From: Alphaproteobacteria bacterium
GTDB taxonomy: Bacteria > Pseudomonadota > Alphaproteobacteria > TMED109
Assembly: GCA_022825705.1 (NCBI GenBank)
Contig: JAJDWH010000010.1
Coordinates: forward strand, 1 to 64,000
Reading direction: 5' to 3'
DNA length: 64,000 nucleotides
Positions 1-64,000 of this stretch are shown here, piece after piece. The translations under genes and the position numbers were made by a program. The notes under the pieces were generated by a model. The model was not told the DNA's origin. It saw only the letters and a list, made by a program, of their open reading frames with translations, and made no database searches. Positions within the stretch are counted from its first letter, which is position 1; each line of letters begins with the position of its first letter.

Positions 1-402
1 CTCGGCGAGGGCCAGCTCGGCGGCGCGCGTGTCGAGCCGGGCGAGGACCTGGCCGCTGGTGACGCGGTCGCCCTCGCCGACCAGGCGCTCGAGGAGGATG
101 CCCTCGGCGGTGCTGCTGACGGCGAGGATGTCGGCCTTCACCCGGGCGTCGGCCTCGTGCACGTAGAGGACGGAGGTGCGGATCCACTGCGCCGCCCAGG
201 CGGCCATGGTGGCCAGCAGGACCAGCAGGAGCAGGATCCGCCCGGCGAGGAACAGCAGCCCGCGCCAGCGCGCCGGCGCGGGGGCGTCGGCGGGGGGCTC
301 GGGTGCCGGCGACGGGGCGGTCTGGTCGGAGGCGACGGCCGGGCGGAACCGGCGCTCGGCGCCGAGGTCGAGAGTGCGTCCGGTTTCAAGTTGCCTGGGC
401 AA
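1..402 (-). CDS. HlyD-family membrane fusion (adaptor) protein, partial
   Basis: Reading the minus strand gives an N-terminal cytoplasmic tail rich in Pro/Ala, one transmembrane helix (a run of Leu/Val after GLLFLAGRI), then the start of a biotinyl-lipoyl-like domain (ADILAVSSTAEGILLERLV, then GDRVTSGQVLARLDT). This order is typical of periplasmic adaptor subunits of type I secretion or multidrug efflux systems, which link an inner-membrane pump to an outer-membrane channel. The 3' end lies outside the window, so only about the first 130 residues are seen and the partner pump is unknown. No ATG is available. I chose a TTG at 400-402; an upstream in-frame GTG at 451-453 is the alternative start. 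Confidence 0.7.
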   Translation of the reverse strand, partial: MPRQLETGRTLDLGAERRFRPAVASDQTAPSPAPEPPADAPAPARWRGLLFLAGRILLLLVLLATMAAWAAQWIRTSVLYVHEADARVKADILAVSSTAEGILLERLVGEGDRVTSGQVLARLDTRAAELALAE

Positions 403-686
403 CGCAAGGTGTCTTCTGGTTGTCGGGAGAACGTTAGTATACGTTAAAGACACTGTTTGACGCGATAGATCGCGTGCGTCGACATCTTGACGCTACCTAC
501 CGGGTACCGAAATTGCCTCCCTTACGGGATGTCTGCAGGTCATGAAGGTCGGTCCCTGCCGGTTGAAACCGAACTCCGTGTCGGTCTTCAGACAATCTAT
601 CGAGGGGCATCTCTCCCGCACGGCCAGACTGACTTCGGGGAGGGACGTCGGTTGCCGAAGTAGCGATCGGTTGCCACCATGTCCAC

Positions 687-980
687 ATGAAATCAGTGGG
701 GATCAAGGACCTGAACAGCAAGCTGAGCGAGTACGTCCGGCTTGCGGCGTCCGGCGAAACCCTACTCGTGACCGACCGGGATCAGGTCGTGGCGGAACTC
801 GGCCCACCGCGGGAGACCTGGAGCCCGACTCTCGCCGACGCCTTCCTGGCGGAAGCGGTGCGCTCTGGCGTGCTGACGCCGCCACGGCTGGCCGCCTCGG
901 GGCCGCCGCCTAGGCTCGAGCCGGTCGCCCCGCTGGATGACATTCTGGCCGATCTGGACGAGAGCCGGCGCGACCGGTGA
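687..980 (+). CDS. Phd/YefM-type antitoxin without a toxin gene
   Basis: The 97-residue protein begins with the classic prevent-host-death antitoxin fold (MKSVGIKDLNSKLSEYVRL, GETLLVTDRDQVVAELGPP), which binds its own promoter. The C-terminal half should wrap around a PIN-type (VapC) toxin. The stop codon overlaps a GTG that starts V-I-Y-I and then hits TAA at 989-991. V-I-Y-L/I-D is how VapC toxins of this group usually begin, so the toxin has been lost just after its start codon. The next gene runs in the opposite direction. The antitoxin itself looks intact; whether it is still expressed cannot be told. Confidence 0.85.
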   Translation: MKSVGIKDLNSKLSEYVRLAASGETLLVTDRDQVVAELGPPRETWSPTLADAFLAEAVRSGVLTPPRLAASGPPPRLEPVAPLDDILADLDESRRDR

Positions 981-991
981 TCTATATATAA
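977..991 (+). pseudogene. Five-codon remnant of a VapC-type toxin start
   Basis: GTG overlaps the antitoxin TGA by four bases, the coupling seen in the other TA pairs here, and encodes V-I-Y-I before TAA. The sequence after it (986-996) matches 11 bases of the terminal repeat of the TnpB element at 6.7-8.0 kb. Too short to be sure; judged by context. Confidence 0.35.
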
Positions 992-999
992 GCCCCGAA

Positions 1000-2103
1000 T
1001 TATTCGGCACTGATCCACGCGGCGCCGTAGTCGTTATCAAGCTCGCGATACATGCTGTGGGCGTGATCCACGGTGCCGTCGTCGTCTTGTAACGCGTATT
1101 CGAGCACCAGCGACGGGCTGGTCACGCGGAAATACACCGCGCCCAGGACACCCTGCTGCCCCCACCAGCCAAAGTACGTGTCGTCGATTTCGGCCACCAC
1201 GGTCTTCATTTTGTCGGCGTAGTCGTCGTCGTTCATGAATCCCAAACGGGCCTCGATCACCTCCAGGAGCAGCGTTCTCTGCACAGCGGTCAGTCCGCTG
1301 CCCCTGATGCCTTCCGGTGCAACGGTTGCACCGTACTTCCCCGGCCCCAGCAGGAGGTCGATGGGCTTCTCGGCTCGAACGGCTTGTCCTCTCTGTTCGT
1401 CCGTCAGGCTATCCATGAACGCTTGCGCCGCCGCAGTCTCCCTCTGCGTAATGAAGATGTCGTCGCCGTCGTGGCGCAGATGCAGCGGCTGGCCGCCGGT
1501 CAGCATCGGCGACAAGGAAACGTTCGGCCCGAATACGGTGGCGTTGATCGCGAGATGGTGTCCGCCGAACTGGAACATCCAGGGCGCCGTAGCGGACGGT
1601 TCTCCGAGAAACGCAGCGTAATAGTGTTCACTGCCGTATTTCATGACGCCGAACACGTTTCCCGAGACCAGTAGGTCTTCCGCGGCCAACTGCCAGGTGA
1701 TGTTTCTGACGCCGTCTTCACTCAGAAGTTCCCCGAGGAGCCCGTCGAGGTTTTCCCGCTGCGATGCCGAGAGTGCACCGAGCTTCACGCCACCGCGCGG
1801 GACCATGCCCTCAGGGAAGTTGGACCAGTTCGAGCGCTGGGCGTTGTCGGTAAACCGATAGGTCGCCGCGTGTCTCTGATCGGCGTCCAGCGAGTCCAGA
1901 AAGACCTTGGCGGCCGCGACGATGGCCGCGGACTTCTCGTCCGCCGCCGGTACGTTGTGAGCGGGCCTGAGGTTCATCTCCACGGGTGCGGGAGCGGCTC
2001 CAAAAAAGATCTGCGCAGCAATATCGGGGTGCAACAACAGGCCGAGGAAGGCTGCGGCAACGACAACAGCTGCACCGAGCAGGTAGATCAGCACACGTTT
2101 CAT
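1000..2103 (-). CDS. DUF3500 family protein, membrane-anchored or exported
   Basis: The 367-residue product starts with a hydrophobic segment (MKRVLIYLLGAAVVVAAAFL) that acts as a signal peptide or anchor, followed by a DUF3500 domain recognisable from WSNFPEGMVPRGGVKLG, WMFQFGGHHLAIN and the late FRVTSPSLVLEY. The biochemical role of DUF3500 is not established; members are usually secreted and occur next to transport or degradation genes. The final residues are W-I-S-A-E before TAA at 1000-1002. A short perfect hairpin (CCGAAT/ATTCGG) overlaps the stop. No operon partner is visible; fic lies upstream on the same strand about 160 bases away. Confidence 0.8.
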   Translation of the reverse strand: MKRVLIYLLGAAVVVAAAFLGLLLHPDIAAQIFFGAAPAPVEMNLRPAHNVPAADEKSAAIVAAAKVFLDSLDADQRHAATYRFTDNAQRSNWSNFPEGMVPRGGVKLGALSASQRENLDGLLGELLSEDGVRNITWQLAAEDLLVSGNVFGVMKYGSEHYYAAFLGEPSATAPWMFQFGGHHLAINATVFGPNVSLSPMLTGGQPLHLRHDGDDIFITQRETAAAQAFMDSLTDEQRGQAVRAEKPIDLLLGPGKYGATVAPEGIRGSGLTAVQRTLLLEVIEARLGFMNDDDYADKMKTVVAEIDDTYFGWWGQQGVLGAVYFRVTSPSLVLEYALQDDDGTVDHAHSMYRELDNDYGAAWISAE

Positions 2104-2263
2104 GGATCCAGTCTCTCAGATGCTGTCCGTCCTTTTTCGGAGGAGATTGTGGGTACCTTCGGTTGCGATGTGGGTAGTCAGTCCCCCAGGTGTTCGAAAT
2201 ACTTGCCGGCAAACAGGAGGTGTGTACACGCGTCGATGTCGCGTGGACCTTTCATGTGAACGA

Positions 2264-3805
2264 TCAGCTATCGCCATCGCCAAAGGCCTCTTTGCAAATG
2301 GCCTCGATGTGCGTCGCTTCGTCATCGGTTAGGGCCGCGAACTCCCTTTCGCGGCGCCCCTTCGGCAGTCTGCCGTCGTTCTGCCGGATAAACATGATCA
2401 GGTCCTGCGCCAGACGGTCGGGCATTTCCACCGTCTCCATGATGCGCCGTTGTGCTTCGTCGTGGCGGCGCAAATAGTCGATCTCCTCCGGCAGGTCATG
2501 TTCGACCGTGCGGGCGACACAGCCGTAGAGAAACTCGGCTGCAGCCGTGCAGTCGAAATACCGGTACAAGTCGGCTGTGTCGTTGAGGACCTCGACATTC
2601 CGGCTTGCCGTCGACCGCCAGTTGATGAAAGGCATTAGCGGCCCGGAATGGCCTTGCAGCGTGTCGCGGTAATCGTCGATCCGGTCCAGCATCACCGCGG
2701 ATACGGGAAAGACCATGCCCGGCGGTGTGAATTTCTGTTCCGCCAACACGTGATGGATCAGGCAGCGGTGCAGGCGGCCGTTCCCGTCTTGATAAGGGTG
2801 GATATAGACGAAGCCGAACGCCGTGGCGGTTGCCTGAAGCACCGGATCGATTGCGCTCGTGGTCATCCGCTCATTGGCTGCGAACAAGCCATCCAACAGG
2901 GCAGGCAGATCTTCCGGCCGTGCGCCGATGAATTCCGGCAGGGGCTCGGCATTGTGATCGCGCTCGCCGAGGAAAATGCCATCGGGGCGCAGGCCTGCCC
3001 GGATGAAGCGGGTGTCCTCGATCAGGATGCCGTGCAGGTGGTTGAGCTCATCGAGTGTGAGTCGAGATCTGCCGGCCTGGAGGACCGCACGGCCCCAGCG
3101 CTCAAGCCGGCTGCGCGGCGGGCGCTCGCCCTCGATGGCAAAGCTGGCACGGCTGTCTGCCAGCAACAGAAAGCTCGCGGCCCGGGAAATCAGTTGTCCG
3201 CTGGTTCGGCCTACGATTTCTGCAGCCTTGTCGGCGAGGCGGCGTTCTCGATGGTCTTCGAGAGCCTTGGTGCGGCGAATGATCGGGCAATAGCCGCTCG
3301 TGCCAAGCAGGTTGTCCCGCACGCGGTGGCGCTTCGATAGCGCGGCATTGCTGGTCACATAACCCGTCGGATCGAGAGCGTCGACGGCCGTTACGATCGG
3401 CGCGTCGTCGATCGGTAGCTGCCGGCCGGTCATGCACTCATAGAAAAACCAGACCCGGCGGGTGACCGTCCCGGTTGGCGCATCGCGCACGAATGCCGAG
3501 ATCGTGTCCGGGTCCACGGTGTCGAACACGCGCTTGAGTACGAGCGGGTCGAACCGTTCGTGGCGAAGGGCGAAACGGAGATGGTCCGTGACTTGGTGGC
3601 CCGGCCAGTACCGCTTGTCGAAAATGGTCCAGCCGTCTTCTTCACGGTGACTGCCCTTGATAAAACCGTCGGCAACGGCGCTCACTGCCCGGACTGGGGC
3701 CGCGATCCCAAGGCCATGGACCAGCGCGGTCCAACCGGCCAGCCTTGTCTGCTTCGGGACAAGGCGACCCTGAAATGACGGGGGCGTGTTGCCACTCAGT
3801 TTCAT
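2264..3805 (-). CDS. Fic family protein (AMPylase), class II
   Basis: Fic proteins transfer AMP from ATP to hydroxyl side chains of target proteins. The 513-residue product carries the catalytic loop HPYQDGNGRLHR at about residues 336-347 (His, then Gly-Asn-Gly-Arg). It also carries an N-terminal inhibitory helix with SFAIEGE at about 221-227, matching the (S/T)xxxE(G/N) motif that places Glu in the active site and silences the enzyme. Inhibition in cis marks it as class II. A PINWRST segment and a C-terminal helical domain follow the Fic core, as in long Fic/DUF4172-type proteins. It stands alone with its own upstream region, in which GTCGAAA is repeated five times. Target unknown. Confidence 0.9.
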   Translation of the reverse strand: MKLSGNTPPSFQGRLVPKQTRLAGWTALVHGLGIAAPVRAVSAVADGFIKGSHREEDGWTIFDKRYWPGHQVTDHLRFALRHERFDPLVLKRVFDTVDPDTISAFVRDAPTGTVTRRVWFFYECMTGRQLPIDDAPIVTAVDALDPTGYVTSNAALSKRHRVRDNLLGTSGYCPIIRRTKALEDHRERRLADKAAEIVGRTSGQLISRAASFLLLADSRASFAIEGERPPRSRLERWGRAVLQAGRSRLTLDELNHLHGILIEDTRFIRAGLRPDGIFLGERDHNAEPLPEFIGARPEDLPALLDGLFAANERMTTSAIDPVLQATATAFGFVYIHPYQDGNGRLHRCLIHHVLAEQKFTPPGMVFPVSAVMLDRIDDYRDTLQGHSGPLMPFINWRSTASRNVEVLNDTADLYRYFDCTAAAEFLYGCVARTVEHDLPEEIDYLRRHDEAQRRIMETVEMPDRLAQDLIMFIRQNDGRLPKGRREREFAALTDDEATHIEAICKEAFGDGDS

Positions 3806-3807
3806 CA

Positions 3808-3942
3808 GTCGAAAATACTTTCACTGCAGTCGAAAAGAAACCGATAATGCTACGGCCCGTCGAAATCTATCATACACCCATGCCGTCGAAAATCATTCAC
3901 GAAAATCGAGACAGCATGCAAATCCGTTTCATGGGTCGAAAA
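3808..3942. promoter_or_regulatory. Five copies of GTCGAAA(A) upstream of fic
   Basis: Copies begin at 3808, 3829, 3859, 3885 and 3935. The first lies directly before the fic start codon. All are in the same orientation, spaced 21, 30, 26 and 50 bases apart, in an AT-richer stretch. They could bind a repressor or activator of fic; no regulator is encoded next to them. Confidence 0.4.
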
Positions 3943-4111
3943 ACGCCTGATTGAACTTGTTTACCGTGCTGGCCTGGCAATCACCAATGACGAAGCGGCG
4001 CTCCTGAAGGCGGGAGAATCGGCGGCGCACATTGCTGTCATCGTAGTGGATTTGGGTGTCCGTCAGCGGTACGCCGTACCCCTGTAGATCGTCGCTTCGT
4101 TCATCAAACAG
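3929..4111 (-). pseudogene. Unidentified gene fragment
   Basis: Between a TAG at 4112-4114 and a TGA at 3929-3931 the minus strand stays open for about 60 codons with protein-like composition (for example YGVPLTDTQIHYDDSNVRRR and RLQERRFVIGD). No start codon fits, and I do not recognise the family. It looks like the 3' end of a gene lost by deletion. It overlaps the repeats upstream of fic. Confidence 0.25.
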
Positions 4112-4164
4112 CTACCTCATGCCGCCATGCCGAACTCCCGCCGGACCGCGCCGGCGCCGGCGAA

Positions 4165-4488
4165 TTACGACAGCAGCCGGTAGTACTGTTGTTTGTAGCG
4201 GACCTTGCGGGAGAGCACCTCCGAATCATTGGCCCCGCTCCCGATGAACGGGATCAGATCGCGCGGGCTCAGCTACCCCTGCTCCATGCGGAACTTGATC
4301 GCAGCCACTGGGCTGGGATAGCCCATCGGCTCGTGCTTGCTCTCATAGAGCTCGACGAGGTCGGCCAGAACGTCGAGCTCGTCGAACTCGGGACTGTCAG
4401 GCTCCGCGCCCATCAGCACATCGATCCGCACAAGCGCGGCTTCGTAATCCTCCTCGGTCTGGATCGGCTTGATCGTGCTATTGGCCAT
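4165..4488 (-). pseudogene. higA: HigA-type antitoxin broken by an in-frame stop
   Basis: The first 71 codons (MANSTIKPIQTEEDYEAAL, then DELDVLADLVELYESKH and IKFRMEQG) match the N-terminal part of HigA antitoxins of the COG5499 type. A TAG then interrupts the frame, and the same frame continues with LSPRDLIPFIGSGANDSEVLS, the beginning of the helix-turn-helix. It then degenerates and ends at TAA 4165-4167. The gene is therefore a nonsense mutant with a damaged HTH. Its toxin partner survives only as the C-terminal scrap just upstream. Confidence 0.75.
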
Positions 4489-4489
4489 C

Positions 4490-4561
4490 TCATACCTCCT
4501 CGACGTTTATGGCGTCATGCTCGGCGTGGGTGCCGAAGAAACACACGTAGTGGTCCGGCCC
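4490..4561 (-). pseudogene. higB: C-terminal remnant of a HigB-type toxin
   Basis: One base upstream of the higA start codon, a frame ends in HYVCFFGTHAEHDAINVEEV and a TGA. F-x-G-T-H-A-x-(Y/H)-D is the usual C-terminus of HigB mRNA interferases that sit in front of HigA. The rest of the toxin gene is absent, so the toxin cannot be made. Confidence 0.65.
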
Positions 4562-4757
4562 TCCCGAAATTCCCGTTTTTCGAGAGTCGACGTGGACTTG
4601 GGATCGGGCAGTCTCAAATGCCACAGAAAAACAATTTCCTACACTGAGCCAAACACTTGTTTACGCCAGAGCGGTGCAGCCGCCTGCAGGGCCAGCATGC
4701 ATGCGATGTGCCATGGTGGCCATATGGCCGTTATGCATGAACACGGGAGACCGGCGA

Positions 4758-5042
4758 ATGGCTGAGGAACCGGAGGCGAAGCAGGCACGCGTGCATCGGC
4801 GCGTCGATGCCAGGAGCAAGCGCACGCTGGAGCGGGCGGCGGCCTACGAGGAAACCACCGTCACCCGGTTCGTGCTGCGCCACGCCATGGCGGCAGCGGA
4901 GCGGGTGATCAAGGCGCGCGAGCAGTTCGTCCTTCCAGCGACAGATTGGGCTGCGTTCCACGATGCCTTGCTCAACCCGCCGGCGCCGAACGCGGTGCTG
5001 CGGCGAGCTGCCCGCCGTTATCGTGAGCGCGTCAGTGGATGA
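4758..5042 (+). CDS. DUF1778 (TacA-like) antitoxin
   Basis: The 94-residue protein has a ribbon-helix-helix N-terminus (RVHRRVDARSKRTLERAA, then ETTVTRFVLRHAM) and the C-terminal arm typical of DUF1778 antitoxins, including AFHDALLNPPAPNAVLRRAARRY. These neutralise GNAT toxins that acetylate aminoacyl-tRNA. The chosen ATG has GGGAGA eight bases upstream; earlier in-frame ATGs lack this. A 12-bp palindrome (GGCCATATGGCC, 4718-4729) upstream of the start could be its operator. The downstream acetyltransferase is broken, so the antitoxin now stands without an active toxin. Confidence 0.85.
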   Translation: MAEEPEAKQARVHRRVDARSKRTLERAAAYEETTVTRFVLRHAMAAAERVIKAREQFVLPATDWAAFHDALLNPPAPNAVLRRAARRYRERVSG

Positions 5043-5544
5043 ATCCACTGTTGCCGTTGAGCTGCTGGGCCCCCATCACGACCGCGAATCCTTCCGTTGC
5101 GGGGAGCCAGCTCTAGACCGCTACCTGCGCCAGCAGGCCGCCCAGGACACCTGGCGGCGGACTGTGCAGGTCTTCGTTGCGACAGGGGGCGTGTCCAGGG
5201 AGACCGCTGGCTACTACACGCTGAGCGCAGCGAGTTTCGAGAAGGACCGGCTGCCGGCGGAGGTGGCGCGACGGTTGCCGCATTAGCCGGTGTGGACATC
5301 TGTAGGCGGGCGGTTAGCGATTGACCGGGGACACCAAGGACACGGATTCGGCGAATTCTTCCCGGTGGGTGCGGTCCGACGGTTCGTACGGGTGAGCGAT
5401 GTGATCGGCGTTTACGCGATTGTCATCGATGCGAAGACCGACGGGGCTGCCGCCTTCTACGAACGCTACGGCTTTCAATCCTTTCCGACCGTGGTACGGC
5501 GTCTGTTCCTGCCGCTTCGAACCTTCGAGAAGCTCGAGCTGTAG
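5023..5544 (+). pseudogene. TacT-like GNAT toxin interrupted by one in-frame TAG
   Basis: The frame overlaps the antitoxin stop, as usual for TacAT. It reads ELLGPHHDRESFRCGEPALD, YLRQQAAQDTWRRTVQVF and AGYYTLSAASFEKDRLP, then TAG at 5284-5286. Without any frame change it continues through the acetyl-CoA-binding part (GRLAIDRGHQGHGFGE, VYAIVIDAKTDGAAAFYERY, GFQSFP) to a stop at 5542-5544. At the TAG position relatives have Tyr (RLPRYPVP), so a single base change (TAY to TAG) explains the break. The flanking sequence is well preserved, so the mutation looks recent. The start is GTG at 5023 or 5035. Confidence 0.8.
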
Positions 5545-5980
5545 AGGTTGGTCGATGTGCGGGGCTTGAGTTCCTTCCCTGCTGGCTTGTCGCATGCGAC
5601 GGGGCGTTTCGGATGGTCCCGCACCGGCTCGTCCCCACCATTCCTCCCGCGCTCCATCCGACATCTTCGGTGCGAAGCCATTGACACTAGGCCTTCGTTC
5701 CGCCTGGCTTTCGCTACTTGGGAATCGATCTCGTAACGGTCGGTTCCCCGGCTATGCAAGGAGTTGCGCTTCGCTTAGCCACGGCGGGAGGCTGAAAGGC
5801 TTGCGGAAACCAGGCGGTGGTGCTGGATCAGATGGAGATGGTCAAATGATGTCGGTCTCGGTGGTTGTGAGCCCCCGATAACGGTACTTCCAACGGTACG
5901 ATATCGCGCGGGATTGATCCGCCGGGCAGAGGCTGACGGTGGTCCTGTTTCGGAGTTGTGGCCGCCGCTCCGGCTCCACA
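5545..5980. other. Intergenic stretch, no gene recognised
   Basis: Short open frames on both strands have no recognisable protein features. It may hold decayed mobile DNA, but I see no terminal repeats. Confidence 0.4.
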
Positions 5981-6015
5981 TTGACAAGACATGACTAGTC
6001 TTTAATACTGGTCAT
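5981..6015 (+). promoter_or_regulatory. Promoter with overlapping operator for the 6.0-kb TA module; probably leaderless
   Basis: TTGACA (5981-5986) and TAATAC (6003-6008) are 16 bases apart and form a good sigma-70-type promoter. The predicted start of transcription falls at or within a few bases of the ATG at 6016, and there is no ribosome binding site, so the transcript should be leaderless. An imperfect inverted repeat, ATGACTAGT (5991-5999) and ACTGGTCAT (6007-6015), covers the -10 region and fits autorepression by the antitoxin. Confidence 0.55.
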
Positions 6016-6255
6016 ATGGAAACGATCAAGGCTTCCGATTTCAAGGCCCGCTGCCTGGCCATCCTTGATCGCGTTTCCGCGACGGGAGAACCCGTGGTCA
6101 TTCTGAAACGCGGTCGGCCGGTGGCGGAACTGGGTCCGGTGCGTAGCGTCGCCGTCGGATTTCCACAATCGGGACTGGCCGGCACGGTTACCGTGGTTGG
6201 GGACATCGTGGAGCCCGCTGTGGCGGAACAGGAGTGGGAAGCGTTGCAGCGGTGA
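6016..6255 (+). CDS. Phd/YefM-type antitoxin
   Basis: The 79-residue protein begins METIKASDFKARCLAILDRV, followed by GEPVVILKRGRPVAELGPV, the DNA-binding half of the Phd/YefM family. The acidic C-terminal tail should bind the PIN toxin encoded next. It overlaps the toxin gene by four bases (GTGA), so the two are translationally coupled. The promoter and an operator-like inverted repeat directly precede the start codon, consistent with autoregulation by the antitoxin-toxin complex. Confidence 0.88.
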   Translation: METIKASDFKARCLAILDRVSATGEPVVILKRGRPVAELGPVRSVAVGFPQSGLAGTVTVVGDIVEPAVAEQEWEALQR

Positions 6256-6650
6256 GAGCCCTGCTTGATACGCACGTACTGATCTGGTGGTTCGGTGATC
6301 GCTCGCGGCTGTCGCCGGCTCAGCAGCAGATTCTCGCTTCCGCGAGCCCGGAGGCGCCCCTCGTGGTATCGGACATTTCGCTCTGGGAAGTGGCGACCCT
6401 GCATGACCTTGGCCGAATTCGGCTGGCCATGCCAGTGCGCGAATGGCTCGACCGCGCCACGGCCGCGCCGCTGGTGCGACGGCAGGGTATATCTCCGGCG
6501 ATCGCCGCGGAATTGACGGTGATTCCGAATTCCTTTCATCGAGACCCGGCCGACCGGATACTTGTTGCCACTGCCCGCGTGCTCGGCGCAACCCTCCTCA
6601 CGCAGGACCGCAGGATTGCTGAATCCGGACTGGTGGAAACGCTGGGTTGA
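6252..6650 (+). CDS. PIN-domain toxin (VapC-like)
   Basis: VapC toxins are Mg-dependent RNases that cut tRNA or rRNA. This 132-residue protein starts with GTG inside the antitoxin stop and has the PIN signature: LLDTHVLIWWF (first Asp), SDISLWEVATL (Glu), and DPADRILVATARVLGATLLTQDRRI (last two Asp). All four acidic positions are present and the length is normal, so the module looks functional. The TnpB element ends seven bases after the stop codon. Confidence 0.9.
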   Translation: MRALLDTHVLIWWFGDRSRLSPAQQQILASASPEAPLVVSDISLWEVATLHDLGRIRLAMPVREWLDRATAAPLVRRQGISPAIAAELTVIPNSFHRDPADRILVATARVLGATLLTQDRRIAESGLVETLG

Positions 6651-6656
6651 AAAGAG

Positions 6657-6681
6657 TGGGGCTTATATCGATTACTTGACA
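6657..6681. repeat. Left terminal inverted repeat of the TnpB element
   Basis: Starts TGGGGCTTATAT and is the exact reverse complement of 8007-8031 (25 of 25 bases). It lies immediately after the tnpB stop codon (6684-6686), so any guide-RNA (omega RNA) scaffold on the minus strand would run through it into the flank. Confidence 0.9.
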
Positions 6682-6683
6682 AC

Positions 6684-7952
6684 TTACGCCGCCAGCCTTC
6701 GATCCGTTTCACGGGTCGTCGGGGTCGCTGAATGCGAACGCCCCTCGCCGTGCAGCCGCGCCAGTCCCCGACGCCGGATGTTGCGGGCCGCGTTCAGGTC
6801 CGCGTGATCCGCGTGGCCGCAGGCCACGCACTCGAAACTCGCTCGGCTGCGGCGCGAGGCGGCGTCCGCATGGCCGCACACGGCGCAGGTCCGGCTGGTA
6901 TGGGCTGGGTCCACCGCGATCAGCCGCGGCGCCTTGTATGCGAGCATCGTGCGGAGACCGCCCCAGCCCGTCGCCAGGATCCCGCGGTTCAGGCCGGCCT
7001 TCTGCCGGACGTGCCGTCCGGGCGCCACCACCGTGCCCCTCGCCGATGCCGTCATCGCGCGCGTCCGCAACGCCTCGACCACTACCGTGCCCCCGGCCAG
7101 CGACCGGCTCACGTGGTGCTGCCAGTTGCGGCGCCGCTGCGCGATCCGCCGTTGCGTGCGGGCCAGCCGCCGCCGCGTGCGCTCGCGCCGTCGCGAGCCG
7201 CGGCGCTGCCGGGCGAGGCGGCGCTGATACCGCCGGACCCTCGCCTCGAGCCGCCGGCTGTCCGGCGCGTGCACGATGCAGGCGCGGCAGCCGTCGCTGA
7301 CGGCGACCTGGCCGACGTTCATGTCGACGCCGGTGACGGTACCGTCGTCGGGACGCGCGGGCGCCGCGACCGCGTAGCACACGGTGGCCATCCACTTGCC
7401 GTTGACGCGCTTGAGGACGGCCTGCACGGGCTCGGCGTCCGGGTACGGGTTGCCGCCCCGGCGGCGCAGCGCGAGCCAGCCGATCTTCGGAAACCACAGC
7501 TTGCCGTCCCGGATGCGCACATCCTGCGGGATCGTCACGCTGTCGCGGCCGCGGCGCTTGAACCGCGGCCGCCCGGCCTCGCCCCGGAAGAACCGCCGCC
7601 AGGCGTCGGCCTGGTATTTCAGGGTGTAGCGCACCGGAGCGTACGGCATGGCCTGCAGCCAGGGCGTCACCCGGCGCAGTTGCGTGAACGCCTTGCCCAG
7701 CGTGAAGAACGTCGGCGCCGGCGGCTTCGCACCGCACATGCGCGCCATGTCGTAGAGCTGCGCCTGCTGGTCGAGCATCTCGTTCCAGACGAACCGGCAG
7801 GCGCCGGCGACGGCGGCTAGGCGCTGGGCGGTGGCCGGCCGGTCGAACAGCACCCGGTAGACGATCTGGCGGTGCTCCACGCCGTCAGGCGCGTCGGGCT
7901 CGGGCCCACCGGCGCACCGATCGGTCGGTGCGGGCCGCGGCGGATGCTTCAT
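6684..7952 (-). CDS. tnpB: TnpB, RNA-guided nuclease of an IS200/IS605-like element
   Basis: The N-terminal domain (YRVLFDRPATAQRLAAV, CRFVWNEML) matches the helix-turn-helix_16/OrfB region. The RuvC-like core has all three acidic residues: Asp in GVDMNVGQVAV, Glu in GTVVVEAL, and Asp in HADLNAARNI. A zinc ribbon sits between the last two (CAVCGHA and CVACGHA). An Arg-rich bridge region lies between RuvC-I and II. With about 420 residues and no lesions it should be active as a guided nuclease. I chose the ATG at 7950-7952 (MKHPPRPAP); an upstream in-frame start at 8012 lies inside the terminal repeat, and a GTG at 7880 is a shorter option. Confidence 0.85.
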   Translation of the reverse strand: MKHPPRPAPTDRCAGGPEPDAPDGVEHRQIVYRVLFDRPATAQRLAAVAGACRFVWNEMLDQQAQLYDMARMCGAKPPAPTFFTLGKAFTQLRRVTPWLQAMPYAPVRYTLKYQADAWRRFFRGEAGRPRFKRRGRDSVTIPQDVRIRDGKLWFPKIGWLALRRRGGNPYPDAEPVQAVLKRVNGKWMATVCYAVAAPARPDDGTVTGVDMNVGQVAVSDGCRACIVHAPDSRRLEARVRRYQRRLARQRRGSRRRERTRRRLARTQRRIAQRRRNWQHHVSRSLAGGTVVVEALRTRAMTASARGTVVAPGRHVRQKAGLNRGILATGWGGLRTMLAYKAPRLIAVDPAHTSRTCAVCGHADAASRRSRASFECVACGHADHADLNAARNIRRRGLARLHGEGRSHSATPTTRETDRRLAA

Positions 7953-8006
7953 GTGTGTTCTTGTAGCACAAGAACACTGGAGGAACAAATCGGCATGTTC
8001 CTGATC

Positions 8007-8031
8007 TGTCAAGTAATCGATATAAGCCCCA
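8007..8031. repeat. Right terminal inverted repeat of the TnpB element
   Basis: Ends ATATAAGCCCCA and pairs perfectly with 6657-6681. Eleven of its bases (ATATAAGCCCC) also occur at 986-996, where another vapC gene is cut off. Confidence 0.9.
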
Positions 8032-8239
8032 TTACGTTCCTTCGAACCTACTCAAGTACTGCGTCTGGCCCCTGAGCAAAACGTCTTACCAAGAAACAGG
8101 CTTCGGCGAGGACCGCCTCACACGTGTACAAAGGCGGCGTCATCCGGACCCATTGACCGCGTGCCCATCGATGATGCCGGTCGCTTCGGTTCAAGAGAGC
8201 GACCAGTGGTCTGGAATCCATCACAATCGGGCTCGTCAA
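8032..8239 (-). pseudogene. VapC-type PIN toxin truncated by the TnpB element
   Basis: The frame reads VMDSRPLVALLNRSDRHH, LYTCEAVLAEACFLVRRF and GPDAVLE, the first half of a PIN toxin. It meets TAG, continues VRRNVMGLIS in the same frame and runs straight into the terminal repeat. The second half with the last catalytic Asp residues is missing. The start overlaps the antitoxin stop (TTG at 8237-8239; GTG or ATG further in are alternatives). Both the nonsense codon and the element would inactivate it. Confidence 0.75.
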
Positions 8240-8475
8240 CGACCGAAGTTCCGCAAGTGCGCCCGATTGGTGGACAAGTCCTCCGGGCCGGCTACAACCC
8301 CTGCGAGATCGATCGCCTGAGACAGCGCCGACCCGGAGCGGGCGCCATCCTCGGTCTGAAGGTAGGATTCCACGGCATCGCGAATCAGCTTGGACCTGCC
8401 GATGCCGCGACGCCGAGCTGCTTCCTCTAGCCTGATGGCAAGGGCTTCGGGCACCTTCAGCGAGATCGTCTTCAT
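8236..8475 (-). CDS. Ribbon-helix-helix (CopG-type) antitoxin
   Basis: The 79-residue protein starts MKTISLKVPEALAIRLEEAA, continues RRRGIGRSKLIRDAVESYL, and is a typical RHH DNA-binding antitoxin with a C-terminal tail (DLAGVVAGPEDLSTN) of the kind that plugs VapC active sites. It precedes and overlaps the truncated vapC. The antitoxin is intact, the toxin is not, so it is a surviving half of a dead module. Confidence 0.85.
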   Translation of the reverse strand: MKTISLKVPEALAIRLEEAARRRGIGRSKLIRDAVESYLQTEDGARSGSALSQAIDLAGVVAGPEDLSTNRAHLRNFGR

Positions 8476-8731
8476 CGCAGCCTCAAGGTAATACCTTTCG
8501 GACAGAATGATCGTACTTCTACTGAGGATGAACGAGGAAGATTTCCGGGAGGTGGCGCCAACCTCAGCGGCGCGCGAGCCACGCACCGCCTTTGGCAGTG
8601 TCACAACATGCGCTTGACTGGCTGCATCGGGCCGCTGCGAGCCGGCGGCCCGGACCCGATCGTGCCGATCGACGCGAGGAAACTGGGCACGAGGAACGCG
8701 GAGCGCACAATGGCCTGGCAACGGCAAGCCT

Positions 8732-10909
8732 GTGACTGAAACAGCGACCCGTTGCCGAATCGCCGTTGATGTCGGCGGTACCTTCACGGACGTCGCGCTT
8801 GAGCTCGCCGGGGGCGGGATCGTCACCGCCAAGGTGCTGACCACCCCGAGCGTCCCGGAAGAGGGCGTGGTCGCGGCCGTCCGTCAGGCCATCGCCGAGG
8901 CTGGCGTGGAACCGGCCGCGGTCGGCCTGGTCATTCACGGCACGACACTTGCCACCAACGCCCTGATCGAGCGGACCGGTGCCAGGACGGCGCTCATCGT
9001 GACCGAGGGCTTCCGGGACTCGGTCGAGATGGCGCTTGAGAATCGCTTCGAGCAGTACGACATTTCCATCGACCGGCCGGCCCCGCTCGTGCCTCGCCAT
9101 CTGCGCTGGCCGGTCACCGAGCGGATGAATCACGCGGGCCACGTCCTGGTTCCCCTCGACGAGCAGTCCGTGCACGCCCTGTTGCCCCGGTTCGAGCGCC
9201 ACGCGATCGAGGCGGTCGCCGTCGGGCTGCTCCATTCCTACGCGAATCCCGCCCACGAGCGACAGGTCGGAGCGATTCTCCGCGACGTCCTGCCGGACCT
9301 CCGCGTCACGCTCTCGAGCGAGGTGTGCCCCGAGATCCGCGAGTACGAGCGCCAGTCGACGGCCTGCGCCAACGCGTACGTCCAGCCGCGAATGTCCAGC
9401 TATCTCGGGCGCCTCGATGCCGCCCTTCGCGGTCTCGGCCTGGGGTGCCCGTTGCTGCTCATGACTTCGGGCGGCGGGCTCACCACCCTCGAGATCGCGT
9501 CCCGTTTTCCGATCCGGCTGGTCGAGTCCGGTCCGGCGGGCGGGGCGATCCTCGCCGCCGAGATCGCGCGCGAGTGCGGCTGCGAGAACGCGCTGTCCTT
9601 CGACATGGGCGGGACGACCGCCAAGCTTGCCCTCATCGATGGGTTCGAGCCGCAGACGACACGCACGTTCGAGGTTGCCCGCGCCTACCGCAACTTGAAG
9701 GGCAGCGGCCTGCCGGTCCGCATTCCCGCCATCGAAATGGTGGAGATCGGTGCGGGCGGGGGCTCCATCGCGGGAGTCGACGCGATGGGTCGGCTGAACG
9801 TTGGGCCGGCCAGTGCGGGAGCCGACCCGGGGCCCGCCTGCTACGACCGTGGTGGCGAGCGCCCGACGGTAACCGATGCCGACGTCGTGCTCGGGCGTAT
9901 CGATCCGGCGGACTTCGCGGGCGGCTCGTTGCAACTGGTCCCGGAACGCGCGGCCGACTCGATTCGGGGCGCCGTCGGACGGCCGCTCGAGCTGACGGAC
10001 CCGGTTGCGGCGCTGTCCATTTCGGAAGTCGTCGACGAGAACATGGCCAACGCGGCCCGGGTCCATGCCGTCGAATGGGGGAAGGACGTCTCCGCCCGGA
10101 CGATGATCGCGTTCGGCGGCGCGGCGCCGCTGCATGCAGCGCGACTCGCCCAGAAGCTAGACGTCGATCGCGTCATCGTGCCGACCGGTGCGGGGGTCGG
10201 ATCAGCGATCGGCATGCTCCGGGCCGCGGTGTCGTACGAGGTGGTCCGCAGCCGCTACATGCGTCTCACCGAGTTCGATCCCGGCCCGGCCAACGCACTG
10301 CTCGGAGAGATGCAGGCGGAGGCGCGAGCGGTCGTGTTGGCCGGAGCCGGAGCGGATGCGGAGCTCGAGGAAACCCGGCACGCCTACATGCGCTACGTGG
10401 GTCAGGGACACGAGATCGTGGTGCCGCTTGCCAGCCGCACCCTGGTGGACGCCGACCGTGAGACCCTGGCCGACGCCTTCGACACCGAGTACTCGCGCCT
10501 CTTCAGCCGGACTCTCCCCGATCAGGAACGCGAGGTGCTGAGCTGGACGCTCACCGTTACCGCTCGAAGGGATTCTTCGATTCCGTTCGCGGCGAAGGGC
10601 GGCACCCTCCCGTCGCCGACAGCGGTCAGTGTCGGATCGCCGGTCCTGCAGCCGGCGGGAGGTCAGCGACCGGCGGCGGCGCCAGGCCGACAGCTCTTTG
10701 ACGAGATCCGCGCCGACTACGTGACGGCGACGGCGTATCGCCGCGACGAGCTCGCCCTGGACAGTGTAGTCGCCGGCCCGGCGGTCATCGTCGAGGAGCA
10801 GACGACCACGGTGGTGCCGGACGGATTTCAGGTCGTCGTCAATTCCCTCGGCTACCTGATTCTTGAGCGGCGGGATCCGCAGACGGTGGGTCAGCCTGGG
10901 GCAAGCTAA
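8732..10909 (+). CDS. hyuA: Hydantoinase/oxoprolinase subunit A (HyuA-like)
   Basis: The 725-residue protein is a full-length member of the N-methylhydantoinase A / 5-oxoprolinase family, which uses ATP to open cyclic amides. The actin-like ATPase core shows IAVDVGGTFTDVALEL at the start, IHGTTLATNALIERTGA, the central SFDMGGTTAKLALI, and the late FGGAAPLHAARLA. It starts with GTG 8732. Its usual partner, subunit B, lies 1.1 kb downstream on the same strand, the two now separated by an antisense FitAB module. Substrate cannot be predicted; hydantoins, 5-oxoproline and related lactams are all possible. Confidence 0.92.
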   Translation: MTETATRCRIAVDVGGTFTDVALELAGGGIVTAKVLTTPSVPEEGVVAAVRQAIAEAGVEPAAVGLVIHGTTLATNALIERTGARTALIVTEGFRDSVEMALENRFEQYDISIDRPAPLVPRHLRWPVTERMNHAGHVLVPLDEQSVHALLPRFERHAIEAVAVGLLHSYANPAHERQVGAILRDVLPDLRVTLSSEVCPEIREYERQSTACANAYVQPRMSSYLGRLDAALRGLGLGCPLLLMTSGGGLTTLEIASRFPIRLVESGPAGGAILAAEIARECGCENALSFDMGGTTAKLALIDGFEPQTTRTFEVARAYRNLKGSGLPVRIPAIEMVEIGAGGGSIAGVDAMGRLNVGPASAGADPGPACYDRGGERPTVTDADVVLGRIDPADFAGGSLQLVPERAADSIRGAVGRPLELTDPVAALSISEVVDENMANAARVHAVEWGKDVSARTMIAFGGAAPLHAARLAQKLDVDRVIVPTGAGVGSAIGMLRAAVSYEVVRSRYMRLTEFDPGPANALLGEMQAEARAVVLAGAGADAELEETRHAYMRYVGQGHEIVVPLASRTLVDADRETLADAFDTEYSRLFSRTLPDQEREVLSWTLTVTARRDSSIPFAAKGGTLPSPTAVSVGSPVLQPAGGQRPAAAPGRQLFDEIRADYVTATAYRRDELALDSVVAGPAVIVEEQTTTVVPDGFQVVVNSLGYLILERRDPQTVGQPGAS

Positions 10910-10974
10910 GCGTTGTGAACGCTTCGCGGTCGAACGGGATGCGGCCGGTGGCAACGCTCCCCGGAGCTTGACCA

Positions 10975-11439
10975 TCAGGATCGACCGGGCCTGCGCGGGC
11001 CGGCAATGCGGGTCACCGCCTCCGAGAGATGCACGATCCTGTCCGCCAGGTACGGATGGATGCGTACCCGGTCGTGAAACCGAGTGTCAGCGGTGACCAC
11101 GGGGTACTGCGATTGAATCGCGAGGGCGAGATAAAAGCAGTCGTAGGCGGGGTGGCCGAGGTCGCTCGCCAGACGGGCTGCAGCAGCGCTCAGCTGGGGC
11201 ATGGAAACGGGGAGCGTAATCGGAGCTGCCAGCAGGGTGTCCACGGCGTCGGACAGATCGTGGTCGGAAATGTCGCCGCGCTGGTGCATTGCCCACAAGG
11301 CGTTGACGGATTCTGCAAAAACGAGCGACGGGGCGATGAACATCGACCCGCTGGTCAGGAGTGCGTCAGCTTCCTTGGAGTAGACCTCATCGACCAGCCA
11401 TTTCACGGCCACGCTGGCATCGATCACATATCCGTTCAC
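10975..11439 (-). CDS. FitB-like PIN-domain toxin
   Basis: The 154-residue protein begins GYVIDASVAVKWLVDEVYS, with the first catalytic Asp. FAESVNALW supplies the Glu and HPAYDCFYLALAIQSQYPVVTADTRF supplies the last two Asp residues. This is the COG4113/FitB subgroup of PIN RNases. It overlaps its antitoxin gene by four bases. The module lies antisense between hyuA and hyuB, which are adjacent in most genomes, so it appears to have been inserted there. Confidence 0.88.
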   Translation of the reverse strand: MNGYVIDASVAVKWLVDEVYSKEADALLTSGSMFIAPSLVFAESVNALWAMHQRGDISDHDLSDAVDTLLAAPITLPVSMPQLSAAAARLASDLGHPAYDCFYLALAIQSQYPVVTADTRFHDRVRIHPYLADRIVHLSEAVTRIAGPRRPGRS

Positions 11440-11672
11440 ACGGCGCCGTCCCGGTCACGGTCGGCACGGATGGTGTCGGTGCTGTCGACTGACGAACGCA
11501 GGCGCTGCCGCAGGGCTTTCGCCCGTTGGACAAAGTGCTCCTCGGTGCCGAACAATGCCTCCCGCAATAGGGCCCGGTGTTCGGCCTCCGCCGAACGGCC
11601 ATTGGCGGCAGCCCTTCGTTTGAGCGCCCGCGCGACTTCCTCCCTGACGTTTCGTACGGTCAACTGTACCAT
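11436..11672 (-). CDS. FitA-like antitoxin
   Basis: The 78-residue protein starts MVQLTVRNVREEVARALKRR, then AAANGRSAEAEHRALLREAL, the ribbon-helix-helix of FitA/VapB antitoxins. AAGG lies eight bases before the ATG. Two direct repeats, ATTGAAGGC on the minus strand (11680-11688 and 11694-11702), lie just upstream and are good candidates for its operator. Confidence 0.85.
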   Translation of the reverse strand: MVQLTVRNVREEVARALKRRAAANGRSAEAEHRALLREALFGTEEHFVQRAKALRQRLRSSVDSTDTIRADRDRDGAV

Positions 11673-12024
11673 TCAGATTGCCTTCAATAGAGCGCCTTCA
11701 ATGCTGTCACAAGTTTATCCTGAAATCGAGGCTGTGACAAGGCCAAAAGGTTGCCGCTTGCCCCGGATTGGCGGTGTAACTTGAGTCGACAAGGCCCGTC
11801 CTCGTCCGTCGCCGCGGCTCTCCCGGCCCTGCGGAGTTTTCGACGCTCGAATTCGGCAGGCGGGCGGTCGCTGGCGCGAAGGCCGGATGAGCGAAGCGCG
11901 CGGCACCAGATCGGAACGGGGTGCGGGCAGTCTCTCCAGGGCGGCTGAATTCGGTACTCTGACGGCCTGCCCGGGGTCAAGAAGGACCGGCCAGCGCCGA
12001 TCGTCCGTGGCCGGAGGAGTGAAC
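11673..12024. other. Intergenic region between fitA and hyuB
   Basis: No gene recognised. It holds the divergent signals for fitA and hyuB: the direct repeats near 11.69 kb and GGAGGAG at 12013-12019 before hyuB. Confidence 0.5.
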
Positions 12025-13764
12025 ATGCGCGAAGTGACCACGCTCGACCGGATTCGGATGCAGATCCAGTGGAACCGGCTCCTGTCGGTGGTCGAGGAGC
12101 AGGCCCAGGCCTTAGTCCGCACTGCCTTCAGCACGTCCGCGCGCGAAGCGGGCGACATCTCCGCCGGAGCCTTCGACACCTCCGGACGCATGCTTGCGCA
12201 GGCCGTCACCGGCACGCCTGGGCACGTGAACGCGATGGCCGCGTCGGTGAAGAGTTTCCTGGCGAAGTATCCGCTCGAAATGATGGAGGAAGGGGACGTC
12301 TTCCTCACCAACGACCCCTGGCTCGGCACCGGGCACCTCAACGACTTCACGGCGGTCACCCCGACGTTCCGCGGCGGCCGCATCGTGGCCCTGTTTGCCG
12401 CCACGACCCACGTGGCCGACATCGGCGGCCGCGGCTTCGGACCGGACGGACGCCAGGTCTACGAAGAGGGCCTGAACGTCCCGATCCTGCCGCTCGCGAA
12501 GCGGGGAGAGTTCAATGCGCTCGTGCTGGAGATCGTGCGCGCGAACGTCCGCAATCCCGTCGAGGTCGAAGGCGATCTCTATTCGCTTGCAGCCTGCAAC
12601 GAGGTCGGCGGACGCCGTCTCGTGGGCATGATGGACGAGTTCGGCCTTGACGATCTGGAGGACCTGTCCCGGTACATCATCGACACGTCGCACGAAGGCA
12701 TGCTGACCGAGATTCGCGCCCTTCCGCACGGTACGTACCGCAACGCGATGCGAATCGACGGGTACGAACGGGAACTGGATCTCGTCGCCGCGGTCACCAT
12801 CGACGATACCGGCCTGTCGGTCAGCTTCGACGGGACCTCGCCGGTATCGAGCTACGGCATCAACGTGCCGATCACGTATACCGAGGCCTACGCGAGCTTC
12901 GGGGCGCGGTGCGTGATCGGCTCGCGCATCCCGAACAACGCCGGCTCCCTCGCGGCCATCCGGGTGACCGCTCCCGAGGGGTCCATCCTCAATGCGCCGC
13001 CCCCGTGCGCGGTGACCGCGCGCCACGTGATCGGCCAGATGCTGCCCGACGTCATGCTCGGGTGCCTCGGCCAGGTGATCCCCGACCAGGTGCCGGCTGA
13101 AGGCACGTCCTGTCTGTGGAACCCGGTCTTTCTCGGCGGGCACGGCATGACCGGGGACGATCTGCAGAGTGGCCCGACCTTCGCCATGAACACGTTCCAT
13201 GCGGGCGGGACGGGGGCCCGTCCCGGCAAGGACGGCCTCGATGCGACCGCCTTTCCCTCCGGCGTGCGCAACACGCCGATCGAGGTGAACGAGACGATCG
13301 CCCCGCTCGTGTTCTGGCGGAAGGAATACCGCGAGGATTCGGGCGGCGCCGGCACGTACCGCGGCGGTACGGGCCAGATCATGGAAGTCGGCTATGCCGG
13401 TGATCGCGCATTCGCGATCAACACGATGTTCGACCGGGTGATTCATCCGCCGCGAGGCCGGAACGGGGGACAGCCAGGTCAGGTGGGACGCATCTATCTC
13501 AAGTCCGGCGCGGCAGAATTCAAGGGAAAGGGTCGGCAGACGATCCCGCGCGGCGAGCACCTCGTGCTCGAGATGCCGGGCGGTGGCGGACTCGGCGATC
13601 CGCTTGATCGCGACCCGGAGCGCGTGGCCGAGGACGTGCGGAACGGGTTCGTGTCGATCGAACGTGCGCGGGTCGACTACGGCGTCATTCTGGATCCACG
13701 CCACGGGCTCGATCGCGTCCGCACGCGGAACGAGCGCAATGCCCGACGAGCCAGGGACCACTGA
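12025..13764 (+). CDS. hyuB: Hydantoinase/oxoprolinase subunit B (HyuB-like)
   Basis: The 579-residue protein is a complete HyuB: FSTSAREAGDISAGAFD near the start, PGHVNAMAASVKSFL, DVFLTNDPWLGTGHLNDF (conserved metal-site region), THVADIGGRG and the C-terminal GGGGLGDPLDRDPERVAEDV. With HyuA it forms the ATP-dependent cyclic-amide hydrolase. The ATG at 12025 has GGAGGAG six bases upstream; in-frame starts further up lack this. In HyuA-HyuB operons the two genes normally touch, so the 1.1-kb gap with an antisense TA module is a secondary change. Confidence 0.92.
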   Translation: MREVTTLDRIRMQIQWNRLLSVVEEQAQALVRTAFSTSAREAGDISAGAFDTSGRMLAQAVTGTPGHVNAMAASVKSFLAKYPLEMMEEGDVFLTNDPWLGTGHLNDFTAVTPTFRGGRIVALFAATTHVADIGGRGFGPDGRQVYEEGLNVPILPLAKRGEFNALVLEIVRANVRNPVEVEGDLYSLAACNEVGGRRLVGMMDEFGLDDLEDLSRYIIDTSHEGMLTEIRALPHGTYRNAMRIDGYERELDLVAAVTIDDTGLSVSFDGTSPVSSYGINVPITYTEAYASFGARCVIGSRIPNNAGSLAAIRVTAPEGSILNAPPPCAVTARHVIGQMLPDVMLGCLGQVIPDQVPAEGTSCLWNPVFLGGHGMTGDDLQSGPTFAMNTFHAGGTGARPGKDGLDATAFPSGVRNTPIEVNETIAPLVFWRKEYREDSGGAGTYRGGTGQIMEVGYAGDRAFAINTMFDRVIHPPRGRNGGQPGQVGRIYLKSGAAEFKGKGRQTIPRGEHLVLEMPGGGGLGDPLDRDPERVAEDVRNGFVSIERARVDYGVILDPRHGLDRVRTRNERNARRARDH

Positions 13765-13784
13765 CGCCGACCATTCGGTGTCCG

Positions 13785-13968
13785 CTAAACCGCCTGTTCG
13801 TGGAGATACCCGCGGCATTCGAGCATGCGAGTGGGGCCACGGGATGAGACAACCGGATTCCTGCGGCCTCCGCCGGGCGGCCGTCTTGCGGAGCAGCGCC
13901 TTGAGGTCGGCGAATTGCCGCTCGATCGAGTTGAGGCTGTCCGCGGGCCCATGCTGGACGAGAGCGCA
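13785..13968 (-). pseudogene. Remnant of an IS630-type transposase
   Basis: One minus-strand frame reads HGPADSLNSIERQFADLKA and LLRKTAARR, matching the region around the last catalytic Glu of IS630 transposases (LNPIE.. LKALLRKAA). A different frame then carries the final stretch (RMLECRGYLHEQAV) before TAG, so a frameshift separates them. Everything upstream of this is gone. Confidence 0.5.
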
Positions 13969-14283
13969 ATCGTGGGAAATCGACCGTCTGACCCCGCCAA
14001 CGCCCGACAACGGTATGATCCATCGTTTTCGCGGCGCGGTGGCAATCCGGCTGCGCGGCAATGTCCGAAGCGGACCAATCGGCGGGAGGGCGGTCGGCCA
14101 TGAGACTGGCCAGAGTCGACAGTGGTCATCGGATGCGGGCGTGCACGCCGACAGCTGCGCGCGTGGAGTGCGGTTGATCGGGTGGCGTGCGCGGATCGGC
14201 GACGGGATCGAATGCCGCGGTTTCGGCCCGGACCTGCCCCGTACCCGGCCGCACGCACCCTTTTATGAAAGTAGTAAGCGATC

Positions 14284-17040
14284 ATGACGAACGTTCCTGA
14301 CGATTCGACAGTCTTCCGGACCTCGACGGATGGTCCCGGCGCCTCCGTCATGGGGGCACGAGGGTCCGTGGCCGTAACTCGTCGCGGCTCCTTCTGGGGA
14401 AGGCCCATCGGAACCAGCGCCCAAGCGTTGCCTGCCGCAGCCTTGACGCTCATGGTGTTTGGCCTGTTCGTGCTGGCCGGCGTCACGTCCGGCGCGCAGA
14501 CGGCCCTGGCGCAGGAAGGCTGCCAGCTCACTCCCGGTGTCACGCCCCCTCCAGAGCCGACCGTGACCGCGCAGGACGTGGAAGACGGCAGCGCCACCCT
14601 GATGGAGTTCGCGCTGGCCGCGAGGGCGGAGTTCAAGAGCAGGGGTTCAGAGACACTGACGTCGGAACAGCTTGCCTTCGCCGGGTGCCGGCTTCGACAG
14701 GAAGGCGGTCCGGCGCGTTCCGGGTCGACGTACCTCGTGACGCTGACCCCCGACGGCCGGGTGTTCCTCCACGCGAAGGACATGTCCCTCTCGGCCGGCA
14801 GCCTGAAGCCGGCGATCTATGCCGGGATTCTTTCGGCGCTCGGTATTCCCCGGGCGGTCCTGGCGGGCCTGGCGTCTCCGGATCCCGCTGCCAGGGGCCG
14901 CGCGCAGTCCATGCTGCTCCAGCAGCTGCGAAGCGAACCGCACGCACCGTTCGACCTGACCAGCGCCGTGGCGGGCGTTCGGCCCGGCATCCCCGGGGCG
15001 AGCGGCTACGCCGGTGCTTATGTCTCGGTCAACACGGAGCAGCCGTTCGTGTTGCTCGCCGGGTTCGATCTCGACGCATCTCATTTGGCGGACGAAGTCG
15101 TCGACTACGGCAGCCCGGCGATCACGGCCCGGGAAGTGGTCGATCGCGAGACGCTGAAGGCATTCGTCACGGAAGCGTTGCGTTTCCTTGTCGGGACCCA
15201 GAGAAACGTGCGCTCCGCGGCGGAAGCCAGGGCGGCACTGGCGAAGGCCAGGCTCGCGCTCAGAGATCCGAGCGGGCCATGGCGGCACGGCTCCGTCTAT
15301 CTCTACGTGCTGGACCGCACCAGCAACGTCATCATGTTTCATGGGGCGTTTCCGAACCGGTTCGAGCTCCGGCCCCTGGTGCCGACCGTCCGCGACGTGG
15401 TGACCGGAAGGCTGGTCCTGCCGCAGGTCCTCGAGGCGGCGAGCAGCAGCCCGGAAGGCGGCTTCGTGGAGTATTTCTGGGACGACCCCTCGGACGACAG
15501 CGACAGGGCCGACATCCCGAAGCTGGGGTATGCGAGAGAGTTCACCCGAACGATCACGACCAGCAGAGGGAACGAAATCAGCACCAACCTCGTCATCGGC
15601 TCGGGCGTCTACCTGAGAGAGCCTGAGACAGCCGCCGCGGACCCGAACGCAGTGGTCGAGGCCATCCTGCCCCAGATGATGCGCGCCATGACCGCGAGCA
15701 CGGTGGATGCCGTGTCCAGCCGCATCGAGCAGGCGACTTCCGAGACCGCGCCGTCCCGGGAACTCAGCCTTGGCGGTACCACCACGCTTCCCGACGCCCT
15801 GCTGGCTAACCGGCATGCGCTGGAGGGCGGCAGCTTCGATCTCGGTCGGCTGCTTGCCGGCTCTTCCTTCACCTTGGCGCTTGACGCGGCGGACACCGGG
15901 AGGGGCGGTCTGGTCGGGAACCTGACGCTCTGGGGAAGCGGCGACTACCGCAACTTCTCAGGCGGCGGGCAGGATGCGCTGGCCTACGACGGCGACGTGT
16001 CGAGCGCCAGCCTCGGGGTCGACACCAAGCTCGGCCCCGACGTGTTGACAGGGGTGTCGGTGGCACGGGCACGAGGGACCGCGGATTACTCGGACTCCAA
16101 TGCCAGCTCGGGCGAACTCACGACGACCGTCACGAGCATCAACCCCTACGTGGGTTGGCAGGCCCCGGGCGGCATGAACCTGTGGGCGACGGTCGGCTAT
16201 GGCTCCGGCGAGGTCGAAGTCGACGACTCGACGGGCACGCAAGTGAGCGACCTCTCGCAGCAGATGGCGGCGGCAGGCGTCAGCGGGCCGCTGGTGGCCA
16301 GCGACGGGCTTATCGCCGGCGGCACCACGAGCCTGAGGTTAAAGGGCGAAACCGCCTTCACACGCGCGGAACTCGACGGGTCCGAGGCCCTTGAGAGCAT
16401 GACGTTGAATGCCAACCGGCACCGGCTGATGCTCGAGGGCTCCCATGTCCAGGACCTTGCCTCGGGTGCCACGCTCACCCCGTCGATCGAGATCGGCGTC
16501 CGGAATGACGGCGGGGACGGTGAGACCGGCACCAGCGTCGAAGCCGGTGGCGGGCTGTACTACGCCGACCAGGCCACCGGGCTTACCGTGGGAGCCCGGG
16601 CCCGGACCTTGCTGACGCATAGCGGCGACTACGAAGAATGGGGCGTAAGCGGTCTGATTCGACTGGACCCGGGCGCGGCCGGCCAGGGGCTCGCGCTCAG
16701 CGTGCGGCCGGCGTGGGGGCAGACCGCCAGCGGCGTGCAACGGTTGTGGCAGACAGGCGTGATCGGCGGGGCGGAACCTGGCGGCGAGGCCAACGGGCGA
16801 CTGGACGCGCGCGTGGGCTACGGGATGGCGTTGTTCAAAGGTCACTTCCTGGGGACACCGGAGGTGGCGCTTGCACTATCCGAGGTCGGCCATGAATGGG
16901 GATTGGGTTGGAGGCTGGGGCTGGCCGGGGGCAAGCCCGTCTCCTTCAACCTCGGCCTCGAGGCGACACGGTGGGAGCCTGCAGACGCCACAACGGCGTC
17001 GGAGAGCCGGATCGGGCTCAGCGCGACCATGCTCTGGTAG
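14284..17040 (+). CDS. Secreted protein with Cache-like sensor region and C-terminal autotransporter barrel
   Basis: The 918-residue protein has an extended signal peptide (hydrophobic core about residues 48-66, likely cut after ALA near 76). A mixed alpha/beta region follows (about 95-445). It contains two stretches resembling Cache sensor modules: SGSTYLVTLTPDGRVFLHAK (146-165) and, later, YLYVLDRTSNVIMFHG with GGFVEYFWDD and PKLGYAREF (339-420). From about 540 to the end there is an autotransporter-type beta-barrel of alternating strands ending in ATMLW, the aromatic C-terminal signal for BAM. Surface display is expected. A ligand-sensing fold on an autotransporter is unusual. A hairpin terminator follows 18 bases after the stop. 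Confidence 0.75.
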   Translation: MTNVPDDSTVFRTSTDGPGASVMGARGSVAVTRRGSFWGRPIGTSAQALPAAALTLMVFGLFVLAGVTSGAQTALAQEGCQLTPGVTPPPEPTVTAQDVEDGSATLMEFALAARAEFKSRGSETLTSEQLAFAGCRLRQEGGPARSGSTYLVTLTPDGRVFLHAKDMSLSAGSLKPAIYAGILSALGIPRAVLAGLASPDPAARGRAQSMLLQQLRSEPHAPFDLTSAVAGVRPGIPGASGYAGAYVSVNTEQPFVLLAGFDLDASHLADEVVDYGSPAITAREVVDRETLKAFVTEALRFLVGTQRNVRSAAEARAALAKARLALRDPSGPWRHGSVYLYVLDRTSNVIMFHGAFPNRFELRPLVPTVRDVVTGRLVLPQVLEAASSSPEGGFVEYFWDDPSDDSDRADIPKLGYAREFTRTITTSRGNEISTNLVIGSGVYLREPETAAADPNAVVEAILPQMMRAMTASTVDAVSSRIEQATSETAPSRELSLGGTTTLPDALLANRHALEGGSFDLGRLLAGSSFTLALDAADTGRGGLVGNLTLWGSGDYRNFSGGGQDALAYDGDVSSASLGVDTKLGPDVLTGVSVARARGTADYSDSNASSGELTTTVTSINPYVGWQAPGGMNLWATVGYGSGEVEVDDSTGTQVSDLSQQMAAAGVSGPLVASDGLIAGGTTSLRLKGETAFTRAELDGSEALESMTLNANRHRLMLEGSHVQDLASGATLTPSIEIGVRNDGGDGETGTSVEAGGGLYYADQATGLTVGARARTLLTHSGDYEEWGVSGLIRLDPGAAGQGLALSVRPAWGQTASGVQRLWQTGVIGGAEPGGEANGRLDARVGYGMALFKGHFLGTPEVALALSEVGHEWGLGWRLGLAGGKPVSFNLGLEATRWEPADATTASESRIGLSATMLW

Positions 17041-17057
17041 GGAAGGGGAACCGGCAC

Positions 17058-17084
17058 GCGGGCTTCGCCTCGGGCGAAGCCCGC
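17058..17084 (+). terminator. Hairpin after the autotransporter gene
   Basis: GCGGGCTTCGCC and GGCGAAGCCCGC form a perfect 12-bp stem with a TCG loop, 18 bases after the stop. There is no T tract, so it may act with Rho or stabilise the 3' end. Confidence 0.6.
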
Positions 17085-17105
17085 GCCTGCTGCAGGGTGC
17101 CAGTA

Positions 17106-17270
17106 CTATTTCCCGCCGCCTGCCGGGGTGGCGGCGGGGAGTACGCATCCACGAGGGCCATCCGCTCGAAGGTGCTCGGCATACATGGCCTCCGCGGCCA
17201 AGAGTTGGAGAGCCGGGTTGCCGGGCGGCCTTGCCGCGTTGTCGTCGGATGTCAGGTCTGCACTGCTCAT
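17106..17270 (-). CDS. Possible small protein, unknown
   Basis: A 54-codon frame starts at an ATG preceded by GGGGGC and encodes MSSADLTSDDNAARPPGNPA, then LQLLAAEAMYAEHLRADG. I recognise no family. The composition is protein-like but the evidence is weak; it could be chance in GC-rich DNA. Confidence 0.25.
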   Translation of the reverse strand: MSSADLTSDDNAARPPGNPALQLLAAEAMYAEHLRADGPRGCVLPAATPAGGGK

Positions 17271-17489
17271 GGCTGCCCCCGTTGTCTTTGTCCGGGGCCT
17301 GCATTTCCGCCCTGCCGGCCATGGTTCTACCTGAACGGGATCGGCTCTAGACTCGCGATTTCGCTTCAACCCGGTTCCTGAGGTAGCGGTAGCGTGAGTT
17401 CCATTTATTTCACACCCTGGCGCCGGCAGAGCGCACGCCGAAGAGCCCGAAACGCGAACGGTGACGGCACGGCGACAAAGGAATTGATC

Positions 17490-17735
17490 ATGTCGGCGCA
17501 GACGGTGGAAGAGGCCGAACTGATTTTCGAGATCTTCAAGAACACGCCCGTCAGGTCGAAGGTGTTGCTGCCGCAAGCGGCCATGGCAAAGGTGTATCGA
17601 TGGGCGGGCATGTGGGACCGGATGCTTCAGTTGACCGAGGAACTGGGAGATCCCGATCACCCGACCTCCGAACGCGAAGAGGCCACATCGTTCCTCGAGA
17701 ACGATGACTCGAAGCCAGCGTCCAGCAAGCGATAG
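17490..17735 (+). CDS. Small hypothetical protein
   Basis: The 81-residue product (MSAQTVEEAELIFEIFKNTP, then KVLLPQAAMAKVYRWAGMWD) is amphipathic and probably helical with an acidic C-terminus. I do not recognise it. AAAGGA about eight bases upstream of the ATG could serve as ribosome binding site. It stands alone between the autotransporter terminator and an oppositely oriented nucleotidyltransferase gene. Confidence 0.45.
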   Translation: MSAQTVEEAELIFEIFKNTPVRSKVLLPQAAMAKVYRWAGMWDRMLQLTEELGDPDHPTSEREEATSFLENDDSKPASSKR

Positions 17736-17973
17736 AGCCAACTGCAAGCCTCGCGATTTCGGACACGGGACGATCGAACACTAGGCGTTTGCCGGGGGGC
17801 GCGAACCGCGCGCAGGCAACATCCAGGCCGAAGGGGGCGTTGCCCCCCAAGGGGCGGCCGCCATCGGTCGAGAAGCGCATCTGACGACGGGCTCGCGGAC
17901 ACGGTCGAATATTGGAGCGGGCCTGCGAGTTGACGACAATTTGGGCTGATGGCGCCGAGACCGCTTTCCGGCA

Positions 17974-18990
17974 TCACGAGTCCGCTCGCATCAGTTCGGC
18001 CAACAGCGGCTTCTGCCGAAGGGATTGCCCGATCGCATCCCGCCACCTGGGGCCTGTGGCCATCGCATGTTCAAAGGCTTCTTCGAGCGCATAAGGCCGG
18101 TCTTCCGTGAGGATCCGGATCAACAGTTCGGCCTGCGCAAGGTCCTTCCGGGCCTTCGCTTCCGAGCCGGTCGGCCGGCGTTGAGCGACGATCAGTTTGT
18201 GGATGGCGTATCGCTCCGGCTGCGGAATTTGAACGAGAATGCCGCTTCGATAGAGGGCTACCGCCGGGATGGGCTCAGCGATCAGGAAGTTCAGGAAAGC
18301 GAGCGTTTGGGCGTAGACGCCCAGAGGCTGCAGCATGAGGACATCGTCAGTCCCGCGCATCTTTGGCGCAAGGAAATCCACCATGGTTCCGCCTCCGGGC
18401 ATCGCCCATCGGGTGGGTCGGTTTCTCCGGTCGAGGCCCGGGGCCGGGGACAATTTCAGGTCCCTGAAGGTGTCCGCCAGCGACGGGTTGACTTGGTCGT
18501 GAATGACGAGTTTGAGGCCCTCGAAGGCGGCAATATCGACGTCTTCGGTCACTGCGAGCGTATCGGTCAGGCTCACGCCCAGTTCGGCGCTGTACAGACG
18601 AAAGGCGTGTGTTCCGACCAGCGTGCCACCGAGACGGAACGTGCCGACTTGCGCCATGGCGTTGAGGACCTTGCCGGTCTGGCGATCCAGAGCCGGGAGC
18701 CCAGCGGCACGTAGCTGGGCAACCAGCCTGGCGTTTCGCTTTGCGAGTGTTCGTTGATCCTCGTGCTGTTTCTGGGCAGCTTTGATGCGCTTCCGGAGTT
18801 CAGGCGTATCCCGGCCGATATAGCGGTCGACAACGCGGTCACCGATCCGTTGGCGGGCATACCAATAGTTCCCCTGGGTACCCTGGTGCTTCAGCAAGGG
18901 CATTCCGCCGATTGCAGCAACGGCCCGCATTTTGTGTGCTTCGAGCAGGTCCTGATAGGTGGTCTGAACCGCGAGAGGAAAGGTGTTCAT
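17974..18990 (-). CDS. Nucleotidyltransferase-fold protein (GSU2403 / NTP_transf_8 type)
   Basis: The 338-residue protein has an N-terminal helical part with a conserved GTQGNYWYARQRIG segment, then the nucleotidyltransferase core: GGTLVGTHAFRLYSAELG at about 121-138 and TEDVDIAAFEG at about 148-158 with the paired Asp residues. A C-terminal helical domain follows. Relatives occur in accessory regions and are often annotated as TA-like or abortive-infection-type nucleotidyltransferases, but their substrate is not established. A decayed small frame lies directly upstream on the same strand and may have been its partner. Confidence 0.7.
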   Translation of the reverse strand: MNTFPLAVQTTYQDLLEAHKMRAVAAIGGMPLLKHQGTQGNYWYARQRIGDRVVDRYIGRDTPELRKRIKAAQKQHEDQRTLAKRNARLVAQLRAAGLPALDRQTGKVLNAMAQVGTFRLGGTLVGTHAFRLYSAELGVSLTDTLAVTEDVDIAAFEGLKLVIHDQVNPSLADTFRDLKLSPAPGLDRRNRPTRWAMPGGGTMVDFLAPKMRGTDDVLMLQPLGVYAQTLAFLNFLIAEPIPAVALYRSGILVQIPQPERYAIHKLIVAQRRPTGSEAKARKDLAQAELLIRILTEDRPYALEEAFEHAMATGPRWRDAIGQSLRQKPLLAELMRADS

Positions 18991-19108
18991 TCTGCCCTAC
19001 GATGTTGACTTCCGTAGGGTATAGCAGGGTTGCCCTACGCTGGAAAGATTCGTAGGGCAGGGCGGTGACTGACGGTGCGAACTCCGACTGCCCTTCGCCG
19101 GAATGCAG

Positions 19109-19383
19109 TCATTGCGGCCGCGGCCACAGGCCGGTGAACTGCCGGTCGATTGCCAGAAGTGCTCCAGTGAGCCGGTCGAGCTGGCGGACGACCGCGAACC
19201 TGTCAGTTCCGAAGTTCCGTCGGTGCCGAGCCTGTGGTTGTCTGTCCAGTGCGGTGCCACCGACGCGGCCACGGCAGCCTGAGAGAGCTCTCGACATCGC
19301 CGTACCGCATAAGCAGATTGCACCACGGCTGAAACGTCCGCCGATGTATCCAGAACGCGGAGAAAGGTCTTCGCGTTTTCCAT
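19109..19383 (-). pseudogene. Degenerate small gene upstream of the nucleotidyltransferase
   Basis: From an ATG inside a terminal-repeat-like sequence the frame reads MENAKTFLRVLDTSADVSAV and YAVRRCRELSQAAVAA, then loses protein character. A second frame carries FAVVRQLDRLTGALLAIDRQ before a stop at 19109. The two frames together suggest one gene with a frameshift. The family is not recognised. Confidence 0.3.
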
Positions 19384-19465
19384 GACCTGCTCCCCGGAAC
19401 TTCAGGCGATCAAACCGAGAAATTTTTCGTTATCAGTGGTCTAGGTTCCGGGGAGCAGGTCATGG
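19380..19465. repeat. 21-bp perfect inverted repeat, MITE-like (IS3-type ends)
   Basis: Bases 19380-19400 and 19445-19465 are exact reverse complements around a 44-base centre. Reading inward each end is TGACCTGCTCCCCGGAAC. TGACCTGC(T/C)CCCC is how many IS3-family termini begin. The 80-bp unit from TG to CA could be a miniature element, or two IS ends left after loss of the interior. Confidence 0.55.
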
Positions 19466-19781
19466 CGATGTTGCGATGGCAGCGCTCGGGGGCCGGGAGG
19501 CAGGCGCTCCTCGCGCAGGGATTTCATGCGCATGGGGCGTTTCTCCACGCCGGATAGCCGAACAATGCGGACATCGACGGCGCCGGTTCGACCGCAGTTG
19601 GCCGTGACTACTGTGCGAAGGCCCACGAGGTCGCACGTCCTGGCGCCAGTTGACGGTCGTGCCCCTGGTCGGGGTGTCGCCGCGCCGGTCTCTGGTCCAA
19701 ACGCCCAGCGGGTTCCCGTTCGCGGACGCGCCGGCCCATCGCTCGCCGTGCGATCCAGTCCCGGCGTCCTCCCGCTTTCCG

Positions 19782-20206
19782 CTAGACGGCGCTGTCCCGT
19801 TTCGGCCGGTGCTGGCGCTCGTGGGCTTGAATTGTGCTCAGCATGCGCTTCCGGTGCACGTCCTCGACGTCCGTCTTCTCCAGCCGCGTCCTGAGTGTCG
19901 GCCCGTTGACGTATCCCGCCTTTCACAGGTCGGCGAGGTAGCGGAGGTCCTTCGGGCGCCCAGCGCGGTACTTGGCGATCGCGATGTCATGAGCCTCTAG
20001 GCACCAGCCGGCCGCGCCACGGGTGTTGGCGTTGCTAATTCGGTGTCGTCGATGGGGTAGAGGTCGGCCTCGTAAGAGACGCGCAGCGCGGCTGGCGCGT
20101 CCGGGTACTGGACGAGGATGGCCTGGCTGCCGATGACGATGAACTCGTTCCGCTCGGTCAGGTCGGCTGCGGCCCGGATGATATGCTCGAGCTGGTCACG
20201 CCGCAT
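19782..20206 (-). pseudogene. DUF6036-type nucleotidyltransferase gene, deleted and frameshifted
   Basis: The 5' part encodes MRRDQLEHIIRAAADLTERN, EFIVIGSQAILVQYPDAP and YEADLYPIDD, the N-terminus of this family (GSQAIL motif, then EADLYP). The middle is missing, and a different frame resumes with NANTRGAAGWCLEAHDIAIA and KYRAGRPKDLRYLADL. It then meets TGA where relatives have a sense codon and ends with TRLEKTDVEDVHRKRM before TAG 19782-19784. An internal deletion, a frameshift and a nonsense codon are thus all present. It overlaps the end of its upstream partner gene. Confidence 0.75.
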
Positions 20207-20585
20207 GGGTGGAGCGGCGCGGATGGGCTTTCAGGATCGCCAATCGCTCCTCTTCGCTGATGATCCCGGAGAAGGGGCTTGATCCCCGCAGCCGCTGGCC
20301 TTCATCGTTGTCCTGGACGAGGATCGCGCGGAGCTCCGGCCAGCTGTGCCTCGCGATCAGTTCCCGCCATTCGGCGAGCGGCGGCGGCAACCCGTGTTCG
20401 TCCATGCGTGCCCAGCGCTCGAGATTGTCGATCGCGATCTGCAACAGCTCGGGGTCGCGGTCGATCTTCTCGGCCGCGAGACGGGCCATCGCGAGCATCC
20501 GGCGGTCGATGTGCGGGTGTCCGACGCCATGGACCTTCGGGTTCGGGTTGTCGATCTTCGGGAGATCGGACCGGGGCTGCGTCAT
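20196..20585 (-). CDS. Conserved small protein paired with DUF6036 genes
   Basis: The 129-residue product contains HPHIDRRMLAMARLAAEKID, DNLERWARMDEHGLPPPLAE and RGSSPFSGIISEEERL. Proteins of this pattern are typically encoded just before DUF6036 nucleotidyltransferases, and the pair is thought to behave like a toxin-antitoxin system; I infer the antitoxin role here from position only. The start chosen is the ATG at 20583-20585 (MTQPRSDLPK). Its downstream partner is a pseudogene. Confidence 0.6.
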   Translation of the reverse strand: MTQPRSDLPKIDNPNPKVHGVGHPHIDRRMLAMARLAAEKIDRDPELLQIAIDNLERWARMDEHGLPPPLAEWRELIARHSWPELRAILVQDNDEGQRLRGSSPFSGIISEEERLAILKAHPRRSTHAA

Positions 20586-21118
20586 GCCTGCGTACCTTTC
20601 TTCCCTTTGGTTCGACCGCTTGACGATTCGGGGTGCTCGGGTGATTGCCAGGGTGGGTGCCAGCACGCCCTTGGCATTCTACCCGATGGGAACCGCCGCT
20701 TTGGCTTGCTGATGGGGAACCCGCGGGTGGGCCCGCGTGGCCGTGCCGGACAGTCCCGGTCGTGCGGTTCGCTCCAGCCCTGGCACCGCAAAATGATGCC
20801 ATCCCGTCATGGTGTCGTTTCGTGCGCGCGGTCGGTACTGCGGGCCATCGCGAGGTATCCGGCCTCCGCCGGTGCAGCGAACACCGACGGGAACCTGAAA
20901 CGACGACGCAGAGGGCGATCTTCGTTCTGGGCGGCAACGATAGCGCAGCAGCAGCTGCGCTTTCCGCCTGGGGCGCCTCGCGCTCGCCATGCGCTACCCT
21001 CCCACGCCAGCAGGGTCAGCCGTCGCGGGCTTGCCGGTATCGGCGGCAGTTCCGGTCCGGCGGCCGGGCCGCGGCCCCCGACAATTCGATTGGAAGCCAT
21101 CCGAATGAGAGCAGCAAC

Positions 21119-22540
21119 GTGATTCCCCGCGCAAGCAGTGCGACACGGCAACGCAGCCTGCTGCGGCTGCCGACATCAAGAGATCCGACGTCCTTGTGGC
21201 GGCGACTGGCAGTGTCCCTGCAAGCTGTTTCCGTTGTCGGCTTCTCGCTCGGTGCCCTGACGCCACCTGCGGCCGCCGGTCTGGGGGCCGAAACGTTCAC
21301 CCTGGCGAACGGCATGCGCGTGGTGGCTGTTCCCATGGAACGGCCCGGTGTGGTGCACCACGCCGTGTACTACGCGTTTGGCGCGGCGGACGACCCGAGC
21401 GGACAGTCTGGAATCGCGCATTTCATCGAACATCTGATGTTCAACGGAACGGGGACGACCACGGACGGACAGTACAAGCAGATCATCGGGCGTAACGGCG
21501 GCAGTACGAACGCCTACACGTCTGCGGATGTCACCGCGTATTACGCGACGATTGCCCGTGACCGCCTGGAGACGGTCATGCGGCTCGAGGCCGACCGCAT
21601 GACAGGGGTTGTGTTCAAGCCCGAGAACTTCGAGGCCGAGCGGCAGGTCATTATCGAGGAACGCCTGCAGCGAACCGACAATTCTCCTTCCGGGGTGTTT
21701 CGCGAGCAACTGATGGCCGCGGCCTGGCAGGCGCACCCGTACGGGCGTCCGCTCATCGGTTGGCGCCACGAGATCGAAGCGCTCACCATGGAGCAGGTGG
21801 AGGCGTACTACCGCCGCCACTACGGGCCTGCCAATGCGCTCCTGGTCGTCGCCGGTGACATCGACGCCGAATCGTTGCGTCCGCTGGCGGAACGCACGTT
21901 CGGAACGGTTCCGGCGGGCGGGGAGCCGGTCCCGCCGAGGCCCATGGAGCCTCCCCATCGGGCCCGGGTCACCGTCGAGATGGAAGACCCGCGTGTCGCT
22001 CGGCCCCGGTGGTCCCGGCAATATCGGGCCAGGAGCTATTACTCGGGCACCCCGCGGGAGTCGGCCACGCTCGATGTGCTCGCGGCTGTGCTGGGGGGAG
22101 CGTCCGGCCGGTTGCACCGCGCCCTCGTGGTGCGTCACAAGGTCGCCCTGGCGACAGGCGCCTACTTCGACGGCGGCAGTCGGGACGGAGGCTTCTTCCT
22201 TGTGTACGCAATGCCCGCTGACGGGACCGACGTTTCCGAGGTCGAGGAGGCGGTGATCGCCGAGCTTCGGCGCGTGGCCGAGGAGGGTGTCGAGGAAAGG
22301 GAGGTACAGCGCGCTGCCTACCGGTTTGCGGCCGGTGAGATCTACGCTCGCGACGACGTATCCACCGTTGCCGAATTCGTCGGGAGCACCCTCATCAAGG
22401 GCGGGACCCTGCAGGACATCGACGGGTACATCGAGATGGTGCGTTCGATTTCGGCCGCCGACCTGGCCGGCGCGGCGGGTGCGCTGCTGGCCGAGCAGGC
22501 GACGGTGACCGGAATTCTCCGCCCGGGAGACGCCGAGTGA
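21119..22540 (+). CDS. M16 family zinc metallopeptidase, catalytic subunit
   Basis: The 473-residue protein has an N-terminal hydrophobic stretch (LAVSLQAVSVVGFSLGAL) that should export it to the periplasm. The inverted zinc motif HFIEH is at about residues 101-105, with the third ligand Glu 75 residues later in QVIIEE. The C-terminal half is the non-catalytic M16 repeat. Such enzymes degrade peptides in the periplasm together with an inactive partner, encoded immediately downstream with a four-base overlap. No ATG fits; GTG 21119 is the likely start, with a TTG closer to the signal peptide as alternative. Confidence 0.88.
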   Translation: MIPRASSATRQRSLLRLPTSRDPTSLWRRLAVSLQAVSVVGFSLGALTPPAAAGLGAETFTLANGMRVVAVPMERPGVVHHAVYYAFGAADDPSGQSGIAHFIEHLMFNGTGTTTDGQYKQIIGRNGGSTNAYTSADVTAYYATIARDRLETVMRLEADRMTGVVFKPENFEAERQVIIEERLQRTDNSPSGVFREQLMAAAWQAHPYGRPLIGWRHEIEALTMEQVEAYYRRHYGPANALLVVAGDIDAESLRPLAERTFGTVPAGGEPVPPRPMEPPHRARVTVEMEDPRVARPRWSRQYRARSYYSGTPRESATLDVLAAVLGGASGRLHRALVVRHKVALATGAYFDGGSRDGGFFLVYAMPADGTDVSEVEEAVIAELRRVAEEGVEEREVQRAAYRFAAGEIYARDDVSTVAEFVGSTLIKGGTLQDIDGYIEMVRSISAADLAGAAGALLAEQATVTGILRPGDAE

Positions 22541-23862
22541 GACACTTCCTGCGAAATGTCGCCGCGGCGGTGCTCGCGACCAGCGTCGCGCTGGCCGTCT
22601 CCAGCGCGTCGGCCGCCACCTCGCCGGTCGAGGTGGTCGAGTCGCCGCAGGGCGCCGAAGCCTGGCTGCGCCGCGATTCGTCGCTGCCCATCGTGTCCCT
22701 GGCGTTTCGGTTCACGGGCGGCGCGGCGCTCGACGCCCCCGGGAAGGAGGGCCTCGCCCAGTTCATGGCGGCGCTGCTGGACGAGGGAGCGGGTCCCTAC
22801 GACGCGGTCGCGTTTCGGGATCGCCTGGACGATCGGGCCATTCGGCTGTCCTTCTCTGCCGGGCGGGACAGCCTCTTCGGCACCCTCCACACGCTTCGAG
22901 AAAACGTTGAGGAGGCGGCCACGCTGCTCGGGCACGCGCTGGCCCGCCCGCGCTTCGACGACGAGCCGGTAGCGCGCATCCGGAGCCAGCTGGAGGCGGT
23001 TCGGGCCCAGAACGAGACGCGACCGGGCAGCGTGGGTCGTACCCGCTGGTTTTCCCTGGTCTTCGGCGACGGGCCGTACGGACGCCCGTCTTCCGGTACG
23101 CAGGCAAGCCTTGCGGGAATCAACGTGGAAGATCTGCGCGCAGCTGCCAGCGCCCGCCTGGTTCGCCAGCGGCTGGTCGTCGGGGTAGCGGGCGACATCG
23201 ATCGTGAAACGCTTGCCCGCGTGCTCGATCTTGCTTTCGGCGACCTTCCGGCGGGAGCGCTCCCGGACGAGGCGCCCGAGAACGGGAACTTCGCCGGGCA
23301 GGCCGTGCACGTCCCCATGGACATTCCGCAGACCGAACTTGTGTTCGGCTTGCCGGGCGTGGCACGGGATGATGCGGATTTCTTTCCGGCCTTTGTCCTG
23401 AACTCCGTCCTGGGCGGCGGGACGCCGGGAACGCGGCTCGAGCAGGAAGTCCGGATTAAACGCGGCCTCGCCTACAGCATCTACACCTACCTGGCCGACG
23501 CCGAACGCGCTCCGATCCTGATCGGCGCGACGTCGACGCGCGATGAAGGCGCCGGAGAAACGGTCGCGGTGGTGCGCGACGTGGTCCGCCGAACGGCGGC
23601 GGGCGGGCTCACCGCGGGCGAACTTGCCGATGCCAAGCTCTACATCACCGGTTCATTTCCGCTTGCCCTCGACAGCACGTCCGAGATTGCGGGTTTTCTC
23701 GTGGCGATGCAGACCAACGATCTGGGTATTGACTACCTCGACCGCCGCAACGCGCTCGTTGAGGCCGTAACGATCGAGGACGTACAACGCGTGGCCAAAC
23801 GGCTGCTGGTCGAGGACGCCATGGTCTGGGTGGCAGTCGGCCGCAGCAATCCGTTCCCGTAG
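22537..23862 (+). CDS. M16 family peptidase-like protein, inactive partner subunit
   Basis: The 441-residue protein has a clear signal peptide (MRHFLRNVAAAVLATSVALA, cut near ASA). Where the catalytic subunit has HxxEH this one reads GLAQFMAALLDEG, so zinc ligands are missing. It keeps the substrate-binding C-terminal region (RIKRGLAYSIYTYL). This matches the non-catalytic half of two-gene M16 heterodimers. GTG overlaps the previous stop by four bases, so the subunits are co-translated in matched amounts. Confidence 0.88.
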   Translation: MRHFLRNVAAAVLATSVALAVSSASAATSPVEVVESPQGAEAWLRRDSSLPIVSLAFRFTGGAALDAPGKEGLAQFMAALLDEGAGPYDAVAFRDRLDDRAIRLSFSAGRDSLFGTLHTLRENVEEAATLLGHALARPRFDDEPVARIRSQLEAVRAQNETRPGSVGRTRWFSLVFGDGPYGRPSSGTQASLAGINVEDLRAAASARLVRQRLVVGVAGDIDRETLARVLDLAFGDLPAGALPDEAPENGNFAGQAVHVPMDIPQTELVFGLPGVARDDADFFPAFVLNSVLGGGTPGTRLEQEVRIKRGLAYSIYTYLADAERAPILIGATSTRDEGAGETVAVVRDVVRRTAAGGLTAGELADAKLYITGSFPLALDSTSEIAGFLVAMQTNDLGIDYLDRRNALVEAVTIEDVQRVAKRLLVEDAMVWVAVGRSNPFP

Positions 23863-24206
23863 CGGACTGACTTGCTAGACTTGCCGCAGACGCATGAACG
23901 CCATCGCCGGGAGTTGCGCGGCTAGGCCCGTTCGACGGCGTGACAGCGGGGGGTCCGGCGAGGACGTCCGTCCGTCGGCGGATCAAGCCACTCCCGTCGA
24001 TGAAGCCGATCGGAAGCCTGAAGTTTCGGGTTGCCGAACGGAGGCGTGAACTGGCCGCATGAGGCGCCACGGCTTCCGGGAAAACGGGAGGTCGGTTTGT
24101 TGCTGCGCAGGATCCGCTCCCTCCCCCGGTCGGTAACGCCTGCAGCCAGGACAGGAACGGCCAGATACCCGGACATGCGAAGGGGCATGCAGGTCGAAAC
24201 TCCGCG
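23863..24206. other. Intergenic region before the sterol methyltransferase gene
   Basis: No gene recognised on either strand. It should hold the promoter of the methyltransferase; I see no clear boxes. Confidence 0.4.
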
Positions 24207-25232
24207 ATGATGACGAGGCTCGCCAGGATCCTGAGTGATCGGAGCACCCGGGAGAGCGTGGCCGCCCGTGTCGAAGACTACGAACGCCGGTACGGCGGCG
24301 AGTCTCGGGGCGGGAGGGACGAACGCAGGACGGACTATCGGAACTTCGAGAACACGTATTACGACCTGGTCACGGATTTCTTCGAGTACGGCTGGGGACA
24401 GTCCTTTCACTTCGCGCCCCGCGCCGCAAACGAAACCTTCGCCGCGTCGCTCGCGCGCCACGAACATTACATTGCCCACAGGCTGGGGCTGGCGCCCGGG
24501 ATGACGGCGGTCGACTTGGGCTGCGGCGTCGGTGGGCCCTTGATCGAGATCGCCCGTTTTTCCGGCGCTCGAATCGTCGGCGTCAACAACAATGCGATGC
24601 AGCTTGAGCGCGCGGCGAGACGGAGCGAGGCGGCGGGCCTCGGTCACCTGGTCGAATGGCTGAAGAGCGATTTCATGCAGGTGGACGCGCCTGATGGCTG
24701 CTTCGACGCTGCCTATTCCATCGAAGCGACCTGCTGTGCGCCGGACAGGGCGGGCGTCTACGGCGAAGTCTTCCGCCTGCTGAAGCCGGGGGGGCGTTTC
24801 GCGGCCTACGAGTATTGTCTGACCGACCGGTTCGACTTCGACGATCCGGAGCACCGTCGGCTGAGGGCCGACATCGAGCATGGTGGGGCTCTGCCCGATA
24901 TCGTCCGGCCGCATGTGGTCAACGATGCATTGCGAAACGTCGGATTCGAACTGCTTGAGGCCCGCGACTTGGCGGTCGAAGCCCCGCCCGGCGTCCCCTG
25001 GTATCAACCGCTCGTCGGTTCCGGCCTGTCATTCGCCAGGTTGAGGAGTTCCGCGGCCGGGCGCCGCGTGACCCACGGTTCGCTCTGGCTGCTTGAACGG
25101 TTGGGAATTGTGCCGCGCGGCACGACGCAGGTTTCCAGTCTTCTCAACCTTTGCGCGGCTGCCCTCGCCGAGGCGGGGCGCCTTGGCATCTTTACCCCGA
25201 TGTATTTCGTTCACGCCCGCAAGCCGGACTAG
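24207..25232 (+). CDS. Sterol C-24-methyltransferase homologue (ERG6/SMT family)
   Basis: The 341-residue protein is a class I SAM methyltransferase with the features that set sterol methyltransferases apart. These are YYDLVTDFFEYGWGQSFHF at about 51-69 (the SMT aromatic region), VDLGCGVGGP at 102-111 (SAM motif I), YSIEATCCAP near 170-179, and a C-terminal SMT domain ending TPMYFVHARKP. SMTs add a methyl group to C-24 of the sterol side chain. Bacterial homologues are rare. Phosphoethanolamine or tocopherol methyltransferases are less likely because they lack the YGWGQSFHF block. The gene stands alone; its stop overlaps the tail of a decayed group II intron maturase on the other strand. Confidence 0.85.
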   Translation: MMTRLARILSDRSTRESVAARVEDYERRYGGESRGGRDERRTDYRNFENTYYDLVTDFFEYGWGQSFHFAPRAANETFAASLARHEHYIAHRLGLAPGMTAVDLGCGVGGPLIEIARFSGARIVGVNNNAMQLERAARRSEAAGLGHLVEWLKSDFMQVDAPDGCFDAAYSIEATCCAPDRAGVYGEVFRLLKPGGRFAAYEYCLTDRFDFDDPEHRRLRADIEHGGALPDIVRPHVVNDALRNVGFELLEARDLAVEAPPGVPWYQPLVGSGLSFARLRSSAAGRRVTHGSLWLLERLGIVPRGTTQVSSLLNLCAAALAEAGRLGIFTPMYFVHARKPD

Positions 25233-25440
25233 CGGCGGTCTGGCCGGCCCTCGTTCACAGGGTGGCCGTGCACCGGATGGTCGCGCAGGGTGCGCGTGGC
25301 GCAGTGACGAATGCGTTTGAACGTCCACATCACCCATCGCTGCAAGCGGGCCTCAATGAGGCCAAGGGTCGGGTAGGGCGCCGACTGGTAGACGACGCTG
25401 AAGTAGCGGATCCATCGGGCAAATTCGCGATGAGACTTCC
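25229..25440 (-). pseudogene. C-terminal remnant of a group II intron maturase / reverse transcriptase
   Basis: One minus-strand frame reads REFARWIRYFSVVYQSAPYP, TLGLIEARLQRWVMWTFKRI, then RHCATRTLR, and stops at 25229-25231. W..YF..YY..A.YP.L..I...L.RW....YKR.R is the usual end of group II intron-encoded proteins. The reverse transcriptase domain is gone. Confidence 0.6.
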
Positions 25441-25657
25441 GGGCAGGATCGAGCCCCCCTTGTCGCTACGCCGTTGCCGGCCCCGGTGTCGCATGCGGCG
25501 CCGAAACGCCCTGAGCGCGACTGTGCTCCCCACCGGGAGGAACGACACTCCAAATAACCCGTTGCGCCCGTCGGCGAACGTCGGCTGGAAGCGATCACCG
25601 GGGAAATCGAGGTCAACTGCCGGGTTAGAATTTGCAACCAGGGAGTCGTTGGGTTGC

Positions 25658-25750
25658 CGGTTTCGCCGTCATAGAGTACGACGCCGCGCACGAAGCGGCC
25701 GCCGGCCGCCTTCTGGAGTTTGCGCAATCCACGAAAGTCGTTGACGGCAC
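25658..25750 (-). pseudogene. C-terminal scrap of a DUF4143 ATPase
   Basis: The minus strand encodes DFRGLRKLQKAAGGRFVRGV, then VLYDGET, closely matching the end of AAA/DUF4143 proteins such as the full copy at 50-51 kb (FSGLRHLADACGEQFVQGLV). It runs into unrelated sequence on both sides. Confidence 0.6.
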
Positions 25751-25802
25751 GGCGCCGGATCAGTCGGTCCTATGCCGCAGGCCGTCGAACTGGGCGCCGC
25801 CG

Positions 25803-26108
25803 CTACGCCTGGCCAGCAGCCCGCTCGCCATAGCGGTTGACCATCGCGGTGAACTTCCAGCGCCCGGCCTGGAGGATCGCCGGGAGCTCGATGCCCGCCG
25901 CGATCATGTCCCGGGCCGCGCCGACCCGCGCACTGTGTCCGGAGCGGCCGTCGACCACGGCCTCCGGCAGGCCGGAGCGGTGTGCCATCGCCATGAGGAT
26001 GCGCGGCACCTGGCTCGGGGCGAGCCGCTCGCCGAGCAGGGCCCGGTTGCGTAGGTCGATCGTCCGGTCCCCCGCCGCCTCGATCATCCGCAGAGTTGGA
26101 CCGAACTC
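25803..26108 (-). pseudogene. Tyrosine recombinase with an internal deletion
   Basis: The frame contains GPTLRMIEAAGDRTIDLRNR, then ALLGERLAPSQVPRILMAMA, then GRSGHSARVGAARDMIAAG and AGRWKFTAMVNRYGE. The C-terminal catalytic box (HxxR, W, Tyr nucleophile in NRYGE) is present. The first Arg region, normally found between NRALL and the SQVPRI segment, is missing, apparently by an in-frame deletion of some 70-80 residues. The N-terminal core-binding domain is also absent, so it cannot be active. Confidence 0.65.
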
Positions 26109-26165
26109 GTTGCGCGCTCCGCCACAAAGAGGCAGGCGACGCGTTGATCGAAAACACCAGCCACG

Positions 26166-26606
26166 TCACTCGTCCGGTCCTTCCCCGCCCGACAGCCGCC
26201 GCCGAAACGCGGAGGGAGAGAGTATCGGCACGGCAAATGCGTCTGCGAGCGCCAGGATGTCGGCGTCGCCGCTTACCAGTGCATCGACCCGCCCCACCAG
26301 CGCCGCTTGCAGGAATGGCCGGTCGAACGGGTCGCGGCAATCCGGAATTGCGGGTGGTGCAACCGGGACTTCGATGCTCTCGCAGTAGGGGAGGTAATCG
26401 TCGAGCAGGTCGCGTTGATCGTCGGAATTGAGCGCAAACTTTGGATAGGCGAGGACCCGGATCAGTTCCGCCGTGGTCTCCCGGCTGACCAGCGGGCAGA
26501 TGCTGCCCTGACGCCAGGCTCCGCGCATCCACGAAACTGCGCCGGACGGAAACAGCAGTGACGATACCAGGACGTTCGTGTCAAGGACCGGCCGGACCGG
26601 CGTCAT
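26166..26606 (-). CDS. PIN-domain toxin (COG1569 type)
   Basis: The 146-residue protein starts MTPVRPVLDTNVLVSSLLFP, the usual beginning of this PIN subgroup, with the first Asp. It continues with ETTAELIRVLAYPKF (Glu) and CRDPFDRPFLQAALVGRVDA, LVSGDADILAL (last Asp residues). It overlaps the upstream AbrB-type antitoxin gene by four bases. The pair lies just upstream of a leftover autotransporter 3' end on the opposite strand, so insertion may have removed the rest of that gene. Confidence 0.88.
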   Translation of the reverse strand: MTPVRPVLDTNVLVSSLLFPSGAVSWMRGAWRQGSICPLVSRETTAELIRVLAYPKFALNSDDQRDLLDDYLPYCESIEVPVAPPAIPDCRDPFDRPFLQAALVGRVDALVSGDADILALADAFAVPILSPSAFRRRLSGGEGPDE

Positions 26607-26827
26607 CCGCCGGACCGGGCCCAGGCCACTGCATCCTTCACGTCCGTCTCCGAGAGCCCGAGCTCGGCAAGCTTCGCGCGTACGCCGTCGGCCCGGTTGA
26701 TCCGAACCGGCGTCAACACGATACGGCCGTTCTCCGTGGTGACATCGAAGTAGTCGGTTGCCTCCACCGCGGCCGTCGCTGCCTTGGGCAGGGTCAACTG
26801 ATTCTTGGAGGTCAACTTGGCAAGCAT
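26603..26827 (-). CDS. AbrB/SpoVT-type antitoxin
   Basis: The 74-residue protein begins MLAKLTSKNQLTLPKAATAA, a swapped-hairpin AbrB DNA-binding domain, followed by GRIVLTPVRIN and a C-terminal helix (AKLAELGLSETDVKDAVAWA) typical of antitoxins paired with COG1569 PIN toxins. The ATG at 26825-26827 gives the canonical N-terminus; longer frames run into unrelated sequence. Confidence 0.85.
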   Translation of the reverse strand: MLAKLTSKNQLTLPKAATAAVEATDYFDVTTENGRIVLTPVRINRADGVRAKLAELGLSETDVKDAVAWARSGG

Positions 26828-26947
26828 GATCGTTTCCCGAACGATGGATGCGAAGTAAGGAGACAATATTTCCTTGTTTCCGTAACAGCAAGGACGCAAT
26901 CGGTCCGAATTCCGTCTGGCACGCATGTGCCGGTTAGCACCCCATCC

Positions 26948-27061
26948 CTCAAGGCCTTCGGGCAATCCCTCGATTTCACCTTCGAGGCAAGCGGGCGCGA
27001 GGCGGTCGACGATGACAGGCCCGGGCACGGGGTCGAACTCCGGCTGAGGGCGCGGTGGTGA
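26948..27061 (+). pseudogene. 3' end of an autotransporter gene
   Basis: The last 37 codons read FGQSLDFTFEASGREAVDDD, then RPGHGVELRLRARW and TGA: the final two strands of a beta-barrel with the terminal Trp. The upstream part of the gene is missing; a PIN/AbrB module lies there instead. Confidence 0.6.
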
Positions 27062-27798
27062 CCGATCCCGACCGCGACGTGACGCGCTCGGGCGGGGCAT
27101 GGTCCGGTCGGTTCTCCAGCCGCCCCGCCGCCGACGGCACCCCGCGCTTGGTCGCCGGCCAGGCCAGGGCCGACTTCACCGAGGCCGACGGCGCCGAGGG
27201 CAGCTTCGATTCGATCTTTACCGCGCTTCACCCCGAGCTGCTGCCGGCGCCGCCGGAGGAATAGCGCGCGGGGCGTGGATCGCTGGATCTGGTTCCGCCA
27301 TGGCGCGGGGGCGTTGAGAGAGGCGGGGCAAGGCACCCGGGGTGCCGCCACGGCCTCCTGCCACGTGCGGCGGACTGCCGTGGCAAGCGTCGGTGTGCCA
27401 CGGGCCGCTCTTGGCATGCATGCCGGTGTAGCCCGAGGCGGCACCCGAAACCGGCACGGCGTCGGGCTTCGACGGCGGGGAGCGCACGCTCGCGGGCGAT
27501 CTCACGCCGGGCGGCGAGGTGCGGGCTCGACGTCGACGGCGGCCTCTCCTGGTCGGACCCAGAAAGCGGGCTCTCCAACGGCCACCGGGCGTACATGCGC
27601 GGCTGGCCACTTGAGTGGGGCGGCGGCGCGAACGCGCTGGAGATCAGAATCGAGGCGACGCGGCGTGAGGCCGTCACCTCCGGCTGGAATCGACGACCGG
27701 GGAAGTCGAAGTCAACGTTTAGAATTTGCATCCGGCGGGCCGTGTCGTCGCCGGAATGCCTTGCCGCTTCGTGCCCGTACTCGCAGAGGTGCCGCGCC
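27062..27798 (+). other. Degenerate region with beta-barrel gene scraps
   Basis: A plus-strand frame to 27264 encodes GGAWSGRFSSRPAADGTPRL and EADGAEGSFDSIFTALHP, resembling the C-terminal beta-barrel of TbpB-like lipoproteins. Near 27595-27680 another frame reads RGWPLEWGGGANALEIRIEA, like an autotransporter strand pair. About 27690-27745 repeats sequence found at 25580-25640 (CCGGGGAA.TCGA.GTCAAC, then TTAGAATTTGCA). No complete gene is present. Confidence 0.4.
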
Positions 27799-29232
27799 AT
27801 TAGGAACTTGCTGACGTGTCTCGGCCTGAGTGTCGTCCTGTCTCTGGCCGCATGCGCCGGGCGAACGGAAGTGTCATCCGTGATGGACGGCCCCGAGTTG
27901 CCGCTGCAAACGCCGCTCCAGGCGGCCCAGGCGCCGGCGGTGTCGCTGGGGACCTCGCTCCACGTGGGCGCCGACGTCGCGTCACCGGCCAGCGCGTTGG
28001 CGCAGGCCGCCCGTCATGGCGCCGTCACGATCTCTCACGGCTCCGTGCAGGATGGCGTCGGCGCCGCCGAGTTGATCGCCTATCTGGAAGCGGATTCCTC
28101 CCCGGCCCACACCGGCAATGAATACGGCATGCCCGCCGATGTGATCCTCGAGGTCCCGCTCGTGCGCTTCCGGTCCGAGCCACCGACCGTCTACGTGGCC
28201 GATGGCACGCCGCCGGAGCTGGTCGGCGAGACGGTTCGCGCGGTCCAGGCGATCAACGCGGCCTTGCCCCGAAACTGGCAGTTGAAGTTCAGCCCGGACC
28301 CTGCACCGGCCGGCGCGCTGCAGCTCGCAGACGGCCAGATTCTTGTCACGTTCGCGCCGCAGGAGGACTGGCCGACGCATGCCGTGCCGCCGGACGGCGA
28401 GGGCATCGGCTTGGCGGAACCGGTCATTTCGGCGGCCCCGACCGGGGATCCGACGGTGCCTGTCAGATTCGAATACGTGGCCGGCCGGGTCCTTGTGGAC
28501 CACACTCGAACCTCGGGGCTCGAGCGACTGGGCGTCATCGCGCACGAGTTCATTCACCTGCTGGGCCGCAACCACGTGGACCCGGCCCGCTTCCCGGAGA
28601 CGATCATGGTGGGCGGAGGCAGCGAGGAACTGACGGAACACATCCTGCACCCGCTCGATCGGGAAGCCCTGCTTGCGGCGTACGGCCACCTCAAGCCGGG
28701 AACCACGCGAAGCGGCGTTGCTGACGACTTGGGGGCCTGGGCCGACACCTCCCTGCACGTGCGCGGCGCGTTCGATACCGAAGGGGGCGAGATCTCCTTT
28801 GGCGCCGCGCTCAGGAACGGCCTGTCGCAGCCTTGGGCGACCGGGCCGACACCCGGCACCGCTATTGGGGACAACACCGCACTCTCGGGCATCGTCAATT
28901 GGTCCGGCCGGCTGATCGGCCTCACGCCCGGCGCTGAGACCGTCGCCGGCGCCGCCGATCTGTCGGTCGATCTGGCATCGATGCTCGGCACGGTTGATTT
29001 CACTGGGCTGGAGCTGTGGGCGGCCGATGTGGCTCCGGGCGCGCTTGGCTCCGGCTCCGTCTGGAACGACGGCGACCTCCGTTACGACATCGGGGTGTGG
29101 GGCAACACTTTCGTGCAGACCGGTGGCGACACCGGCACGGTGACGGGCGCGTTCCTAGGTCCGGCCCATGAAGGCATGGGTGGCGTGCTGCAACGCGACG
29201 ACCTGAGCGCTGGCTTCGGCGGGAAACGCTAG
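27799..29232 (+). CDS. Lipoprotein with a metzincin-like zinc site and TbpB-like C-terminal barrel
   Basis: The roughly 477-residue product begins with a lipoprotein signal peptide (LLTCLGLSVVLSLAAC, lipobox LAAC). A protease-like domain contains HEFIHLLGRNH, a full HExxHxxGxxH zinc motif with the three His and the Glu. This fits a metzincin-type metalloprotease. The last 110 residues (VNWSGRLIGLTPGAETVAGA, TGTVTGAFLGPAHEGMGG) resemble the small beta-barrel of transferrin-binding-protein-B-like surface lipoproteins. No ATG, GTG or TTG fits with a ribosome site. ATT 27799, with AGAGGT eight bases upstream, gives the natural N-terminus; TTG 27808 is the alternative. Confidence 0.7.
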   Translation: MRNLLTCLGLSVVLSLAACAGRTEVSSVMDGPELPLQTPLQAAQAPAVSLGTSLHVGADVASPASALAQAARHGAVTISHGSVQDGVGAAELIAYLEADSSPAHTGNEYGMPADVILEVPLVRFRSEPPTVYVADGTPPELVGETVRAVQAINAALPRNWQLKFSPDPAPAGALQLADGQILVTFAPQEDWPTHAVPPDGEGIGLAEPVISAAPTGDPTVPVRFEYVAGRVLVDHTRTSGLERLGVIAHEFIHLLGRNHVDPARFPETIMVGGGSEELTEHILHPLDREALLAAYGHLKPGTTRSGVADDLGAWADTSLHVRGAFDTEGGEISFGAALRNGLSQPWATGPTPGTAIGDNTALSGIVNWSGRLIGLTPGAETVAGAADLSVDLASMLGTVDFTGLELWAADVAPGALGSGSVWNDGDLRYDIGVWGNTFVQTGGDTGTVTGAFLGPAHEGMGGVLQRDDLSAGFGGKR

Positions 29233-29316
29233 TGCGTGCATCCTGAGCTTACCTGCAGTGGAACAGTGTGCCGGATCGCACGAGAGCCGCCAGGCTGTCG
29301 GGGAATCAGGCACATA

Positions 29317-29472
29317 AGTCCCTTTATGAACGGCGTGCCCCTGTGCGTTGACGGAACGACGGTCAACCCGCCCGATCACTGGTCGTATCAGGGCCTGATG
29401 CTTTCGGGCATGCCGAACCTGGTTCTGACCTTCGGCTACGTCGATGCGAGTTGGACGCCGTTCGTCGCTTAG
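29317..29472 (+). pseudogene. C-terminal remnant of a flavin-dependent (Baeyer-Villiger-type) monooxygenase
   Basis: The frame reads MNGVPLCVDGTTVNPPDHWS, then YQGLMLSGMPNLVLTFGYVD and ASWT before TAG. G..V.P.....Y.G.M.S..PNL...GY..ASWT is a conserved C-terminal block of FAD-containing monooxygenases of the BVMO group. All FAD- and NADPH-binding parts are missing. Confidence 0.65.
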
Positions 29473-29475
29473 GCG

Positions 29476-30291
29476 CTATCGCACCCGCTGGAGCGCCGTC
29501 CTGGAGAAGTCACGAGCGTCAAGGTCGGTTCCAAACGCGTAATCGGACCAGACCAGCACGGTGCTCTTGCCCGTGAGATGGTTGGTCATCGTGATCCTGC
29601 TGCTCCGCCAGAAACGATCCAGATATTGTGCGTAGTCTTCCATGACCATCGTCTTGAAATGCTCTTCCCGGAGGTCGAAGTACTGGATCTGCATGGAGCG
29701 CAGTTCGTCCTTGTCAAGCCAGACTAGTTGACGGGAGTACCCTGATTCCTCACTCAGCGGAATTCGCTCGAGAACGATGCATTCGAGTTCGCCGCAAGGC
29801 TCATCCCGCAGGTACCGATGCGTGAATTTCTCTACTTCCGCGGCACCGAGATCCTCGTACGAGAACTCGCTGCCCATGAATGAGCCGGATTGATTTGCGG
29901 AGCTGATACGCTTGACCCGTTTCAGTGCGGGAAGATAGAGCCACTGGTCGTCCGGCCCGTCCTTGTGGGCGTGCACGAGAAATGCCGTCCCCCTGACGTC
30001 GCGCGGGCGGTCGAACACGAACACGCTGCGGTCTCCGTCGTCCGAGACCTCCATGACCTTCAGGCGCATCTCGCGATTGCTTTCCTGTCCCCGCTTGGTG
30101 CGCAGGGTCATGGTCATGCTGGAAGTGAAGTTGCCGAAACCCTTTTGCCGCTCGCGGGCCTCGGTTGCGATCCGGAGCCCGGCCTCTTCGGCGGTTTCCG
30201 CCTGCCCGACCGGAGGCTCGGCCGCCCAGGCGAAGATGGCAACCAGGATCCCGAATGACGTCAGGACCGAGCGGGGAAGAGAAGCGTGAAT
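29476..30291 (-). CDS. Outer membrane lipoprotein-sorting protein-like (LolA-fold) periplasmic protein
   Basis: A signal peptide (SVLTSFGILVAIFAWA) precedes a LolA/RseB-like half-barrel of the type found beside RND/MMPL transporters: FTSSMTMTLRTKRGQESNRE, GTAFLVHAHKDGPDDQWLYL, PALKRVKRISSANQSGSFMG and EFSYEDLGAAEVEKFTH. Such proteins carry lipids across the periplasm for the pump. The RND gene lies upstream on the same strand, the two separated by a ParDE module. I place the start at ATT 30289-30291 because AGAAGG lies eight bases upstream and the signal peptide then starts normally. GTG at 30406-30408 would add a 39-residue non-signal-like extension. Confidence 0.75.
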   Translation of the reverse strand: MHASLPRSVLTSFGILVAIFAWAAEPPVGQAETAEEAGLRIATEARERQKGFGNFTSSMTMTLRTKRGQESNREMRLKVMEVSDDGDRSVFVFDRPRDVRGTAFLVHAHKDGPDDQWLYLPALKRVKRISSANQSGSFMGSEFSYEDLGAAEVEKFTHRYLRDEPCGELECIVLERIPLSEESGYSRQLVWLDKDELRSMQIQYFDLREEHFKTMVMEDYAQYLDRFWRSSRITMTNHLTGKSTVLVWSDYAFGTDLDARDFSRTALQRVR

Positions 30292-30505
30292 TACCGTTGC
30301 CTTCTGTCGGTTGCCGTAGCAGCAACAGGGAACATTGGAACTCGACGGAAAGGCCCGAGCAGTGAGCTGATCACATCGACTCCTGAACCTGTTTGAGCAT
30401 GGTAGCACGATTGGGTCTCATATCGAGACGTTGACAGATCCTATGAGGCCCGTTGGGCGGCCTGCGCCACGGTGTCGTTTTGCTCATCTCATCAGGAGGC
30501 TGGAC

Positions 30506-30643
30506 ATGTCCCGGAGACATGAACCCGCGGCGCTGGCCGGCGCCGAGGCCAGCACGCTGTATGTGGCGATCGAGACGACCCATCGTCCTTCCCCGGCAGA
30601 TCATCCACCGGGACATCGATGCAGACCAGACAACACTTCGTAA
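30506..30643 (+). pseudogene. Possible 5' end of an IS110-like transposase gene
   Basis: AGGAGG seven bases before an ATG leads into MSRRHEPAALAGAEASTLYV and AIE, then unrelated residues to a stop. S-T-L-Y-V-A-(I/L)-E is how many IS110-type transposases begin. The good ribosome site suggests a genuine start cut off by deletion. Confidence 0.3.
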
Positions 30644-30691
30644 ATCCGGGTGTCGTCTTCGCTTCACTTGCCTCGTCGCGGTACACCCGCC

Positions 30692-30997
30692 TCAGGAACC
30701 TCGCAGCGCGTCCGGCAGGTCCCGTGCACCGTGAAGCACACGCACGATCATCGGCGGATCGCGATCTGGTGTGTACACAACGACGTAGGGATAGCCTCGG
30801 ATCGAAAGAAAGCGGATCGGTGAAGACGCCAGATGCGGCTTCAGGGCACCCGTCAGGGGATGTTCGCCGATAGTTTCCGCCAGCCTGTCGAGCGCCACGC
30901 GGAACCCCCTGGCCGCAACCGGGTTCTCGGCTGCTACCCACTCGATGATTGCAAGGATGTCTCGTTCGGCGGCAGGGGAAAGGACGGCTCGGGTCAC
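30692..30997 (-). CDS. parE: ParE/RelE-family toxin
   Basis: The 101-residue protein has the ParE layout: VLSPAAERDILAIIEWVAAE, the arginine-containing helix (GFRVALDRLAETIGEHPLTG), FLSIRGYPYVVVYTPD and VRVLHGARDLPDAL. ParE toxins poison DNA gyrase. It overlaps the parD stop by four bases. The module separates a LolA-like gene from its RND partner, both on the same strand, so it was probably inserted there. Confidence 0.88.
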   Translation of the reverse strand: MTRAVLSPAAERDILAIIEWVAAENPVAARGFRVALDRLAETIGEHPLTGALKPHLASSPIRFLSIRGYPYVVVYTPDRDPPMIVRVLHGARDLPDALRGS

Positions 30998-31245
30998 CGC
31001 TCGGCGGCTTCGATCACGGCATCGGCGCGCGCCAGAACGTCATCCATCGTTCGAGCGCCCTTGTCATCGGCTTCCGCGAGGCTCCGGGCGATCATCGCGT
31101 CGAACGCCCGCCTCCGGTCCTCCTGCTCCTTCAGAAGCCGGAGCCCGGAGCGAACGACCTCGCTCACGTTGTTGTAGTGGCCACGCGCCACGCAATCGCG
31201 CGCGAAGGACGCCAGCTCGGCGGTGAGATGCACGTTCGTTGCCAT
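30994..31245 (-). CDS. parD: ParD-family antitoxin
   Basis: The 83-residue protein begins MATNVHLTAELASFARDCVA, continues RGHYNNVSEVVRSGLRLLKE, and is a standard ParD ribbon-helix-helix antitoxin with a C-terminal toxin-wrapping helix (AEADDKGARTMDDVLARADA). The ATG at 31243-31245 gives the usual N-terminus; an in-frame ATG 27 bases upstream is possible. Confidence 0.88.
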   Translation of the reverse strand: MATNVHLTAELASFARDCVARGHYNNVSEVVRSGLRLLKEQEDRRRAFDAMIARSLAEADDKGARTMDDVLARADAVIEAAER

Positions 31246-31569
31246 GGGAACCGCTATATCAATCTTTGACATACGGTGCCCGTTCGGAACGGGAAACGCA
31301 AGCCTTGCGGGCTCCGCCCAGCGGTTCGGCTCGCCGTCGAAGTGGGCGCTGACCACGTGCTCGCTCAAGTAGGGCCGGGTCGCGGGTCTTGCCTCCAGTT
31401 CCAGAAAAATCCATTTGAGTTGCACTTTTGCCCGAAATGGAATCCCCCAGGGATTCGCTCAATGACAGGCACGTTCTAGCCCGTGTGTCTGAGATCGACC
31501 GCAAGCAGCCGCGGGACGGCCATTCCCGTACAGCTGGAATTGCGCCGACCGCGACCCGGTCGTCCGCGC

Positions 31570-33921
31570 CTATTCGATCGACCGCTTCAGCCGTTCCCTG
31601 ATTTGCGCAGTCGTTTCCTTCGTCGCATCGAGCGCCATCAGCAACGGCGGAAGGAACAGGAAGTCCGCCAGCAGGGCAATGATGACGGTGATCCCAACGA
31701 GCAGGCCGAGCGCCTGATTGGTCACCATTCCCGACGCTCCGAACACCATGAATCCCAGCGCGAACACAACCGTCGTCGCCGTCAACGCCTTGCCGACGGC
31801 ACTGAAGGCGGCCTGGACGGACTCGGACGGCAACAGCCCGCGCTTCCTGGCGCCGACATACTTGGTCATGAAGTGGATCGTGTCGTCCACGATGATGCCG
31901 AACGCAATCGCGGTGACGACCGACGCCGCGACGCCGACCTCTCCCACCAGATATCCCCAAAGGCCCATTGCCATGGCGGCCGGCACGAAATTCGGGACCA
32001 GGCTGATCAAGCCGAGCCGCACGCTTCGGAAGACGAAGAGCAGGAGCAGGGACACGATGGCCATTGCCGCGATCGTGCCCCGCAGCATGCCCTCAATGTT
32101 CCGCTGAATTGAATGCGCGCCGACAACGGAAACGCCGGTTGCCTGGGTTTCGAGGTCGGGCGCGTTCTGCTGGAACCAGGCCTGCGTGCGATTGTCCAGG
32201 TCAACCTTTTCTCGGGTGGTGAGGCTCTTGAGCACAACTGTCACGCGCGTCGACGACCGTTCCACGTCGATGAGATTGTTCAGGTCGCGGCCGACCGGCA
32301 GGGAGAACTCGTAGAGCAGCAGGTACTGCGCGGCAAGATCGGAGTCGTCCGGAAGCACGTAGAAGTCGGGATTGTCGCCATGCAGATTCTTGTTCAGGCG
32401 CTTCATGATGTCGGAGATGGCAAAGACGTGGGCAACCTCCGGCTGTGACCGACTCCACTCCGCAAAGGCATCCACCTGCTGGAGATATTCGACATCCGTG
32501 ACGCCGCCTTCCCGCCCGGAGTTGAGCGAGTACTCATACGTTTCCACGCCCGTGAAATTCTCGCTCACAAAATCCGTGGATCGCCGGAACTCGTAACTGT
32601 CGTCGAGTAGCTCCAGCCAGTTCTCCTGCAGCTCAATCCGCGAGATTCCGGCGATCAGTACGACCATCACGGCGGCGACGGACCAAAGCAGGATCGTGCG
32701 GTAGGAAATGACAAACCGCGCCATGCGATCGAAGACGTCTGCTTTCCCCGCAGGCGCAGTCCCGCCACGCATGGGCACAACGGTCAGAAACGCGGGTAGC
32801 AGCGTGACCGAAAAAACGAAGGCAGCCATCGCGCCGAATGCCACCATGTTGCCCATCACACGAAACGGCGGCATTTCCGCGAAGTTGAGGCTGAGAAAGC
32901 CGATTGCGGTCGTCACCGACGTCAGGAGAACGGGCCACACGTTGACCTGCAGCGAATGCATGGCCGCCTGCGGACGGTCCTTGCCCTGGCGCAGGCCCGC
33001 CCGCATCCCCTCGATAATGTGCACGGAATGCGCGACCGTGACCGCCATCAAGACGAACAGTGCCGCGCCGCTCTCGCCGAACAGCTTCAGCCCGACCCAG
33101 CCGGTGAAGCCCAGCGCGGACAGCAAGACCGCGACCAGCATCACGAGAATCGCCAGCATTCCCCATAGCGAGCGCAGCAGAACGATGGCGACGAGCAGCA
33201 TGGTACCGAGCGCGACGGGCGCAAGGACGCCCATGTCATCGTCAATCGCTTGCTTCATGGCGCGGTTGAGGATGAGTTCGCCGGTCATGTGGTAGTCGAT
33301 GGTCGGATACCGCTCTCTCGCTTCGGCGGCAGTACCGTGGAGGAAGTCGGTGACCTCGAACCTTCCCTGCTCTCGGTCTTCGGGGAGCGCAACGCTGACG
33401 ACCAGCCCGGCGACGCGACCGTCCCTGGAAATGAAGCGCCCCGAGACTTCTTCGGTACTGAGCGCAATTTCCCGGATTCGCTCGATATCGCTGTCGCTCA
33501 GGGAACTGGCGTCGTCGATCAGGGGCGCGACGATCAGCTCGTCCTCGAGGCCCTCGCTGTGCGAATAGTTGGTGATCGAGTCAACGCGTGTGACGTAGGG
33601 CGTTCGCCATAGTCGATCGGTCAGCTCTTCGATGGCAACAAGTGTTTCCGGCGTGAAGACGGTACCGCTTTGCGGCGCCACGACCACCAGCGCGGCGTCG
33701 GACAGAGAGTAGGTGGCTTCCATCTCGTCGAGTGCGACGATGTGCGGGTCGTCCTGGCTGAAGTGATTTCGAACGTCGACGTCGACGACCGTGATGAATT
33801 GGGCGCCCGCAGCGAGGGCCAGCATTGCAACCAGGGAGAGCACGATCGTCAGCCACCGGCGACCGACGATGAGGGCAATGCAGGAATCGAGTGTCATGAC
33901 AAGATGATCGACCGGGTGCAA
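31570..33921 (-). CDS. RND/MMPL-family transporter
   Basis: The 783-residue protein has the duplicated RND plan. There is one TM near residue 25, a periplasmic loop, a five-helix block (APVALGTMLLVAIVLLRSLW, VAHSVHIIEGMRAGLRQGK), then a second TM, loop and block ending FLFLPPLLMALDATKE. The helix blocks resemble sterol-sensing-domain-type (MMPL/HpnN/Patched-like) transporters of lipids and hopanoids. With the LolA-like protein downstream it could move a hydrophobic lipid, here possibly a sterol, between membranes. The polarity (import or export) cannot be read from sequence. ATG 33897 (MTLDSCIALI) is an alternative start. Confidence 0.88.
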   Translation of the reverse strand: MHPVDHLVMTLDSCIALIVGRRWLTIVLSLVAMLALAAGAQFITVVDVDVRNHFSQDDPHIVALDEMEATYSLSDAALVVVAPQSGTVFTPETLVAIEELTDRLWRTPYVTRVDSITNYSHSEGLEDELIVAPLIDDASSLSDSDIERIREIALSTEEVSGRFISRDGRVAGLVVSVALPEDREQGRFEVTDFLHGTAAEARERYPTIDYHMTGELILNRAMKQAIDDDMGVLAPVALGTMLLVAIVLLRSLWGMLAILVMLVAVLLSALGFTGWVGLKLFGESGAALFVLMAVTVAHSVHIIEGMRAGLRQGKDRPQAAMHSLQVNVWPVLLTSVTTAIGFLSLNFAEMPPFRVMGNMVAFGAMAAFVFSVTLLPAFLTVVPMRGGTAPAGKADVFDRMARFVISYRTILLWSVAAVMVVLIAGISRIELQENWLELLDDSYEFRRSTDFVSENFTGVETYEYSLNSGREGGVTDVEYLQQVDAFAEWSRSQPEVAHVFAISDIMKRLNKNLHGDNPDFYVLPDDSDLAAQYLLLYEFSLPVGRDLNNLIDVERSSTRVTVVLKSLTTREKVDLDNRTQAWFQQNAPDLETQATGVSVVGAHSIQRNIEGMLRGTIAAMAIVSLLLLFVFRSVRLGLISLVPNFVPAAMAMGLWGYLVGEVGVAASVVTAIAFGIIVDDTIHFMTKYVGARKRGLLPSESVQAAFSAVGKALTATTVVFALGFMVFGASGMVTNQALGLLVGITVIIALLADFLFLPPLLMALDATKETTAQIRERLKRSIE

Positions 33922-34644
33922 GATTCAGATATAGCATCTTGCCTACGGCCCTGCCACGGACGAACTCCCGCCGCCTCAACAGGAAAATGTATCGCGACGA
34001 ATACGCCCGCAAGGGGTGCGGCTCGGATACCTAAGGCACTGGTGAGTCATGAATCGCGCACACTTGCGGGTCCGAACCGGCGTGGGCCTCGCGCGATGGA
34101 TGCAGGCGACGGGCATCCACCCTGGTGCGGTCGTGAAGGGATGTCGGATGGCTGGACTCGGTGCCGGTCGGACATCCCGGGATCGATTCTCGGCGCCACG
34201 ATGATCTGGAAGGGGCAGCCGGGAAGTCCGGCCCACGCGAGACGCGGCACGATGTCGCAACATTCTGTTCCAACGTCAGGTATCGAATAGGCTGCCCTCG
34301 GCCAGAAGCGCATCCGCGAGCCCCGGCGACGAATGGGACGGCAGCGGGTCCCGGCATGATGGGCAGGCTCCCGATCGAGCGACCTGCAATCAGGTCCTTC
34401 CGCCTCTTGGAAGTCGTATCGCCGCTTGTTGCGACAATATGTCAGTGCTATTTAGAGTCGCGTGAACTGCAGTAGAAGATGTTGGCCGGAAGCCGGGCTT
34501 GCCGCAGGGGCAGCACGCCCTCAGCTTCGTTTGACACGGTCGGGATGGTAAGCCAGTGCATTGCGGGCGCGGGGCGACCGCGTGCTTGGGTCTGACCAGT
34601 CGTGTGTGATAACGGCGTTAACCTAGCAAAGAGTATGTCAAGAC
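33922..34644. other. Divergent intergenic region between RND transporter and Rieske oxygenase
   Basis: About 720 bases without a recognisable gene. It should hold the divergent promoters for the transporter and the oxygenase. TAACG-G-CGTTA at 34611-34621, about 20 bases before the oxygenase start, is a small inverted repeat. No mobile-element ends were seen. Confidence 0.45.
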
Positions 34645-35691
34645 GTGAACGGCGAGCGCGGCGTGGGTGACGCGGCGGCCACCCTGTTCCCGTTTCCCGA
34701 GGGGTGGTACTTCGTCGCGAGTCAGCGCTCCCTGGCCAAGGAAAAATTGCTTGAAAGGCAATGGCTTGGACGGAACATCGTCACGTGGAGCGATGACGAT
34801 GGAAGTGTCTGCGTAGCCGATTCTGTATGTCCGCACATGGGTTCCGCATTGGGCCCGACCGTCGGCGGCCGCGTGCGCGATGGCTGTCTTGTCTGTCCCT
34901 TTCACGGCTTCACGTACGATATCACCGGCAACTGTGTCGCAACGCCGTTCGCGCCGCCGCCGAGATCCTTGACACTGAACGTCTATGATACGCGGGTCAT
35001 TCAAGGCCTCATCTTTGGTTGGTGGAGCGACACGGGCCGCCCGCCGCAATGGGACCTGCCGGACGCACCGCCGGCCGAAGACGACTGGTGCGATCTGGAA
35101 ATCCGGACCGTCCGGTTTCCCGGCCACGTGCAGGAAATCGCAGAGAACTCCGTGGACCTCGCCCACCTGCGGTATGTGCACGGCTACAACAACGTGCAGC
35201 CTGTCGGGACGACGACCGTTGAAGGTTCGTACCTTCAAGCCCGTTTCGATTTCACCCGCCGCCGCCCCATCGCAGGTTTCATCGACAGCGTCTATCGCAT
35301 TTCGGCCGCTGCCCACGTTTACGGGCTGGGTTACTCGTTCGTCGATGTCCAGGAGCATTCCATTGGCATGGATCTCCGCTTGTGGGTCTTGGCCACACCC
35401 GTCGACGGCACGTTGGTCGATCTGTCGCTGGCCAGTCAGATCCGGGAAATACGAAGGCCCAAGCGGCTGATCGTCGGTCTCGGCTTCCTGCCGCCACGGT
35501 GGCGCACCAGGATCATGAACAGGCTGGTGGTTTCCGCGCAAATGCAGGATGTGCAACAGGATGTCGTGATCTGGCAACGACGGCAGCACCGACCGAATCC
35601 TCGGCTGTCTCGTGCCGACGGCGATATCGGTAGATACCGACGCTATTGCAGGCAGTTCTACCCGCAGGACCGCGCGAGCGAGGATGGCTAG
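34645..35691 (+). CDS. Rieske non-heme iron oxygenase, sterol/steroid-type candidate
   Basis: The 348-residue oxygenase has the Rieske [2Fe-2S] ligands CPH at 62-64 and CPFH at 84-87, and the mononuclear-iron facial triad region HVQEIAENSVDLAHLRYVHG (161-180: Asp171, His174, His179). The HVQEI-EN-D-H-H block recalls the Neverland/DAF-36 cholesterol 7-desaturases, and the fold is also that of KshA and the bacterial sterol C-4 demethylase SdmA. Given its neighbours, a sterol substrate is likely; C-7 desaturation or C-4 methyl oxidation are the main options. A reductase is not encoded next to it. The start is a GTG. Confidence 0.82.
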   Translation: MNGERGVGDAAATLFPFPEGWYFVASQRSLAKEKLLERQWLGRNIVTWSDDDGSVCVADSVCPHMGSALGPTVGGRVRDGCLVCPFHGFTYDITGNCVATPFAPPPRSLTLNVYDTRVIQGLIFGWWSDTGRPPQWDLPDAPPAEDDWCDLEIRTVRFPGHVQEIAENSVDLAHLRYVHGYNNVQPVGTTTVEGSYLQARFDFTRRRPIAGFIDSVYRISAAAHVYGLGYSFVDVQEHSIGMDLRLWVLATPVDGTLVDLSLASQIREIRRPKRLIVGLGFLPPRWRTRIMNRLVVSAQMQDVQQDVVIWQRRQHRPNPRLSRADGDIGRYRRYCRQFYPQDRASEDG

Positions 35692-35875
35692 CTGCACGCA
35701 TGGTCGCCGGAATGCCGATGCCGGTTTGCCCGGCCAGCCGCTCAACTTCGTCCCCTGGGCAGCGTACGGAGCGCACGTGTGCCCGATCGCTTCCAGGCCC
35801 GCCACGCCGCCCGGACGGGCGGGCGCATCGTCAACGCAGGCGATACGTCGAGGAGTTCCGCAAGAGCGTCACTAG

Positions 35876-35905
35876 TATCGTTATGTCTATTATCGTTATG
35901 TCTAT
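35876..35905 (+). repeat. Tandem 15-bp direct repeat before the P450 gene
   Basis: TATCGTTATGTCTAT occurs twice head to tail (35876-35890 and 35891-35905). The AT-rich unit contains TTATGT/TATCGT boxes and could be an operator or a promoter duplication. Confidence 0.6.
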
Positions 35906-35919
35906 AATTGTGCCCAGAA

Positions 35920-35937
35920 CCTCGCAATTTTGCGAGG
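35920..35937. promoter_or_regulatory. 18-bp palindrome upstream of the GPP34-P450 gene
   Basis: CCTCGCAA-TT-TTGCGAGG is a perfect inverted repeat; its right arm runs into the purine-rich ribosome site (GGGGGAGGA, 35936-35944). It may be an operator or an RNA hairpin controlling translation. Confidence 0.5.
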
Positions 35938-35958
35938 GGGAGGACAATTAGTTCATTG

Positions 35959-37992
35959 GTGACTCACGACACAGCTGTTGAAACGGGCCAGGGGGCGTCT
36001 GCGCTAAGTCTGCCGGAAGAGCTGCTGCTGGTGCTGCTGGACGAAGAGAGGGGTTATTTTCGACAGGTACCCGGCTGGAACCTGAACTGCGCGATGGTCG
36101 GCGCAGCGCTCGGTGAACTTTCGCTGCTCGGTCGCATCGACACCGATCTGGAGTCTCTGACTCTCCTGGATGCGACCGCCACCGGTCGTCCGCTGCTCGA
36201 CCCGATCTTGCGGGAGATCGCGACCGAAACGGAAACACACGATGCCCGCTACTGGATTGAGCGGCTTGCTCCACAGTCCGAGTCGGTGATCTCCCAGGCG
36301 CTGGACGGGCTCGTTCGGCGACAGATTCTCGACGTCCACCCGGGCGGTTTCTATACCTTCGCCAGGCGCCAGCGGCCGGGCGAAACACCGTCGGGAGAAG
36401 ACCACCTGGCGGCCGAGTTCGTGACGGCCCAGTTGGCCAGGGTCATCTTTACGGACGAGCTTCCGGGTCCGCGCGACGTGATTATCACCGGCCTCGTCAA
36501 TGCCTGCCACGTGTTCCATCTGATGTATCAGATCGACGAGGAAGTGGAAGAACGGATTCGGTTCGTCAGCCAGATGGACCTGATTGGCCAGGCGATTGCG
36601 GCAGCGGTGAGCCAGAGCATCCTCGCGCCCGCGCTTCGCCGGCCCTCGCTGACCAAGCCGATTCCGACCGTGTCCCTGCGTGATCTGGTGTTCAACCGCG
36701 AGCTGCGGGAGGGCAGGCTGCCGGCAGGGTTTGCCTATTTGGCCGACAGGTACGGTCCAGTATTCGAGCTTCCGATCCCGTTCCGCCAGAACGTGATTGT
36801 CCTGGCGGGGTTGAAGACGAATGAATGGGCCCATCGCATGGGGCGGGTGTTCTTGCGGTCGAAGGAGTACTTCGAGGGCGTCGACAAGGCGTACGGCGTG
36901 TCGCGCTCGATGCACTCGATTGACGGCGCCGATCACTTCCGCTTTCGCAAGTCGTTGCATACCGCCTACTCTCGCAGGACTTTGACCAGGCGTCTGGACG
37001 AGGTCTATGAACTGGCCCGCGCGCACATGGCGGGTTGGGACGTCGGTACCACGATGCCGGTGCAGGAGATGCTGCGGCCATTCGTGAACGCGCAGACGTC
37101 GCCGCTCTTGGCCAACATTGACACCCAAGCCGAGATTGTCGACGCGCTCGAATACAAGGTTCGGGTGCTCAATGTGGGCATCGTCAAGATGATGCCGCGT
37201 TTCATGCTCAAGACCCCGTCGATGCGCCGCCGGGCGAAGGCCATGGACCAGATCGTCGACCGCATGCAAAGGACGCATACGGCCGCGCAGCGGGTTGGGA
37301 TGCACGAGGACGTGGTGGACGCGTACCTGGCCCTGCACGCGTCTGATCCCCAATTCCTGCCTGAATCGGACCTGTCGCTGCCGCTAGGGGCGATCTTGAT
37401 GACCGCCATGTACATGGGCGACCAGGTTGGCTTCGCCCTTTACTGGTTGCTGCAGAATCCCGAGCTGTACGAGCGGGTCACGGCTGAGGCGGATGCGTTG
37501 TGGGCCGAGGGCGATCCCGGCGAGGACGACTTCAGTCGAGACCGGATCGACGTGACCCACCGGGTGCTGATGGAGGCTCTGCGGATGTCGCCGATCGTGC
37601 CCATGTCGATGCGCACGGTGATGAATACCTGCGTGGTGGAGGGTTACGAATTACCGGTCGGGGCGCAGCTCCTGATTGCGCAGACGGCCACGCATTACTC
37701 GGAAGAGGCGTTTCCCGACCCGTGGAAGTTCGACATTGACCGCTACGCGCCCCCGCGAAACGAGCACCTGGGCAGAGGCTATGCGCCCTACGGGTTGGGC
37801 ACGCACTCATGTCTCGGGAGCCGGTGGGCCGACTTGCACATTGTGATCAACCTGCTGATGCTCACGCATTACTTCAAGATCGAGCTGGCCCGCCCCTACA
37901 AGCGGTTGCCGATGGATCCGTTGCCCTCGCAGTCGCCCAGCAACAGACTTAAGCTCAGGATCGCTGAGCAGCGGCACGAAATCGGAGTCTGA
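35959..37992 (+). CDS. GPP34 (GOLPH3-like) domain fused to a cytochrome P450
   Basis: The 677-residue protein is a two-domain fusion. Residues 15-215 match the Golgi phosphoprotein 3 (GPP34) fold: LSLPEELLLVLLDEERGYF, CAMVGAALGELSLLGRID, DATATGRPLLDPILREIA and a late PRDVIITGLVNACHVFHLM. Eukaryotic members bind phosphoinositide membranes. From about 255 onward it is a P450 with ExxR in MEALRMSP (539-542), PDPWKFDIDRY, and the heme loop YGLGTHSCLG with Cys618. The usual AGxxT of helix I is not obvious (MYMGDQVG). The GPP34 part may anchor the enzyme to membrane lipid. Start GTG 35959 or TTG 35956. A sterol substrate is inferred from neighbours. Confidence 0.85.
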   Translation: MTHDTAVETGQGASALSLPEELLLVLLDEERGYFRQVPGWNLNCAMVGAALGELSLLGRIDTDLESLTLLDATATGRPLLDPILREIATETETHDARYWIERLAPQSESVISQALDGLVRRQILDVHPGGFYTFARRQRPGETPSGEDHLAAEFVTAQLARVIFTDELPGPRDVIITGLVNACHVFHLMYQIDEEVEERIRFVSQMDLIGQAIAAAVSQSILAPALRRPSLTKPIPTVSLRDLVFNRELREGRLPAGFAYLADRYGPVFELPIPFRQNVIVLAGLKTNEWAHRMGRVFLRSKEYFEGVDKAYGVSRSMHSIDGADHFRFRKSLHTAYSRRTLTRRLDEVYELARAHMAGWDVGTTMPVQEMLRPFVNAQTSPLLANIDTQAEIVDALEYKVRVLNVGIVKMMPRFMLKTPSMRRRAKAMDQIVDRMQRTHTAAQRVGMHEDVVDAYLALHASDPQFLPESDLSLPLGAILMTAMYMGDQVGFALYWLLQNPELYERVTAEADALWAEGDPGEDDFSRDRIDVTHRVLMEALRMSPIVPMSMRTVMNTCVVEGYELPVGAQLLIAQTATHYSEEAFPDPWKFDIDRYAPPRNEHLGRGYAPYGLGTHSCLGSRWADLHIVINLLMLTHYFKIELARPYKRLPMDPLPSQSPSNRLKLRIAEQRHEIGV

Positions 37993-38082
37993 GTTCGCTG
38001 CGCTCGCCCTTCCAGCGCCCGGTCTTGTCCGGGATTCGGGAATAGAGCCTTTCGCAGTGAATTGACCTGGTGGCGGACGACC

Positions 38083-38313
38083 TCACAACGGGTAGCGGTT
38101 GGTCGGGCGGTAGCCGGAGATCCGCACCGCCGCCATGGAGAGGGCGTGCGCGGAGTTGTCGGCGAGATCGAACCGGGACTCGAGGTTGCGGTCCCCGTTC
38201 CCGGCATCCGCGAGCCGGGCGACTCCGGTCCGGATCAGTCCCGATATCTCGCTGGCTGCCGGCGCCTCCGCCTTCAATAGACCGCTCGCTACGAGATTGT
38301 CGAGATATCGCAA
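38083..38313 (-). pseudogene. HEPN-like protein gene, truncated
   Basis: A TTG start with GGGGAGG seven bases upstream leads to LRYLDNLVASGLLKAEAPAA, LIRTGVARLADAGN and LESRFDLADNSAHALSMAAV, RISGYRPTNRY. This matches small helical proteins (about 140 residues) of the HEPN-like type found near nucleotidyltransferases. It stops after 76 codons where relatives continue, so the C-terminal half is missing. Confidence 0.55.
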
Positions 38314-38377
38314 GCCCGTTCCTCCCCAATTTGCAACGGTCTTGAATTTGGTATTACGGACCGGTGAGAGATTGGGA

Positions 38378-38518
38378 ATGGGTCCCGAGGACACGACCGA
38401 CTTCAGCACCGGGCCGACCTGGCCGGAGGACGCACTGGCAGAAGACAGCAAGTTCGGCGTGCTCACACCGATGCCGTTCCGGCTGGACCGTCATCCAGGC
38501 GCTAAGGAGACCGCGTGA
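38378..38518 (+). CDS. Small protein translationally coupled to the ERG2-like gene
   Basis: A 46-codon frame (MGPEDTTDFSTGPTWPEDAL, then SKFGVLTPMPFRLDRHPG) ends with TGA overlapping the GTG of the ERG2-like gene by four bases, the coupling typical of operons. The family is not recognised; it has no membrane segment. The overlap is the main evidence that it is translated. Confidence 0.45.
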   Translation: MGPEDTTDFSTGPTWPEDALAEDSKFGVLTPMPFRLDRHPGAKETA

Positions 38519-39138
38519 AGTACGTTTTTGACCCCAAGATCCTGCACGAAGTCGCCCTGGCTCATCTGGAGCTGCCGCTCGAGGAAAAGTTCACTGCCAT
38601 CGCGCAGAGCCTTGCCGAACGCTATCCCGGTCTGATCGAGACTGAACCCGAGTGGTTCTTCTCCAATGCCGGTGGCGTCATGGGCCAGCTCACCGTTCTG
38701 TATGCGTCACTTCGGGAGTACGTGATTTTCTTCGGCAGCCCGATCGGCGGAGAAGGACATACGGGCCGATATTCATTTGTCGAAGACCATGCGATCATTC
38801 TGGATGGCGAGTTTTGGTACTACACTGAAGGCGATACTCGAAGAACCGAGTATCGCCCCGGCGATGTCGTATACCTGCCAAAGGCGGTAGCGAAGGGCTA
38901 TCGCATCGTCAATCATGGCTGGATTCTGGAATATGCACGGGGCCCCATTCCCACCATGCTGCCGTACGGTATTGCGGATACCGCGTTCAGCACACTCGAC
39001 TACAGAACCCTGTTCCGAACCTTCCGGATTTACATCAGACACTTGATGCGGTCTGCACGAAAGCGCCCTGCCGCCCACGCTGGGCGCCGAAGTGCGTCCG
39101 GCACCGGCCGGTCTCGCAAGGAGAACGAGGGACGGTAA
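38515..39138 (+). CDS. ERG2 / sigma-1-receptor family protein, putative sterol C-8 isomerase
   Basis: The 207-residue protein shows the family signature through most of its length: EWFFSNAGGVMGQLTVLYAS (47-66), EYVIFFGSPIGGEGHTGRY, the acidic VEDHAIILDGEFW (Asp91, equivalent in position to sigma-1 Asp126), YRPGDVVYLPKAVAKGYRI, and WILEYARGPIPTMLP with Glu139 (position of sigma-1 Glu172). It then has ADTAFSTLDYRTLFRTFRIY. Fungal ERG2 moves the sterol double bond from C-8 to C-7; both acidic residues needed for that proton shuffle are present. The N-terminal membrane helix of eukaryotic members is missing, and a basic tail is added. Start GTG 38515. Confidence 0.88.
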   Translation: MKYVFDPKILHEVALAHLELPLEEKFTAIAQSLAERYPGLIETEPEWFFSNAGGVMGQLTVLYASLREYVIFFGSPIGGEGHTGRYSFVEDHAIILDGEFWYYTEGDTRRTEYRPGDVVYLPKAVAKGYRIVNHGWILEYARGPIPTMLPYGIADTAFSTLDYRTLFRTFRIYIRHLMRSARKRPAAHAGRRSASGTGRSRKENEGR

Positions 39139-39440
39139 CGCCTACCCGAGCTCACCGCTGCCGCCCGTGGAGTCCGAGCGCGTGCAGCGCGAAGTACTGT
39201 CCAATTGTCGACTACCGCACGCCCCCTGCACTTGGCGCGCGACTGACGGAGGCCTCCGGAACAGTGCCGTGTGAGGCGCCGTCCGCCCGGGGATTGTTTG
39301 GCCGGCTTTTCGCAGGAAGCTGACAGCGTATGCGCGGGCGCTGCCGCGGCAGATGTCCTAGTCGGCCAACTAGGTTGTCTAGGCATCGGGTCGTCCGCAG
39401 ACTGCGGAGACGTCATGATCCTTTCCGAGTGAGCGCCGAC
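39139..39440. other. Intergenic region with a short inverted repeat before the Tsx-like gene
   Basis: No gene seen. CCTAGT-CGGCCA-ACTAGG (39357-39374) is a perfect 6-bp-arm inverted repeat with a further TCTAGG at 39378-39383, a possible operator for the channel gene. Confidence 0.4.
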
Positions 39441-40220
39441 ATGCAGGTTTTCGTGTTTTCGAAGCGGTTCGGGCTGGCCGTGCTCGCGTTGCTCATGGGA
39501 GCCTCGGCGCAGGCCACGGATTGGAGCAACACCGAGTTTCATCTCCAGCTCGGCAATCTGGACGCCCCCTCCTTCGCTGGTGGCGGCAGCGCCCTGCACG
39601 TGATCTACAGCCTGCAGCACGCGAGCGGATGGAAATATGGCGACAACTTCTTCTTCGTTGACGTCGTGGACTCGCGGCAGCCCGGCGCCCCCGACATCGA
39701 CTTCTACAGCGAGGCCTACGCGAACTTGAGCCTCGGCAAGATCACCGGCGATCGCATTGGCGCCGGCCCGGTCTCGGATGTCGGGCTGATCGGCGGCTTC
39801 AACTGGGCCGTGGACGCGAAGGTCCGAAAGTATGTCGCTGGTGTACGGCTGGCGCTCGGCCTTGAGGGCTTCGCGTTTGCGAACCTCGACCTGATGGCCC
39901 TGATCGACGACAGCGGGGGGCTCATGTCCGGAGGGGCGCCCGCGGAGGACGACACGGTCCTCATCGACTTCAACTTCGCACGGCCGTTCAGGATCGGCAC
40001 AGCGGACTTCAGCCTCGAAGGCCACGTCGAATATGTCGGCGAGCGGACCAATGAACTCGGCGACCCGGTGCGATCGTGGATCCTGGCGCAGCCCCAGCTG
40101 CAGTGGTACTTGACTGACCGGATCGCGCTCGGGATCGAGTACCAGTTGTGGATCAATAAGTTGGGCGACCAGGACACCGACGAGAACGCCGTGCAGGCTC
40201 TGTTCGTGTGGGAACTCTAG
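39441..40220 (+). CDS. Tsx-like outer-membrane channel protein
   Basis: The 259-residue protein has a signal peptide (MQVFVFSKRFGLAVLALLMG, cut after ASAQA) and the Tsx-family pattern DWSNTEFHLQLGNLDAPSFA, LQHASGWKYGDNFFFVDVVD, then beta-strands ending AVQALFVWEL with the C-terminal aromatic residue. Enterobacterial Tsx admits nucleosides, but many family members lie beside lipid or terpenoid genes and have unknown substrates. Here it sits between the ERG2-like and 3beta-HSD-like genes, so passage of a hydrophobic substrate is possible, as inference. Confidence 0.82.
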   Translation: MQVFVFSKRFGLAVLALLMGASAQATDWSNTEFHLQLGNLDAPSFAGGGSALHVIYSLQHASGWKYGDNFFFVDVVDSRQPGAPDIDFYSEAYANLSLGKITGDRIGAGPVSDVGLIGGFNWAVDAKVRKYVAGVRLALGLEGFAFANLDLMALIDDSGGLMSGGAPAEDDTVLIDFNFARPFRIGTADFSLEGHVEYVGERTNELGDPVRSWILAQPQLQWYLTDRIALGIEYQLWINKLGDQDTDENAVQALFVWEL

Positions 40221-40817
40221 GCCCTGCGTCGGTCGCGCTCAGGCGTGCGGGCGTGACCATCCGCCATGCGACGCTACTGACCGAATGGTCGCGTCCGTTG
40301 CTCCGGAGGAACGGTCCTGCGTGCAGCGTGCGTGGCGTGGGTTGATCGGGCGCGAGGTTGCTGCGCAGAACCGCGCGCCGGTCGGTAGTGCTAAGTTCAA
40401 CAAGTACTTGATCCGGGTGCCGGGACGCGGCACCTTGCGCGTGGAGGTGCCGTACTGTGCGAGTGTCCGGCCGGGCAGTGGAATCTCCGTGTGGCGGCAT
40501 CGACCACCTGGACGACGCGTGGTCCGTGGTTCGCGAAGTGCGGGCCGCCGTTGCGGCTGGAACCGAGCCCGGCTCGCATCGGCGGAGCGTCCTGATGGCC
40601 AGCGGCGCCGAGGCGCCGGTCACGCTAGAGATGAAGCGCTGTCGTGCGCTGCCGGGAATTCCGGTGACTGGATCCATTTCGAAACGGCGATGATGGTTCA
40701 CGCGAACACGGTCCGTGGCGCGCTGCCGGAACTTGCAGCTGCTGCGGATGCGACAATTCTCGCGGGTGGCGCACGACCGCCGCGCAGACCGGAAGGGCAA
40801 GCGAGCGGAATCCTGCC
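40221..40817. other. Intergenic region, no gene recognised
   Basis: About 600 GC-rich bases with only chance open frames in several directions. No repeats or element ends seen. Confidence 0.4.
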
Positions 40818-41813
40818 GTGCGGGTGATCACGGGAGCGAGCGGCCATATCGGCGGTGTGCTCGCCCGAGCGCTGGCCGACCGGGGTGACCCTCGTCAGGT
40901 CCGCGCGATCTACCGCGATCGGAAAGGCACGGCAGCCGATCTCGACATTGAGTGGGTCGGTGGCGACATTCTCGACCAGGAATCGCTGGTCGCCGCGTTC
41001 TCGGGGGCTGAAACCGTCTACCACCTGGCCGCCGTGGTGTCGATCGACCCCGGCCGGGCCAAGGATGTCCATACGACGAACGTGTCGGGCACGCGCAACG
41101 TCGTCGAGGCAGCCCTGCGATGCGGCGTGCGGCGGCTTGTGCATGTTTCCTCGATTCACGCCTTCAACCAGTACCCGCTCGACGAAGTGCTCGACGAGAG
41201 TCGCGGTCCCGCCGACGGTTCGCGGCACGACGCCTACGACCGGTCGAAAGCGGCCGGCGAAAAGGAGATTCGCAGCGGCATAGATCGCGGCCTCGATGCC
41301 GTGATCCTCAACCCGACCGCCGTGATCGGCCCCTTCGACGCCGTGCCCTCGTACATGGGACACGTGTTCCTCGATCTGCACCGGAGACGAATTCCCGCGC
41401 AGGTTGCGGGCGGCTTCGACTGGGTGGATGTGCGCGATGTGGTCGACGCCACGGTGGCCGCGGAGACGAAGGCGAGATGCGGCGAGAACTACCTCCTGTC
41501 AGGTGGCTGGGATTCCGTGCGCAACCTGGCGCTCCTGTCCGAGCAGGCGACCGGGGTGCCGGTGTCGCGTTTCGTGGTCCCCGTGTTTGTAGCCCGGCTC
41601 TGGGCGCCATTTCAGGTCATGTTGGACCGTAGTCAGGGGCGCCGGCCGCTCTATACGCCGGCTGCGGTACGCGTGATGAGCAACGGCAATCGCCGGATAT
41701 CCAACGCCAAGGCACGGGCGGAACTGGGGTTCAAGCCGCGTCCCTTGGCAGATTCCGTAAGGGATACCTATCGTTGGTTCGACGAGCAAGGCATGCTCGG
41801 CGAAGCTGGTTGA
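40818..41813 (+). CDS. NAD(P)-dependent 3beta-hydroxysteroid dehydrogenase-like protein (extended SDR)
   Basis: The 331-residue protein has the Rossmann motif TGASGHIGG (5-13), the DxxD-type site GGDILDQ, AAVVSI, a Ser at 111-112 and the catalytic YDRSK (Tyr140, Lys144). The overall pattern, with VDVRDVVDATVAA and a late SNGNRRISNAKARAELGFKP, is that of the 3beta-HSD/ERG26/SdmB-like extended SDR group. Dihydroflavonol-reductase-like functions cannot be excluded. It should oxidise the 3beta-hydroxyl of a sterol to the ketone. One base separates it from the 5alpha-reductase-like gene, so the two form an operon. GTG start. Confidence 0.82.
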   Translation: MRVITGASGHIGGVLARALADRGDPRQVRAIYRDRKGTAADLDIEWVGGDILDQESLVAAFSGAETVYHLAAVVSIDPGRAKDVHTTNVSGTRNVVEAALRCGVRRLVHVSSIHAFNQYPLDEVLDESRGPADGSRHDAYDRSKAAGEKEIRSGIDRGLDAVILNPTAVIGPFDAVPSYMGHVFLDLHRRRIPAQVAGGFDWVDVRDVVDATVAAETKARCGENYLLSGGWDSVRNLALLSEQATGVPVSRFVVPVFVARLWAPFQVMLDRSQGRRPLYTPAAVRVMSNGNRRISNAKARAELGFKPRPLADSVRDTYRWFDEQGMLGEAG

Positions 41814-41814
41814 G

Positions 41815-42576
41815 ATGGCCGAGGAACAACTTCACGGCGTGCTGGTATGGGCGGTCATCGCCGCGGCTGGCCTGACGTTCCTGTACCTGCTCCGCATGAC
41901 CGCGCCCTACGGCCGCCACTACGCCGGCACGGGCTGGGGACCCCACATTTCCAGCCGGCTCGGCTGGGTCATCATGGAACTGCCGGCGGTCGTCATCTTT
42001 CTTGCGGTCTATCTCGCCGGGAAGTCCGCGTCTCACCTCGTGCCGCTGTTCTTCCTGGCCATGTGGCAGGTCCACTATCTGAACCGGACGTTCGTGTTTC
42101 CGTTCCGGATCCGGGCAACCGGACGGAAGACGCCGCTGCTGATCGTGGCGTCAGGCTTCTTCTTCAACGCGATCAACGCCTACATCAATGCCCGGTTCAT
42201 TTCGGAATTCGGCGAGTACGCGATCGAATGGCTCGCCGACCCGCGTTTCCTGATCGGCGTCGGAATCTTCCTGGCGGGGATTGCGCTCAACCTGCACGCC
42301 GACAACGTCCTCATTCGCCTGCGCAGCCCGGGCGAGACCGGCTACGTGATCCCGCAGGGAGGCGGGTATCGCTTCGTGTCGTGCCCCAATTACCTGGGTG
42401 AACTCCTCGAATGGGCCGGCTGGGCACTCGCCACCTGGTCGACGGGCGGCCTGGCCTTTTTCCTCTTTACCGCCGCCAATCTCGTGCCCAGGGCGCGCAG
42501 CAATCATCGATGGTACCGGGAGACCTTCAGCGAATACCCGCCTCGCCGGAAGGCGCTGATACCGGGCGTCTTCTGA
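41815..42576 (+). CDS. 3-oxo-5alpha-steroid 4-dehydrogenase (steroid 5alpha-reductase)-like membrane protein
   Basis: The 253-residue protein has six or seven TM segments and the SRD5A C-terminal domain: MWQVHYLNRTFVFPFRIR, GIALNLHADNVLIRLRSPGE, GGGYRFVSCPNYLGELLEWA and the final ARSNHRWYRETFSEYPPRRK, ALIPGVF. The NYLGE and HRWY(R/K)..F..YP..R.A..P motifs bind NADPH. SRD5A enzymes reduce the delta-4 double bond of 3-keto steroids to the 5alpha form. Coupling to a 3beta-HSD-like gene suggests that the dehydrogenase makes its 3-keto substrate. Enoyl reductase of fatty acid elongation (TER) is a related alternative. Confidence 0.88.
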   Translation: MAEEQLHGVLVWAVIAAAGLTFLYLLRMTAPYGRHYAGTGWGPHISSRLGWVIMELPAVVIFLAVYLAGKSASHLVPLFFLAMWQVHYLNRTFVFPFRIRATGRKTPLLIVASGFFFNAINAYINARFISEFGEYAIEWLADPRFLIGVGIFLAGIALNLHADNVLIRLRSPGETGYVIPQGGGYRFVSCPNYLGELLEWAGWALATWSTGGLAFFLFTAANLVPRARSNHRWYRETFSEYPPRRKALIPGVF

Positions 42577-42637
42577 TCAAGCGGCGGTCGGATGCGGTGA
42601 CAGCCCGGCGGCAGGCGCCCGGGGCCTACGCCAGCTC

Positions 42638-43480
42638 TCAGCGGTTCGTCACCTGCAGCCACGTCCAGAGCAGGCCCATCATGACCGGCTGGTGCAGCAG
42701 GTAGTAGACGAGGCTGTTGCGGCCGAGGAAACGGACGAACCGCCCGCCGCTGCCTTCCATCCGGTAGACCGCCAGCCGGCGCAGCGCCCCCGCTCCGTGC
42801 GCCCACCTGGCGGCGCCGATACCGAACAGCACCGCTGCCAGCCAGGGAAACACCGGGAAGTAGTCGCCGGAATTCGGGCGGGCGACCGAGAGCCCGGTCC
42901 ACTGCCAGACCCGCGCGTCCAGCAACTCGGTCTGCACCGTTTCGTTGATCGCGAGAATGGCCACCGCCGCGGCCACCGCCAGCCACCAGGGGCCCCGCAC
43001 AAACGCCAGGCCCGCGACGCCGGCAAACGCGATCAGGTGCAGGATGCCGAAAAAGATCAGCGACTGTGGCGTGGCGATCCAGGTGGCCGCGGTGATGGCC
43101 AGCGCGCCCAGGACGATCAGGGCCAGCCGCCGGGCCCAGCGCGTCCAGTGGAAGGCGTGCGCGTGCGCGAGATAGAGGCTCGCACCCGTCGCGAACAGGA
43201 AGCTGATGGCTACGGCCTTGGCCAGGGCCGCCCAGTGGAGCTGCGTCGTGTAGCCGGGCTCCTGCAGCCCGAAGAACATCAAATCGTAGGCAAAATGAAA
43301 CACGGTCATCCCGATGAGCGCGACCCCCCGCAGCACGTCCAGCAACGGGATCCGGGGGATACTCTCGGTTCCGGCTCGTCGATGGTCCGCGCCGGCACGT
43401 ACGGCCTGGGCCTGGGCGCCCTGCCGCTGGGATCTCCGCTGTTTCGCTCTCGATGCCCGTGGTCCGCGCCTTCGAGCCAT
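42638..43480 (-). CDS. DUF1624 / heparan-alpha-glucosaminide N-acetyltransferase-like membrane protein
   Basis: The 280-residue protein begins with a basic, likely non-native or cytoplasmic, N-terminus (about 35 residues), then RIPLLDVLRGVALIGMTVFH and FAYDLMFFG, the conserved start of DUF1624 proteins. About seven further TM helices follow, including FATGASLYLAHAH, FFGILHLIAFAGVAG, DYFPVFPWLAAVLFGIG and FLGRNSLVYYLLHQPVM. The family is related to acyltransferase 3 and HGSNAT, which move acyl groups across membranes. Its role here is unknown. It converges with the 5alpha-reductase gene. Confidence 0.8.
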   Translation of the reverse strand: MARRRGPRASRAKQRRSQRQGAQAQAVRAGADHRRAGTESIPRIPLLDVLRGVALIGMTVFHFAYDLMFFGLQEPGYTTQLHWAALAKAVAISFLFATGASLYLAHAHAFHWTRWARRLALIVLGALAITAATWIATPQSLIFFGILHLIAFAGVAGLAFVRGPWWLAVAAAVAILAINETVQTELLDARVWQWTGLSVARPNSGDYFPVFPWLAAVLFGIGAARWAHGAGALRRLAVYRMEGSGGRFVRFLGRNSLVYYLLHQPVMMGLLWTWLQVTNR

Positions 43481-43804
43481 GCCCCAATGCCCCCGGCAGG
43501 TTCGATCGTGTTGCCGTCAATCCGGCTTGCCCGCGCTCCGCGCCGATCTTGCCGGCCATCTTACCGCTGCGGCGGCAAGTACAGATGCGTGCGAACGATC
43601 GTGAAGCCTGGTTTGGCGGCGTTGGTGTCCGCGCGATCCGCATCGGCGGAACCGCCCGTCCGGCTGTTGCGGTACTGGCAGCGGGCGTCCGGCGGTCGGT
43701 GGACACCGATGCTTGGGATCCGGTTGCCAGTCTGGTCCTCTGGTCACGGATATGATCGGTGACCCGGCGGTAGGCAGCCGTCAGCGACCGCGTCAGGGGG
43801 CAGC
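43481..43804. other. Intergenic region, no gene recognised
   Basis: A minus-strand frame ends ADTNAAKPGFTIVRTHLYLP before TAA, but I cannot assign it. It probably holds the aldo/keto reductase promoter; CAGGGGG just before 43805 fits a ribosome site. Confidence 0.35.
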
Positions 43805-44788
43805 GTGAAGTACCGTCGATTGGGCCGGACCGACTTGGAAGTTTCGGAGATCGTCTTCGGTGCCGGGTGGGTCGGCGGCGTCCTGATCCATCACGATGCG
43901 GACGTCGGGCGGGCGGCGCTGCGCCTCGCCCGGGAAGCCGGCGTCAACTGGATCGATACCGCCCCGTCCTACGGCGACGGGATCTCGGAGCGTGTCCTCG
44001 GCGAACTCCTGCCGGAGCTTGACTGGAGTCCGTATCTCTCGACCAAGTTCCATGTCGATCCGACCAGCGACCGGCCGGTATCCGAGCAGATCGAGGAGAG
44101 CGTCGAGAGGAGCCTCGCCCGTTTGAACCGGACCTCCGTCGACCTTCTGCAGCTGCACAACCCGCTCGGGACCGGAAGCGACGCGCGCTGCCTGGCTGTC
44201 GATCGCGTGCTCGAGCCCGGCGGCGTGGCGGATGCCCTCGATGACCTGAAGCGCCGGGGCGTGACCCGTTATGCCGGCTTCACGGCCAATGGCGACGCGG
44301 ACAGCCTGCAGCGCATCGTGACCAGTGCGCGGTTCGACACCGCGCAGGTCTACTACAACATGCTGAATCCCAGCGCGGGGCGGGCGGTGCCCGCCGGCTG
44401 GTCGGCGATCGATTTCGGCAACGTGATCGCCCATTGCGAAACGTGCGACGTCGGGGTGTTCGTCATCCGCGTGCTCGCGGCCGGCGTGCTGGCGACCGCC
44501 GCACGGACGGGACGGGAGATTCCGATGTACGCGAGCGCCGACATGGCCTCCGAGGAACTGCGGGCCCGCGCCGTCTGGGACGCCATCGACGGAGAGCCGG
44601 GCAGCCGGGCGCAGTCGGCGATCCGCTTCGTGCTCGACGACCGGCGCGTCCACGGTGTGCTGGTCGGTGCCAACCTGCCCGAGCACGTGAGCGAGGCGGC
44701 GGCGGCCGTGGACATGGCGCCGCTGCAGCCGGACACGGGCACAGCGCTCCACCGCCTGTACGCGAGCGACTTCGGGCAGCTCGACTGA
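43805..44788 (+). CDS. Aldo/keto reductase
   Basis: The 327-residue protein begins MKYRRLGRTDLEVSEIVFGA and has the AKR pattern: NWIDTAPSYGDGISERVLGE (Asp and Tyr of the catalytic tetrad), YLSTKFHVDP (Lys), VDLLQLHNPLG (His). It also has RRGVTRYAGFTANG. The fold reduces carbonyls with NADPH. It belongs to the AKR type with substrate often unknown (L-glyceraldehyde or galactose dehydrogenase-like). It has its own ribosome site and is not clearly in an operon; a role on 3-keto steroids would be possible but is not shown. Confidence 0.85.
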   Translation: MKYRRLGRTDLEVSEIVFGAGWVGGVLIHHDADVGRAALRLAREAGVNWIDTAPSYGDGISERVLGELLPELDWSPYLSTKFHVDPTSDRPVSEQIEESVERSLARLNRTSVDLLQLHNPLGTGSDARCLAVDRVLEPGGVADALDDLKRRGVTRYAGFTANGDADSLQRIVTSARFDTAQVYYNMLNPSAGRAVPAGWSAIDFGNVIAHCETCDVGVFVIRVLAAGVLATAARTGREIPMYASADMASEELRARAVWDAIDGEPGSRAQSAIRFVLDDRRVHGVLVGANLPEHVSEAAAAVDMAPLQPDTGTALHRLYASDFGQLD

Positions 44789-45253
44789 TCTTCGGAACGG
44801 TCGGGGCAAGGGCACGCAGCGCCGCTTCGCGCGCACGGTGACGCGACGGTTCCTGCGGTTCACCGGGGGACTGCCCGGTCTTGCCGACGTTGTCTCGCTG
44901 CCGGCGGGAATGCCGGCCGCGCCATCTCCCCGAACAGCCCCCGCCGCGCCGTCGTCGCGATCCCGGCCAGCTGGCGCCGACCGGCGCGTTGGATCTGGCA
45001 GCCGAACGTCCAGGCGGGCTCGGGCGGTCTACCCCACGGCCCGGCGGTCTCCGGACCGGCGCCCGCGCCGCCCTCCCGCCCGCGGCGGCGCGGCCAGGCA
45101 ATCAGCGAGCGGTAAGGTGACGCTTCGTTCGTCCGGAAACCGCTGAAAATTCTCGACGTCTGGCTGATCGCCCCTAGATACATGCGCACAGGACATGCAT
45201 GTCGTGTCAGGAGGAAACCATCTGGAACAGAAACGAGCGCGAGGAAACCAGCG
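44789..45253. other. Intergenic region before the LysR gene
   Basis: No gene recognised. LysR-type sites (T-N11-A) may be present but cannot be singled out by eye. Confidence 0.4.
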
Positions 45254-46207
45254 ATGTTCGAGAAACGTAGCGACCTGAACAAGCTTCTCGTCGTTGCTGA
45301 AACAGGTCAGATCCTTTCCGCAGCAGACAAACTAGCGATCACCCAGCCAGCCCTGTCACGTATCGTCAGCAAGCTCGAGGAACAGTTCAGGGGCCGGCTG
45401 TTCGAACGCATCCCAACGGGAGTCCGCCTCACCGAGCTCGGATCCATCGTGACCGAACTGGCCCGGGGCCTGCTGAGAGAAATCGAGGACGCGGAAGACA
45501 TCGTGTTCTCGATGGTGTCCGGGCGATCCGGCACGTACCGCGTCACGGCCGGGCCGGTGTGGATGCAGGCCATACTGCCGAGCGCGGTCGCCCGCTTCCA
45601 CGAGACCTTTCCCAGCGTTGAACTGAAGCTCCAGACCACCGCCTACAAGGAGGGGATCTGGTTGCTGACGAACGGCAAGACCGACATGCACTGCGGCGGA
45701 CTGGACACCAACGAGCCCCTCCCTCCGTATCTCGCCCGCGAGCACGTCCTGGACACGACGCTCGGCATCGTGGCTCACCGGGACCACCCGCTTCATGCGC
45801 GCAGGCCCACGTACGGTGATCTCGCCGACTACCCGTGGATCGATTTCGATGCGGTGCTGCGAGGGGAAGGTTCTGCGGCCAGGTCATTGCTGGCCGACCT
45901 TCTGAAACGACTTCACCGACGAACCGGCCGACACGTAAGGACGATCATCCGCACGAATTCCGTCGGCCTGTTCCTGATGGCCACCGGCCCCTACCTGTCC
46001 TACCTCTCATCCACGCTGATCGAGAACATTCCGGATTTCCAGCTCAAGCCCCTGCCGCTGAAACTGGGGACGCACCGCTATCGGGCGGGGATCGTGTCGC
46101 GACGTTCGACCGAGAGCCTTGAGCCGTTCAGATACCTGAAACAGATGATCCGCGAGGTGGCTCAGGGGCGGCGTCTCGGGCCACCCGGAATGGCGTCCGC
46201 AACCTGA
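45254..46207 (+). CDS. LysR-family transcriptional regulator
   Basis: The 317-residue protein has a winged helix-turn-helix (QILSAADKLAITQPALSRIV, SKLEEQFRGRLFER) at residues 18-54. It then has the linker helix and a periplasmic-binding-like effector domain (YRVTAGPVWMQAILPSAVAR, LGIVAHRDHPLHARRP). It probably controls the neighbouring dehydrogenase, SDR, aldolase and synthetase genes, since no catabolic genes lie upstream. The ATG at 45254 (MFEKRSDLN) follows GAGGAAA; a longer in-frame start lacks a good site. Confidence 0.9.
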   Translation: MFEKRSDLNKLLVVAETGQILSAADKLAITQPALSRIVSKLEEQFRGRLFERIPTGVRLTELGSIVTELARGLLREIEDAEDIVFSMVSGRSGTYRVTAGPVWMQAILPSAVARFHETFPSVELKLQTTAYKEGIWLLTNGKTDMHCGGLDTNEPLPPYLAREHVLDTTLGIVAHRDHPLHARRPTYGDLADYPWIDFDAVLRGEGSAARSLLADLLKRLHRRTGRHVRTIIRTNSVGLFLMATGPYLSYLSSTLIENIPDFQLKPLPLKLGTHRYRAGIVSRRSTESLEPFRYLKQMIREVAQGRRLGPPGMASAT

Positions 46208-46376
46208 CATGCCTCCGGGCAAGCCTCTCCAACCGGTGTGACCGGACCGGGTAACCAAGGGAGTTGCCGACCGTCCGACCAGGGGGGATGACGGCCACGC
46301 CACTCGTGTCGGTGCTGCCGGTGGCCCGGCCGTCCGGCCGCCGCCCGGCCTATCATGAAGCCTCCGAGACGGGCGG

Positions 46377-46736
46377 ATGATGATCTGGCTTCACTTGACG
46401 GCCGCCACGCTGGCGCTGGGGCTCGGGATTGCGAACCTGGCGCTGGCCAAGGGCACCCGGCGTCATCGCATCATCGGCTGGACGTGGCTCGTGACCATGT
46501 CCTTCGTGACGCTGTCCTCGTTTCCGATCCGCGAGTTAAACGAGGGCGCGTTTAGCTGGATCCACGGGCTCACGGTTTGGACGCTCTTCTGCATGGCGGT
46601 TGCAATCATCGCCATCCGCCGAGGCAGGGTACGAACCCACGCCAGCTTCATGATCGGCACGATGGTGGGGGTGATCGTCGCGGGCCTGTTCGCGCTCGCG
46701 CCAAGACGCTTCATCAGCAATCTTCTCGGCGCGTAA
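46377..46736 (+). CDS. DUF2306 family membrane protein
   Basis: The 119-residue product has four TM helices (MIWLHLTAATLALGLGIANL, IIGWTWLVTMSFVTLSS, IHGLTVWTLFCMAVAIIAI, FMIGTMVGVIVAGLFAL) and the conserved basic loops HRIIGW and RTHASFM of DUF2306. The function of the family is unknown; heme- or quinone-binding roles have been suggested for similar four-helix proteins, without proof here. It stands alone between LysR and the hydroxyacyl-CoA dehydrogenase gene. Confidence 0.75.
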   Translation: MMIWLHLTAATLALGLGIANLALAKGTRRHRIIGWTWLVTMSFVTLSSFPIRELNEGAFSWIHGLTVWTLFCMAVAIIAIRRGRVRTHASFMIGTMVGVIVAGLFALAPRRFISNLLGA

Positions 46737-46883
46737 TGCCGGCGCTTTCCGCCGGACCCTCGAGTGCCCCCCGTCTGGACGCGATGCCGACCTCATGCGC
46801 GCGTGTAGCGGGGCCGCACGCACTAACCTGTCGGCCGATATTCCGCTTCGGAACGGACCATTCTTCGCCGGGAGACCAGACCC

Positions 46884-47849
46884 ATGAACTTGCCCGAACC
46901 TTCGACAGTCCGTCGCGTTGGCATCATCGGAGCAGGCACGATCGGGGCGTCCTGGGCCGCCTATTTCCTCGCGCGCGGGCTGGAGGTCGACGCGTGGGAC
47001 CCGGCGCCCGATGCGGAAGAGAAGTTGCGGACGTTCGTGGACGGCGCCTGGCCGGTCCTCGAGAAACTCGATTGCGTGGTCGGCGGCGCTGACCCGGGCC
47101 GGGTCCGTTTCCACGCCGATCCCGCGGAGGCCGCAGCCGGGGCCGAGTTCGTGCAGGAGAGCGCGCCGGAACACCTTGATGTGAAGCAGTCGCTGTACGC
47201 CGAAGTGAACGCGGCGCTGTCGCAGGACGCCATCCTCGCGAGCTCGACCTCGGGTCTGCTCATGTCGGAAATGCAGGCGGGGTGTTCCAATGCCGCGCGC
47301 TTCGTGGTGGGGCATCCCTTCAACCCGCCCCATTTGATCCCTCTGGTGGAAGTCCTGGGCGGCGCCGAAACGGATCCTCGTGCGGTCGACTGGGCGATCG
47401 GCTTCTACAACGCTCTGGGGAAGAAGGCGATCCGGCTCAACCGGGAGGTGTCCGGGCACCTCGTGAACCGGTTGCAGGCCGCGCTCCTGCGCGAATGTGC
47501 GGACGCGGTGCTCACGGGGCTCGCGAGCGTGGAGGATGTGGACGTCGCCGTGAAATACGGCCCGGGCCTGCGCCTGGGCGTGATGGGGCCGTACGAAATC
47601 TGCCATCTCGCCGGCGGTGCTGGCGGCTACGCACACTTCCTCGACCATCTCGGCGACGCCCTCCGGGACTGGATGAACGATCTCGAGCCCCTGGATCTCA
47701 CGCCGGAGGTGCGCGACCGCCTCAAGGCATTGGTCGATACCGCGCTGGGAGGGCGTGACCTCGATTCGATCGCCAATGAGCGGGACGAATTGTTGTTGGC
47801 TACGCTGACCACGCTCGCGCAGGTACGGCGGGAAAAAGGATTGAACTGA
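46884..47849 (+). CDS. 3-hydroxyacyl-CoA dehydrogenase family / L-carnitine dehydrogenase-like enzyme
   Basis: The 321-residue protein has the N-terminal NAD-binding fold VGIIGAGTIGASWAAYFLAR (12-31), the segment FVQESAPEHLDVKQSLYAEV, ILASSTSGLLMSEMQ (Ser), FVVGHPFNPPHLIPLVEVLG (catalytic His) and the C-terminal dimer domain NRLQAALLRECADAV. Length and the HPFNPPHLIPLVE motif fit L-carnitine/lambda-crystallin-type dehydrogenases that act on free hydroxy acids or short hydroxyacyl-CoA. Twelve bases separate it from the SDR gene, suggesting an operon with it. Confidence 0.88.
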   Translation: MNLPEPSTVRRVGIIGAGTIGASWAAYFLARGLEVDAWDPAPDAEEKLRTFVDGAWPVLEKLDCVVGGADPGRVRFHADPAEAAAGAEFVQESAPEHLDVKQSLYAEVNAALSQDAILASSTSGLLMSEMQAGCSNAARFVVGHPFNPPHLIPLVEVLGGAETDPRAVDWAIGFYNALGKKAIRLNREVSGHLVNRLQAALLRECADAVLTGLASVEDVDVAVKYGPGLRLGVMGPYEICHLAGGAGGYAHFLDHLGDALRDWMNDLEPLDLTPEVRDRLKALVDTALGGRDLDSIANERDELLLATLTTLAQVRREKGLN

Positions 47850-47860
47850 GAGGGAAGGGG

Positions 47861-48727
47861 ATGTCGATGCCCGAGCGAGGTCGACTGGCCGGCAAGACGG
47901 CCGTGGTCACGGGAGCGGCGGGCGGGATCGGCCGCGAGTTGGTCCTGGCTCTGCTTCGGGAAGGGGCCTCGGTGGCGGCGCTCGACATCGATGATGGACG
48001 GCTGGCGGCCCTGGCCGACCAATGCGCGGAGCGCGAGCTGGCCACCCGGTTGTCGACGAGCCGCACCGATATTTCTCGTTACGAAGAGTGCGAGGAAGCA
48101 ATCGCGCACGCCCGCAGCCAGTTCGGCGGCCCGCACATCCTGATCAACAACGGCGCCATGGGCATGGGGGTGATCCGCCGCGATCACATGGTCGAGCTGA
48201 TCGGCATCCAGGAAATTACGCCGGGCATGTGGGACCAGTTCACCGCCACCAACTATTCGGGCGCGTGGTACATGACCAGGGCCGCGATCGACGGCATGCT
48301 GGCCAACGGCTGGGGCCGGATCGTGAACGTCACGACCAGCTTCTTCACGATGCTTCGGTCCAAGTTCCACCCCTACGGCCCGGCCAAGGCCGGCCTTGAG
48401 GCCATATCGGCGGGCCAAGCGGAAGAATTTGCCGGCACCGGCGTGACGGTCAACGTGGTCGTGCCCGGCGGCCCCACGGATACGCCGATGGTGCCCGAGG
48501 AATCAGGCTTCGACCGGGGCGCGCTGATCTCGCCGTCCGCCATGGTGCCGCCCATCGTCTGGCTTTGCTCGGAAGCCGGTGACGATGCCACCGGCCATCG
48601 CTACGTCGCTGCCGACTGGGATCCGGCGTGCGAGCCGGACGCTGCGGCGGCAGCCTGTCGGGCACCGATCGCGTGGCCGGACCTGGCGCACAATCCGGTC
48701 TGGCCCGGTGGTAAGCCGCAGGCATGA
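47861..48727 (+). CDS. Short-chain dehydrogenase/reductase
   Basis: The 288-residue classical SDR has TGAAGGIGREL (cofactor glycine motif near 18-26), DIDDGRL after beta-2 (Asp favours NAD), INNGAMGMG (NNGA variant of NNAG), a Thr/Ser in NVTTSFF and YGPAK (catalytic Tyr and Lys). GAGAGGGAAGGGG sits before the ATG. It follows the carnitine-dehydrogenase-like gene closely. The last 41 coding bases recur at 51471-51511 next to a leftover aldolase tail, pointing to a past rearrangement. The substrate is unknown. Confidence 0.9.
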   Translation: MSMPERGRLAGKTAVVTGAAGGIGRELVLALLREGASVAALDIDDGRLAALADQCAERELATRLSTSRTDISRYEECEEAIAHARSQFGGPHILINNGAMGMGVIRRDHMVELIGIQEITPGMWDQFTATNYSGAWYMTRAAIDGMLANGWGRIVNVTTSFFTMLRSKFHPYGPAKAGLEAISAGQAEEFAGTGVTVNVVVPGGPTDTPMVPEESGFDRGALISPSAMVPPIVWLCSEAGDDATGHRYVAADWDPACEPDAAAAACRAPIAWPDLAHNPVWPGGKPQA

Positions 48728-48954
48728 CGCTGACGCTTACGGTGATTAAGACGTTGCTCCATCAGGGCATGCGTCAGCAGGGAATCGGCAAGGCGGAGCT
48801 GGCGCGGCGGCTCGGTTGGCATTTACCGCAGGTCGACCGGGTCCTGGACGTGCGTCACAGCTCGCGTCTTGATCGAATGGATGCAGCGTTGCACGCGATC
48901 GGGTGCCATTTGGAAGGGAAAACGAGGAGTACTTCGACCGGCATACGGCGCTGA
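48724..48954 (+). pseudogene. HicB-type antitoxin remnant (C-terminal HTH only)
   Basis: The frame reads KAELARRLGWHLPQVDRVLD, then VRHSSRLDRMDAALHAIGCH, the C-terminal DNA-binding region of HicB antitoxins. The N-terminal RNase-H-like half is missing; translation would start at an ATG overlapping the SDR stop. There is no HicA toxin gene beside it. The short product might still bind DNA. Confidence 0.6.
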
Positions 48955-49118
48955 ATTGCAGGCACAGTCCGGGGGTGCTGGCCGCTCAGGGCCGAGATTT
49001 GGTGAAACAAATCGATGGCGCGCTCAAATGGTCGCACTTGTGTCCCGCCGCCTCGTTTCTCGGCCAGCGTGCCTCGGGATCCTGAGCGCGATGTGTTCCG
49101 GCCGGCTTCCAACCGGTG

Positions 49119-49220
49119 CTATCTGAAGAGTTCGTTGTGCATCGCGGTGCGGATGAATGCCACGGTGCCGCTGTGTCCGAGGCTGTCGTCGATGCGGTAG
49201 ACGAGGAGGAAAGCTCCTCC
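49119..49220 (-). pseudogene. C-terminal remnant of a RelE/YafQ-type toxin
   Basis: In a frame different from the preceding antitoxin, the minus strand reads FLLVYRIDDSLGHSGTVAFI, then RTAMHNELFR and TAG. L.Y.ID......FIR...H.ELF is the usual end of YafQ/RelE mRNA interferases. The first two thirds are deleted. Confidence 0.55.
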
Positions 49221-49474
49221 GACGTGGCAAACGAGGGTTCCCCCTCCTTAAGGAGGGCGTCGGCCTCGTCCATGGCGGCCTGCGTCTCCGCGTTCGGAAC
49301 CTTGAGTTCGAGCGGGAACGCTTGGTCAACCACGATCCGGTGAAATAGCAGACGGATGGCGTCGGATGCCGGCAGGCCCATGCTAGCGAGCGCCCGGCTC
49401 GCCTTCCGCTTCAGTTCGCTGTCCATGCGGACATGCAACATGGAGTTGTGCCTAGTCGTGGCCGTCTCCTGCAT
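49205..49474 (-). CDS. RelB/DinJ-family antitoxin, 3' end altered by deletion
   Basis: The protein begins MQETATTRHNSMLHVRMDSE and continues LKRKASRALASMGLPASDAI, RLLFHRIVVDQAFPLELKVP, the ribbon-helix-helix of DinJ-type antitoxins. Around 49205 it reaches ATSEEL, where the toxin remnant begins. The frame stays open to 48986, so the actual product would carry a foreign tail of about 70 residues. The DNA-binding part is intact; the toxin partner is not. Confidence 0.6.
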
Positions 49475-49860
49475 CGCATTCGAGAGAATTGCGGGCTTGC
49501 CCGGCCAGTCAACTGCATTTGGCCGCGGGCGGAGCGGACGCGCCGCTTGGGCAAGGTCTCTCGCGGAACAGCCCCTATTAGCGCTCCGGGAAGGCCGAGC
49601 GCACACTTACACGCTCGGCGGAGCGGAACGCGGCCTCGGTTTGGCGGATTGGGTTTGAGTGCAGCGCTAGGAAACAACCGCATCGTTGCCCGAGAACTTG
49701 ACGCGGAGCTGATCTATTTCGTCCGGACAGTCAAGGGTGCACCGGCTGGTTTCGGCTGCCTTAGAAGGGAAGGGCCGGGTCGACCGATAGGTGGCAGTTC
49801 CGCGAATTCCCGGACCGGACTGTCAGAGAAGGCGCGGCTCGGCCGGTGTTGTGGGCTATT
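49475..49860. other. Intergenic region, no gene recognised
   Basis: About 390 bases upstream of the 22-bp repeats. Nothing protein-like beyond chance frames; no element ends. Confidence 0.35.
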
Positions 49861-49948
49861 CTTTCAATTGGTCGGCCATGAACTTTCAATTAGACTGCCA
49901 TTGACTTTCAAATGGTCGGAACTCACCTTTCTAATGGTCAGCCCCTCT
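49861..49948 (+). repeat. Four tandem 22-bp repeats before the DUF4143 ATPase gene
   Basis: Units start at 49861, 49883, 49905 and 49927, each with CTTTC(A/T)A(A/T)T(G/A)G(T/A)C at its beginning and variable ends. The period is exactly 22 bases, two helical turns, so a protein could bind all four on one DNA face. The array ends nine bases before the chosen ATG (49958), so binding would block transcription or translation of the ATPase. Confidence 0.75.
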
Positions 49949-49957
49949 CGAGCACTC

Positions 49958-51178
49958 ATGTATCCTCGTTTTATTGAAAAACAAGTCCGCAATGCGTTGG
50001 ACGACACGCGTGTCGTGATGCTCTGCGGCCCCCGGCAAGCTGGAAAGACCACGCTGGCGCGGCAGGTTGCCGACGATGACCGTCCCTTCGTAACGTTGGA
50101 CGATCCGACCGTCTTGAGCGCCGCCTCGAGTGATCCGGTGGGCTTTCTGCGCGACCTGGACCGGGCAGTGATCGACGAGGTGCAGCGCGCTCCGAACTTG
50201 ATGTTGGCCATCAAACTTGCGGTTGACACACGCCCATTTCCGGGGCGGTTCCTGCTCATCGGCTCGGCAAATTTGATGGTTCTTCCACAAGTGTCGGATT
50301 CGCTCGCCGGACGCATGGCAATTCTTCGCCTGCTGCCGTTGGCGCAGGCGGAGATCCGTCGACGTGGTCCCACATTCCTGGACAGCGTGTTTGCAGGCGA
50401 ACTTCCGGAGGTAGGCACGCCGGTCGTGGGCGATCAGCTCTTGGAATTGGTCTTGGCGGGGGGATATCCGGAGGCCCTGACCCGCACGGGCAGGCGCCGT
50501 CGGCGGGAGTGGCACCTGGATTACGTCGAGGCGATCGTCCAACGCGACGTCCGCGACATCGCCCACGTCGGCCAATTGAACGAGATGCCCCGATTGCTGC
50601 GTGTGCTGGCCGAGCACGCCGGACAACTCGTGAACTACTCACGCATCGGGTCTTCGCTCAACATGAATCACGTGACGACACAAAAGTATGTCGGCGTATT
50701 CGAGAACTTGTATCTCGTTCAGACCCTGCGACCCTGGTACAGCAACACCCTGAAACGGCTGGTGAAGTCACCCAAGCTGCACTTTCTGGACGCCGGGCTG
50801 CTCGCTGCACTCAGGAATCTCTCTCCTGACCACCTTCGGAGAAACAGGGTGTCGTTCGGGCCGGTATTGGAATGCTTTGTGTTCGGAGAAATCCTCAAGC
50901 TTACGAGCTGGGCAAGCGACAGATACGCGTTTTCGCACTTCCGCGACAAGGAGCGCAACGAAGTCGACATTGTCATTGAAGACGGCGCCGGAAGGGTCGT
51001 GGGAATCGAGGTGAAGGCATCGGCCACCGCTGTCAGCAGAGATTTCTCAGGCCTTCGCCACCTTGCCGATGCGTGCGGCGAACAATTCGTGCAGGGGCTG
51101 GTGCTGTACGACCACGACGTCACTGTGCCATTCGGTGACAGGATGGCCGCTGTCCCCATCTCCGCACTTTGGAATTAG
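49958..51178 (+). CDS. ATP-binding protein of the AAA_14/DUF4143 family
   Basis: The 406-residue protein starts MYPRFIEKQVRNALDDTRVV and has Walker A GPRQAGKTT (24-32) and a Walker B-like RAVIDEVQRAP (69-79). The sensor region LLIGSANLMVLPQVSDSLAG follows, and the C-terminal DUF4143 nuclease-like fold has FRDKERNEVDIVIED and VGIEVKASATAVSRDFSGLR (D, E-x-K pattern of PD-(D/E)xK nucleases). These proteins are widespread in accessory regions and are often suspected of TA-like or defence roles. The four upstream 22-bp repeats suggest tight control. A second, broken copy exists at 25.7 kb. Confidence 0.88.
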   Translation: MYPRFIEKQVRNALDDTRVVMLCGPRQAGKTTLARQVADDDRPFVTLDDPTVLSAASSDPVGFLRDLDRAVIDEVQRAPNLMLAIKLAVDTRPFPGRFLLIGSANLMVLPQVSDSLAGRMAILRLLPLAQAEIRRRGPTFLDSVFAGELPEVGTPVVGDQLLELVLAGGYPEALTRTGRRRRREWHLDYVEAIVQRDVRDIAHVGQLNEMPRLLRVLAEHAGQLVNYSRIGSSLNMNHVTTQKYVGVFENLYLVQTLRPWYSNTLKRLVKSPKLHFLDAGLLAALRNLSPDHLRRNRVSFGPVLECFVFGEILKLTSWASDRYAFSHFRDKERNEVDIVIEDGAGRVVGIEVKASATAVSRDFSGLRHLADACGEQFVQGLVLYDHDVTVPFGDRMAAVPISALWN

Positions 51179-51299
51179 CGTCCGCACGCCCGAAGGGTGG
51201 TCGCAACACGGCGTGACGTCGAGCCGATATGCCGGAGTAAGTCAGGGAGCACTTGGTCAGGCGTCTTGAAGGTGACGGCCCATCGTCGATCACCGCGAT

Positions 51300-51511
51300 G
51301 CCGTCAGGGCGCAGGCCAGACCCAATGTGGAATGGCCAGGCGACAGTCCGCCAAATGCCGTTACGGGTTCAGAACGAGGCTGCGAGACGTCAGCGGTAGG
51401 CGTAGGCCGTCTGGTCGACTTCTGTTGCCGGCCCTCACTGCTGATAGCCGATTCCCGCCTGATCGCGCTCGCGCACAATCCGGTCTGGCCCGGTGGCAGG
51501 CCACAGGCATG
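51300..51511 (-). pseudogene. Rearrangement scar: aldolase-like 3' tail joined to SDR 3' tail
   Basis: Bases 51340-51470 are about 78 percent similar by eye to 52316-52449, which includes the end of the class II aldolase gene. The minus strand still encodes RDQAGIGYQQ and a stop, against LDQAGVDYQ in the real gene. Directly adjoining, 51471-51511 repeats the last 41 bases of the SDR gene (48686-48726; 38 of 41 identical). Nothing here is functional. Confidence 0.55.
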
Positions 51512-51746
51512 GCAGGGAAGCGTGAAGTGATCGAAGGCGAGGTCAGCGGGGCTCCCGGCTTCGAACTCTCGTCGGTTCATGGGGTTGTCGTCGAGTTGGA
51601 GAATCAAGTTGGGCTGTAGCCTGAACTTTGTTCTCCGGTCTCTGCTGGAACGTGGTCTTTACAGGTTCGCGTGGTCAACCGGAAATGTCCGCATGCGGAC
51701 ATGAAATCACGCGGGGATGCCGGCCAATCATGGAGGCTGGAACAGG

Positions 51747-51962
51747 TCAGCCGATCCGGGTGGACTGCAGAGGTAGCGACGTGGTTTCGAGCGTGGAGAG
51801 ATCCAATCGTTGCGATGCGTGGTCGATATCGAAGCCGACCACGTTGTCATCGACGTCCAGGTCGACGTTGAGGCCGTTCGAGACCTCGCGGGTCTTCACG
51901 CCTGATCCAGCCGAGAACTCGACGTACAGGCTGTCAGTATCCGGGTAGTAGTGCAGTTTCAT
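51747..51962 (-). CDS. DUF2283 family protein
   Basis: The 71-residue protein MKLHYYPDTDSLYVEFSAGS, then NGLNVDLDVDDNVVGFDIDH, is a clear DUF2283 member (Y.P.TD.LYV.F, then D.D....G..I). Such proteins are usually the second gene of a two-gene module with a small partner like the one encoded upstream, and are suspected antitoxins. It overlaps its partner by four bases. Confidence 0.82.
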   Translation of the reverse strand: MKLHYYPDTDSLYVEFSAGSGVKTREVSNGLNVDLDVDDNVVGFDIDHASQRLDLSTLETTSLPLQSTRIG

Positions 51963-52210
51963 GACTGGTCCCTCGTAAAGCCGCGATCGAAGAACGCGTT
52001 GTGCACGGTTTCGCCGTCAACCAGCGTCACCTCCCGGAGAATCCGGGCCGCTGTTTCGTCGCGGATCCGGACTTCGCCCCAGTAGCGCACCCTGCCGTCT
52101 GGCTGGACCTCGCGCCGCAATGGATTAGCGATCACGTCGCTGCACCACGGCAGGTGGATGTACGGACGCTTCCGTCGCACCTGCTCGTCAAAGTGGCGCG
52201 TAGTCTTCAT
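51959..52210 (-). CDS. Small DUF2283-partner protein, putative toxin (DUF4258-like)
   Basis: The 83-residue product MKTTRHFDEQVRRKRPYIHL, RYWGEVRIRDETAARILREV and VDGETVHNAFFDRGF has the layout of small RelE/BrnT-like proteins of the DUF4258 type: H near the start, then an R-rich beta-sheet with a late VHNAF..R. Pairing with DUF2283 is common; toxin function is inferred from that only. Confidence 0.65.
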   Translation of the reverse strand: MKTTRHFDEQVRRKRPYIHLPWCSDVIANPLRREVQPDGRVRYWGEVRIRDETAARILREVTLVDGETVHNAFFDRGFTRDQS

Positions 52211-52410
52211 GAATCCGAGGAATCCGCTTGGTCGAACATCCGGCAGGCAACGCCTCTCCCAAAGCCTCGCCGCTATCGAGGTTCAGGCTAGCCCGGGCAT
52301 CGGATGGCCGACCGGCGGTCCGCCGAAGGCGGCTACTGGTTCAAAACGAGGCCGCGAAAGATCTGCGGATCGCGGAGGGCTGCCCAGTCGACTTCTGCTG
52401 CCCGCCCTCA

Positions 52411-53193
52411 CTACTGATAGTCGACTCCCGCCTGGTCGAGCTGGCGTAGCAACCCGGGCCATTCGCGCTCGCCGCACCCCTGGTTTCCGTATTGCTGAAC
52501 GGTCCGTTCGCAAACTTCCGCCGACGGATACCGGATCTTGGCGCCCGTTGCCGTTGCCGCCTGCAGCGCAAGCTGCGTGGAACACACCTTCTCAAGGTAG
52601 AACATCTGTACCCAGGCGTCGGCCACCGAAACCCCCGTGGTCAGGAGGCCATGGTTGCGAAGGATCATGACCTTCTTGTCGCCGAGATCGCTCACCAGCC
52701 GCTCACGTTCCGAGAGATCAAATGCGAGGCCCTCGAAGTCGTGGTACGCGACGCGACCGTAGAACATCATCGAGTCCTGGTTGGTGTAGGTGAGCCCGTC
52801 CTCCAGCGCCGACACCGCCATGCCCGCCTCGGTGTGGGTGTGCATGACGCACATCGCGTCCTCTCGGGCGAGGTGGACGGCGCTGTGGATGGTGTAGCCG
52901 GCGCTGTTAATCTCGTGTGGGGTGTCGTCGAGAATGTTCCCGTCGATATCGATCTTCACGAGGTTGGACGCCGTGATCTCGTCCCACCGAAGGCCAAAGG
53001 GATTCAGCAGGAAATGGTGATCGGTCCCCGGAATCCGCGCCGAGATGTGGTTGTAGATCAGCGATGTCGTCCAGCCGTACAGGTGAGCCAGCCGATAGGC
53101 GGCGGCGAGGTCGACTCGTGTCCGCCATTCGTCCTCGCTGACCTGGCTGCGCAGCGATGAATTGGGAAAGTCGCGAACTGCCGTGACCGTCAT
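52411..53193 (-). CDS. Class II aldolase/adducin family protein
   Basis: The 260-residue protein has the zinc ligands and fold of the family: LIYNHISARIPG, FLLNPFGLRWDEI, AVHLAREDAMCVMHTHTEAG (two His), YHDFEG and VMILRNHGLLTTG (third His). Members include fuculose/ribulose phosphate aldolases and many decarboxylase- or dehydratase-like enzymes without phosphate substrates; this one belongs to the latter, adducin-like branch judging by SISEDEWRTR-type N-terminus (VSEDEWRTRVDLAAAYRL). It is divergent from the acyl-CoA synthetase gene across a 565-base regulatory gap. Confidence 0.88.
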   Translation of the reverse strand: MTVTAVRDFPNSSLRSQVSEDEWRTRVDLAAAYRLAHLYGWTTSLIYNHISARIPGTDHHFLLNPFGLRWDEITASNLVKIDIDGNILDDTPHEINSAGYTIHSAVHLAREDAMCVMHTHTEAGMAVSALEDGLTYTNQDSMMFYGRVAYHDFEGLAFDLSERERLVSDLGDKKVMILRNHGLLTTGVSVADAWVQMFYLEKVCSTQLALQAATATGAKIRYPSAEVCERTVQQYGNQGCGEREWPGLLRQLDQAGVDYQ

Positions 53194-53758
53194 GATCTGT
53201 TTCCCCCGCGGACCGAGCAGTAAATTGTAGCCGAATCGCCGTCACCGCCGCTGCAGATCGCCGATCCGATCGAAGCTGAGCACGTCGGTCCGGGCGGCGG
53301 ACCGGAAACCATGAAGCGCGCAGTCGTTCCCCGCGCGAACGATGCTCGGGGGAGCATCCGGCTCCCCCGGGTCGCCGCGGCCACCCGGGGCAGGACGATC
53401 CAATGCGGGTTCGTCGACGAGCGGGTGATCTGGGGCTTGAGAAACAGTCGGTCCGGAGGGGGTCGAACTTCGGGCGACGACGGCTTACGTTACGCGCCCT
53501 GCACCGGTGGTCCGGGTCCGCCTTTGACCAGGGGTGATCGTGCGATCACAAACTCGGGCGGGCCGTGATCTCGCGCTGTGTCGGGGCGACCGGAACGATC
53601 CGGGTCCGGCATGGCGATGCCATGGACGCCAGTTGGATGCGCAAGCCGGCTGCATGATGCCCTTGTCCGACTGGATGGTTCGGCCGGGAGCCGGGCTGCC
53701 GACGTAGCTGCCTGATGACTGCCCGGCGGCGGCAGAAACCTCTTCGGAGAAGAGTTCG
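53194..53758. promoter_or_regulatory. Divergent promoter region with operator-like palindrome and hairpin
   Basis: GTGATCG-TG-CGATCAC (53534-53549) is a perfect 16-base inverted repeat placed between the aldolase and synthetase genes, a good candidate operator. CGGGGGAGC-ATCCG-GCTCCCCCG (53347-53369) forms a 9-bp stem. No gene is recognisable in the rest. Confidence 0.5.
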
Positions 53759-55309
53759 ATGCCAGTCCTCTTGAATGCGGGAGAAATACTTCGCACGCAC
53801 GCGCGTCTCCGGCCCGAGGTGACGGGTGCGCGCGACCTTGAGCGGACGCTGACCTATGCGCAGTGGAACGCGCGCGCTTGCAGGCTCGCCAATGCGCTGC
53901 TCGGCCTCGGCCTTGCCAAGGGGGCCCGCGTCGCGGTCCTGTCCTACAACCGTCTCGAATGGGCCGAAATCTACGCGGCCGTGGCCAAGGCAGGCTTGGT
54001 CGCAGTCCCCATCAATTTCCGCCTGACCGCCGCGGAAGCGGACTACATCATCAAGGATTGCGAGGCGGCCGCGATCCTGGTGGAGGATGCCCTCCGGGAC
54101 ACGATCGAAACCATTCGGGCTGACCTCGACCTCCCGGCAGATCGGTACATTCTCTTCGGCAGCGATGCGCCTGCGGGCTACACGGCCTACGAGGATCTCA
54201 TCGCGGCCGCCGCGGCCACCGAGCCCGAGACCGTCGTGGCGCCGCACGATCCTTGGTGCCTGATGTACACGTCCGGCACCACCGGAAACCCGAAAGGCGC
54301 CATCCGCGGCCACGCCGACATGGCCATGGTGGGCATGATGAGCGAGATCGAATTCCGGCTCCACCGGCGGGACGACGCGCTGTTGGTCATGCCGATGTGC
54401 CATGCCAACTCGCTTAATTTCTTCACCGCGTCCCTCTACTGCGGCGCCACCGTCTCGATCTTTTCCCGGTCGAGCTTCGACCCTGAATTGTGTCTTGCGA
54501 CCCTGGGCGAAGGGATAACCTTTTCCTCCCTCGTCCCCACCCACTACGCGATGATGCAGGACGTCGCGTCCTCGCATCAGGTCGTCAGATCGGTCGAGAA
54601 ACTCGTCGTCTCCTCAGCCACCGCCTTCGCTGAGACCAAGCGGGCGATCATGGAGATGTTTCCGAACTCGGGGCTGTACGAGCTCTACGGCTCGACCGAA
54701 GCCGCCTGGGTGACGACGCTGCACCCGGACGAACAGTTCGATCATCTGGGCACGGTCGGCCGCGAAGTGGTCGGTTCCGCGCCGGTTCGGCTGCTCGACG
54801 ACGACGGGAACGAGGTCCCCGACGGCGAACCCGGGGAACTCTTTTCGTCGAGCCCGTACCAGTTCCAGGGCTACTGGAACCTGCCCGAGCAAACCGAGGC
54901 CGCATTCCGCGGCGACTATCTGTCCGTGGGCGACATCGCGCTGCGCGATGCCGACGGCTACATCCGGCTCCTTGACCGCAAGAAGAACCTGATCATCTCC
55001 GGCGGCGAGAACATCTACCCCACCGAGGTCGAGCAGGTCCTGAGCGAGCACCCGGACATACGCGACGTGGCGGTGGTGGGCGTGGCCGACCCCAAGTGGA
55101 GCCAGCGGGTCGTAGCCGCCGTCGTGCCCAGGCCCGGCCAGGCGCCGGACGCCCGGGCATTGATGGACTGGTCGCGGGAACGCCTCGCCAGCTACAAGCG
55201 GCCGAGGGAGATCGTCTTCCTCGAGGCCCACCAGATGCCGCGCAATTCGACCGGCAAGATCCTCCACCGCAAGCTTCGCGACCTGCTTGGCGACAGCGAC
55301 CGCGCTTGA
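53759..55309 (+). CDS. AMP-forming acyl-CoA synthetase
   Basis: The 516-residue enzyme has the ANL-superfamily motifs: [14 protein letters not shown] (168-181, P-loop), [31 protein letters not shown] (hinge with Asp) and [13 protein letters not shown] with the catalytic Lys near residue 500. It activates a carboxylic acid as acyl-AMP and transfers it to CoA. A ThDP-dependent lyase gene follows after 25 bases, so the two probably act in sequence on an acyl- or hydroxyacyl-CoA. The substrate is unknown. Confidence 0.92.
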
Positions 55310-55334
55310 GCGCCGGAACCTTGGGAGCAGCCCT

Positions 55335-57068
55335 GTGAACAGCCCGCGAACGGACCTCAATTCCGACCCGCACAACGTCGCTGCCTGGGTCGCGCAGTGT
55401 CTGCAGCGCCGCGGCGTCAGCCGCGTGTTCGGTCTCCAGGGAGGCCACATTCAGCCGATCTGGGACCGCATCGCCCAGCTCAGGATTCCGATCGTGGACG
55501 TGCGCGACGAGGGCGCGGCGGTGCACATGGCGCATGCCCACGCCGAGTTGACCGGCGAACTGGGGGTCTGCATGGCGACGGCAGGGCCGGGGGTGACCAA
55601 CTGCGTCACCGGCATCGCCAATGCCGACCTCGCCCGCGTTCCGGTGTTGCTGATTGGCGGCTGCACGACACGGGTGCAGGCCAACATGGGTCCGCTCCAG
55701 GACGTCCCGCACGTCGCCCTGCTCGCACCCGTGACCCGGTATGCGCGGACGGCCCGCGTCCCGGAGCACGTCATTCGGGAGCTGGACCTGGCGATCTCCC
55801 GCGCGACGGGCGACGGCGGCGAACCCGGACCGGCGTACCTGGAGATCCCGACGGACGTGCTCCGCGAGTCGGTCCCGCCGACACTGGTGCTCGATGAATG
55901 GCTGGCGCCGAAGCCGCCCCGCACGACCGCTCCCGATCCCGGCGCAATCGCCCAGGCCGCTGCCGCCATTCGGGAAGCCCGCCGTCCGCTGGTGATTTCG
56001 GGGCGCGGAGCTCGCGGCGCCGACGACGAGCTGGGCAGGTTTCTCGACGTCACGGGCGCGTTGTATCTCGACACGCAGGAGAGCCGCGGGCTGGTGCCGC
56101 CGGATCACCCGTCGGTGGTCGGCGCCGTCCGCTCGGCGGCCATGTCCCAGGCGGACCTGGTGATCACGCTAGGGCGGAAGCTCGACTACCAGCTCGCCTA
56201 CGGGTCCCCCGGCGTGTTTCCCGACGCCCGTTTCCTGCGCGTCGCGGATACGGCCAGCGATCTGAACGACAACCGTCGCGGCACGCCCGAAGTGCTCGCC
56301 TCGGTCGGGCCGGCCCTGGCGGCCCTGGCGCAGGAGCTTCGCGTCGATGCCGGCGGGCGGGACACCGCGTGGGCTGACGGCCTTCGGGCCAAGCACCGGG
56401 AGCGGACCGAAAGGGGGCGCAATGACCCGGGACCGCAGGCCGGCGAGGACGGCAAGATCCATCCGATGGCGATCTTCAGGGCGATCAGGGAGGTGTCCGC
56501 GCCCGACTGCATTGGTATCGCCGACGGCGGCGACCTTCTCAGCTTCGCGCGGATCGGACTGCAGACCACGACGTATCTCGACGCCGGCACATTCGGCTGT
56601 CTTGGCGTCGGCGTCCCCTTCGCCATCGCCGCCGCACTGGCGTTCCCCCGCCGGCAGGTGATCTGCGTCACTGGTGACGGCGCCTTCGGGATCAACGCCA
56701 TGGAGATCGACACCGCCGTGCGGCACGCGGCGCAGGCGGTCTTCATCATCTCGAACAATGCCGGCTGGAACATCGAACGCTACGACCAGGAAGTCAATTA
56801 CGCCGGGCGGATCGTGGGAACCGAACTGGCCCACTCCGACTACGCTGCCATGGCGCGGGCGCTGGGCGCCCATGGCGAGCGGGTGGAGGATCCGTCCGAT
56901 CTGGCCGATGCGGTCCGCCGCGGGCTGGAGAACGCGCCGGCGGTGATCGACGTCGTGACGTCGCGCGACGTCTCGTCCGACGCAACCAAGGGCCTGAGCG
57001 TCGTCCCCGACTACCAGCCCCTGAGCGCCTGGGACGACGCCGAGCGCCGGCGGCGCGGCGGGACCTGA
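55335..57068 (+). CDS. Thiamine-diphosphate-dependent lyase/decarboxylase (acetolactate synthase-like)
   Basis: The 577-residue protein has the three ThDP domains: the catalytic Glu at about 59 in [30 protein letters not shown], and the C-terminal ThDP motif [28 protein letters not shown]. Neither acetolactate synthase regulatory genes nor FAD-site features stand out. With an acyl-CoA synthetase next door, a 2-hydroxyacyl-CoA lyase or oxalyl-CoA decarboxylase-like reaction is a reasonable guess. GTG 55335 follows GGGAGCAG; an in-frame upstream start overlaps the synthetase gene. Confidence 0.88.
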
Positions 57069-57249
57069 CCGGACCGGCGCGAACCTCCCATCCGGCAGCT
57101 TGCCGGGCTCGACCGGCGATTGCGGCCGGCCGCCGTGGCCGGGATCCCGGTGCCGCGAGCCCGTCGAGACCCTCGTGCCCGCAGATCGGGACGCCGGCGG
57201 GTAGCATTGCGCGCCGCGTCATGGGGCATCGTCACGGGAGCGCAGGGGT

Positions 57250-58506
57250 ATGCGTTGCGAGATCGTCGCAGTGGGGACCGAGCTGCTGCTCGGACAGATC
57301 GTCGACACCAACTCGTCATGGATGGGCGGGCAGCTCGCGCAGGCCGGGATCGATTCCCACTTCCAGGTGAAGGTCGGGGACAACCAGGCGCGCATCGTCG
57401 ACACGATCCGGCGGGCGCTCGACCGGAGCGACGCCGTCATCCTGTGCGGCGGGCTCGGGCCGACCCAGGACGACATCACGCGTGAAGCCATCGCCGAAGT
57501 GATGGGCGTGGCCCTGGTCCGCGACGACGCCATGGGCGAGAAGATCCGCCGCGGCTTTGAGGCGCGCGGGCGCCGCTTCACTGAGAACAACTTGCGCCAG
57601 GCGGACTGTCCCGTCGGAGCCTCGTTCATCCCCGAGATGCCTGGCACCGCCCCCGGCCTCGTCTGCCCGCTGGGGAAGCAGGTGATCTACGCGGTGCCGG
57701 GCGTGCCGTTCGAGATGCGCGAGATGATGGCGGGGACGATCCTCCCCGACCTCAAGCGGCGGGCCGGGGTGACCGCCGTGATCAAGAGCCGGGTGCTCAA
57801 GAGCTGGGGTGAGACCGAATCGCGGCTCGCCGAGCTGCTGGCGGACCGGATCGACGCGCTCGACCGTACCGGCAACCCCACCATCGCCTTTCAGGCCAGC
57901 GGCATCGAGGGCCTCAAGATCCGTATCACCGCGAAGGCCGAGAACGCCGAGGCGGCGGAAGCAATCATCGCTGGGGAGGAGGCGAACGTGCGCGGCATCG
58001 TCGGCGACGCGATCTTCGGCGCCGATGAGCAGACCATGGAATCGGCCATTCTCGATCTGCTGCGCGAGCGGGGACTGTCCCTCGCGGTGGCCGAGTCGGT
58101 CACCGGTGGCCTGGTGGGCGCGCGACTCACGGCGGTGCCCGGCGCGAGCGACGTCTTCCGCGGGGCCCTGGTGTCGTACGCGAGCGAGGTGAAGTTCGAT
58201 GTCCTCGGCGTGCCCGAGGGACCGGTGATCTCCGCCGATGCCGCCGAAGCGATGGCGTACGGCGTGCGCGAGCGTCTCGGTGCCGACGTGGGGATCGCCA
58301 CCACCGGTGTCGCCGGGCCGGAAGAGCAGGAAGGGCACCCGCACGGCACGGTGTTTCTCGGACTTGCGCACGGCGGGAGCGCCGAGGCGGTGCAGGTGCG
58401 CCTGCCCGGGGACCGCCGCCGGGTGCGCGAATACGCGGTCATCAGCCTGCTCAACATGCTGCGGCTGCGGGTTTCGGGGTCGTCGAGGAGTCCCGAACTC
58501 CGATAA
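57250..58506 (+). CDS. cinA: CinA-family protein (NMN amidohydrolase / ADP-ribose pyrophosphatase)
   Basis: The 418-residue protein has the full two-domain form. The N-terminal MoaB-like part has MRCEIVAVGTELLLGQIVDT, RALDRSDAVILCGGLGPTQD and GRRFTENNLRQADCP. The C-terminal nicotinamide-nucleotide amidase domain has LAVAESVTGGLVGARLTAVP, SYASEVKFDVLGV and GIATTGVAGPEEQEGHPHGT. It recycles NAD breakdown products. Length is normal and no lesions are seen. It stands alone upstream of a TA module. Confidence 0.93.
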   Translation: MRCEIVAVGTELLLGQIVDTNSSWMGGQLAQAGIDSHFQVKVGDNQARIVDTIRRALDRSDAVILCGGLGPTQDDITREAIAEVMGVALVRDDAMGEKIRRGFEARGRRFTENNLRQADCPVGASFIPEMPGTAPGLVCPLGKQVIYAVPGVPFEMREMMAGTILPDLKRRAGVTAVIKSRVLKSWGETESRLAELLADRIDALDRTGNPTIAFQASGIEGLKIRITAKAENAEAAEAIIAGEEANVRGIVGDAIFGADEQTMESAILDLLRERGLSLAVAESVTGGLVGARLTAVPGASDVFRGALVSYASEVKFDVLGVPEGPVISADAAEAMAYGVRERLGADVGIATTGVAGPEEQEGHPHGTVFLGLAHGGSAEAVQVRLPGDRRRVREYAVISLLNMLRLRVSGSSRSPELR

Positions 58507-58622
58507 CGGGTCCGCGGGACGCCGTCGGCGGGTCCGTGCTTTCGATCCCTGGCTGTCCTTGGCAAACTGACTTCAGCCGGCTAGACTTAGTCCGACTTAG
58601 GCGATGAGGAATGGAGGGATTG

Positions 58623-58877
58623 ATGAAGGTGAACATGCATGAGGCGAAATCGCAGCTATCGCGGCTTGGCCGGCTTGCGTGGGAGGGCGAGGAGATCGTC
58701 ATCGCGAAGGCGGGCGAGCCCTGGTTGCGACTGGAGCCGTATCGCAAGGCACGAACCCGCCGCAAGCTTGGGACATTGCGGGGAAAAATCTGGATGGCCC
58801 CGGATTTCGACGAAACGCCGTCAGCGGTTTCCGACCTCTTCTACGGCTCTACGGTGTTCCCTGAATCAGGGGATTGA
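58623..58877 (+). CDS. Phd/YefM-type antitoxin
   Basis: The 84-residue protein begins MKVNMHEAKSQLSRLGRLAW, EGEEIVIAKAGEPWLRL, the Phd DNA-binding half, and ends in an acidic tail. GGAATGGAGGG precedes the ATG. Two GACTTAG direct repeats (58584-58590 and 58594-58600) upstream are likely operator sites. It overlaps the vapC start by four bases. Confidence 0.88.
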   Translation: MKVNMHEAKSQLSRLGRLAWEGEEIVIAKAGEPWLRLEPYRKARTRRKLGTLRGKIWMAPDFDETPSAVSDLFYGSTVFPESGD

Positions 58878-59257
58878 ACGTGCGGCTTCTGCTGGACACG
58901 CATGTCCTGCTTTGGGCGCTTTCCGACCCCGAACGACTTGGTGCGGACGCTCGTGCTGCTGTGGTAGACCGGCGCAATGAGGTGTTCGTCAGCGCAGCGA
59001 GCGGTTGGGAGATTGCCGTGAAGCGGGCGCTTGGAAAGCTGCAGGCGCCGCCCACGCTGGAGTCGGTGCTACTGAGTGAAGGTTTCGAGCCGCTGGCAGT
59101 CACGTTTCGGCACGCCGAAGAAGCCGGGGAACTTCCCTTGCATCATCGAGACCCGTTCGATCGGATGCTGGTTGCCCAAGCGCGGATCGAGGGACTGGTC
59201 CTCGTCACGCGTGATGCGCACATCCCTCTCTATCAGGTGCCGACTCTGGAAGCCTGA
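58874..59257 (+). CDS. PIN-domain toxin (VapC-like)
   Basis: The 127-residue protein has RLLLDTHVLLWALSDPERLG (first Asp), FVSAASGWEIAVKRALGKLQ (Glu) and HHRDPFDRMLVAQARIEGLV, LVTRDAHIPLY (final Asp residues). The length and all acidic residues are normal, so the module should be active. Start TTG 58874 within the antitoxin stop, or GTG 58880. It is similar in type to the module at 6.2 kb, but the sequences differ widely, so they are not a recent duplication. Confidence 0.9.
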   Translation: MNVRLLLDTHVLLWALSDPERLGADARAAVVDRRNEVFVSAASGWEIAVKRALGKLQAPPTLESVLLSEGFEPLAVTFRHAEEAGELPLHHRDPFDRMLVAQARIEGLVLVTRDAHIPLYQVPTLEA

Positions 59258-59714
59258 AGGAAGCCGCGGTCGTTCCTGCACCACGTCACCGGGACCCGAT
59301 CAGCGGAAAACGTTGCCCGCCAATGGGTACGCGCCTATCTTGTGAGTGTCGGCTTCGGCCGGCTATGGCGATAAACGGCTCATGCAATAGGCGAGTTGGA
59401 CCCGGGGGCAGTGCCCGGCGCCTCCACCAGTTTCCCGACCTCCCACGCGGTCGGCCAACGGGGGCGATCCAGGATCGACAGCCGCTGAAAGATGAGGTCT
59501 TTCGCCCGGCATGGTACCGCCGTGACGGACCGAATTCATAACTGCCAACGACAACAGTCGTGAGGTTGCTCTCGCTGCCTAACCAGTGAGGGGAACGACA
59601 GTTCCAAGTCCCTTCCGCTTCACACGGTAGGGCGGGGTCCGGGGGCACCTGGCAACAGAAGCCCCCATCAATACTGCTTTTCCCGATCCGTTGTGCCGTT
59701 GCCTGTATGCGCCC
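59258..59714. other. Intergenic region, no gene recognised
   Basis: Holds the sspB upstream region and only chance open frames. No clear promoter boxes. Confidence 0.4.
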
Positions 59715-60266
59715 GTGACCGACCGTCCCCCGAAGATCTCCCGGCTCATCGACTACGAGGCGCTCACGCTGCAGGCCATGCGCGACGTGGCGCGCGGTGC
59801 CCTAAAACGGGTGGCGAAAGAGGGGATGCCGGGCGAGCATCACTTCTATGTCGAGTTCGACACCACTGCCCACGGCGTTGACCTGCCGGAATTCCTGCGG
59901 AGCCAGTATCCCGAACGGATGACCATTGTCCTCCAGCACCAGTTCTCCGGCCTGGAAGTCGAGCGGGGACAGTTTCGAGTCGATCTCGCGTTCGGCGGTG
60001 TGCCCGCATCCCTGACGGTGCCGTTCGCGGCCATGACCGCGTTCATGGACCCGGCGGCCCAGTTCGCGATACGGTTTGCGCCGGAAGTGCCGAAACCGGA
60101 TGCCGATGCCGAAGCATCGACCGAAAGCGATGACGCCTCCGCGCCGGCCGGCGACACCGCCTCGGAACAGGGTGCCGAGCGCCAGGACGGCGTGGTGTCC
60201 CTGGAGGCCTTCCGGACCCGTCGCGGCCTGTCGCCGTCGCGGCGCGAGGACGGGGAACCGGCGTGA
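59715..60266 (+). CDS. sspB: SspB, ClpXP adaptor, alphaproteobacterial type
   Basis: SspB tethers ssrA-tagged or other substrates to ClpXP. The 183-residue product has the folded core ([80 protein letters not shown]), then a long acidic, Ala-rich linker. It ends in a short tail, [12 protein letters not shown], of the kind that docks on ClpX. This layout is the alphaproteobacterial form. GTG 59715 gives the normal N-terminus ([14 protein letters not shown]). It overlaps the fumarase start by four bases, an arrangement common in alphaproteobacteria. Confidence 0.9.
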
Positions 60267-61882
60267 CGGAGTTTCGCTACTCGGAACTGTTCGCGCGGGA
60301 GGCGGACTCGACGGCGTACCGCAAGCTGACCGGCGACCATGTGGAAGCCCTGACACTCCGGGGCCGCTCGGCGCTCGCGGTCAATCCGGTCGCTCTGGAG
60401 CGCCTGGCGTTCACGGCGTTCCAGGACATCTCCCACTTCCTTCGTCCGTCCCACCTCGCCCAGCTCCGGACCATTCTCGATGACCCAGAGGCGTCGTCGA
60501 ACGATCGTTATGTCGCGCTGACGCTCCTCAAGAACGCGAACACCGCGGCGGGCGGTGTCCTCCCGATGTGCCAGGACACCGGCACCGCGATCGTTCTCGG
60601 GCATAAGGGCGAGCAGGTCTGGACCGGGGGCAACGACCGCGAGGCGCTTTCACGCGGCATCTACCGGGCCTACACGGAGACCAACCTCCGCTACAGCCAG
60701 CTGGCCCCGCTCTCGATGTACGAGGAGGTCAACACCCGCACCAATCTGCCCGCGCAGATCGACCTGTATGCCGATGACGGCGATGCGTTCGAGTTCCTGT
60801 TCATCGCCAAGGGCGGGGGATCGGCCAACAAGTCCTTTTTCTATCAGGCGATGCCGTCCGTCATGCGCACCGGCCGCCTCCTCGAGTTCCTGGAGGAGCC
60901 GATCCGGTCGATCGGCACGGCCGCGTGCCCCCCGTACCACCTCGCCGTCGTGATCGGCGGGCTCTCGGCGGAAATGACCATGAAGACCCTGAAGCTCGCG
61001 AGCTGCCGAGAGCTGGACGACCTGCCGGCCGACGGGACCGAGCAGGGCCGCGCATTCCGCGACCGCGACATGGAGCAGGCGGTGCTGGAGATGACGCGGT
61101 CCTTCGGCATCGGCGCCCAGTTCGGCGGCCGGTACTTCTGTCACGACGTCCGGGTCATCCGGCTGCCGCGGCATGGCGCGAGCCTGCCGATCGCCGTCGG
61201 GGTGAGCTGCGGCGCCGACCGCCAGGCGCGCGCGAAGATCACGGCGGACGGCGTGTTCCTGGAGGAGCTCGAGCGAAATCCGGCGCGGTTCCTGCCCGAG
61301 GTGGGGGACGAGGTCCTCGAGGGCGAAGCGGTCGAGATCGATCTCGATCGACCGATGGCGGAGATCCGGGCCGAACTGGCCAAGCACCCGGTACGGACCC
61401 GCCTGTCGCTGTCCGGTCCGATGGTGGTCGCGCGCGACATGGCGCACGGGATGTTGAAGGATCACCTTGAGCGCGAAGGCGCACTGCCCGACTACATCCG
61501 GAACCATCCCGTCTACTACGCGGGTCCGGCCAAGACGCCGGCCGGTTTCGCGACGGGATCGTTCGGGCCGACCACGGCCGGGCGGATGGACAGCTACGTC
61601 GATCAGTTCCAGGCGGCGGGTGGCAGCCTCGTCATGCTCGCGAAGGGCAACCGGTCGCGGGCGGTCGTGGACGCGTGCCGCACCCACGGCGGCTTCTACC
61701 TCGGCTCGATCGGGGGGCCCGGCGCAGAGCTCGCGGCCCGCAACATCCGCCAGGTGGAGTGCCTTGCGTACGAGGAACTCGGCATGGAAGCGGTCTGGCG
61801 GATCGAGGTCGAGGATTTCCCGGCCTTCGTCGTGATCGACGACAAGGGGAACGACTTCTTCGAGGAGTTCGGCCTGAGCTGA
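60263..61882 (+). CDS. Class I fumarate hydratase (iron-sulfur)
   Basis: The 539-residue enzyme is the fused alpha/beta form. The alpha part has [12 protein letters not shown] with a cluster-binding Cys, [37 protein letters not shown] and [20 protein letters not shown]. The beta part has [51 protein letters not shown] and [14 protein letters not shown]. It converts fumarate to malate in the TCA cycle using a [4Fe-4S] cluster. It is co-transcribed with sspB (four-base overlap) and followed by a terminator hairpin with six Ts. Confidence 0.93.
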
Positions 61883-61990
61883 AATCGGTCTGATCGCGGC
61901 GGGCGCAGGCAGAAACGCAGCCGCCGGTCACGCGAAGTCGTCCTGCCGGTCTCCCTCCGCGGCCGTCACCACGCGGTCGATCTCGCCCCC

Positions 61991-62015
61991 GGCCGGCAGT
62001 GTCGGCGGCTTTTTT
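61991..62015 (+). terminator. Rho-independent terminator after fumarase
   Basis: GGCCGGC-AGT-GTCGGC(GG) can pair with one G-T wobble and is followed by CTTTTTT. It lies about 110 bases after the fumarase stop. Confidence 0.55.
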
Positions 62016-62031
62016 GGCCCGCAAACTGCAG

Positions 62032-62439
62032 TCAGGTCGTCGTCTCGGGTACCGGCGCCGCCCCGGGCAGTCGCGCAGCCCGGCTATCGAACGTGTACAG
62101 GGTGCTTGCGCCGGAGCGCCGTGCCGCCGCCGCGATCATCTGATCGGAAAAGCCCGACCCACCCCGTCGGTAACCATCTGCCGAACGGATGACGTCGTCA
62201 CCCGCTTCCACCTGAAGCTCTTCGGTCGCAACGAGCGCTTCGAACACCGTCGCAATTTCGTCGCGGGAAAATCCGTACGCCCGTTCCAACACCCACGCCA
62301 GTTCCACCGCGACTTCCCTGCAGACGAAGCCCGGCTCCTCTCGTGTAAGGGTCGACAACAGGGCGCGTGCGGCTTCAGCCTGCCGTGAGTCGTCGTTCAC
62401 CAGGTACCGGACCAGCACGTTCGTATCCAGTGCGATCAC
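62032..62439 (-). CDS. PIN-domain toxin (VapC-like)
   Basis: The 135-residue protein has MIALDTNVLVRYLVNDD (first Asp), CREVAVELAWVLERAYGFSR (Glu), GSGFSDQMIAAAARRSGAST and LYTFDSRAAR (last Asp residues). It is the type paired with AbrB antitoxins, as here, overlapping the antitoxin gene by four bases. It converges on the fumarase terminator. Confidence 0.9.
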   Translation of the reverse strand: MIALDTNVLVRYLVNDDSRQAEAARALLSTLTREEPGFVCREVAVELAWVLERAYGFSRDEIATVFEALVATEELQVEAGDDVIRSADGYRRGGSGFSDQMIAAAARRSGASTLYTFDSRAARLPGAAPVPETTT

Positions 62440-62672
62440 TGGTCATTGGCTCCTTCCGCAACCGCGCGCTCCATGTCCTGAAGCGTGACCGGCGGCCCTT
62501 CCCGCTGCAGAGTTCCGAACAGTTGCGACAGGCGCCGAATGGGTAGGATGCGCACCTCGCGATCTTCGAGAATGACGTAGCGGACGCGGTCCCCGGGTAC
62601 CACCCCAAGCGCTTGCCGAACCGATCGCGGCAATGTTGTCTGTCCTTTAGATGTGATCGTTGACGAATGCAT
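62436..62672 (-). CDS. AbrB/SpoVT-type antitoxin
   Basis: The 78-residue protein begins MHSSTITSKGQTTLPRSVRQ, then ALGVVPGDRVRYVILEDREV, a standard AbrB swapped-hairpin domain. The C-terminal part, PVTLQDMERAVAEGAND, binds the toxin. GGGAAG precedes the ATG. GTAATG occurs twice in the AT-rich upstream stretch on the minus strand and may mark its operator. Confidence 0.9.
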   Translation of the reverse strand: MHSSTITSKGQTTLPRSVRQALGVVPGDRVRYVILEDREVRILPIRRLSQLFGTLQREGPPVTLQDMERAVAEGANDQ

Positions 62673-63292
62673 CGCATTCTTCCCACTTTCATTACTTTCT
62701 GATCGTTTACATTACATAATGAGGAAAGGCAAGGATGTTGACGGGAAAACCTTGTCGCTGCCCCGCAGTTCGAGGGGCTCGGAAATGTAAGCTCCGCCGG
62801 CTTTTCGCCCGGTCCCGGCCAGCGGGCAGCACAGGCTGTGATGGCTTGACACGTACGTATGGCAGGTGAACCCGATTGCAGTCAGCAGCATCAAGCTGAT
62901 CCGGAGGCTGCGCCGGTGCCCGGAAGATCGGGAACCGGGCGGGGTTCGCCATGGCCTCCGCAAGCAGGGGGCGGAGGCGTGCCGCGGTGCGCAGCTCTAT
63001 CTCAGTGGACGTGCCGTGCAGCCTCGGAGCGGCGGTCGCCCGATCACGGGGCGACACCCGCACGCGTGTCAGTGCCGGGTGAAAACTCACCGATAGCGCC
63101 GAAGTAAGGGTCCCCGGTTTTCGGCTGGTCGCACGAGCCCGGGGGCCTGCCCCCGGGCTCGTGGCCGCCCTGCGAGCCCTGGCGTCAGAACCCCTGAGCG
63201 TCGACGAGGCGAGGCGCCTGCGCGGGTCCGGATGGGACGGCGATCTGGCTGAGATGCGACGGAACCGCGGGCCCTAGCCGCTGCCGGGGACC
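62673..63292. other. Intergenic region between the AbrB antitoxin and thiolase genes
   Basis: No gene recognised on either strand. Contains the strong hairpin listed separately. Confidence 0.4.
63132..63163 (-). terminator. 14-bp perfect hairpin downstream of the thiolase gene
   Basis: CACGAGCCCGGGGG and its exact complement are separated by CCTG. It lies 130 bases beyond the thiolase stop on its transcript. There is no T run, so it may be a 3'-end stabiliser or Rho-assisted terminator. Confidence 0.45.
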
Positions 63293-64000
63293 TCAGGCGC
63301 GTTCGAGCAGGAGCGCGATTCCCTGTCCGACGCCGATGCACATGGTGCAGACCGCATACCGACCGTCGCGAGCCGCGAGTTCCCGGGCGGCCGTCATGGC
63401 AAGCCGCGCACCCGACATCCCGAGCGGATGGCCGTACGCGATGGCGCCGCCGTTCGGGTTGACATGCTCCGCGTGGTCCGGAAGCCCGAGTTGGCGGAGA
63501 CACGCCAGTGCCTGACTGGCAAAGGCTTCGTTCAGCTCGATCACATCGACGTCGCCAAGGCTGACACCGGCGCGATCCAGAAGCTTCGGCACGGCGGCAG
63601 CGGGTCCCATGCCCATGACCCGCGGCGGGACACCGGCGACGGCCGCGCCGACGACCCGCGCCAGGGGCGTCAGTCCGTGTTCCTCGACGGCTTCCTCGGA
63701 GGCGAGCACGAGCGCGCAGGCGCCGTCGTTGACGCCGGACGCGTTGCCGGCCGTGACCGTGCCGCCCTCACGGAACGGTGCCGGAAGCTTGGCGAGTCCC
63801 TCCAGCGTGGTGCCTGGACGGGGATGCTCGTCCTCGGCAACGGTGAGCGGAGGGCCCCGTCGCTGCGGCACCTCGATCGGGGCAATTTCCGAGGCCATGC
63901 GCTCGACCGCCGCGGCATCGGCCGCCCGCTGCTGCGAGCGGAGCGCGAAGGCATCCTGGTCGGCGCGGCTGACCTGGTACTCCTCGGCAACGTTCTCGCC
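63293..64000 (-). CDS. Thiolase (acetyl-CoA C-acyltransferase / 3-oxoadipyl-CoA thiolase type), partial
   Basis: The visible C-terminal 235 residues include [40 protein letters not shown], the NEAF site ([15 protein letters not shown]), [11 protein letters not shown] (catalytic His) and [15 protein letters not shown] (catalytic Cys). These are the hallmarks of the degradative thiolase group, which splits 3-ketoacyl-CoA with CoA. The start lies beyond the window, with the first catalytic Cys. Neighbours are not seen, so the pathway (beta-oxidation, beta-ketoadipate or sterol side-chain breakdown) cannot be told. Confidence 0.92.

Follow-up and report, generated by a model that had tools for sequence, protein, structure and literature searches.

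A GPP34-cytochrome P450 fusion gene in the sterol-type gene neighbourhood of an alphaproteobacterium and its relatives

Introduction

In eukaryotes, the GPP34 protein (GOLPH3, Vps74) is a Golgi adaptor and oncoprotein, and R90, R171 and R174 of GOLPH3 are the arginines that bind PI4P. The bacterial members of the family are little understood. A 2025 paper on SCO4440 of Streptomyces coelicolor, which links this protein to peptidoglycan changes, termed GOLPH3-like proteins previously undescribed in prokaryotes (PMC12402492). The original prediction for the DNA analysed here had described bacterial GPP34 proteins as mainly stand-alone and of unknown role; this was nearly right. Sterol gene clusters of sponge symbionts, found across phyla, contain ERG24, CYP51, cyclase, sterol C24-methyltransferase (SMT) and sdmA/B-type genes (PMC9531527, PMC10070321), and the main text of PMC9531527 makes no mention of GPP34. 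Nothing relevant came up in a literature search that combined GPP34 with cytochrome P450.

Here we describe a gene joining these two domains, located in the window (the whole stretch of 64,000 nucleotides that was analysed) of an alphaproteobacterial genome, and its relatives in other bacteria. The reading that we favour, with a probability of roughly 0.6, is that in these sponge-associated bacteria it encodes a sterol (or related triterpenoid) P450 whose partner is a KshA-type Rieske oxygenase and whose docking module is GPP34. The presence of the fusion in sterol clusters offers a concrete, testable function for a bacterial GPP34 domain.

The fusion gene and its surroundings in the window

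The frame of the fusion gene (Table 1) has a possible alternative start, an in-frame TTG at 35908, upstream of the GTG. Its product matches two Pfam families far above their cut-offs: PF05719 with 101.7 bits (cut-off 29.1), covering positions 1-199 of the 201 of the profile, and PF00067, at residues 392-653, with 104.5 bits (cut-off 22.8). The P450 half is complete, since residues 241-646, in a profile of five fusions, align with essentially whole solved CYP51 chains. No transmembrane segment is predicted in the protein (maximum 19-residue hydropathy 1.54). The original prediction of a single frame joining GPP34 to a complete P450, for which a domain search had been proposed and which would fall with an N-terminus lacking PF05719 or with a frameshift between two genes, was thereby confirmed: both domains were matched, the N-terminal one over residues 18-218, and further fusions were found in relatives. 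A sequencing error or frameshift joining two genes is ruled out by the recurrence of the same fused frame in five other genomes of the genus and in 80 loci.

Table 1. Features of the fusion gene and its neighbours in the window
Feature	Position	Strand	Evidence
LolA-like outer-membrane lipoprotein-sorting homologue	29476..30408	-	PF17131 E 3e-59
MMPL/RND-type transporter, weak sterol-sensing-domain similarity	31570..33921	-	PF03176 E 2e-37, PF12349 E 8e-4
KshA-like Rieske oxygenase, 348 aa	34645..35691	+	PF19298 E 3e-25, PF00355; solved KshA structures E 1e-24
GPP34-cytochrome P450 fusion gene, 677 aa	35959..37992	+	Open frame from GTG start to stop
GPP34 (GOLPH3/Vps74-like) domain, residues 18-218	36010..36612	+	PF05719 E 7.4e-29; genome search 36010-36612
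Recombination boundary in orthologues of other lineages, residues 215-219	36601..36615	+	Maximum chi-square and tree conflict
Cytochrome P450 domain, about residues 241-677	36679..37989	+	PF00067 E 7.6e-30; CYP51-clan structure match over 241-646
I-helix Y485-M-G-D488 replacing acid-alcohol (D/E-T) pair	37411..37422	+	Y485, D488 invariant in 49 sequences
Heme-ligand loop PYGLGTHSCLG; C618 ligand, H616 invariant	37780..37818	+	Alignments
ERG2/sigma-1-receptor-like sterol isomerase homologue, 207 aa	38515..39138	+	PF04622 E 2e-59
3-beta-HSD-like SDR	40818..41813	+	Nearest models SdmB (216.6 bits) and HpnA (204.6 bits), both below cut-off
Steroid 5-alpha-reductase-like membrane protein, 253 aa	41815..42576	+	PF02544 E 7e-52

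The LolA-like gene is probably paired with the MMPL gene. The Rieske protein scores 38.1 bits with SdmA and the SDR 216.6 bits with SdmB, against NCBIfam equivalog cut-offs of 600 for each, and the pair does not qualify as an SdmA/SdmB C-4 demethylase. Genes for squalene epoxidase, cyclase, SMT and ERG24 are all absent from the vicinity of the window's own fusion copy. Its genome (G000), which holds two P450s only, gave no match to PF13243 (cyclase) or PF01222 (ERG24), and the combination of cyclase, CYP51 and ERG24 in one genome, by which sponge-symbiont sterol clusters were recognized, was not found there; as the genome is 93.6% complete, the absence of cyclase and ERG24 is likely, not certain. 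An ERG2-type homologue stands in this genome with no detectable cyclase; L074 was the only one of the 80 relatives to show it.

Recurrence, spread and selection

In the five other genomes of the genus, the fusion is present with identities of 90-100%, about 52%, 42% and 32%, some genomes having paralogues. The 80 loci, found in one scan of species genomes (52-100% identity, nearly all covering most of the query), are labelled as about nine phyla: Alpha-/Gammaproteobacteria, Gemmatimonadota, Latescibacterota, Chloroflexota, Acidobacteriota, Acidimicrobiia, Nitrospirota, Rhodothermota and Binatia. Two of the loci are on megabase-sized contigs (L069, 2.9 Mb; L071, 2.5 Mb). The bin prefixes RHO, IRC and COS fit sponge species sampled in PMC8163846; the MAGs carrying the fusion are apparently mostly sponge-derived, and that all of them are is something we infer. 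In all comparisons that could be made, dN was lower than dS in the GPP34 half, the P450 half and the linker. Low dS values against loci labelled as other phyla (about 0.2-0.3 for L052 and L056) suggest a recent transfer, although the labels of bins can be wrong. Taken together, the sequence comparisons indicate that the fusion is genuine, conserved and mobile.

GPP34 matches above the cut-off were found in 9 of the 398 genomes of a Pseudomonadota sample, including the window's own, outside of which all matches were in frames of 223-297 aa. In an Actinomycetota sample, GPP34 occurred in 35 of 296 genomes; P450-bearing frames were found in G081, the genome of the sponge-type locus L108, and those other long GPP34 frames that were examined contained no P450. 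Stand-alone-sized GPP34 copies co-occur in most fusion-carrying genomes. A GPP34 frame of 1432 aa (L186) was rejected because it proved spurious, the actual GPP34 gene beneath it being short. The P450-fused GPP34s form one group in the tree (21 sampled; one change, support 92/93), and those fused to a cytochrome b form a separate group.

Exchange of the P450 half and other GPP34 fusions

Six genes (L061, L064, L066, L068, L070 and L071) share about 81-97% nucleotide identity with the window's fusion gene in the P450 half and about 46-74% in the GPP34 half. Their breakpoints fall at residues of about 192-237, most at 211-229, with maximum chi-square values of 122-180 (0 of 2000 shuffles as extreme). 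The trees conflict as well: for L061, the GPP34 half groups with L105 of the same labelled phylum (100/99), and the P450 half lies in clade I (100/98). An additional recombinant, L082, is weakly supported. Judged from these alignments and trees, the P450 half of the six genes was swapped between lineages, the junction coinciding, or nearly so, with the GPP34 boundary. The P450 half is exchanged while GPP34 remains that of the host lineage. This is most simply read as a need for GPP34 to match the host cell, and it looks like a host-matched docking module.

The window's genus encodes two further kinds of GPP34 fusion: (i) to a Rieske [2Fe-2S] ferredoxin domain (L037:5729-6673) and (ii) to a membrane domain whose four invariant histidines form two H-x13-H pairs, the pattern of di-heme b cytochromes; in L034 the gene of this second kind (8308-9483) precedes one for a multiheme cytochrome c (6817-8295). 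Fusions to a ferredoxin and a predicted di-heme cytochrome b favour a role in docking or assembly. In the window's own genome, a GPP34-cytochrome-b-like gene is split over two frames (L036:9409-9903 and 9654-10607), a possible frameshift or pseudogene.

From these fusions one may also read GPP34 as chiefly a protein-protein docking or self-assembly domain, gathering P450, Rieske ferredoxin and di-heme cytochrome b into one electron-transfer complex. Eukaryotic Vps74 forms oligomers, and the cytochrome c gene directly after the four-histidine gene, like the retention of the GPP34 half with the host lineage, would suit such a complex. However, the redox fusions were found mainly in the window's genus, with one further genome (L193), and many genomes have, besides the P450 fusion, only stand-alone-sized GPP34; we consider this reading possible but rather doubtful.

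The P450 half

In an alignment of 49 sequences, C618, H616, E539/R542 (ExxR), H326/R330 (C-helix HxxxR), Y485 and D488 are invariant. The cysteine heme loop, ExxR, HxxxR and the PF00067 match place the protein in the cytochrome P450 superfamily, but the acid-alcohol pair typical of monooxygenases is lacking, with tyrosine at the threonine position and the acid absent. Of the 89 distinct fusion sequences, 83 have Y-[LMG]-G-D in the I-helix; the few variants are YLAD and GLDT, the latter kept in L028, L185 and L187. In L044 (8349-10688), a P450 with the same Tyr-type I-helix is joined to cyclic-nucleotide-binding domains (two stretches).

The closest solved relatives of the fusion P450 profile are CYP51s. 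Neither of the CYP51 signatures, AGxHT (I-helix) and PxFGxxV (B'-helix), was found in 107 fusion ORFs (89 distinct), whereas the cyclase loci contain separate P450s that carry AGQHT and PxFGxxV, and both signatures are present in eight CYP51s from loci of this kind. The fusion P450 is hence ruled out as a CYP51; the canonical CYP51s sit separately beside cyclases.

The conservation of Y485/D488 and of the heme and ExxR residues argues that the fusion P450 is functional, and the replacement of the acid-alcohol pair by Tyr/Asp may point to non-oxygenase chemistry. The loss of this pair in nearly all fusions could alternatively mean that the P450 half is degenerate, either non-catalytic or a non-oxygenase (isomerase-like, or a sterol-binding accessory), but such decay is unlikely in view of the invariant residues and of dN/dS below 1 in this half, and active P450s without the I-helix threonine exist.

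The GPP34 half

GOLPH3 and Vps74 were retrieved by a profile of 16 bacterial GPP34 sequences (E about 1e-19 and 1e-16), whereas a PDB search with a single GPP34 sequence gave no match. V47, E108 and I111 align with the GOLPH3 residues R90, R171 and R174 in this profile alignment, which compares sequence, not structure, and the domain is acidic (pI 4.6; 16 K+R versus 32 D+E). The domain thus belongs to the GPP34/GOLPH3 family by its whole-domain profile match but does not keep the PI4P-binding arginines. A role as PI4P reader is unsupported, and the original suggestion that the P450 is recruited to lipids by analogy with PI4P binding is likewise not supported; the domain may dock peripherally at the membrane by another mechanism, or to a protein partner. 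That GPP34 reads an anionic or PI4P-like lipid and recruits the P450 straight to membrane lipids, as GOLPH3 and Vps74 bind PI4P, would agree with the clear homology, with the membrane-embedded substrate expected of a sterol P450 and with a protein devoid of transmembrane segments, but the replaced arginines and the low pI render it improbable, and to our knowledge PI4P is not a usual bacterial lipid.

Gene neighbourhood in relatives

Among the fusion loci, a sterol-sensing MMPL was found in 34, SMT in 29, an FAD amine-oxidase-like protein in 27 and ERG4/24 in 10. Neighbours were also counted in the 48 loci with 8 kb on both sides of the fusion (16 of clade I and 32 of clade II), and a KshA-type Rieske gene lies near the fusion in 39 of these. 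SDR and 5-alpha-reductase homologues occur in 14 of the 16 clade-I loci and, at an identity of at least 40%, in none of the 32 clade-II loci, of which 24 have an MMPL gene. The KshA_C Rieske gene is single-copy in all 13 genomes searched outside the genus, lying within about 6 kb of the fusion in 10 and at about 13.5 kb in an eleventh.

L188 has an unbroken row of squalene epoxidase gene, cyclase gene, fusion and a frame of 826 aa, the size of an MMPL, and L189 has the same gene order, with an epoxidase and a cyclase match. In G001, a single epoxidase-cyclase ORF lies near a GPP34-P450 in locus L026; this ORF (12167-15577) comprises squalene epoxidase and oxidosqualene-cyclase-like domains in 1136 aa, and long cyclase frames resembling it were seen in several other genomes. 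In another locus of G001, L028, a cyclase and a separate squalene epoxidase lie near a GPP34-P450 paralogue, beside which L028 also carries an ecdysteroid-kinase-like phosphotransferase gene (3019-4278). Several relatives have a cyclase, with G005 combining cyclase, CYP51 and ERG24, and several fusion-bearing genomes gave no cyclase match; the fusion therefore occurs both in sterol-making clusters and, apparently, in settings with an external supply of sterols.

The neighbouring Rieske, SDR, 5-alpha-reductase, SMT, epoxidase and cyclase genes are strong evidence for a sterol or triterpenoid substrate, which the original prediction had thought attractive, and the sterol context of the fusion is well supported. 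The P450 might instead act on a non-sterol (hopanoid-like) triterpenoid or other lipid, its neighbours sharing only family names with sterol enzymes: the cyclase beside the L028 paralogue scores like a squalene-hopene cyclase, which makes such a substrate possible for some paralogues, the SDR of the window matches HpnA nearly as well as SdmB, and the window's genome has no cyclase match. As a general reading this is improbable because relatives of ERG2, SMT, ERG4/24, CYP51, squalene epoxidase and 5-alpha-reductase recur in the clusters.

Proposed role of the fusion

According to the preferred reading, a sterol P450 docked by GPP34, the P450 would act in sterol (or closely related triterpenoid) metabolism beside the KshA-type Rieske oxygenase, and in the window's clade the 3-beta-HSD-like SDR and the 5-alpha-reductase-like protein would work with it. 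The N-terminal GPP34 domain would take the place of the transmembrane anchor found in membrane-bound P450s, most likely holding the enzyme close to the sterol pool and the transporter, either at the inner face of the membrane or on a partner specific to the host. As the window's genome has no detectable oxidosqualene cyclase, its P450 probably acts on sterols from the host or other symbionts. A broader proposal is distinctly tentative: bacterial GPP34 might serve generally as a host-matched docking module for redox enzymes whose substrates are membrane sterols, and the fused P450 might be a new sterol-active class, with Tyr/Asp replacing the acid-alcohol pair and chemistry beyond that of CYP51 and known sterol hydroxylases.

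The fusion hints that the membrane-adaptor role of GPP34 predates or parallels that at the Golgi. It would also mark a conserved extra step, presumably an oxidation, in the sterol metabolism of sponge symbionts. This is relevant to the dispute over where sponge sterols, which serve as fossil biomarkers, come from.

Comparison with known systems

The N-terminal domain, fully covered by the PF05719 profile, is of the same family as GOLPH3 and Vps74, from which it differs in its acidity, its replaced PI4P-site arginines and the attached P450. It is the same domain as that of SCO4440, which has no fused enzyme (PMC12402492), whereas the GPP34 of the fusion is tied to sterol-type oxidation. Bacterial CYP51s (for example PDB 6mi0/6mcw) share sterol clusters with the fusion P450 but, unlike it, carry AGxHT and PxFGxxV and are encoded separately in the same kind of genomes. 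The partner Rieske protein, encoded next to the P450, has the KshA_C domain of the KshA/SdmA/Neverland-type oxygenases and lies far below the cut-off of the SdmA model. Relative to the sponge-symbiont sterol clusters described so far (PMC9531527, PMC10070321), the fusion is an additional component.

Follow-up and report, generated by a model that had tools for sequence, protein, structure and literature searches.

An ERG2/sigma-1-receptor family protein without a membrane anchor, encoded among sterol-modifying genes of an alphaproteobacterium, is a probable sterol isomerase

The ERG2 gene and its neighbours

The stretch of DNA analysed here, 64,000 nucleotides of a contig from a sponge-associated alphaproteobacterium, referred to below as the window, carries an ERG2/sigma-1-receptor family gene at 38515..39138 on the forward strand. 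Its reading frame is complete, starts with GTG 5 nt after a Shine-Dalgarno-like AAGGAG (38504..38509, +; read directly from the sequence) and encodes 207 residues, exactly where the preliminary description of this DNA had placed such a protein. The family assignment made there is borne out by Pfam, in which PF04622 (ERG2_Sigma1R) matches residues 2-180 over profile positions 21-205 of 210, that is over most of the domain, at E=2.3e-59 with 200.7 bits (cut-off 21); sigma-1 receptors are the only solid sequence matches in the PDB (E=1.1e-33, 39% identity). As had also been noticed, the domain has no membrane helix in front of it; the alignment with the receptor begins at about receptor residue 35, and the bacterial homologues that were fetched likewise lack an N-terminal membrane helix. 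A genome-wide profile search found this to be the single PF04622 gene of the genome.

A chance or spurious reading frame is ruled out by the strength of the family match together with a dN/dS well under 1 (0.14-0.28 against the other copies in the genus, a range that leaves out the near-identical pair of the window and locus L007, where changes are too few to judge). The gene encodes an intact ERG2-type protein and is under purifying selection. Eukaryotic contamination is ruled out as well, since the contig around it is bacterial and 399 kb long, and a sister genome has the gene in nearly identical surroundings. Its GC3 of 0.66 is the lowest among the 34 genes in the window that reach 450 bp or more, 2.5 standard deviations under their mean of 0.80. 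A search for carriage on mobile elements gave zero matches among 72,556 plasmids and 50,697 phages.

Directly upstream lies the C-terminal relic of a sterol methyltransferase (SMT) gene (38291..38518, +), which was recognised in tblastn searches with intact SMTs from L016, L017 and L018 over 51-77 residues (47-56% identity, E down to 5e-11), and whose stop codon TGA (38516-38518) overlaps the ERG2 start. The same relic is seen ahead of the sister copies of ERG2 in L007, L008 and L010, and ahead of that in L009 it is weaker and decayed, with an in-frame stop. At seven other loci (L011, L014, L017-L020 and L022) an SMT is followed by ERG2 in the same order, abutting, overlapping or nearly so, and the pair adjoins a squalene epoxidase-cyclase fusion, CYP51, ERG24, a Rieske gene resembling SdmA, and SdmB; the ERG2 frame of L022 (L022:5406-5969) has no ATG, GTG or TTG near its start, possibly reflecting an unusual start codon or a fault in the assembly. 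The relic abutting ERG2 therefore indicates that the gene came as part of an SMT-ERG2 pair, of which the paired SMT was lost in the genus and ERG2 was kept. An intact sterol 24-C-methyltransferase-like SMT gene is present elsewhere in the window (24207..25232, +; PF08498 Sterol_MT_C, E=6.6e-23) and falls in the same homology cluster as the SMTs adjoining ERG2 at other loci.

The remaining neighbours bear out a sterol-gene setting. On the reverse strand, a LolA-like outer-membrane lipoprotein-sorting protein (29476..30408; PF17131, E=2.6e-59), with a possible role in lipid trafficking, and an MMPL/RND transporter (31570..33921; PF03176, E=2e-37) both have homologues in the ERG2 cluster of L011; the transporter also shows a weak similarity to the sterol-sensing domain that is under the cut-off (PF12349, E=8e-4). 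On the forward strand, a KshA-type Rieske oxygenase (34645..35691; PF19298 KshA_C, E=3e-25, and PF00355) has 3-ketosteroid 9alpha-hydroxylase as its best PDB match (E=1.1e-24) and scores 38 bits with the SdmA model, whose cut-off is 600; it differs in kind from the SdmA-like Rieske proteins of core clusters. It is followed by a fusion of a GPP34 (Golgi phosphoprotein 3-like) domain with a cytochrome P450 (35908..37992, +; PF05719, E=7.8e-29, and PF00067, E=8.2e-30), the P450 part being distantly related to CYP51 (best PDB matches CYP51 at E=2.6e-19; 25% identity to the CYP51 of the clusters).

Fusions of this kind recur near sterol genes, in L011 (L011:2597-4630) and L017 (L017:18025-20055) as in the window, and in genomes G025 and G026 the epoxidase-cyclase gene has P450 frames of comparable length some 3 kb away; no description of the GPP34-P450 fusion was found in the open-licence literature searched. 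Downstream of ERG2 lies a gene of unknown family (39330..40220, +) which has no Pfam match, adjoins ERG2 also in L007, has a homologue in L010 and possibly, by inspection, encodes an outer-membrane protein. Next come a short-chain dehydrogenase resembling SdmB and 3beta-HSD (40818..41813, +; PF01370 and PF01073), for which SdmB is the best NCBIfam model with 216.6 bits (cut-off 600), and a steroid 5alpha-reductase-like protein (41815..42576, +; PF02544, E=7.4e-52), which is close to the solved 3-oxo-5-alpha-steroid 4-dehydrogenase (PDB 7c83, E=1.6e-81) and lies inside this sterol-modification island. Like the window, L011 holds LolA-like, MMPL and GPP34-P450 genes next to its SMT-ERG2 pair, and judged by gene content the window looks like such a sterol island minus its core.

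Predicted fold and the acids of the pocket

An AlphaFold2 model of the protein, built from 22 bacterial sequences, has a mean pLDDT of 83.5 and a pTM of 0.79, with only the basic tail (residues 185-207) modelled at a pLDDT below 50. When the model was searched against the PDB with Foldseek, 42 sigma-1 receptor chains came out on top (TM 0.82-0.85, rmsd mostly 1.2-1.4 Å) and cupins came next. The predicted fold is the strand-rich, cupin-like barrel of the family with two C-terminal helices (145-159 and 163-182), which are the counterparts of the membrane-facing helices of the receptor. The preliminary description had proposed a structure prediction and overlay on the sigma-1 receptor, with the absence of a cupin-like pocket counting against its reading; given the match to sigma-1 receptors and then cupins, with a TM of 0.85 and an rmsd of 1.2-1.3 Å in the overlay, such a pocket is present in the model.

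That description had further credited the protein with both acids of the ligand pocket, Asp91 and Glu139. The second of these stands. Glu139 (codon 38929..38931, +), which is inside model strand 127-142, aligns with receptor Glu172 and is unchanged in all 25 sequences compared. Several surrounding positions are kept likewise, with Tyr69, Phe73, Glu68, Glu90, Arg142 and Asp155 matching receptor Tyr103, Phe107, Glu102, Glu123, Arg175 and Asp188. Asp91, on the other hand, falls in the column of receptor Ile124, two residues before Asp126 on the same strand, beta5 of the receptor, and the Asp126 column is occupied by Ala93 in the window protein; no single-gap alignment joins Asp91 to receptor Asp126, and an equivalence of the two is ruled out. 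Glu90 and Asp91 (codons 38782..38787, +) together open the acidic beta-strand (90-104 in the model), and Ile124 is itself listed among the positions that line the ligand pocket of the receptor (PMC10094450).

The two placements of the second acid are mutually exclusive in this comparison. Nineteen of the 25 sequences (the sponge clade described below, L024, L025 and yeast ERG2) have Asp only at the Ile124 column and the other six (two receptors, L023, L026, L027 and L028) only at the Asp126 column, none having both or neither. The yeast ERG2 sequence used here is not a database entry and is to be read as provisional; we take its second acid to be yeast Asp126, at the strand position of Asp91. 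This sequence scores 316 bits in Pfam and agrees with the published one at 10 of 10 named residues (PMC8230181). With the yeast side resting on that sequence, Asp91 has the acid placement of fungal ERG2. Beyond PF04622 and this placement, the window protein shares with Saccharomyces cerevisiae ERG2 the glutamate (Glu139, yeast Glu174) and a tyrosine (Tyr69, yeast Tyr105), whereas it differs in the missing N-terminal membrane helix, in an additional residue ahead of the acidic strand and in a basic, probably disordered C-terminal tail. The comparison with the human and Xenopus sigma-1 receptors is similar in kind, a common fold at 39% identity being set against the shifted acid, the missing transmembrane helix and a gene located among sterol enzymes.

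Bacterial relatives and the sterol genes of the genus

The view that this family is essentially eukaryotic, from which the preliminary description started, is out of date. A scan of GTDB species genomes found 22 bacterial PF04622 loci, and bacterial ERG2 genes in sponge-symbiont sterol clusters have already been reported by Kelly et al. (2022), who found steroid clusters (CSGs) in 115 MAGs from Ircinia, belonging to ten phyla, mentioned ERG2 in several of them and inferred horizontal transfer for three CSG core genes (PMC9531527). Related clusters include the msb cluster of a Melophlus symbiont, which encodes the epoxidase-cyclase fusion MsbE (Mohanty et al. 2020, PMC7074536). Fusions of the MsbE type (PMC7074536), up to 1207 residues long, are also found in the core clusters seen here (L018:2021-5644 and relatives). 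Brown et al. (2023) demonstrated activity for SMTs of symbionts, Lee et al. (2023) mentioned a homologue for C-8 isomerisation in a Calothrix cluster, and no experimentally characterised bacterial ERG2 was found in the open-licence literature searched. Relatives of the window gene occur in the Ircinia and Melophlus type of cluster (PMC9531527, PMC7074536), but the window lacks the core genes and has ERG2 together with the KshA-type Rieske gene, the GPP34-P450 fusion and the 5alpha-reductase-like gene. What is new here is the SMT relic, the low GC3, the purifying selection and the lack of detectable core genes in a genome that is 93.6% complete.

In the phylogeny, 16 sponge-type sequences (that of the window and those of fifteen loci) fall into a single clade, supported at 100/100 and spread over five phyla (Pseudomonadota, Acidobacteriota, Verrucomicrobiota, Rhodothermota and Actinomycetota). 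The window protein is about 66-74% identical to the clade members outside its own genus, copies lie in sponge MAGs, and most MAG names in the clade (jk18x...) are of the pattern used by Kelly et al. for their Ircinia data set (PMC9531527). Such identity across five phyla points to horizontal transfer, by which ERG2 would have reached this alphaproteobacterial genus with other sterol genes. The more distant homologues from Myxococcota, deltaproteobacteria and planctomycetes (L023-L028) are of similar length, lack the membrane helix and are 42-53% identical to the window protein, but in four of these six the acid is found where the sigma-1 receptor has it. A recent transfer from a eukaryote is unsupported, since the closest sequences come from bacteria and the receptor falls outside them, in a comparison whose eukaryotes are two receptor sequences and the one provisional yeast sequence. 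ERG2 was found in four of 28 genomes of the order, all four in one genus, and in one of 398 genomes sampled across the phylum, the sole positive being the window's own genome; in these samples it is rare outside the sponge-symbiont setting.

The contiguous core of ERG24, CYP51 and LSS/ERG7 that a sister genome holds in L008 was found neither among the window genes scanned nor in this genome. No squalene or oxidosqualene cyclase was detected in the genome, nor any SE-OSC homologue, of which three sister genomes hold one at 64-100% identity; the search for ERG24, positive in the control genome G024, was negative here, and in that for a CYP51 orthologue the best matches were other P450s at 25-33% identity, as against 76% in G024. 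In the latter genome a near-identical ERG2 (99%) has the same gene neighbourhood as in the window, and another contig, of 27.9 kb, holds the complete core cluster along with integrases and a transposase. In L008 the core cluster is bordered by integrases of the phage type and a transposase of the Mutator family (L008:3-2329 and 8308-9606), which are a possible means of its transfer. Across the genus, SMTs occur in all seven genomes and a cyclase in three; G000, G022, G023 and G027 (92-97% complete, one to three SMTs each) gave no oxidosqualene or squalene cyclase. With three cyclase-less genomes besides this one and SMTs in all seven, sterol modification without synthesis seems to be normal in the genus. 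Squalene-synthase-family genes are present in all seven genomes, so they are uninformative as a test of de novo synthesis.

Function and source of the substrate

Taken together, the family, the fold and the setting indicate that the protein is very probably a sterol isomerase. In the mechanism that we favour, Glu139 and Asp91 would move a double bond of ring B from delta-8 to delta-7 through acid/base chemistry within the cupin pocket, Asp91 serving as the second acid, and the amphipathic C-terminal helices and basic tail would seat the anchor-free protein on the membrane. The SMT-ERG2 pair would have been acquired horizontally from sterol clusters common among sponge symbionts, its SMT half decaying to the relic and its ERG2 half being retained under selection. 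As the cyclase core was not found, the substrate would most likely be imported, as delta-8 sterols taken from the sponge or from neighbouring bacteria, and action on imported sterols is the simplest reading for this species. As a whole, an ERG2-type delta-8 to delta-7 isomerase acquired in this way and acting on imported sterols is the likely explanation of the locus.

The source of the substrate is the part on which an alternative weighs most. The same enzyme could work in a sterol-making organism whose core cluster was dropped in assembly or binning. The core genes form a single cluster in the sister genome, and their absence therefore amounts to one missing block rather than several independent losses; at 93.6% completeness a lost contig could explain it. 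A cyclase in three of the four genomes with ERG2, the complete cluster beside a 99% identical ERG2 in G024, and the squalene-synthase-family genes fit this alternative too. Against it, SE-OSC, ERG24 and CYP51 all went undetected, and the three further genomes with SMTs (92-97% complete) show cyclase-free members to be normal in the genus, so that we regard de novo synthesis as rather unlikely, though worth serious attention.

The reaction itself could also differ. The neighbouring 5alpha-reductase-like protein and KshA-type Rieske oxygenase would suit a ring isomerase with another outcome, either delta-8 or delta-7 to delta-8(14), or action on a 3-keto or 5alpha steroid that the SRD5A-, KshA- and HSD-like neighbours handle; sterols of the 8(14) type are known from sponges, and for eukaryotes an isomerase has been suggested as the way to them (PMC13277303). 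However, these two genes were found in the cluster of this genus only, and elsewhere ERG2 is linked to canonical sterol genes, which makes such an outcome improbable.

The sigma-1 receptor has both acids as well, yet it serves as a receptor that binds ligands and is not known to be an isomerase. Fold and acids thus do not prove catalysis, and delta-8 isomerisation, as drawn from family membership and the acids, is a reasonable but indirect conclusion. A non-catalytic sterol-binding or regulatory protein working like that receptor, with which it would have the fold and Glu139 in common, is nevertheless very unlikely in view of an acid placement that is that of yeast ERG2 and not of the receptor, and of the close linkage to sterol-modifying enzymes across many phyla.

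One bacterial homologue, L028, has the receptor-type acid yet adjoins ERG24 and cyclase genes, and for this reason both placements of the second acid may be used by enzymes. More tentatively, and with rather less confidence than in imported-sterol isomerisation as such, one might picture a mostly cyclase-free symbiont genus that keeps its SMTs, and here ERG2, to remodel the sterols of its host or neighbours, within a family in which two interchangeable placements of the second acid, two residues apart, would both be enzymatic.

The mutually exclusive placement of the acid offers a direct mutational handle on the mechanism of ERG2, and sigma-1 receptor homologues without an anchor would lend themselves to structural studies of this drug-binding family. 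For the organism and its setting, the sterols of sponges, including the side-chain alkylated ones known as fossil biomarkers, may be partly built or altered by bacteria, and the step that a bacterial ERG2 would contribute is the isomerisation in ring B.
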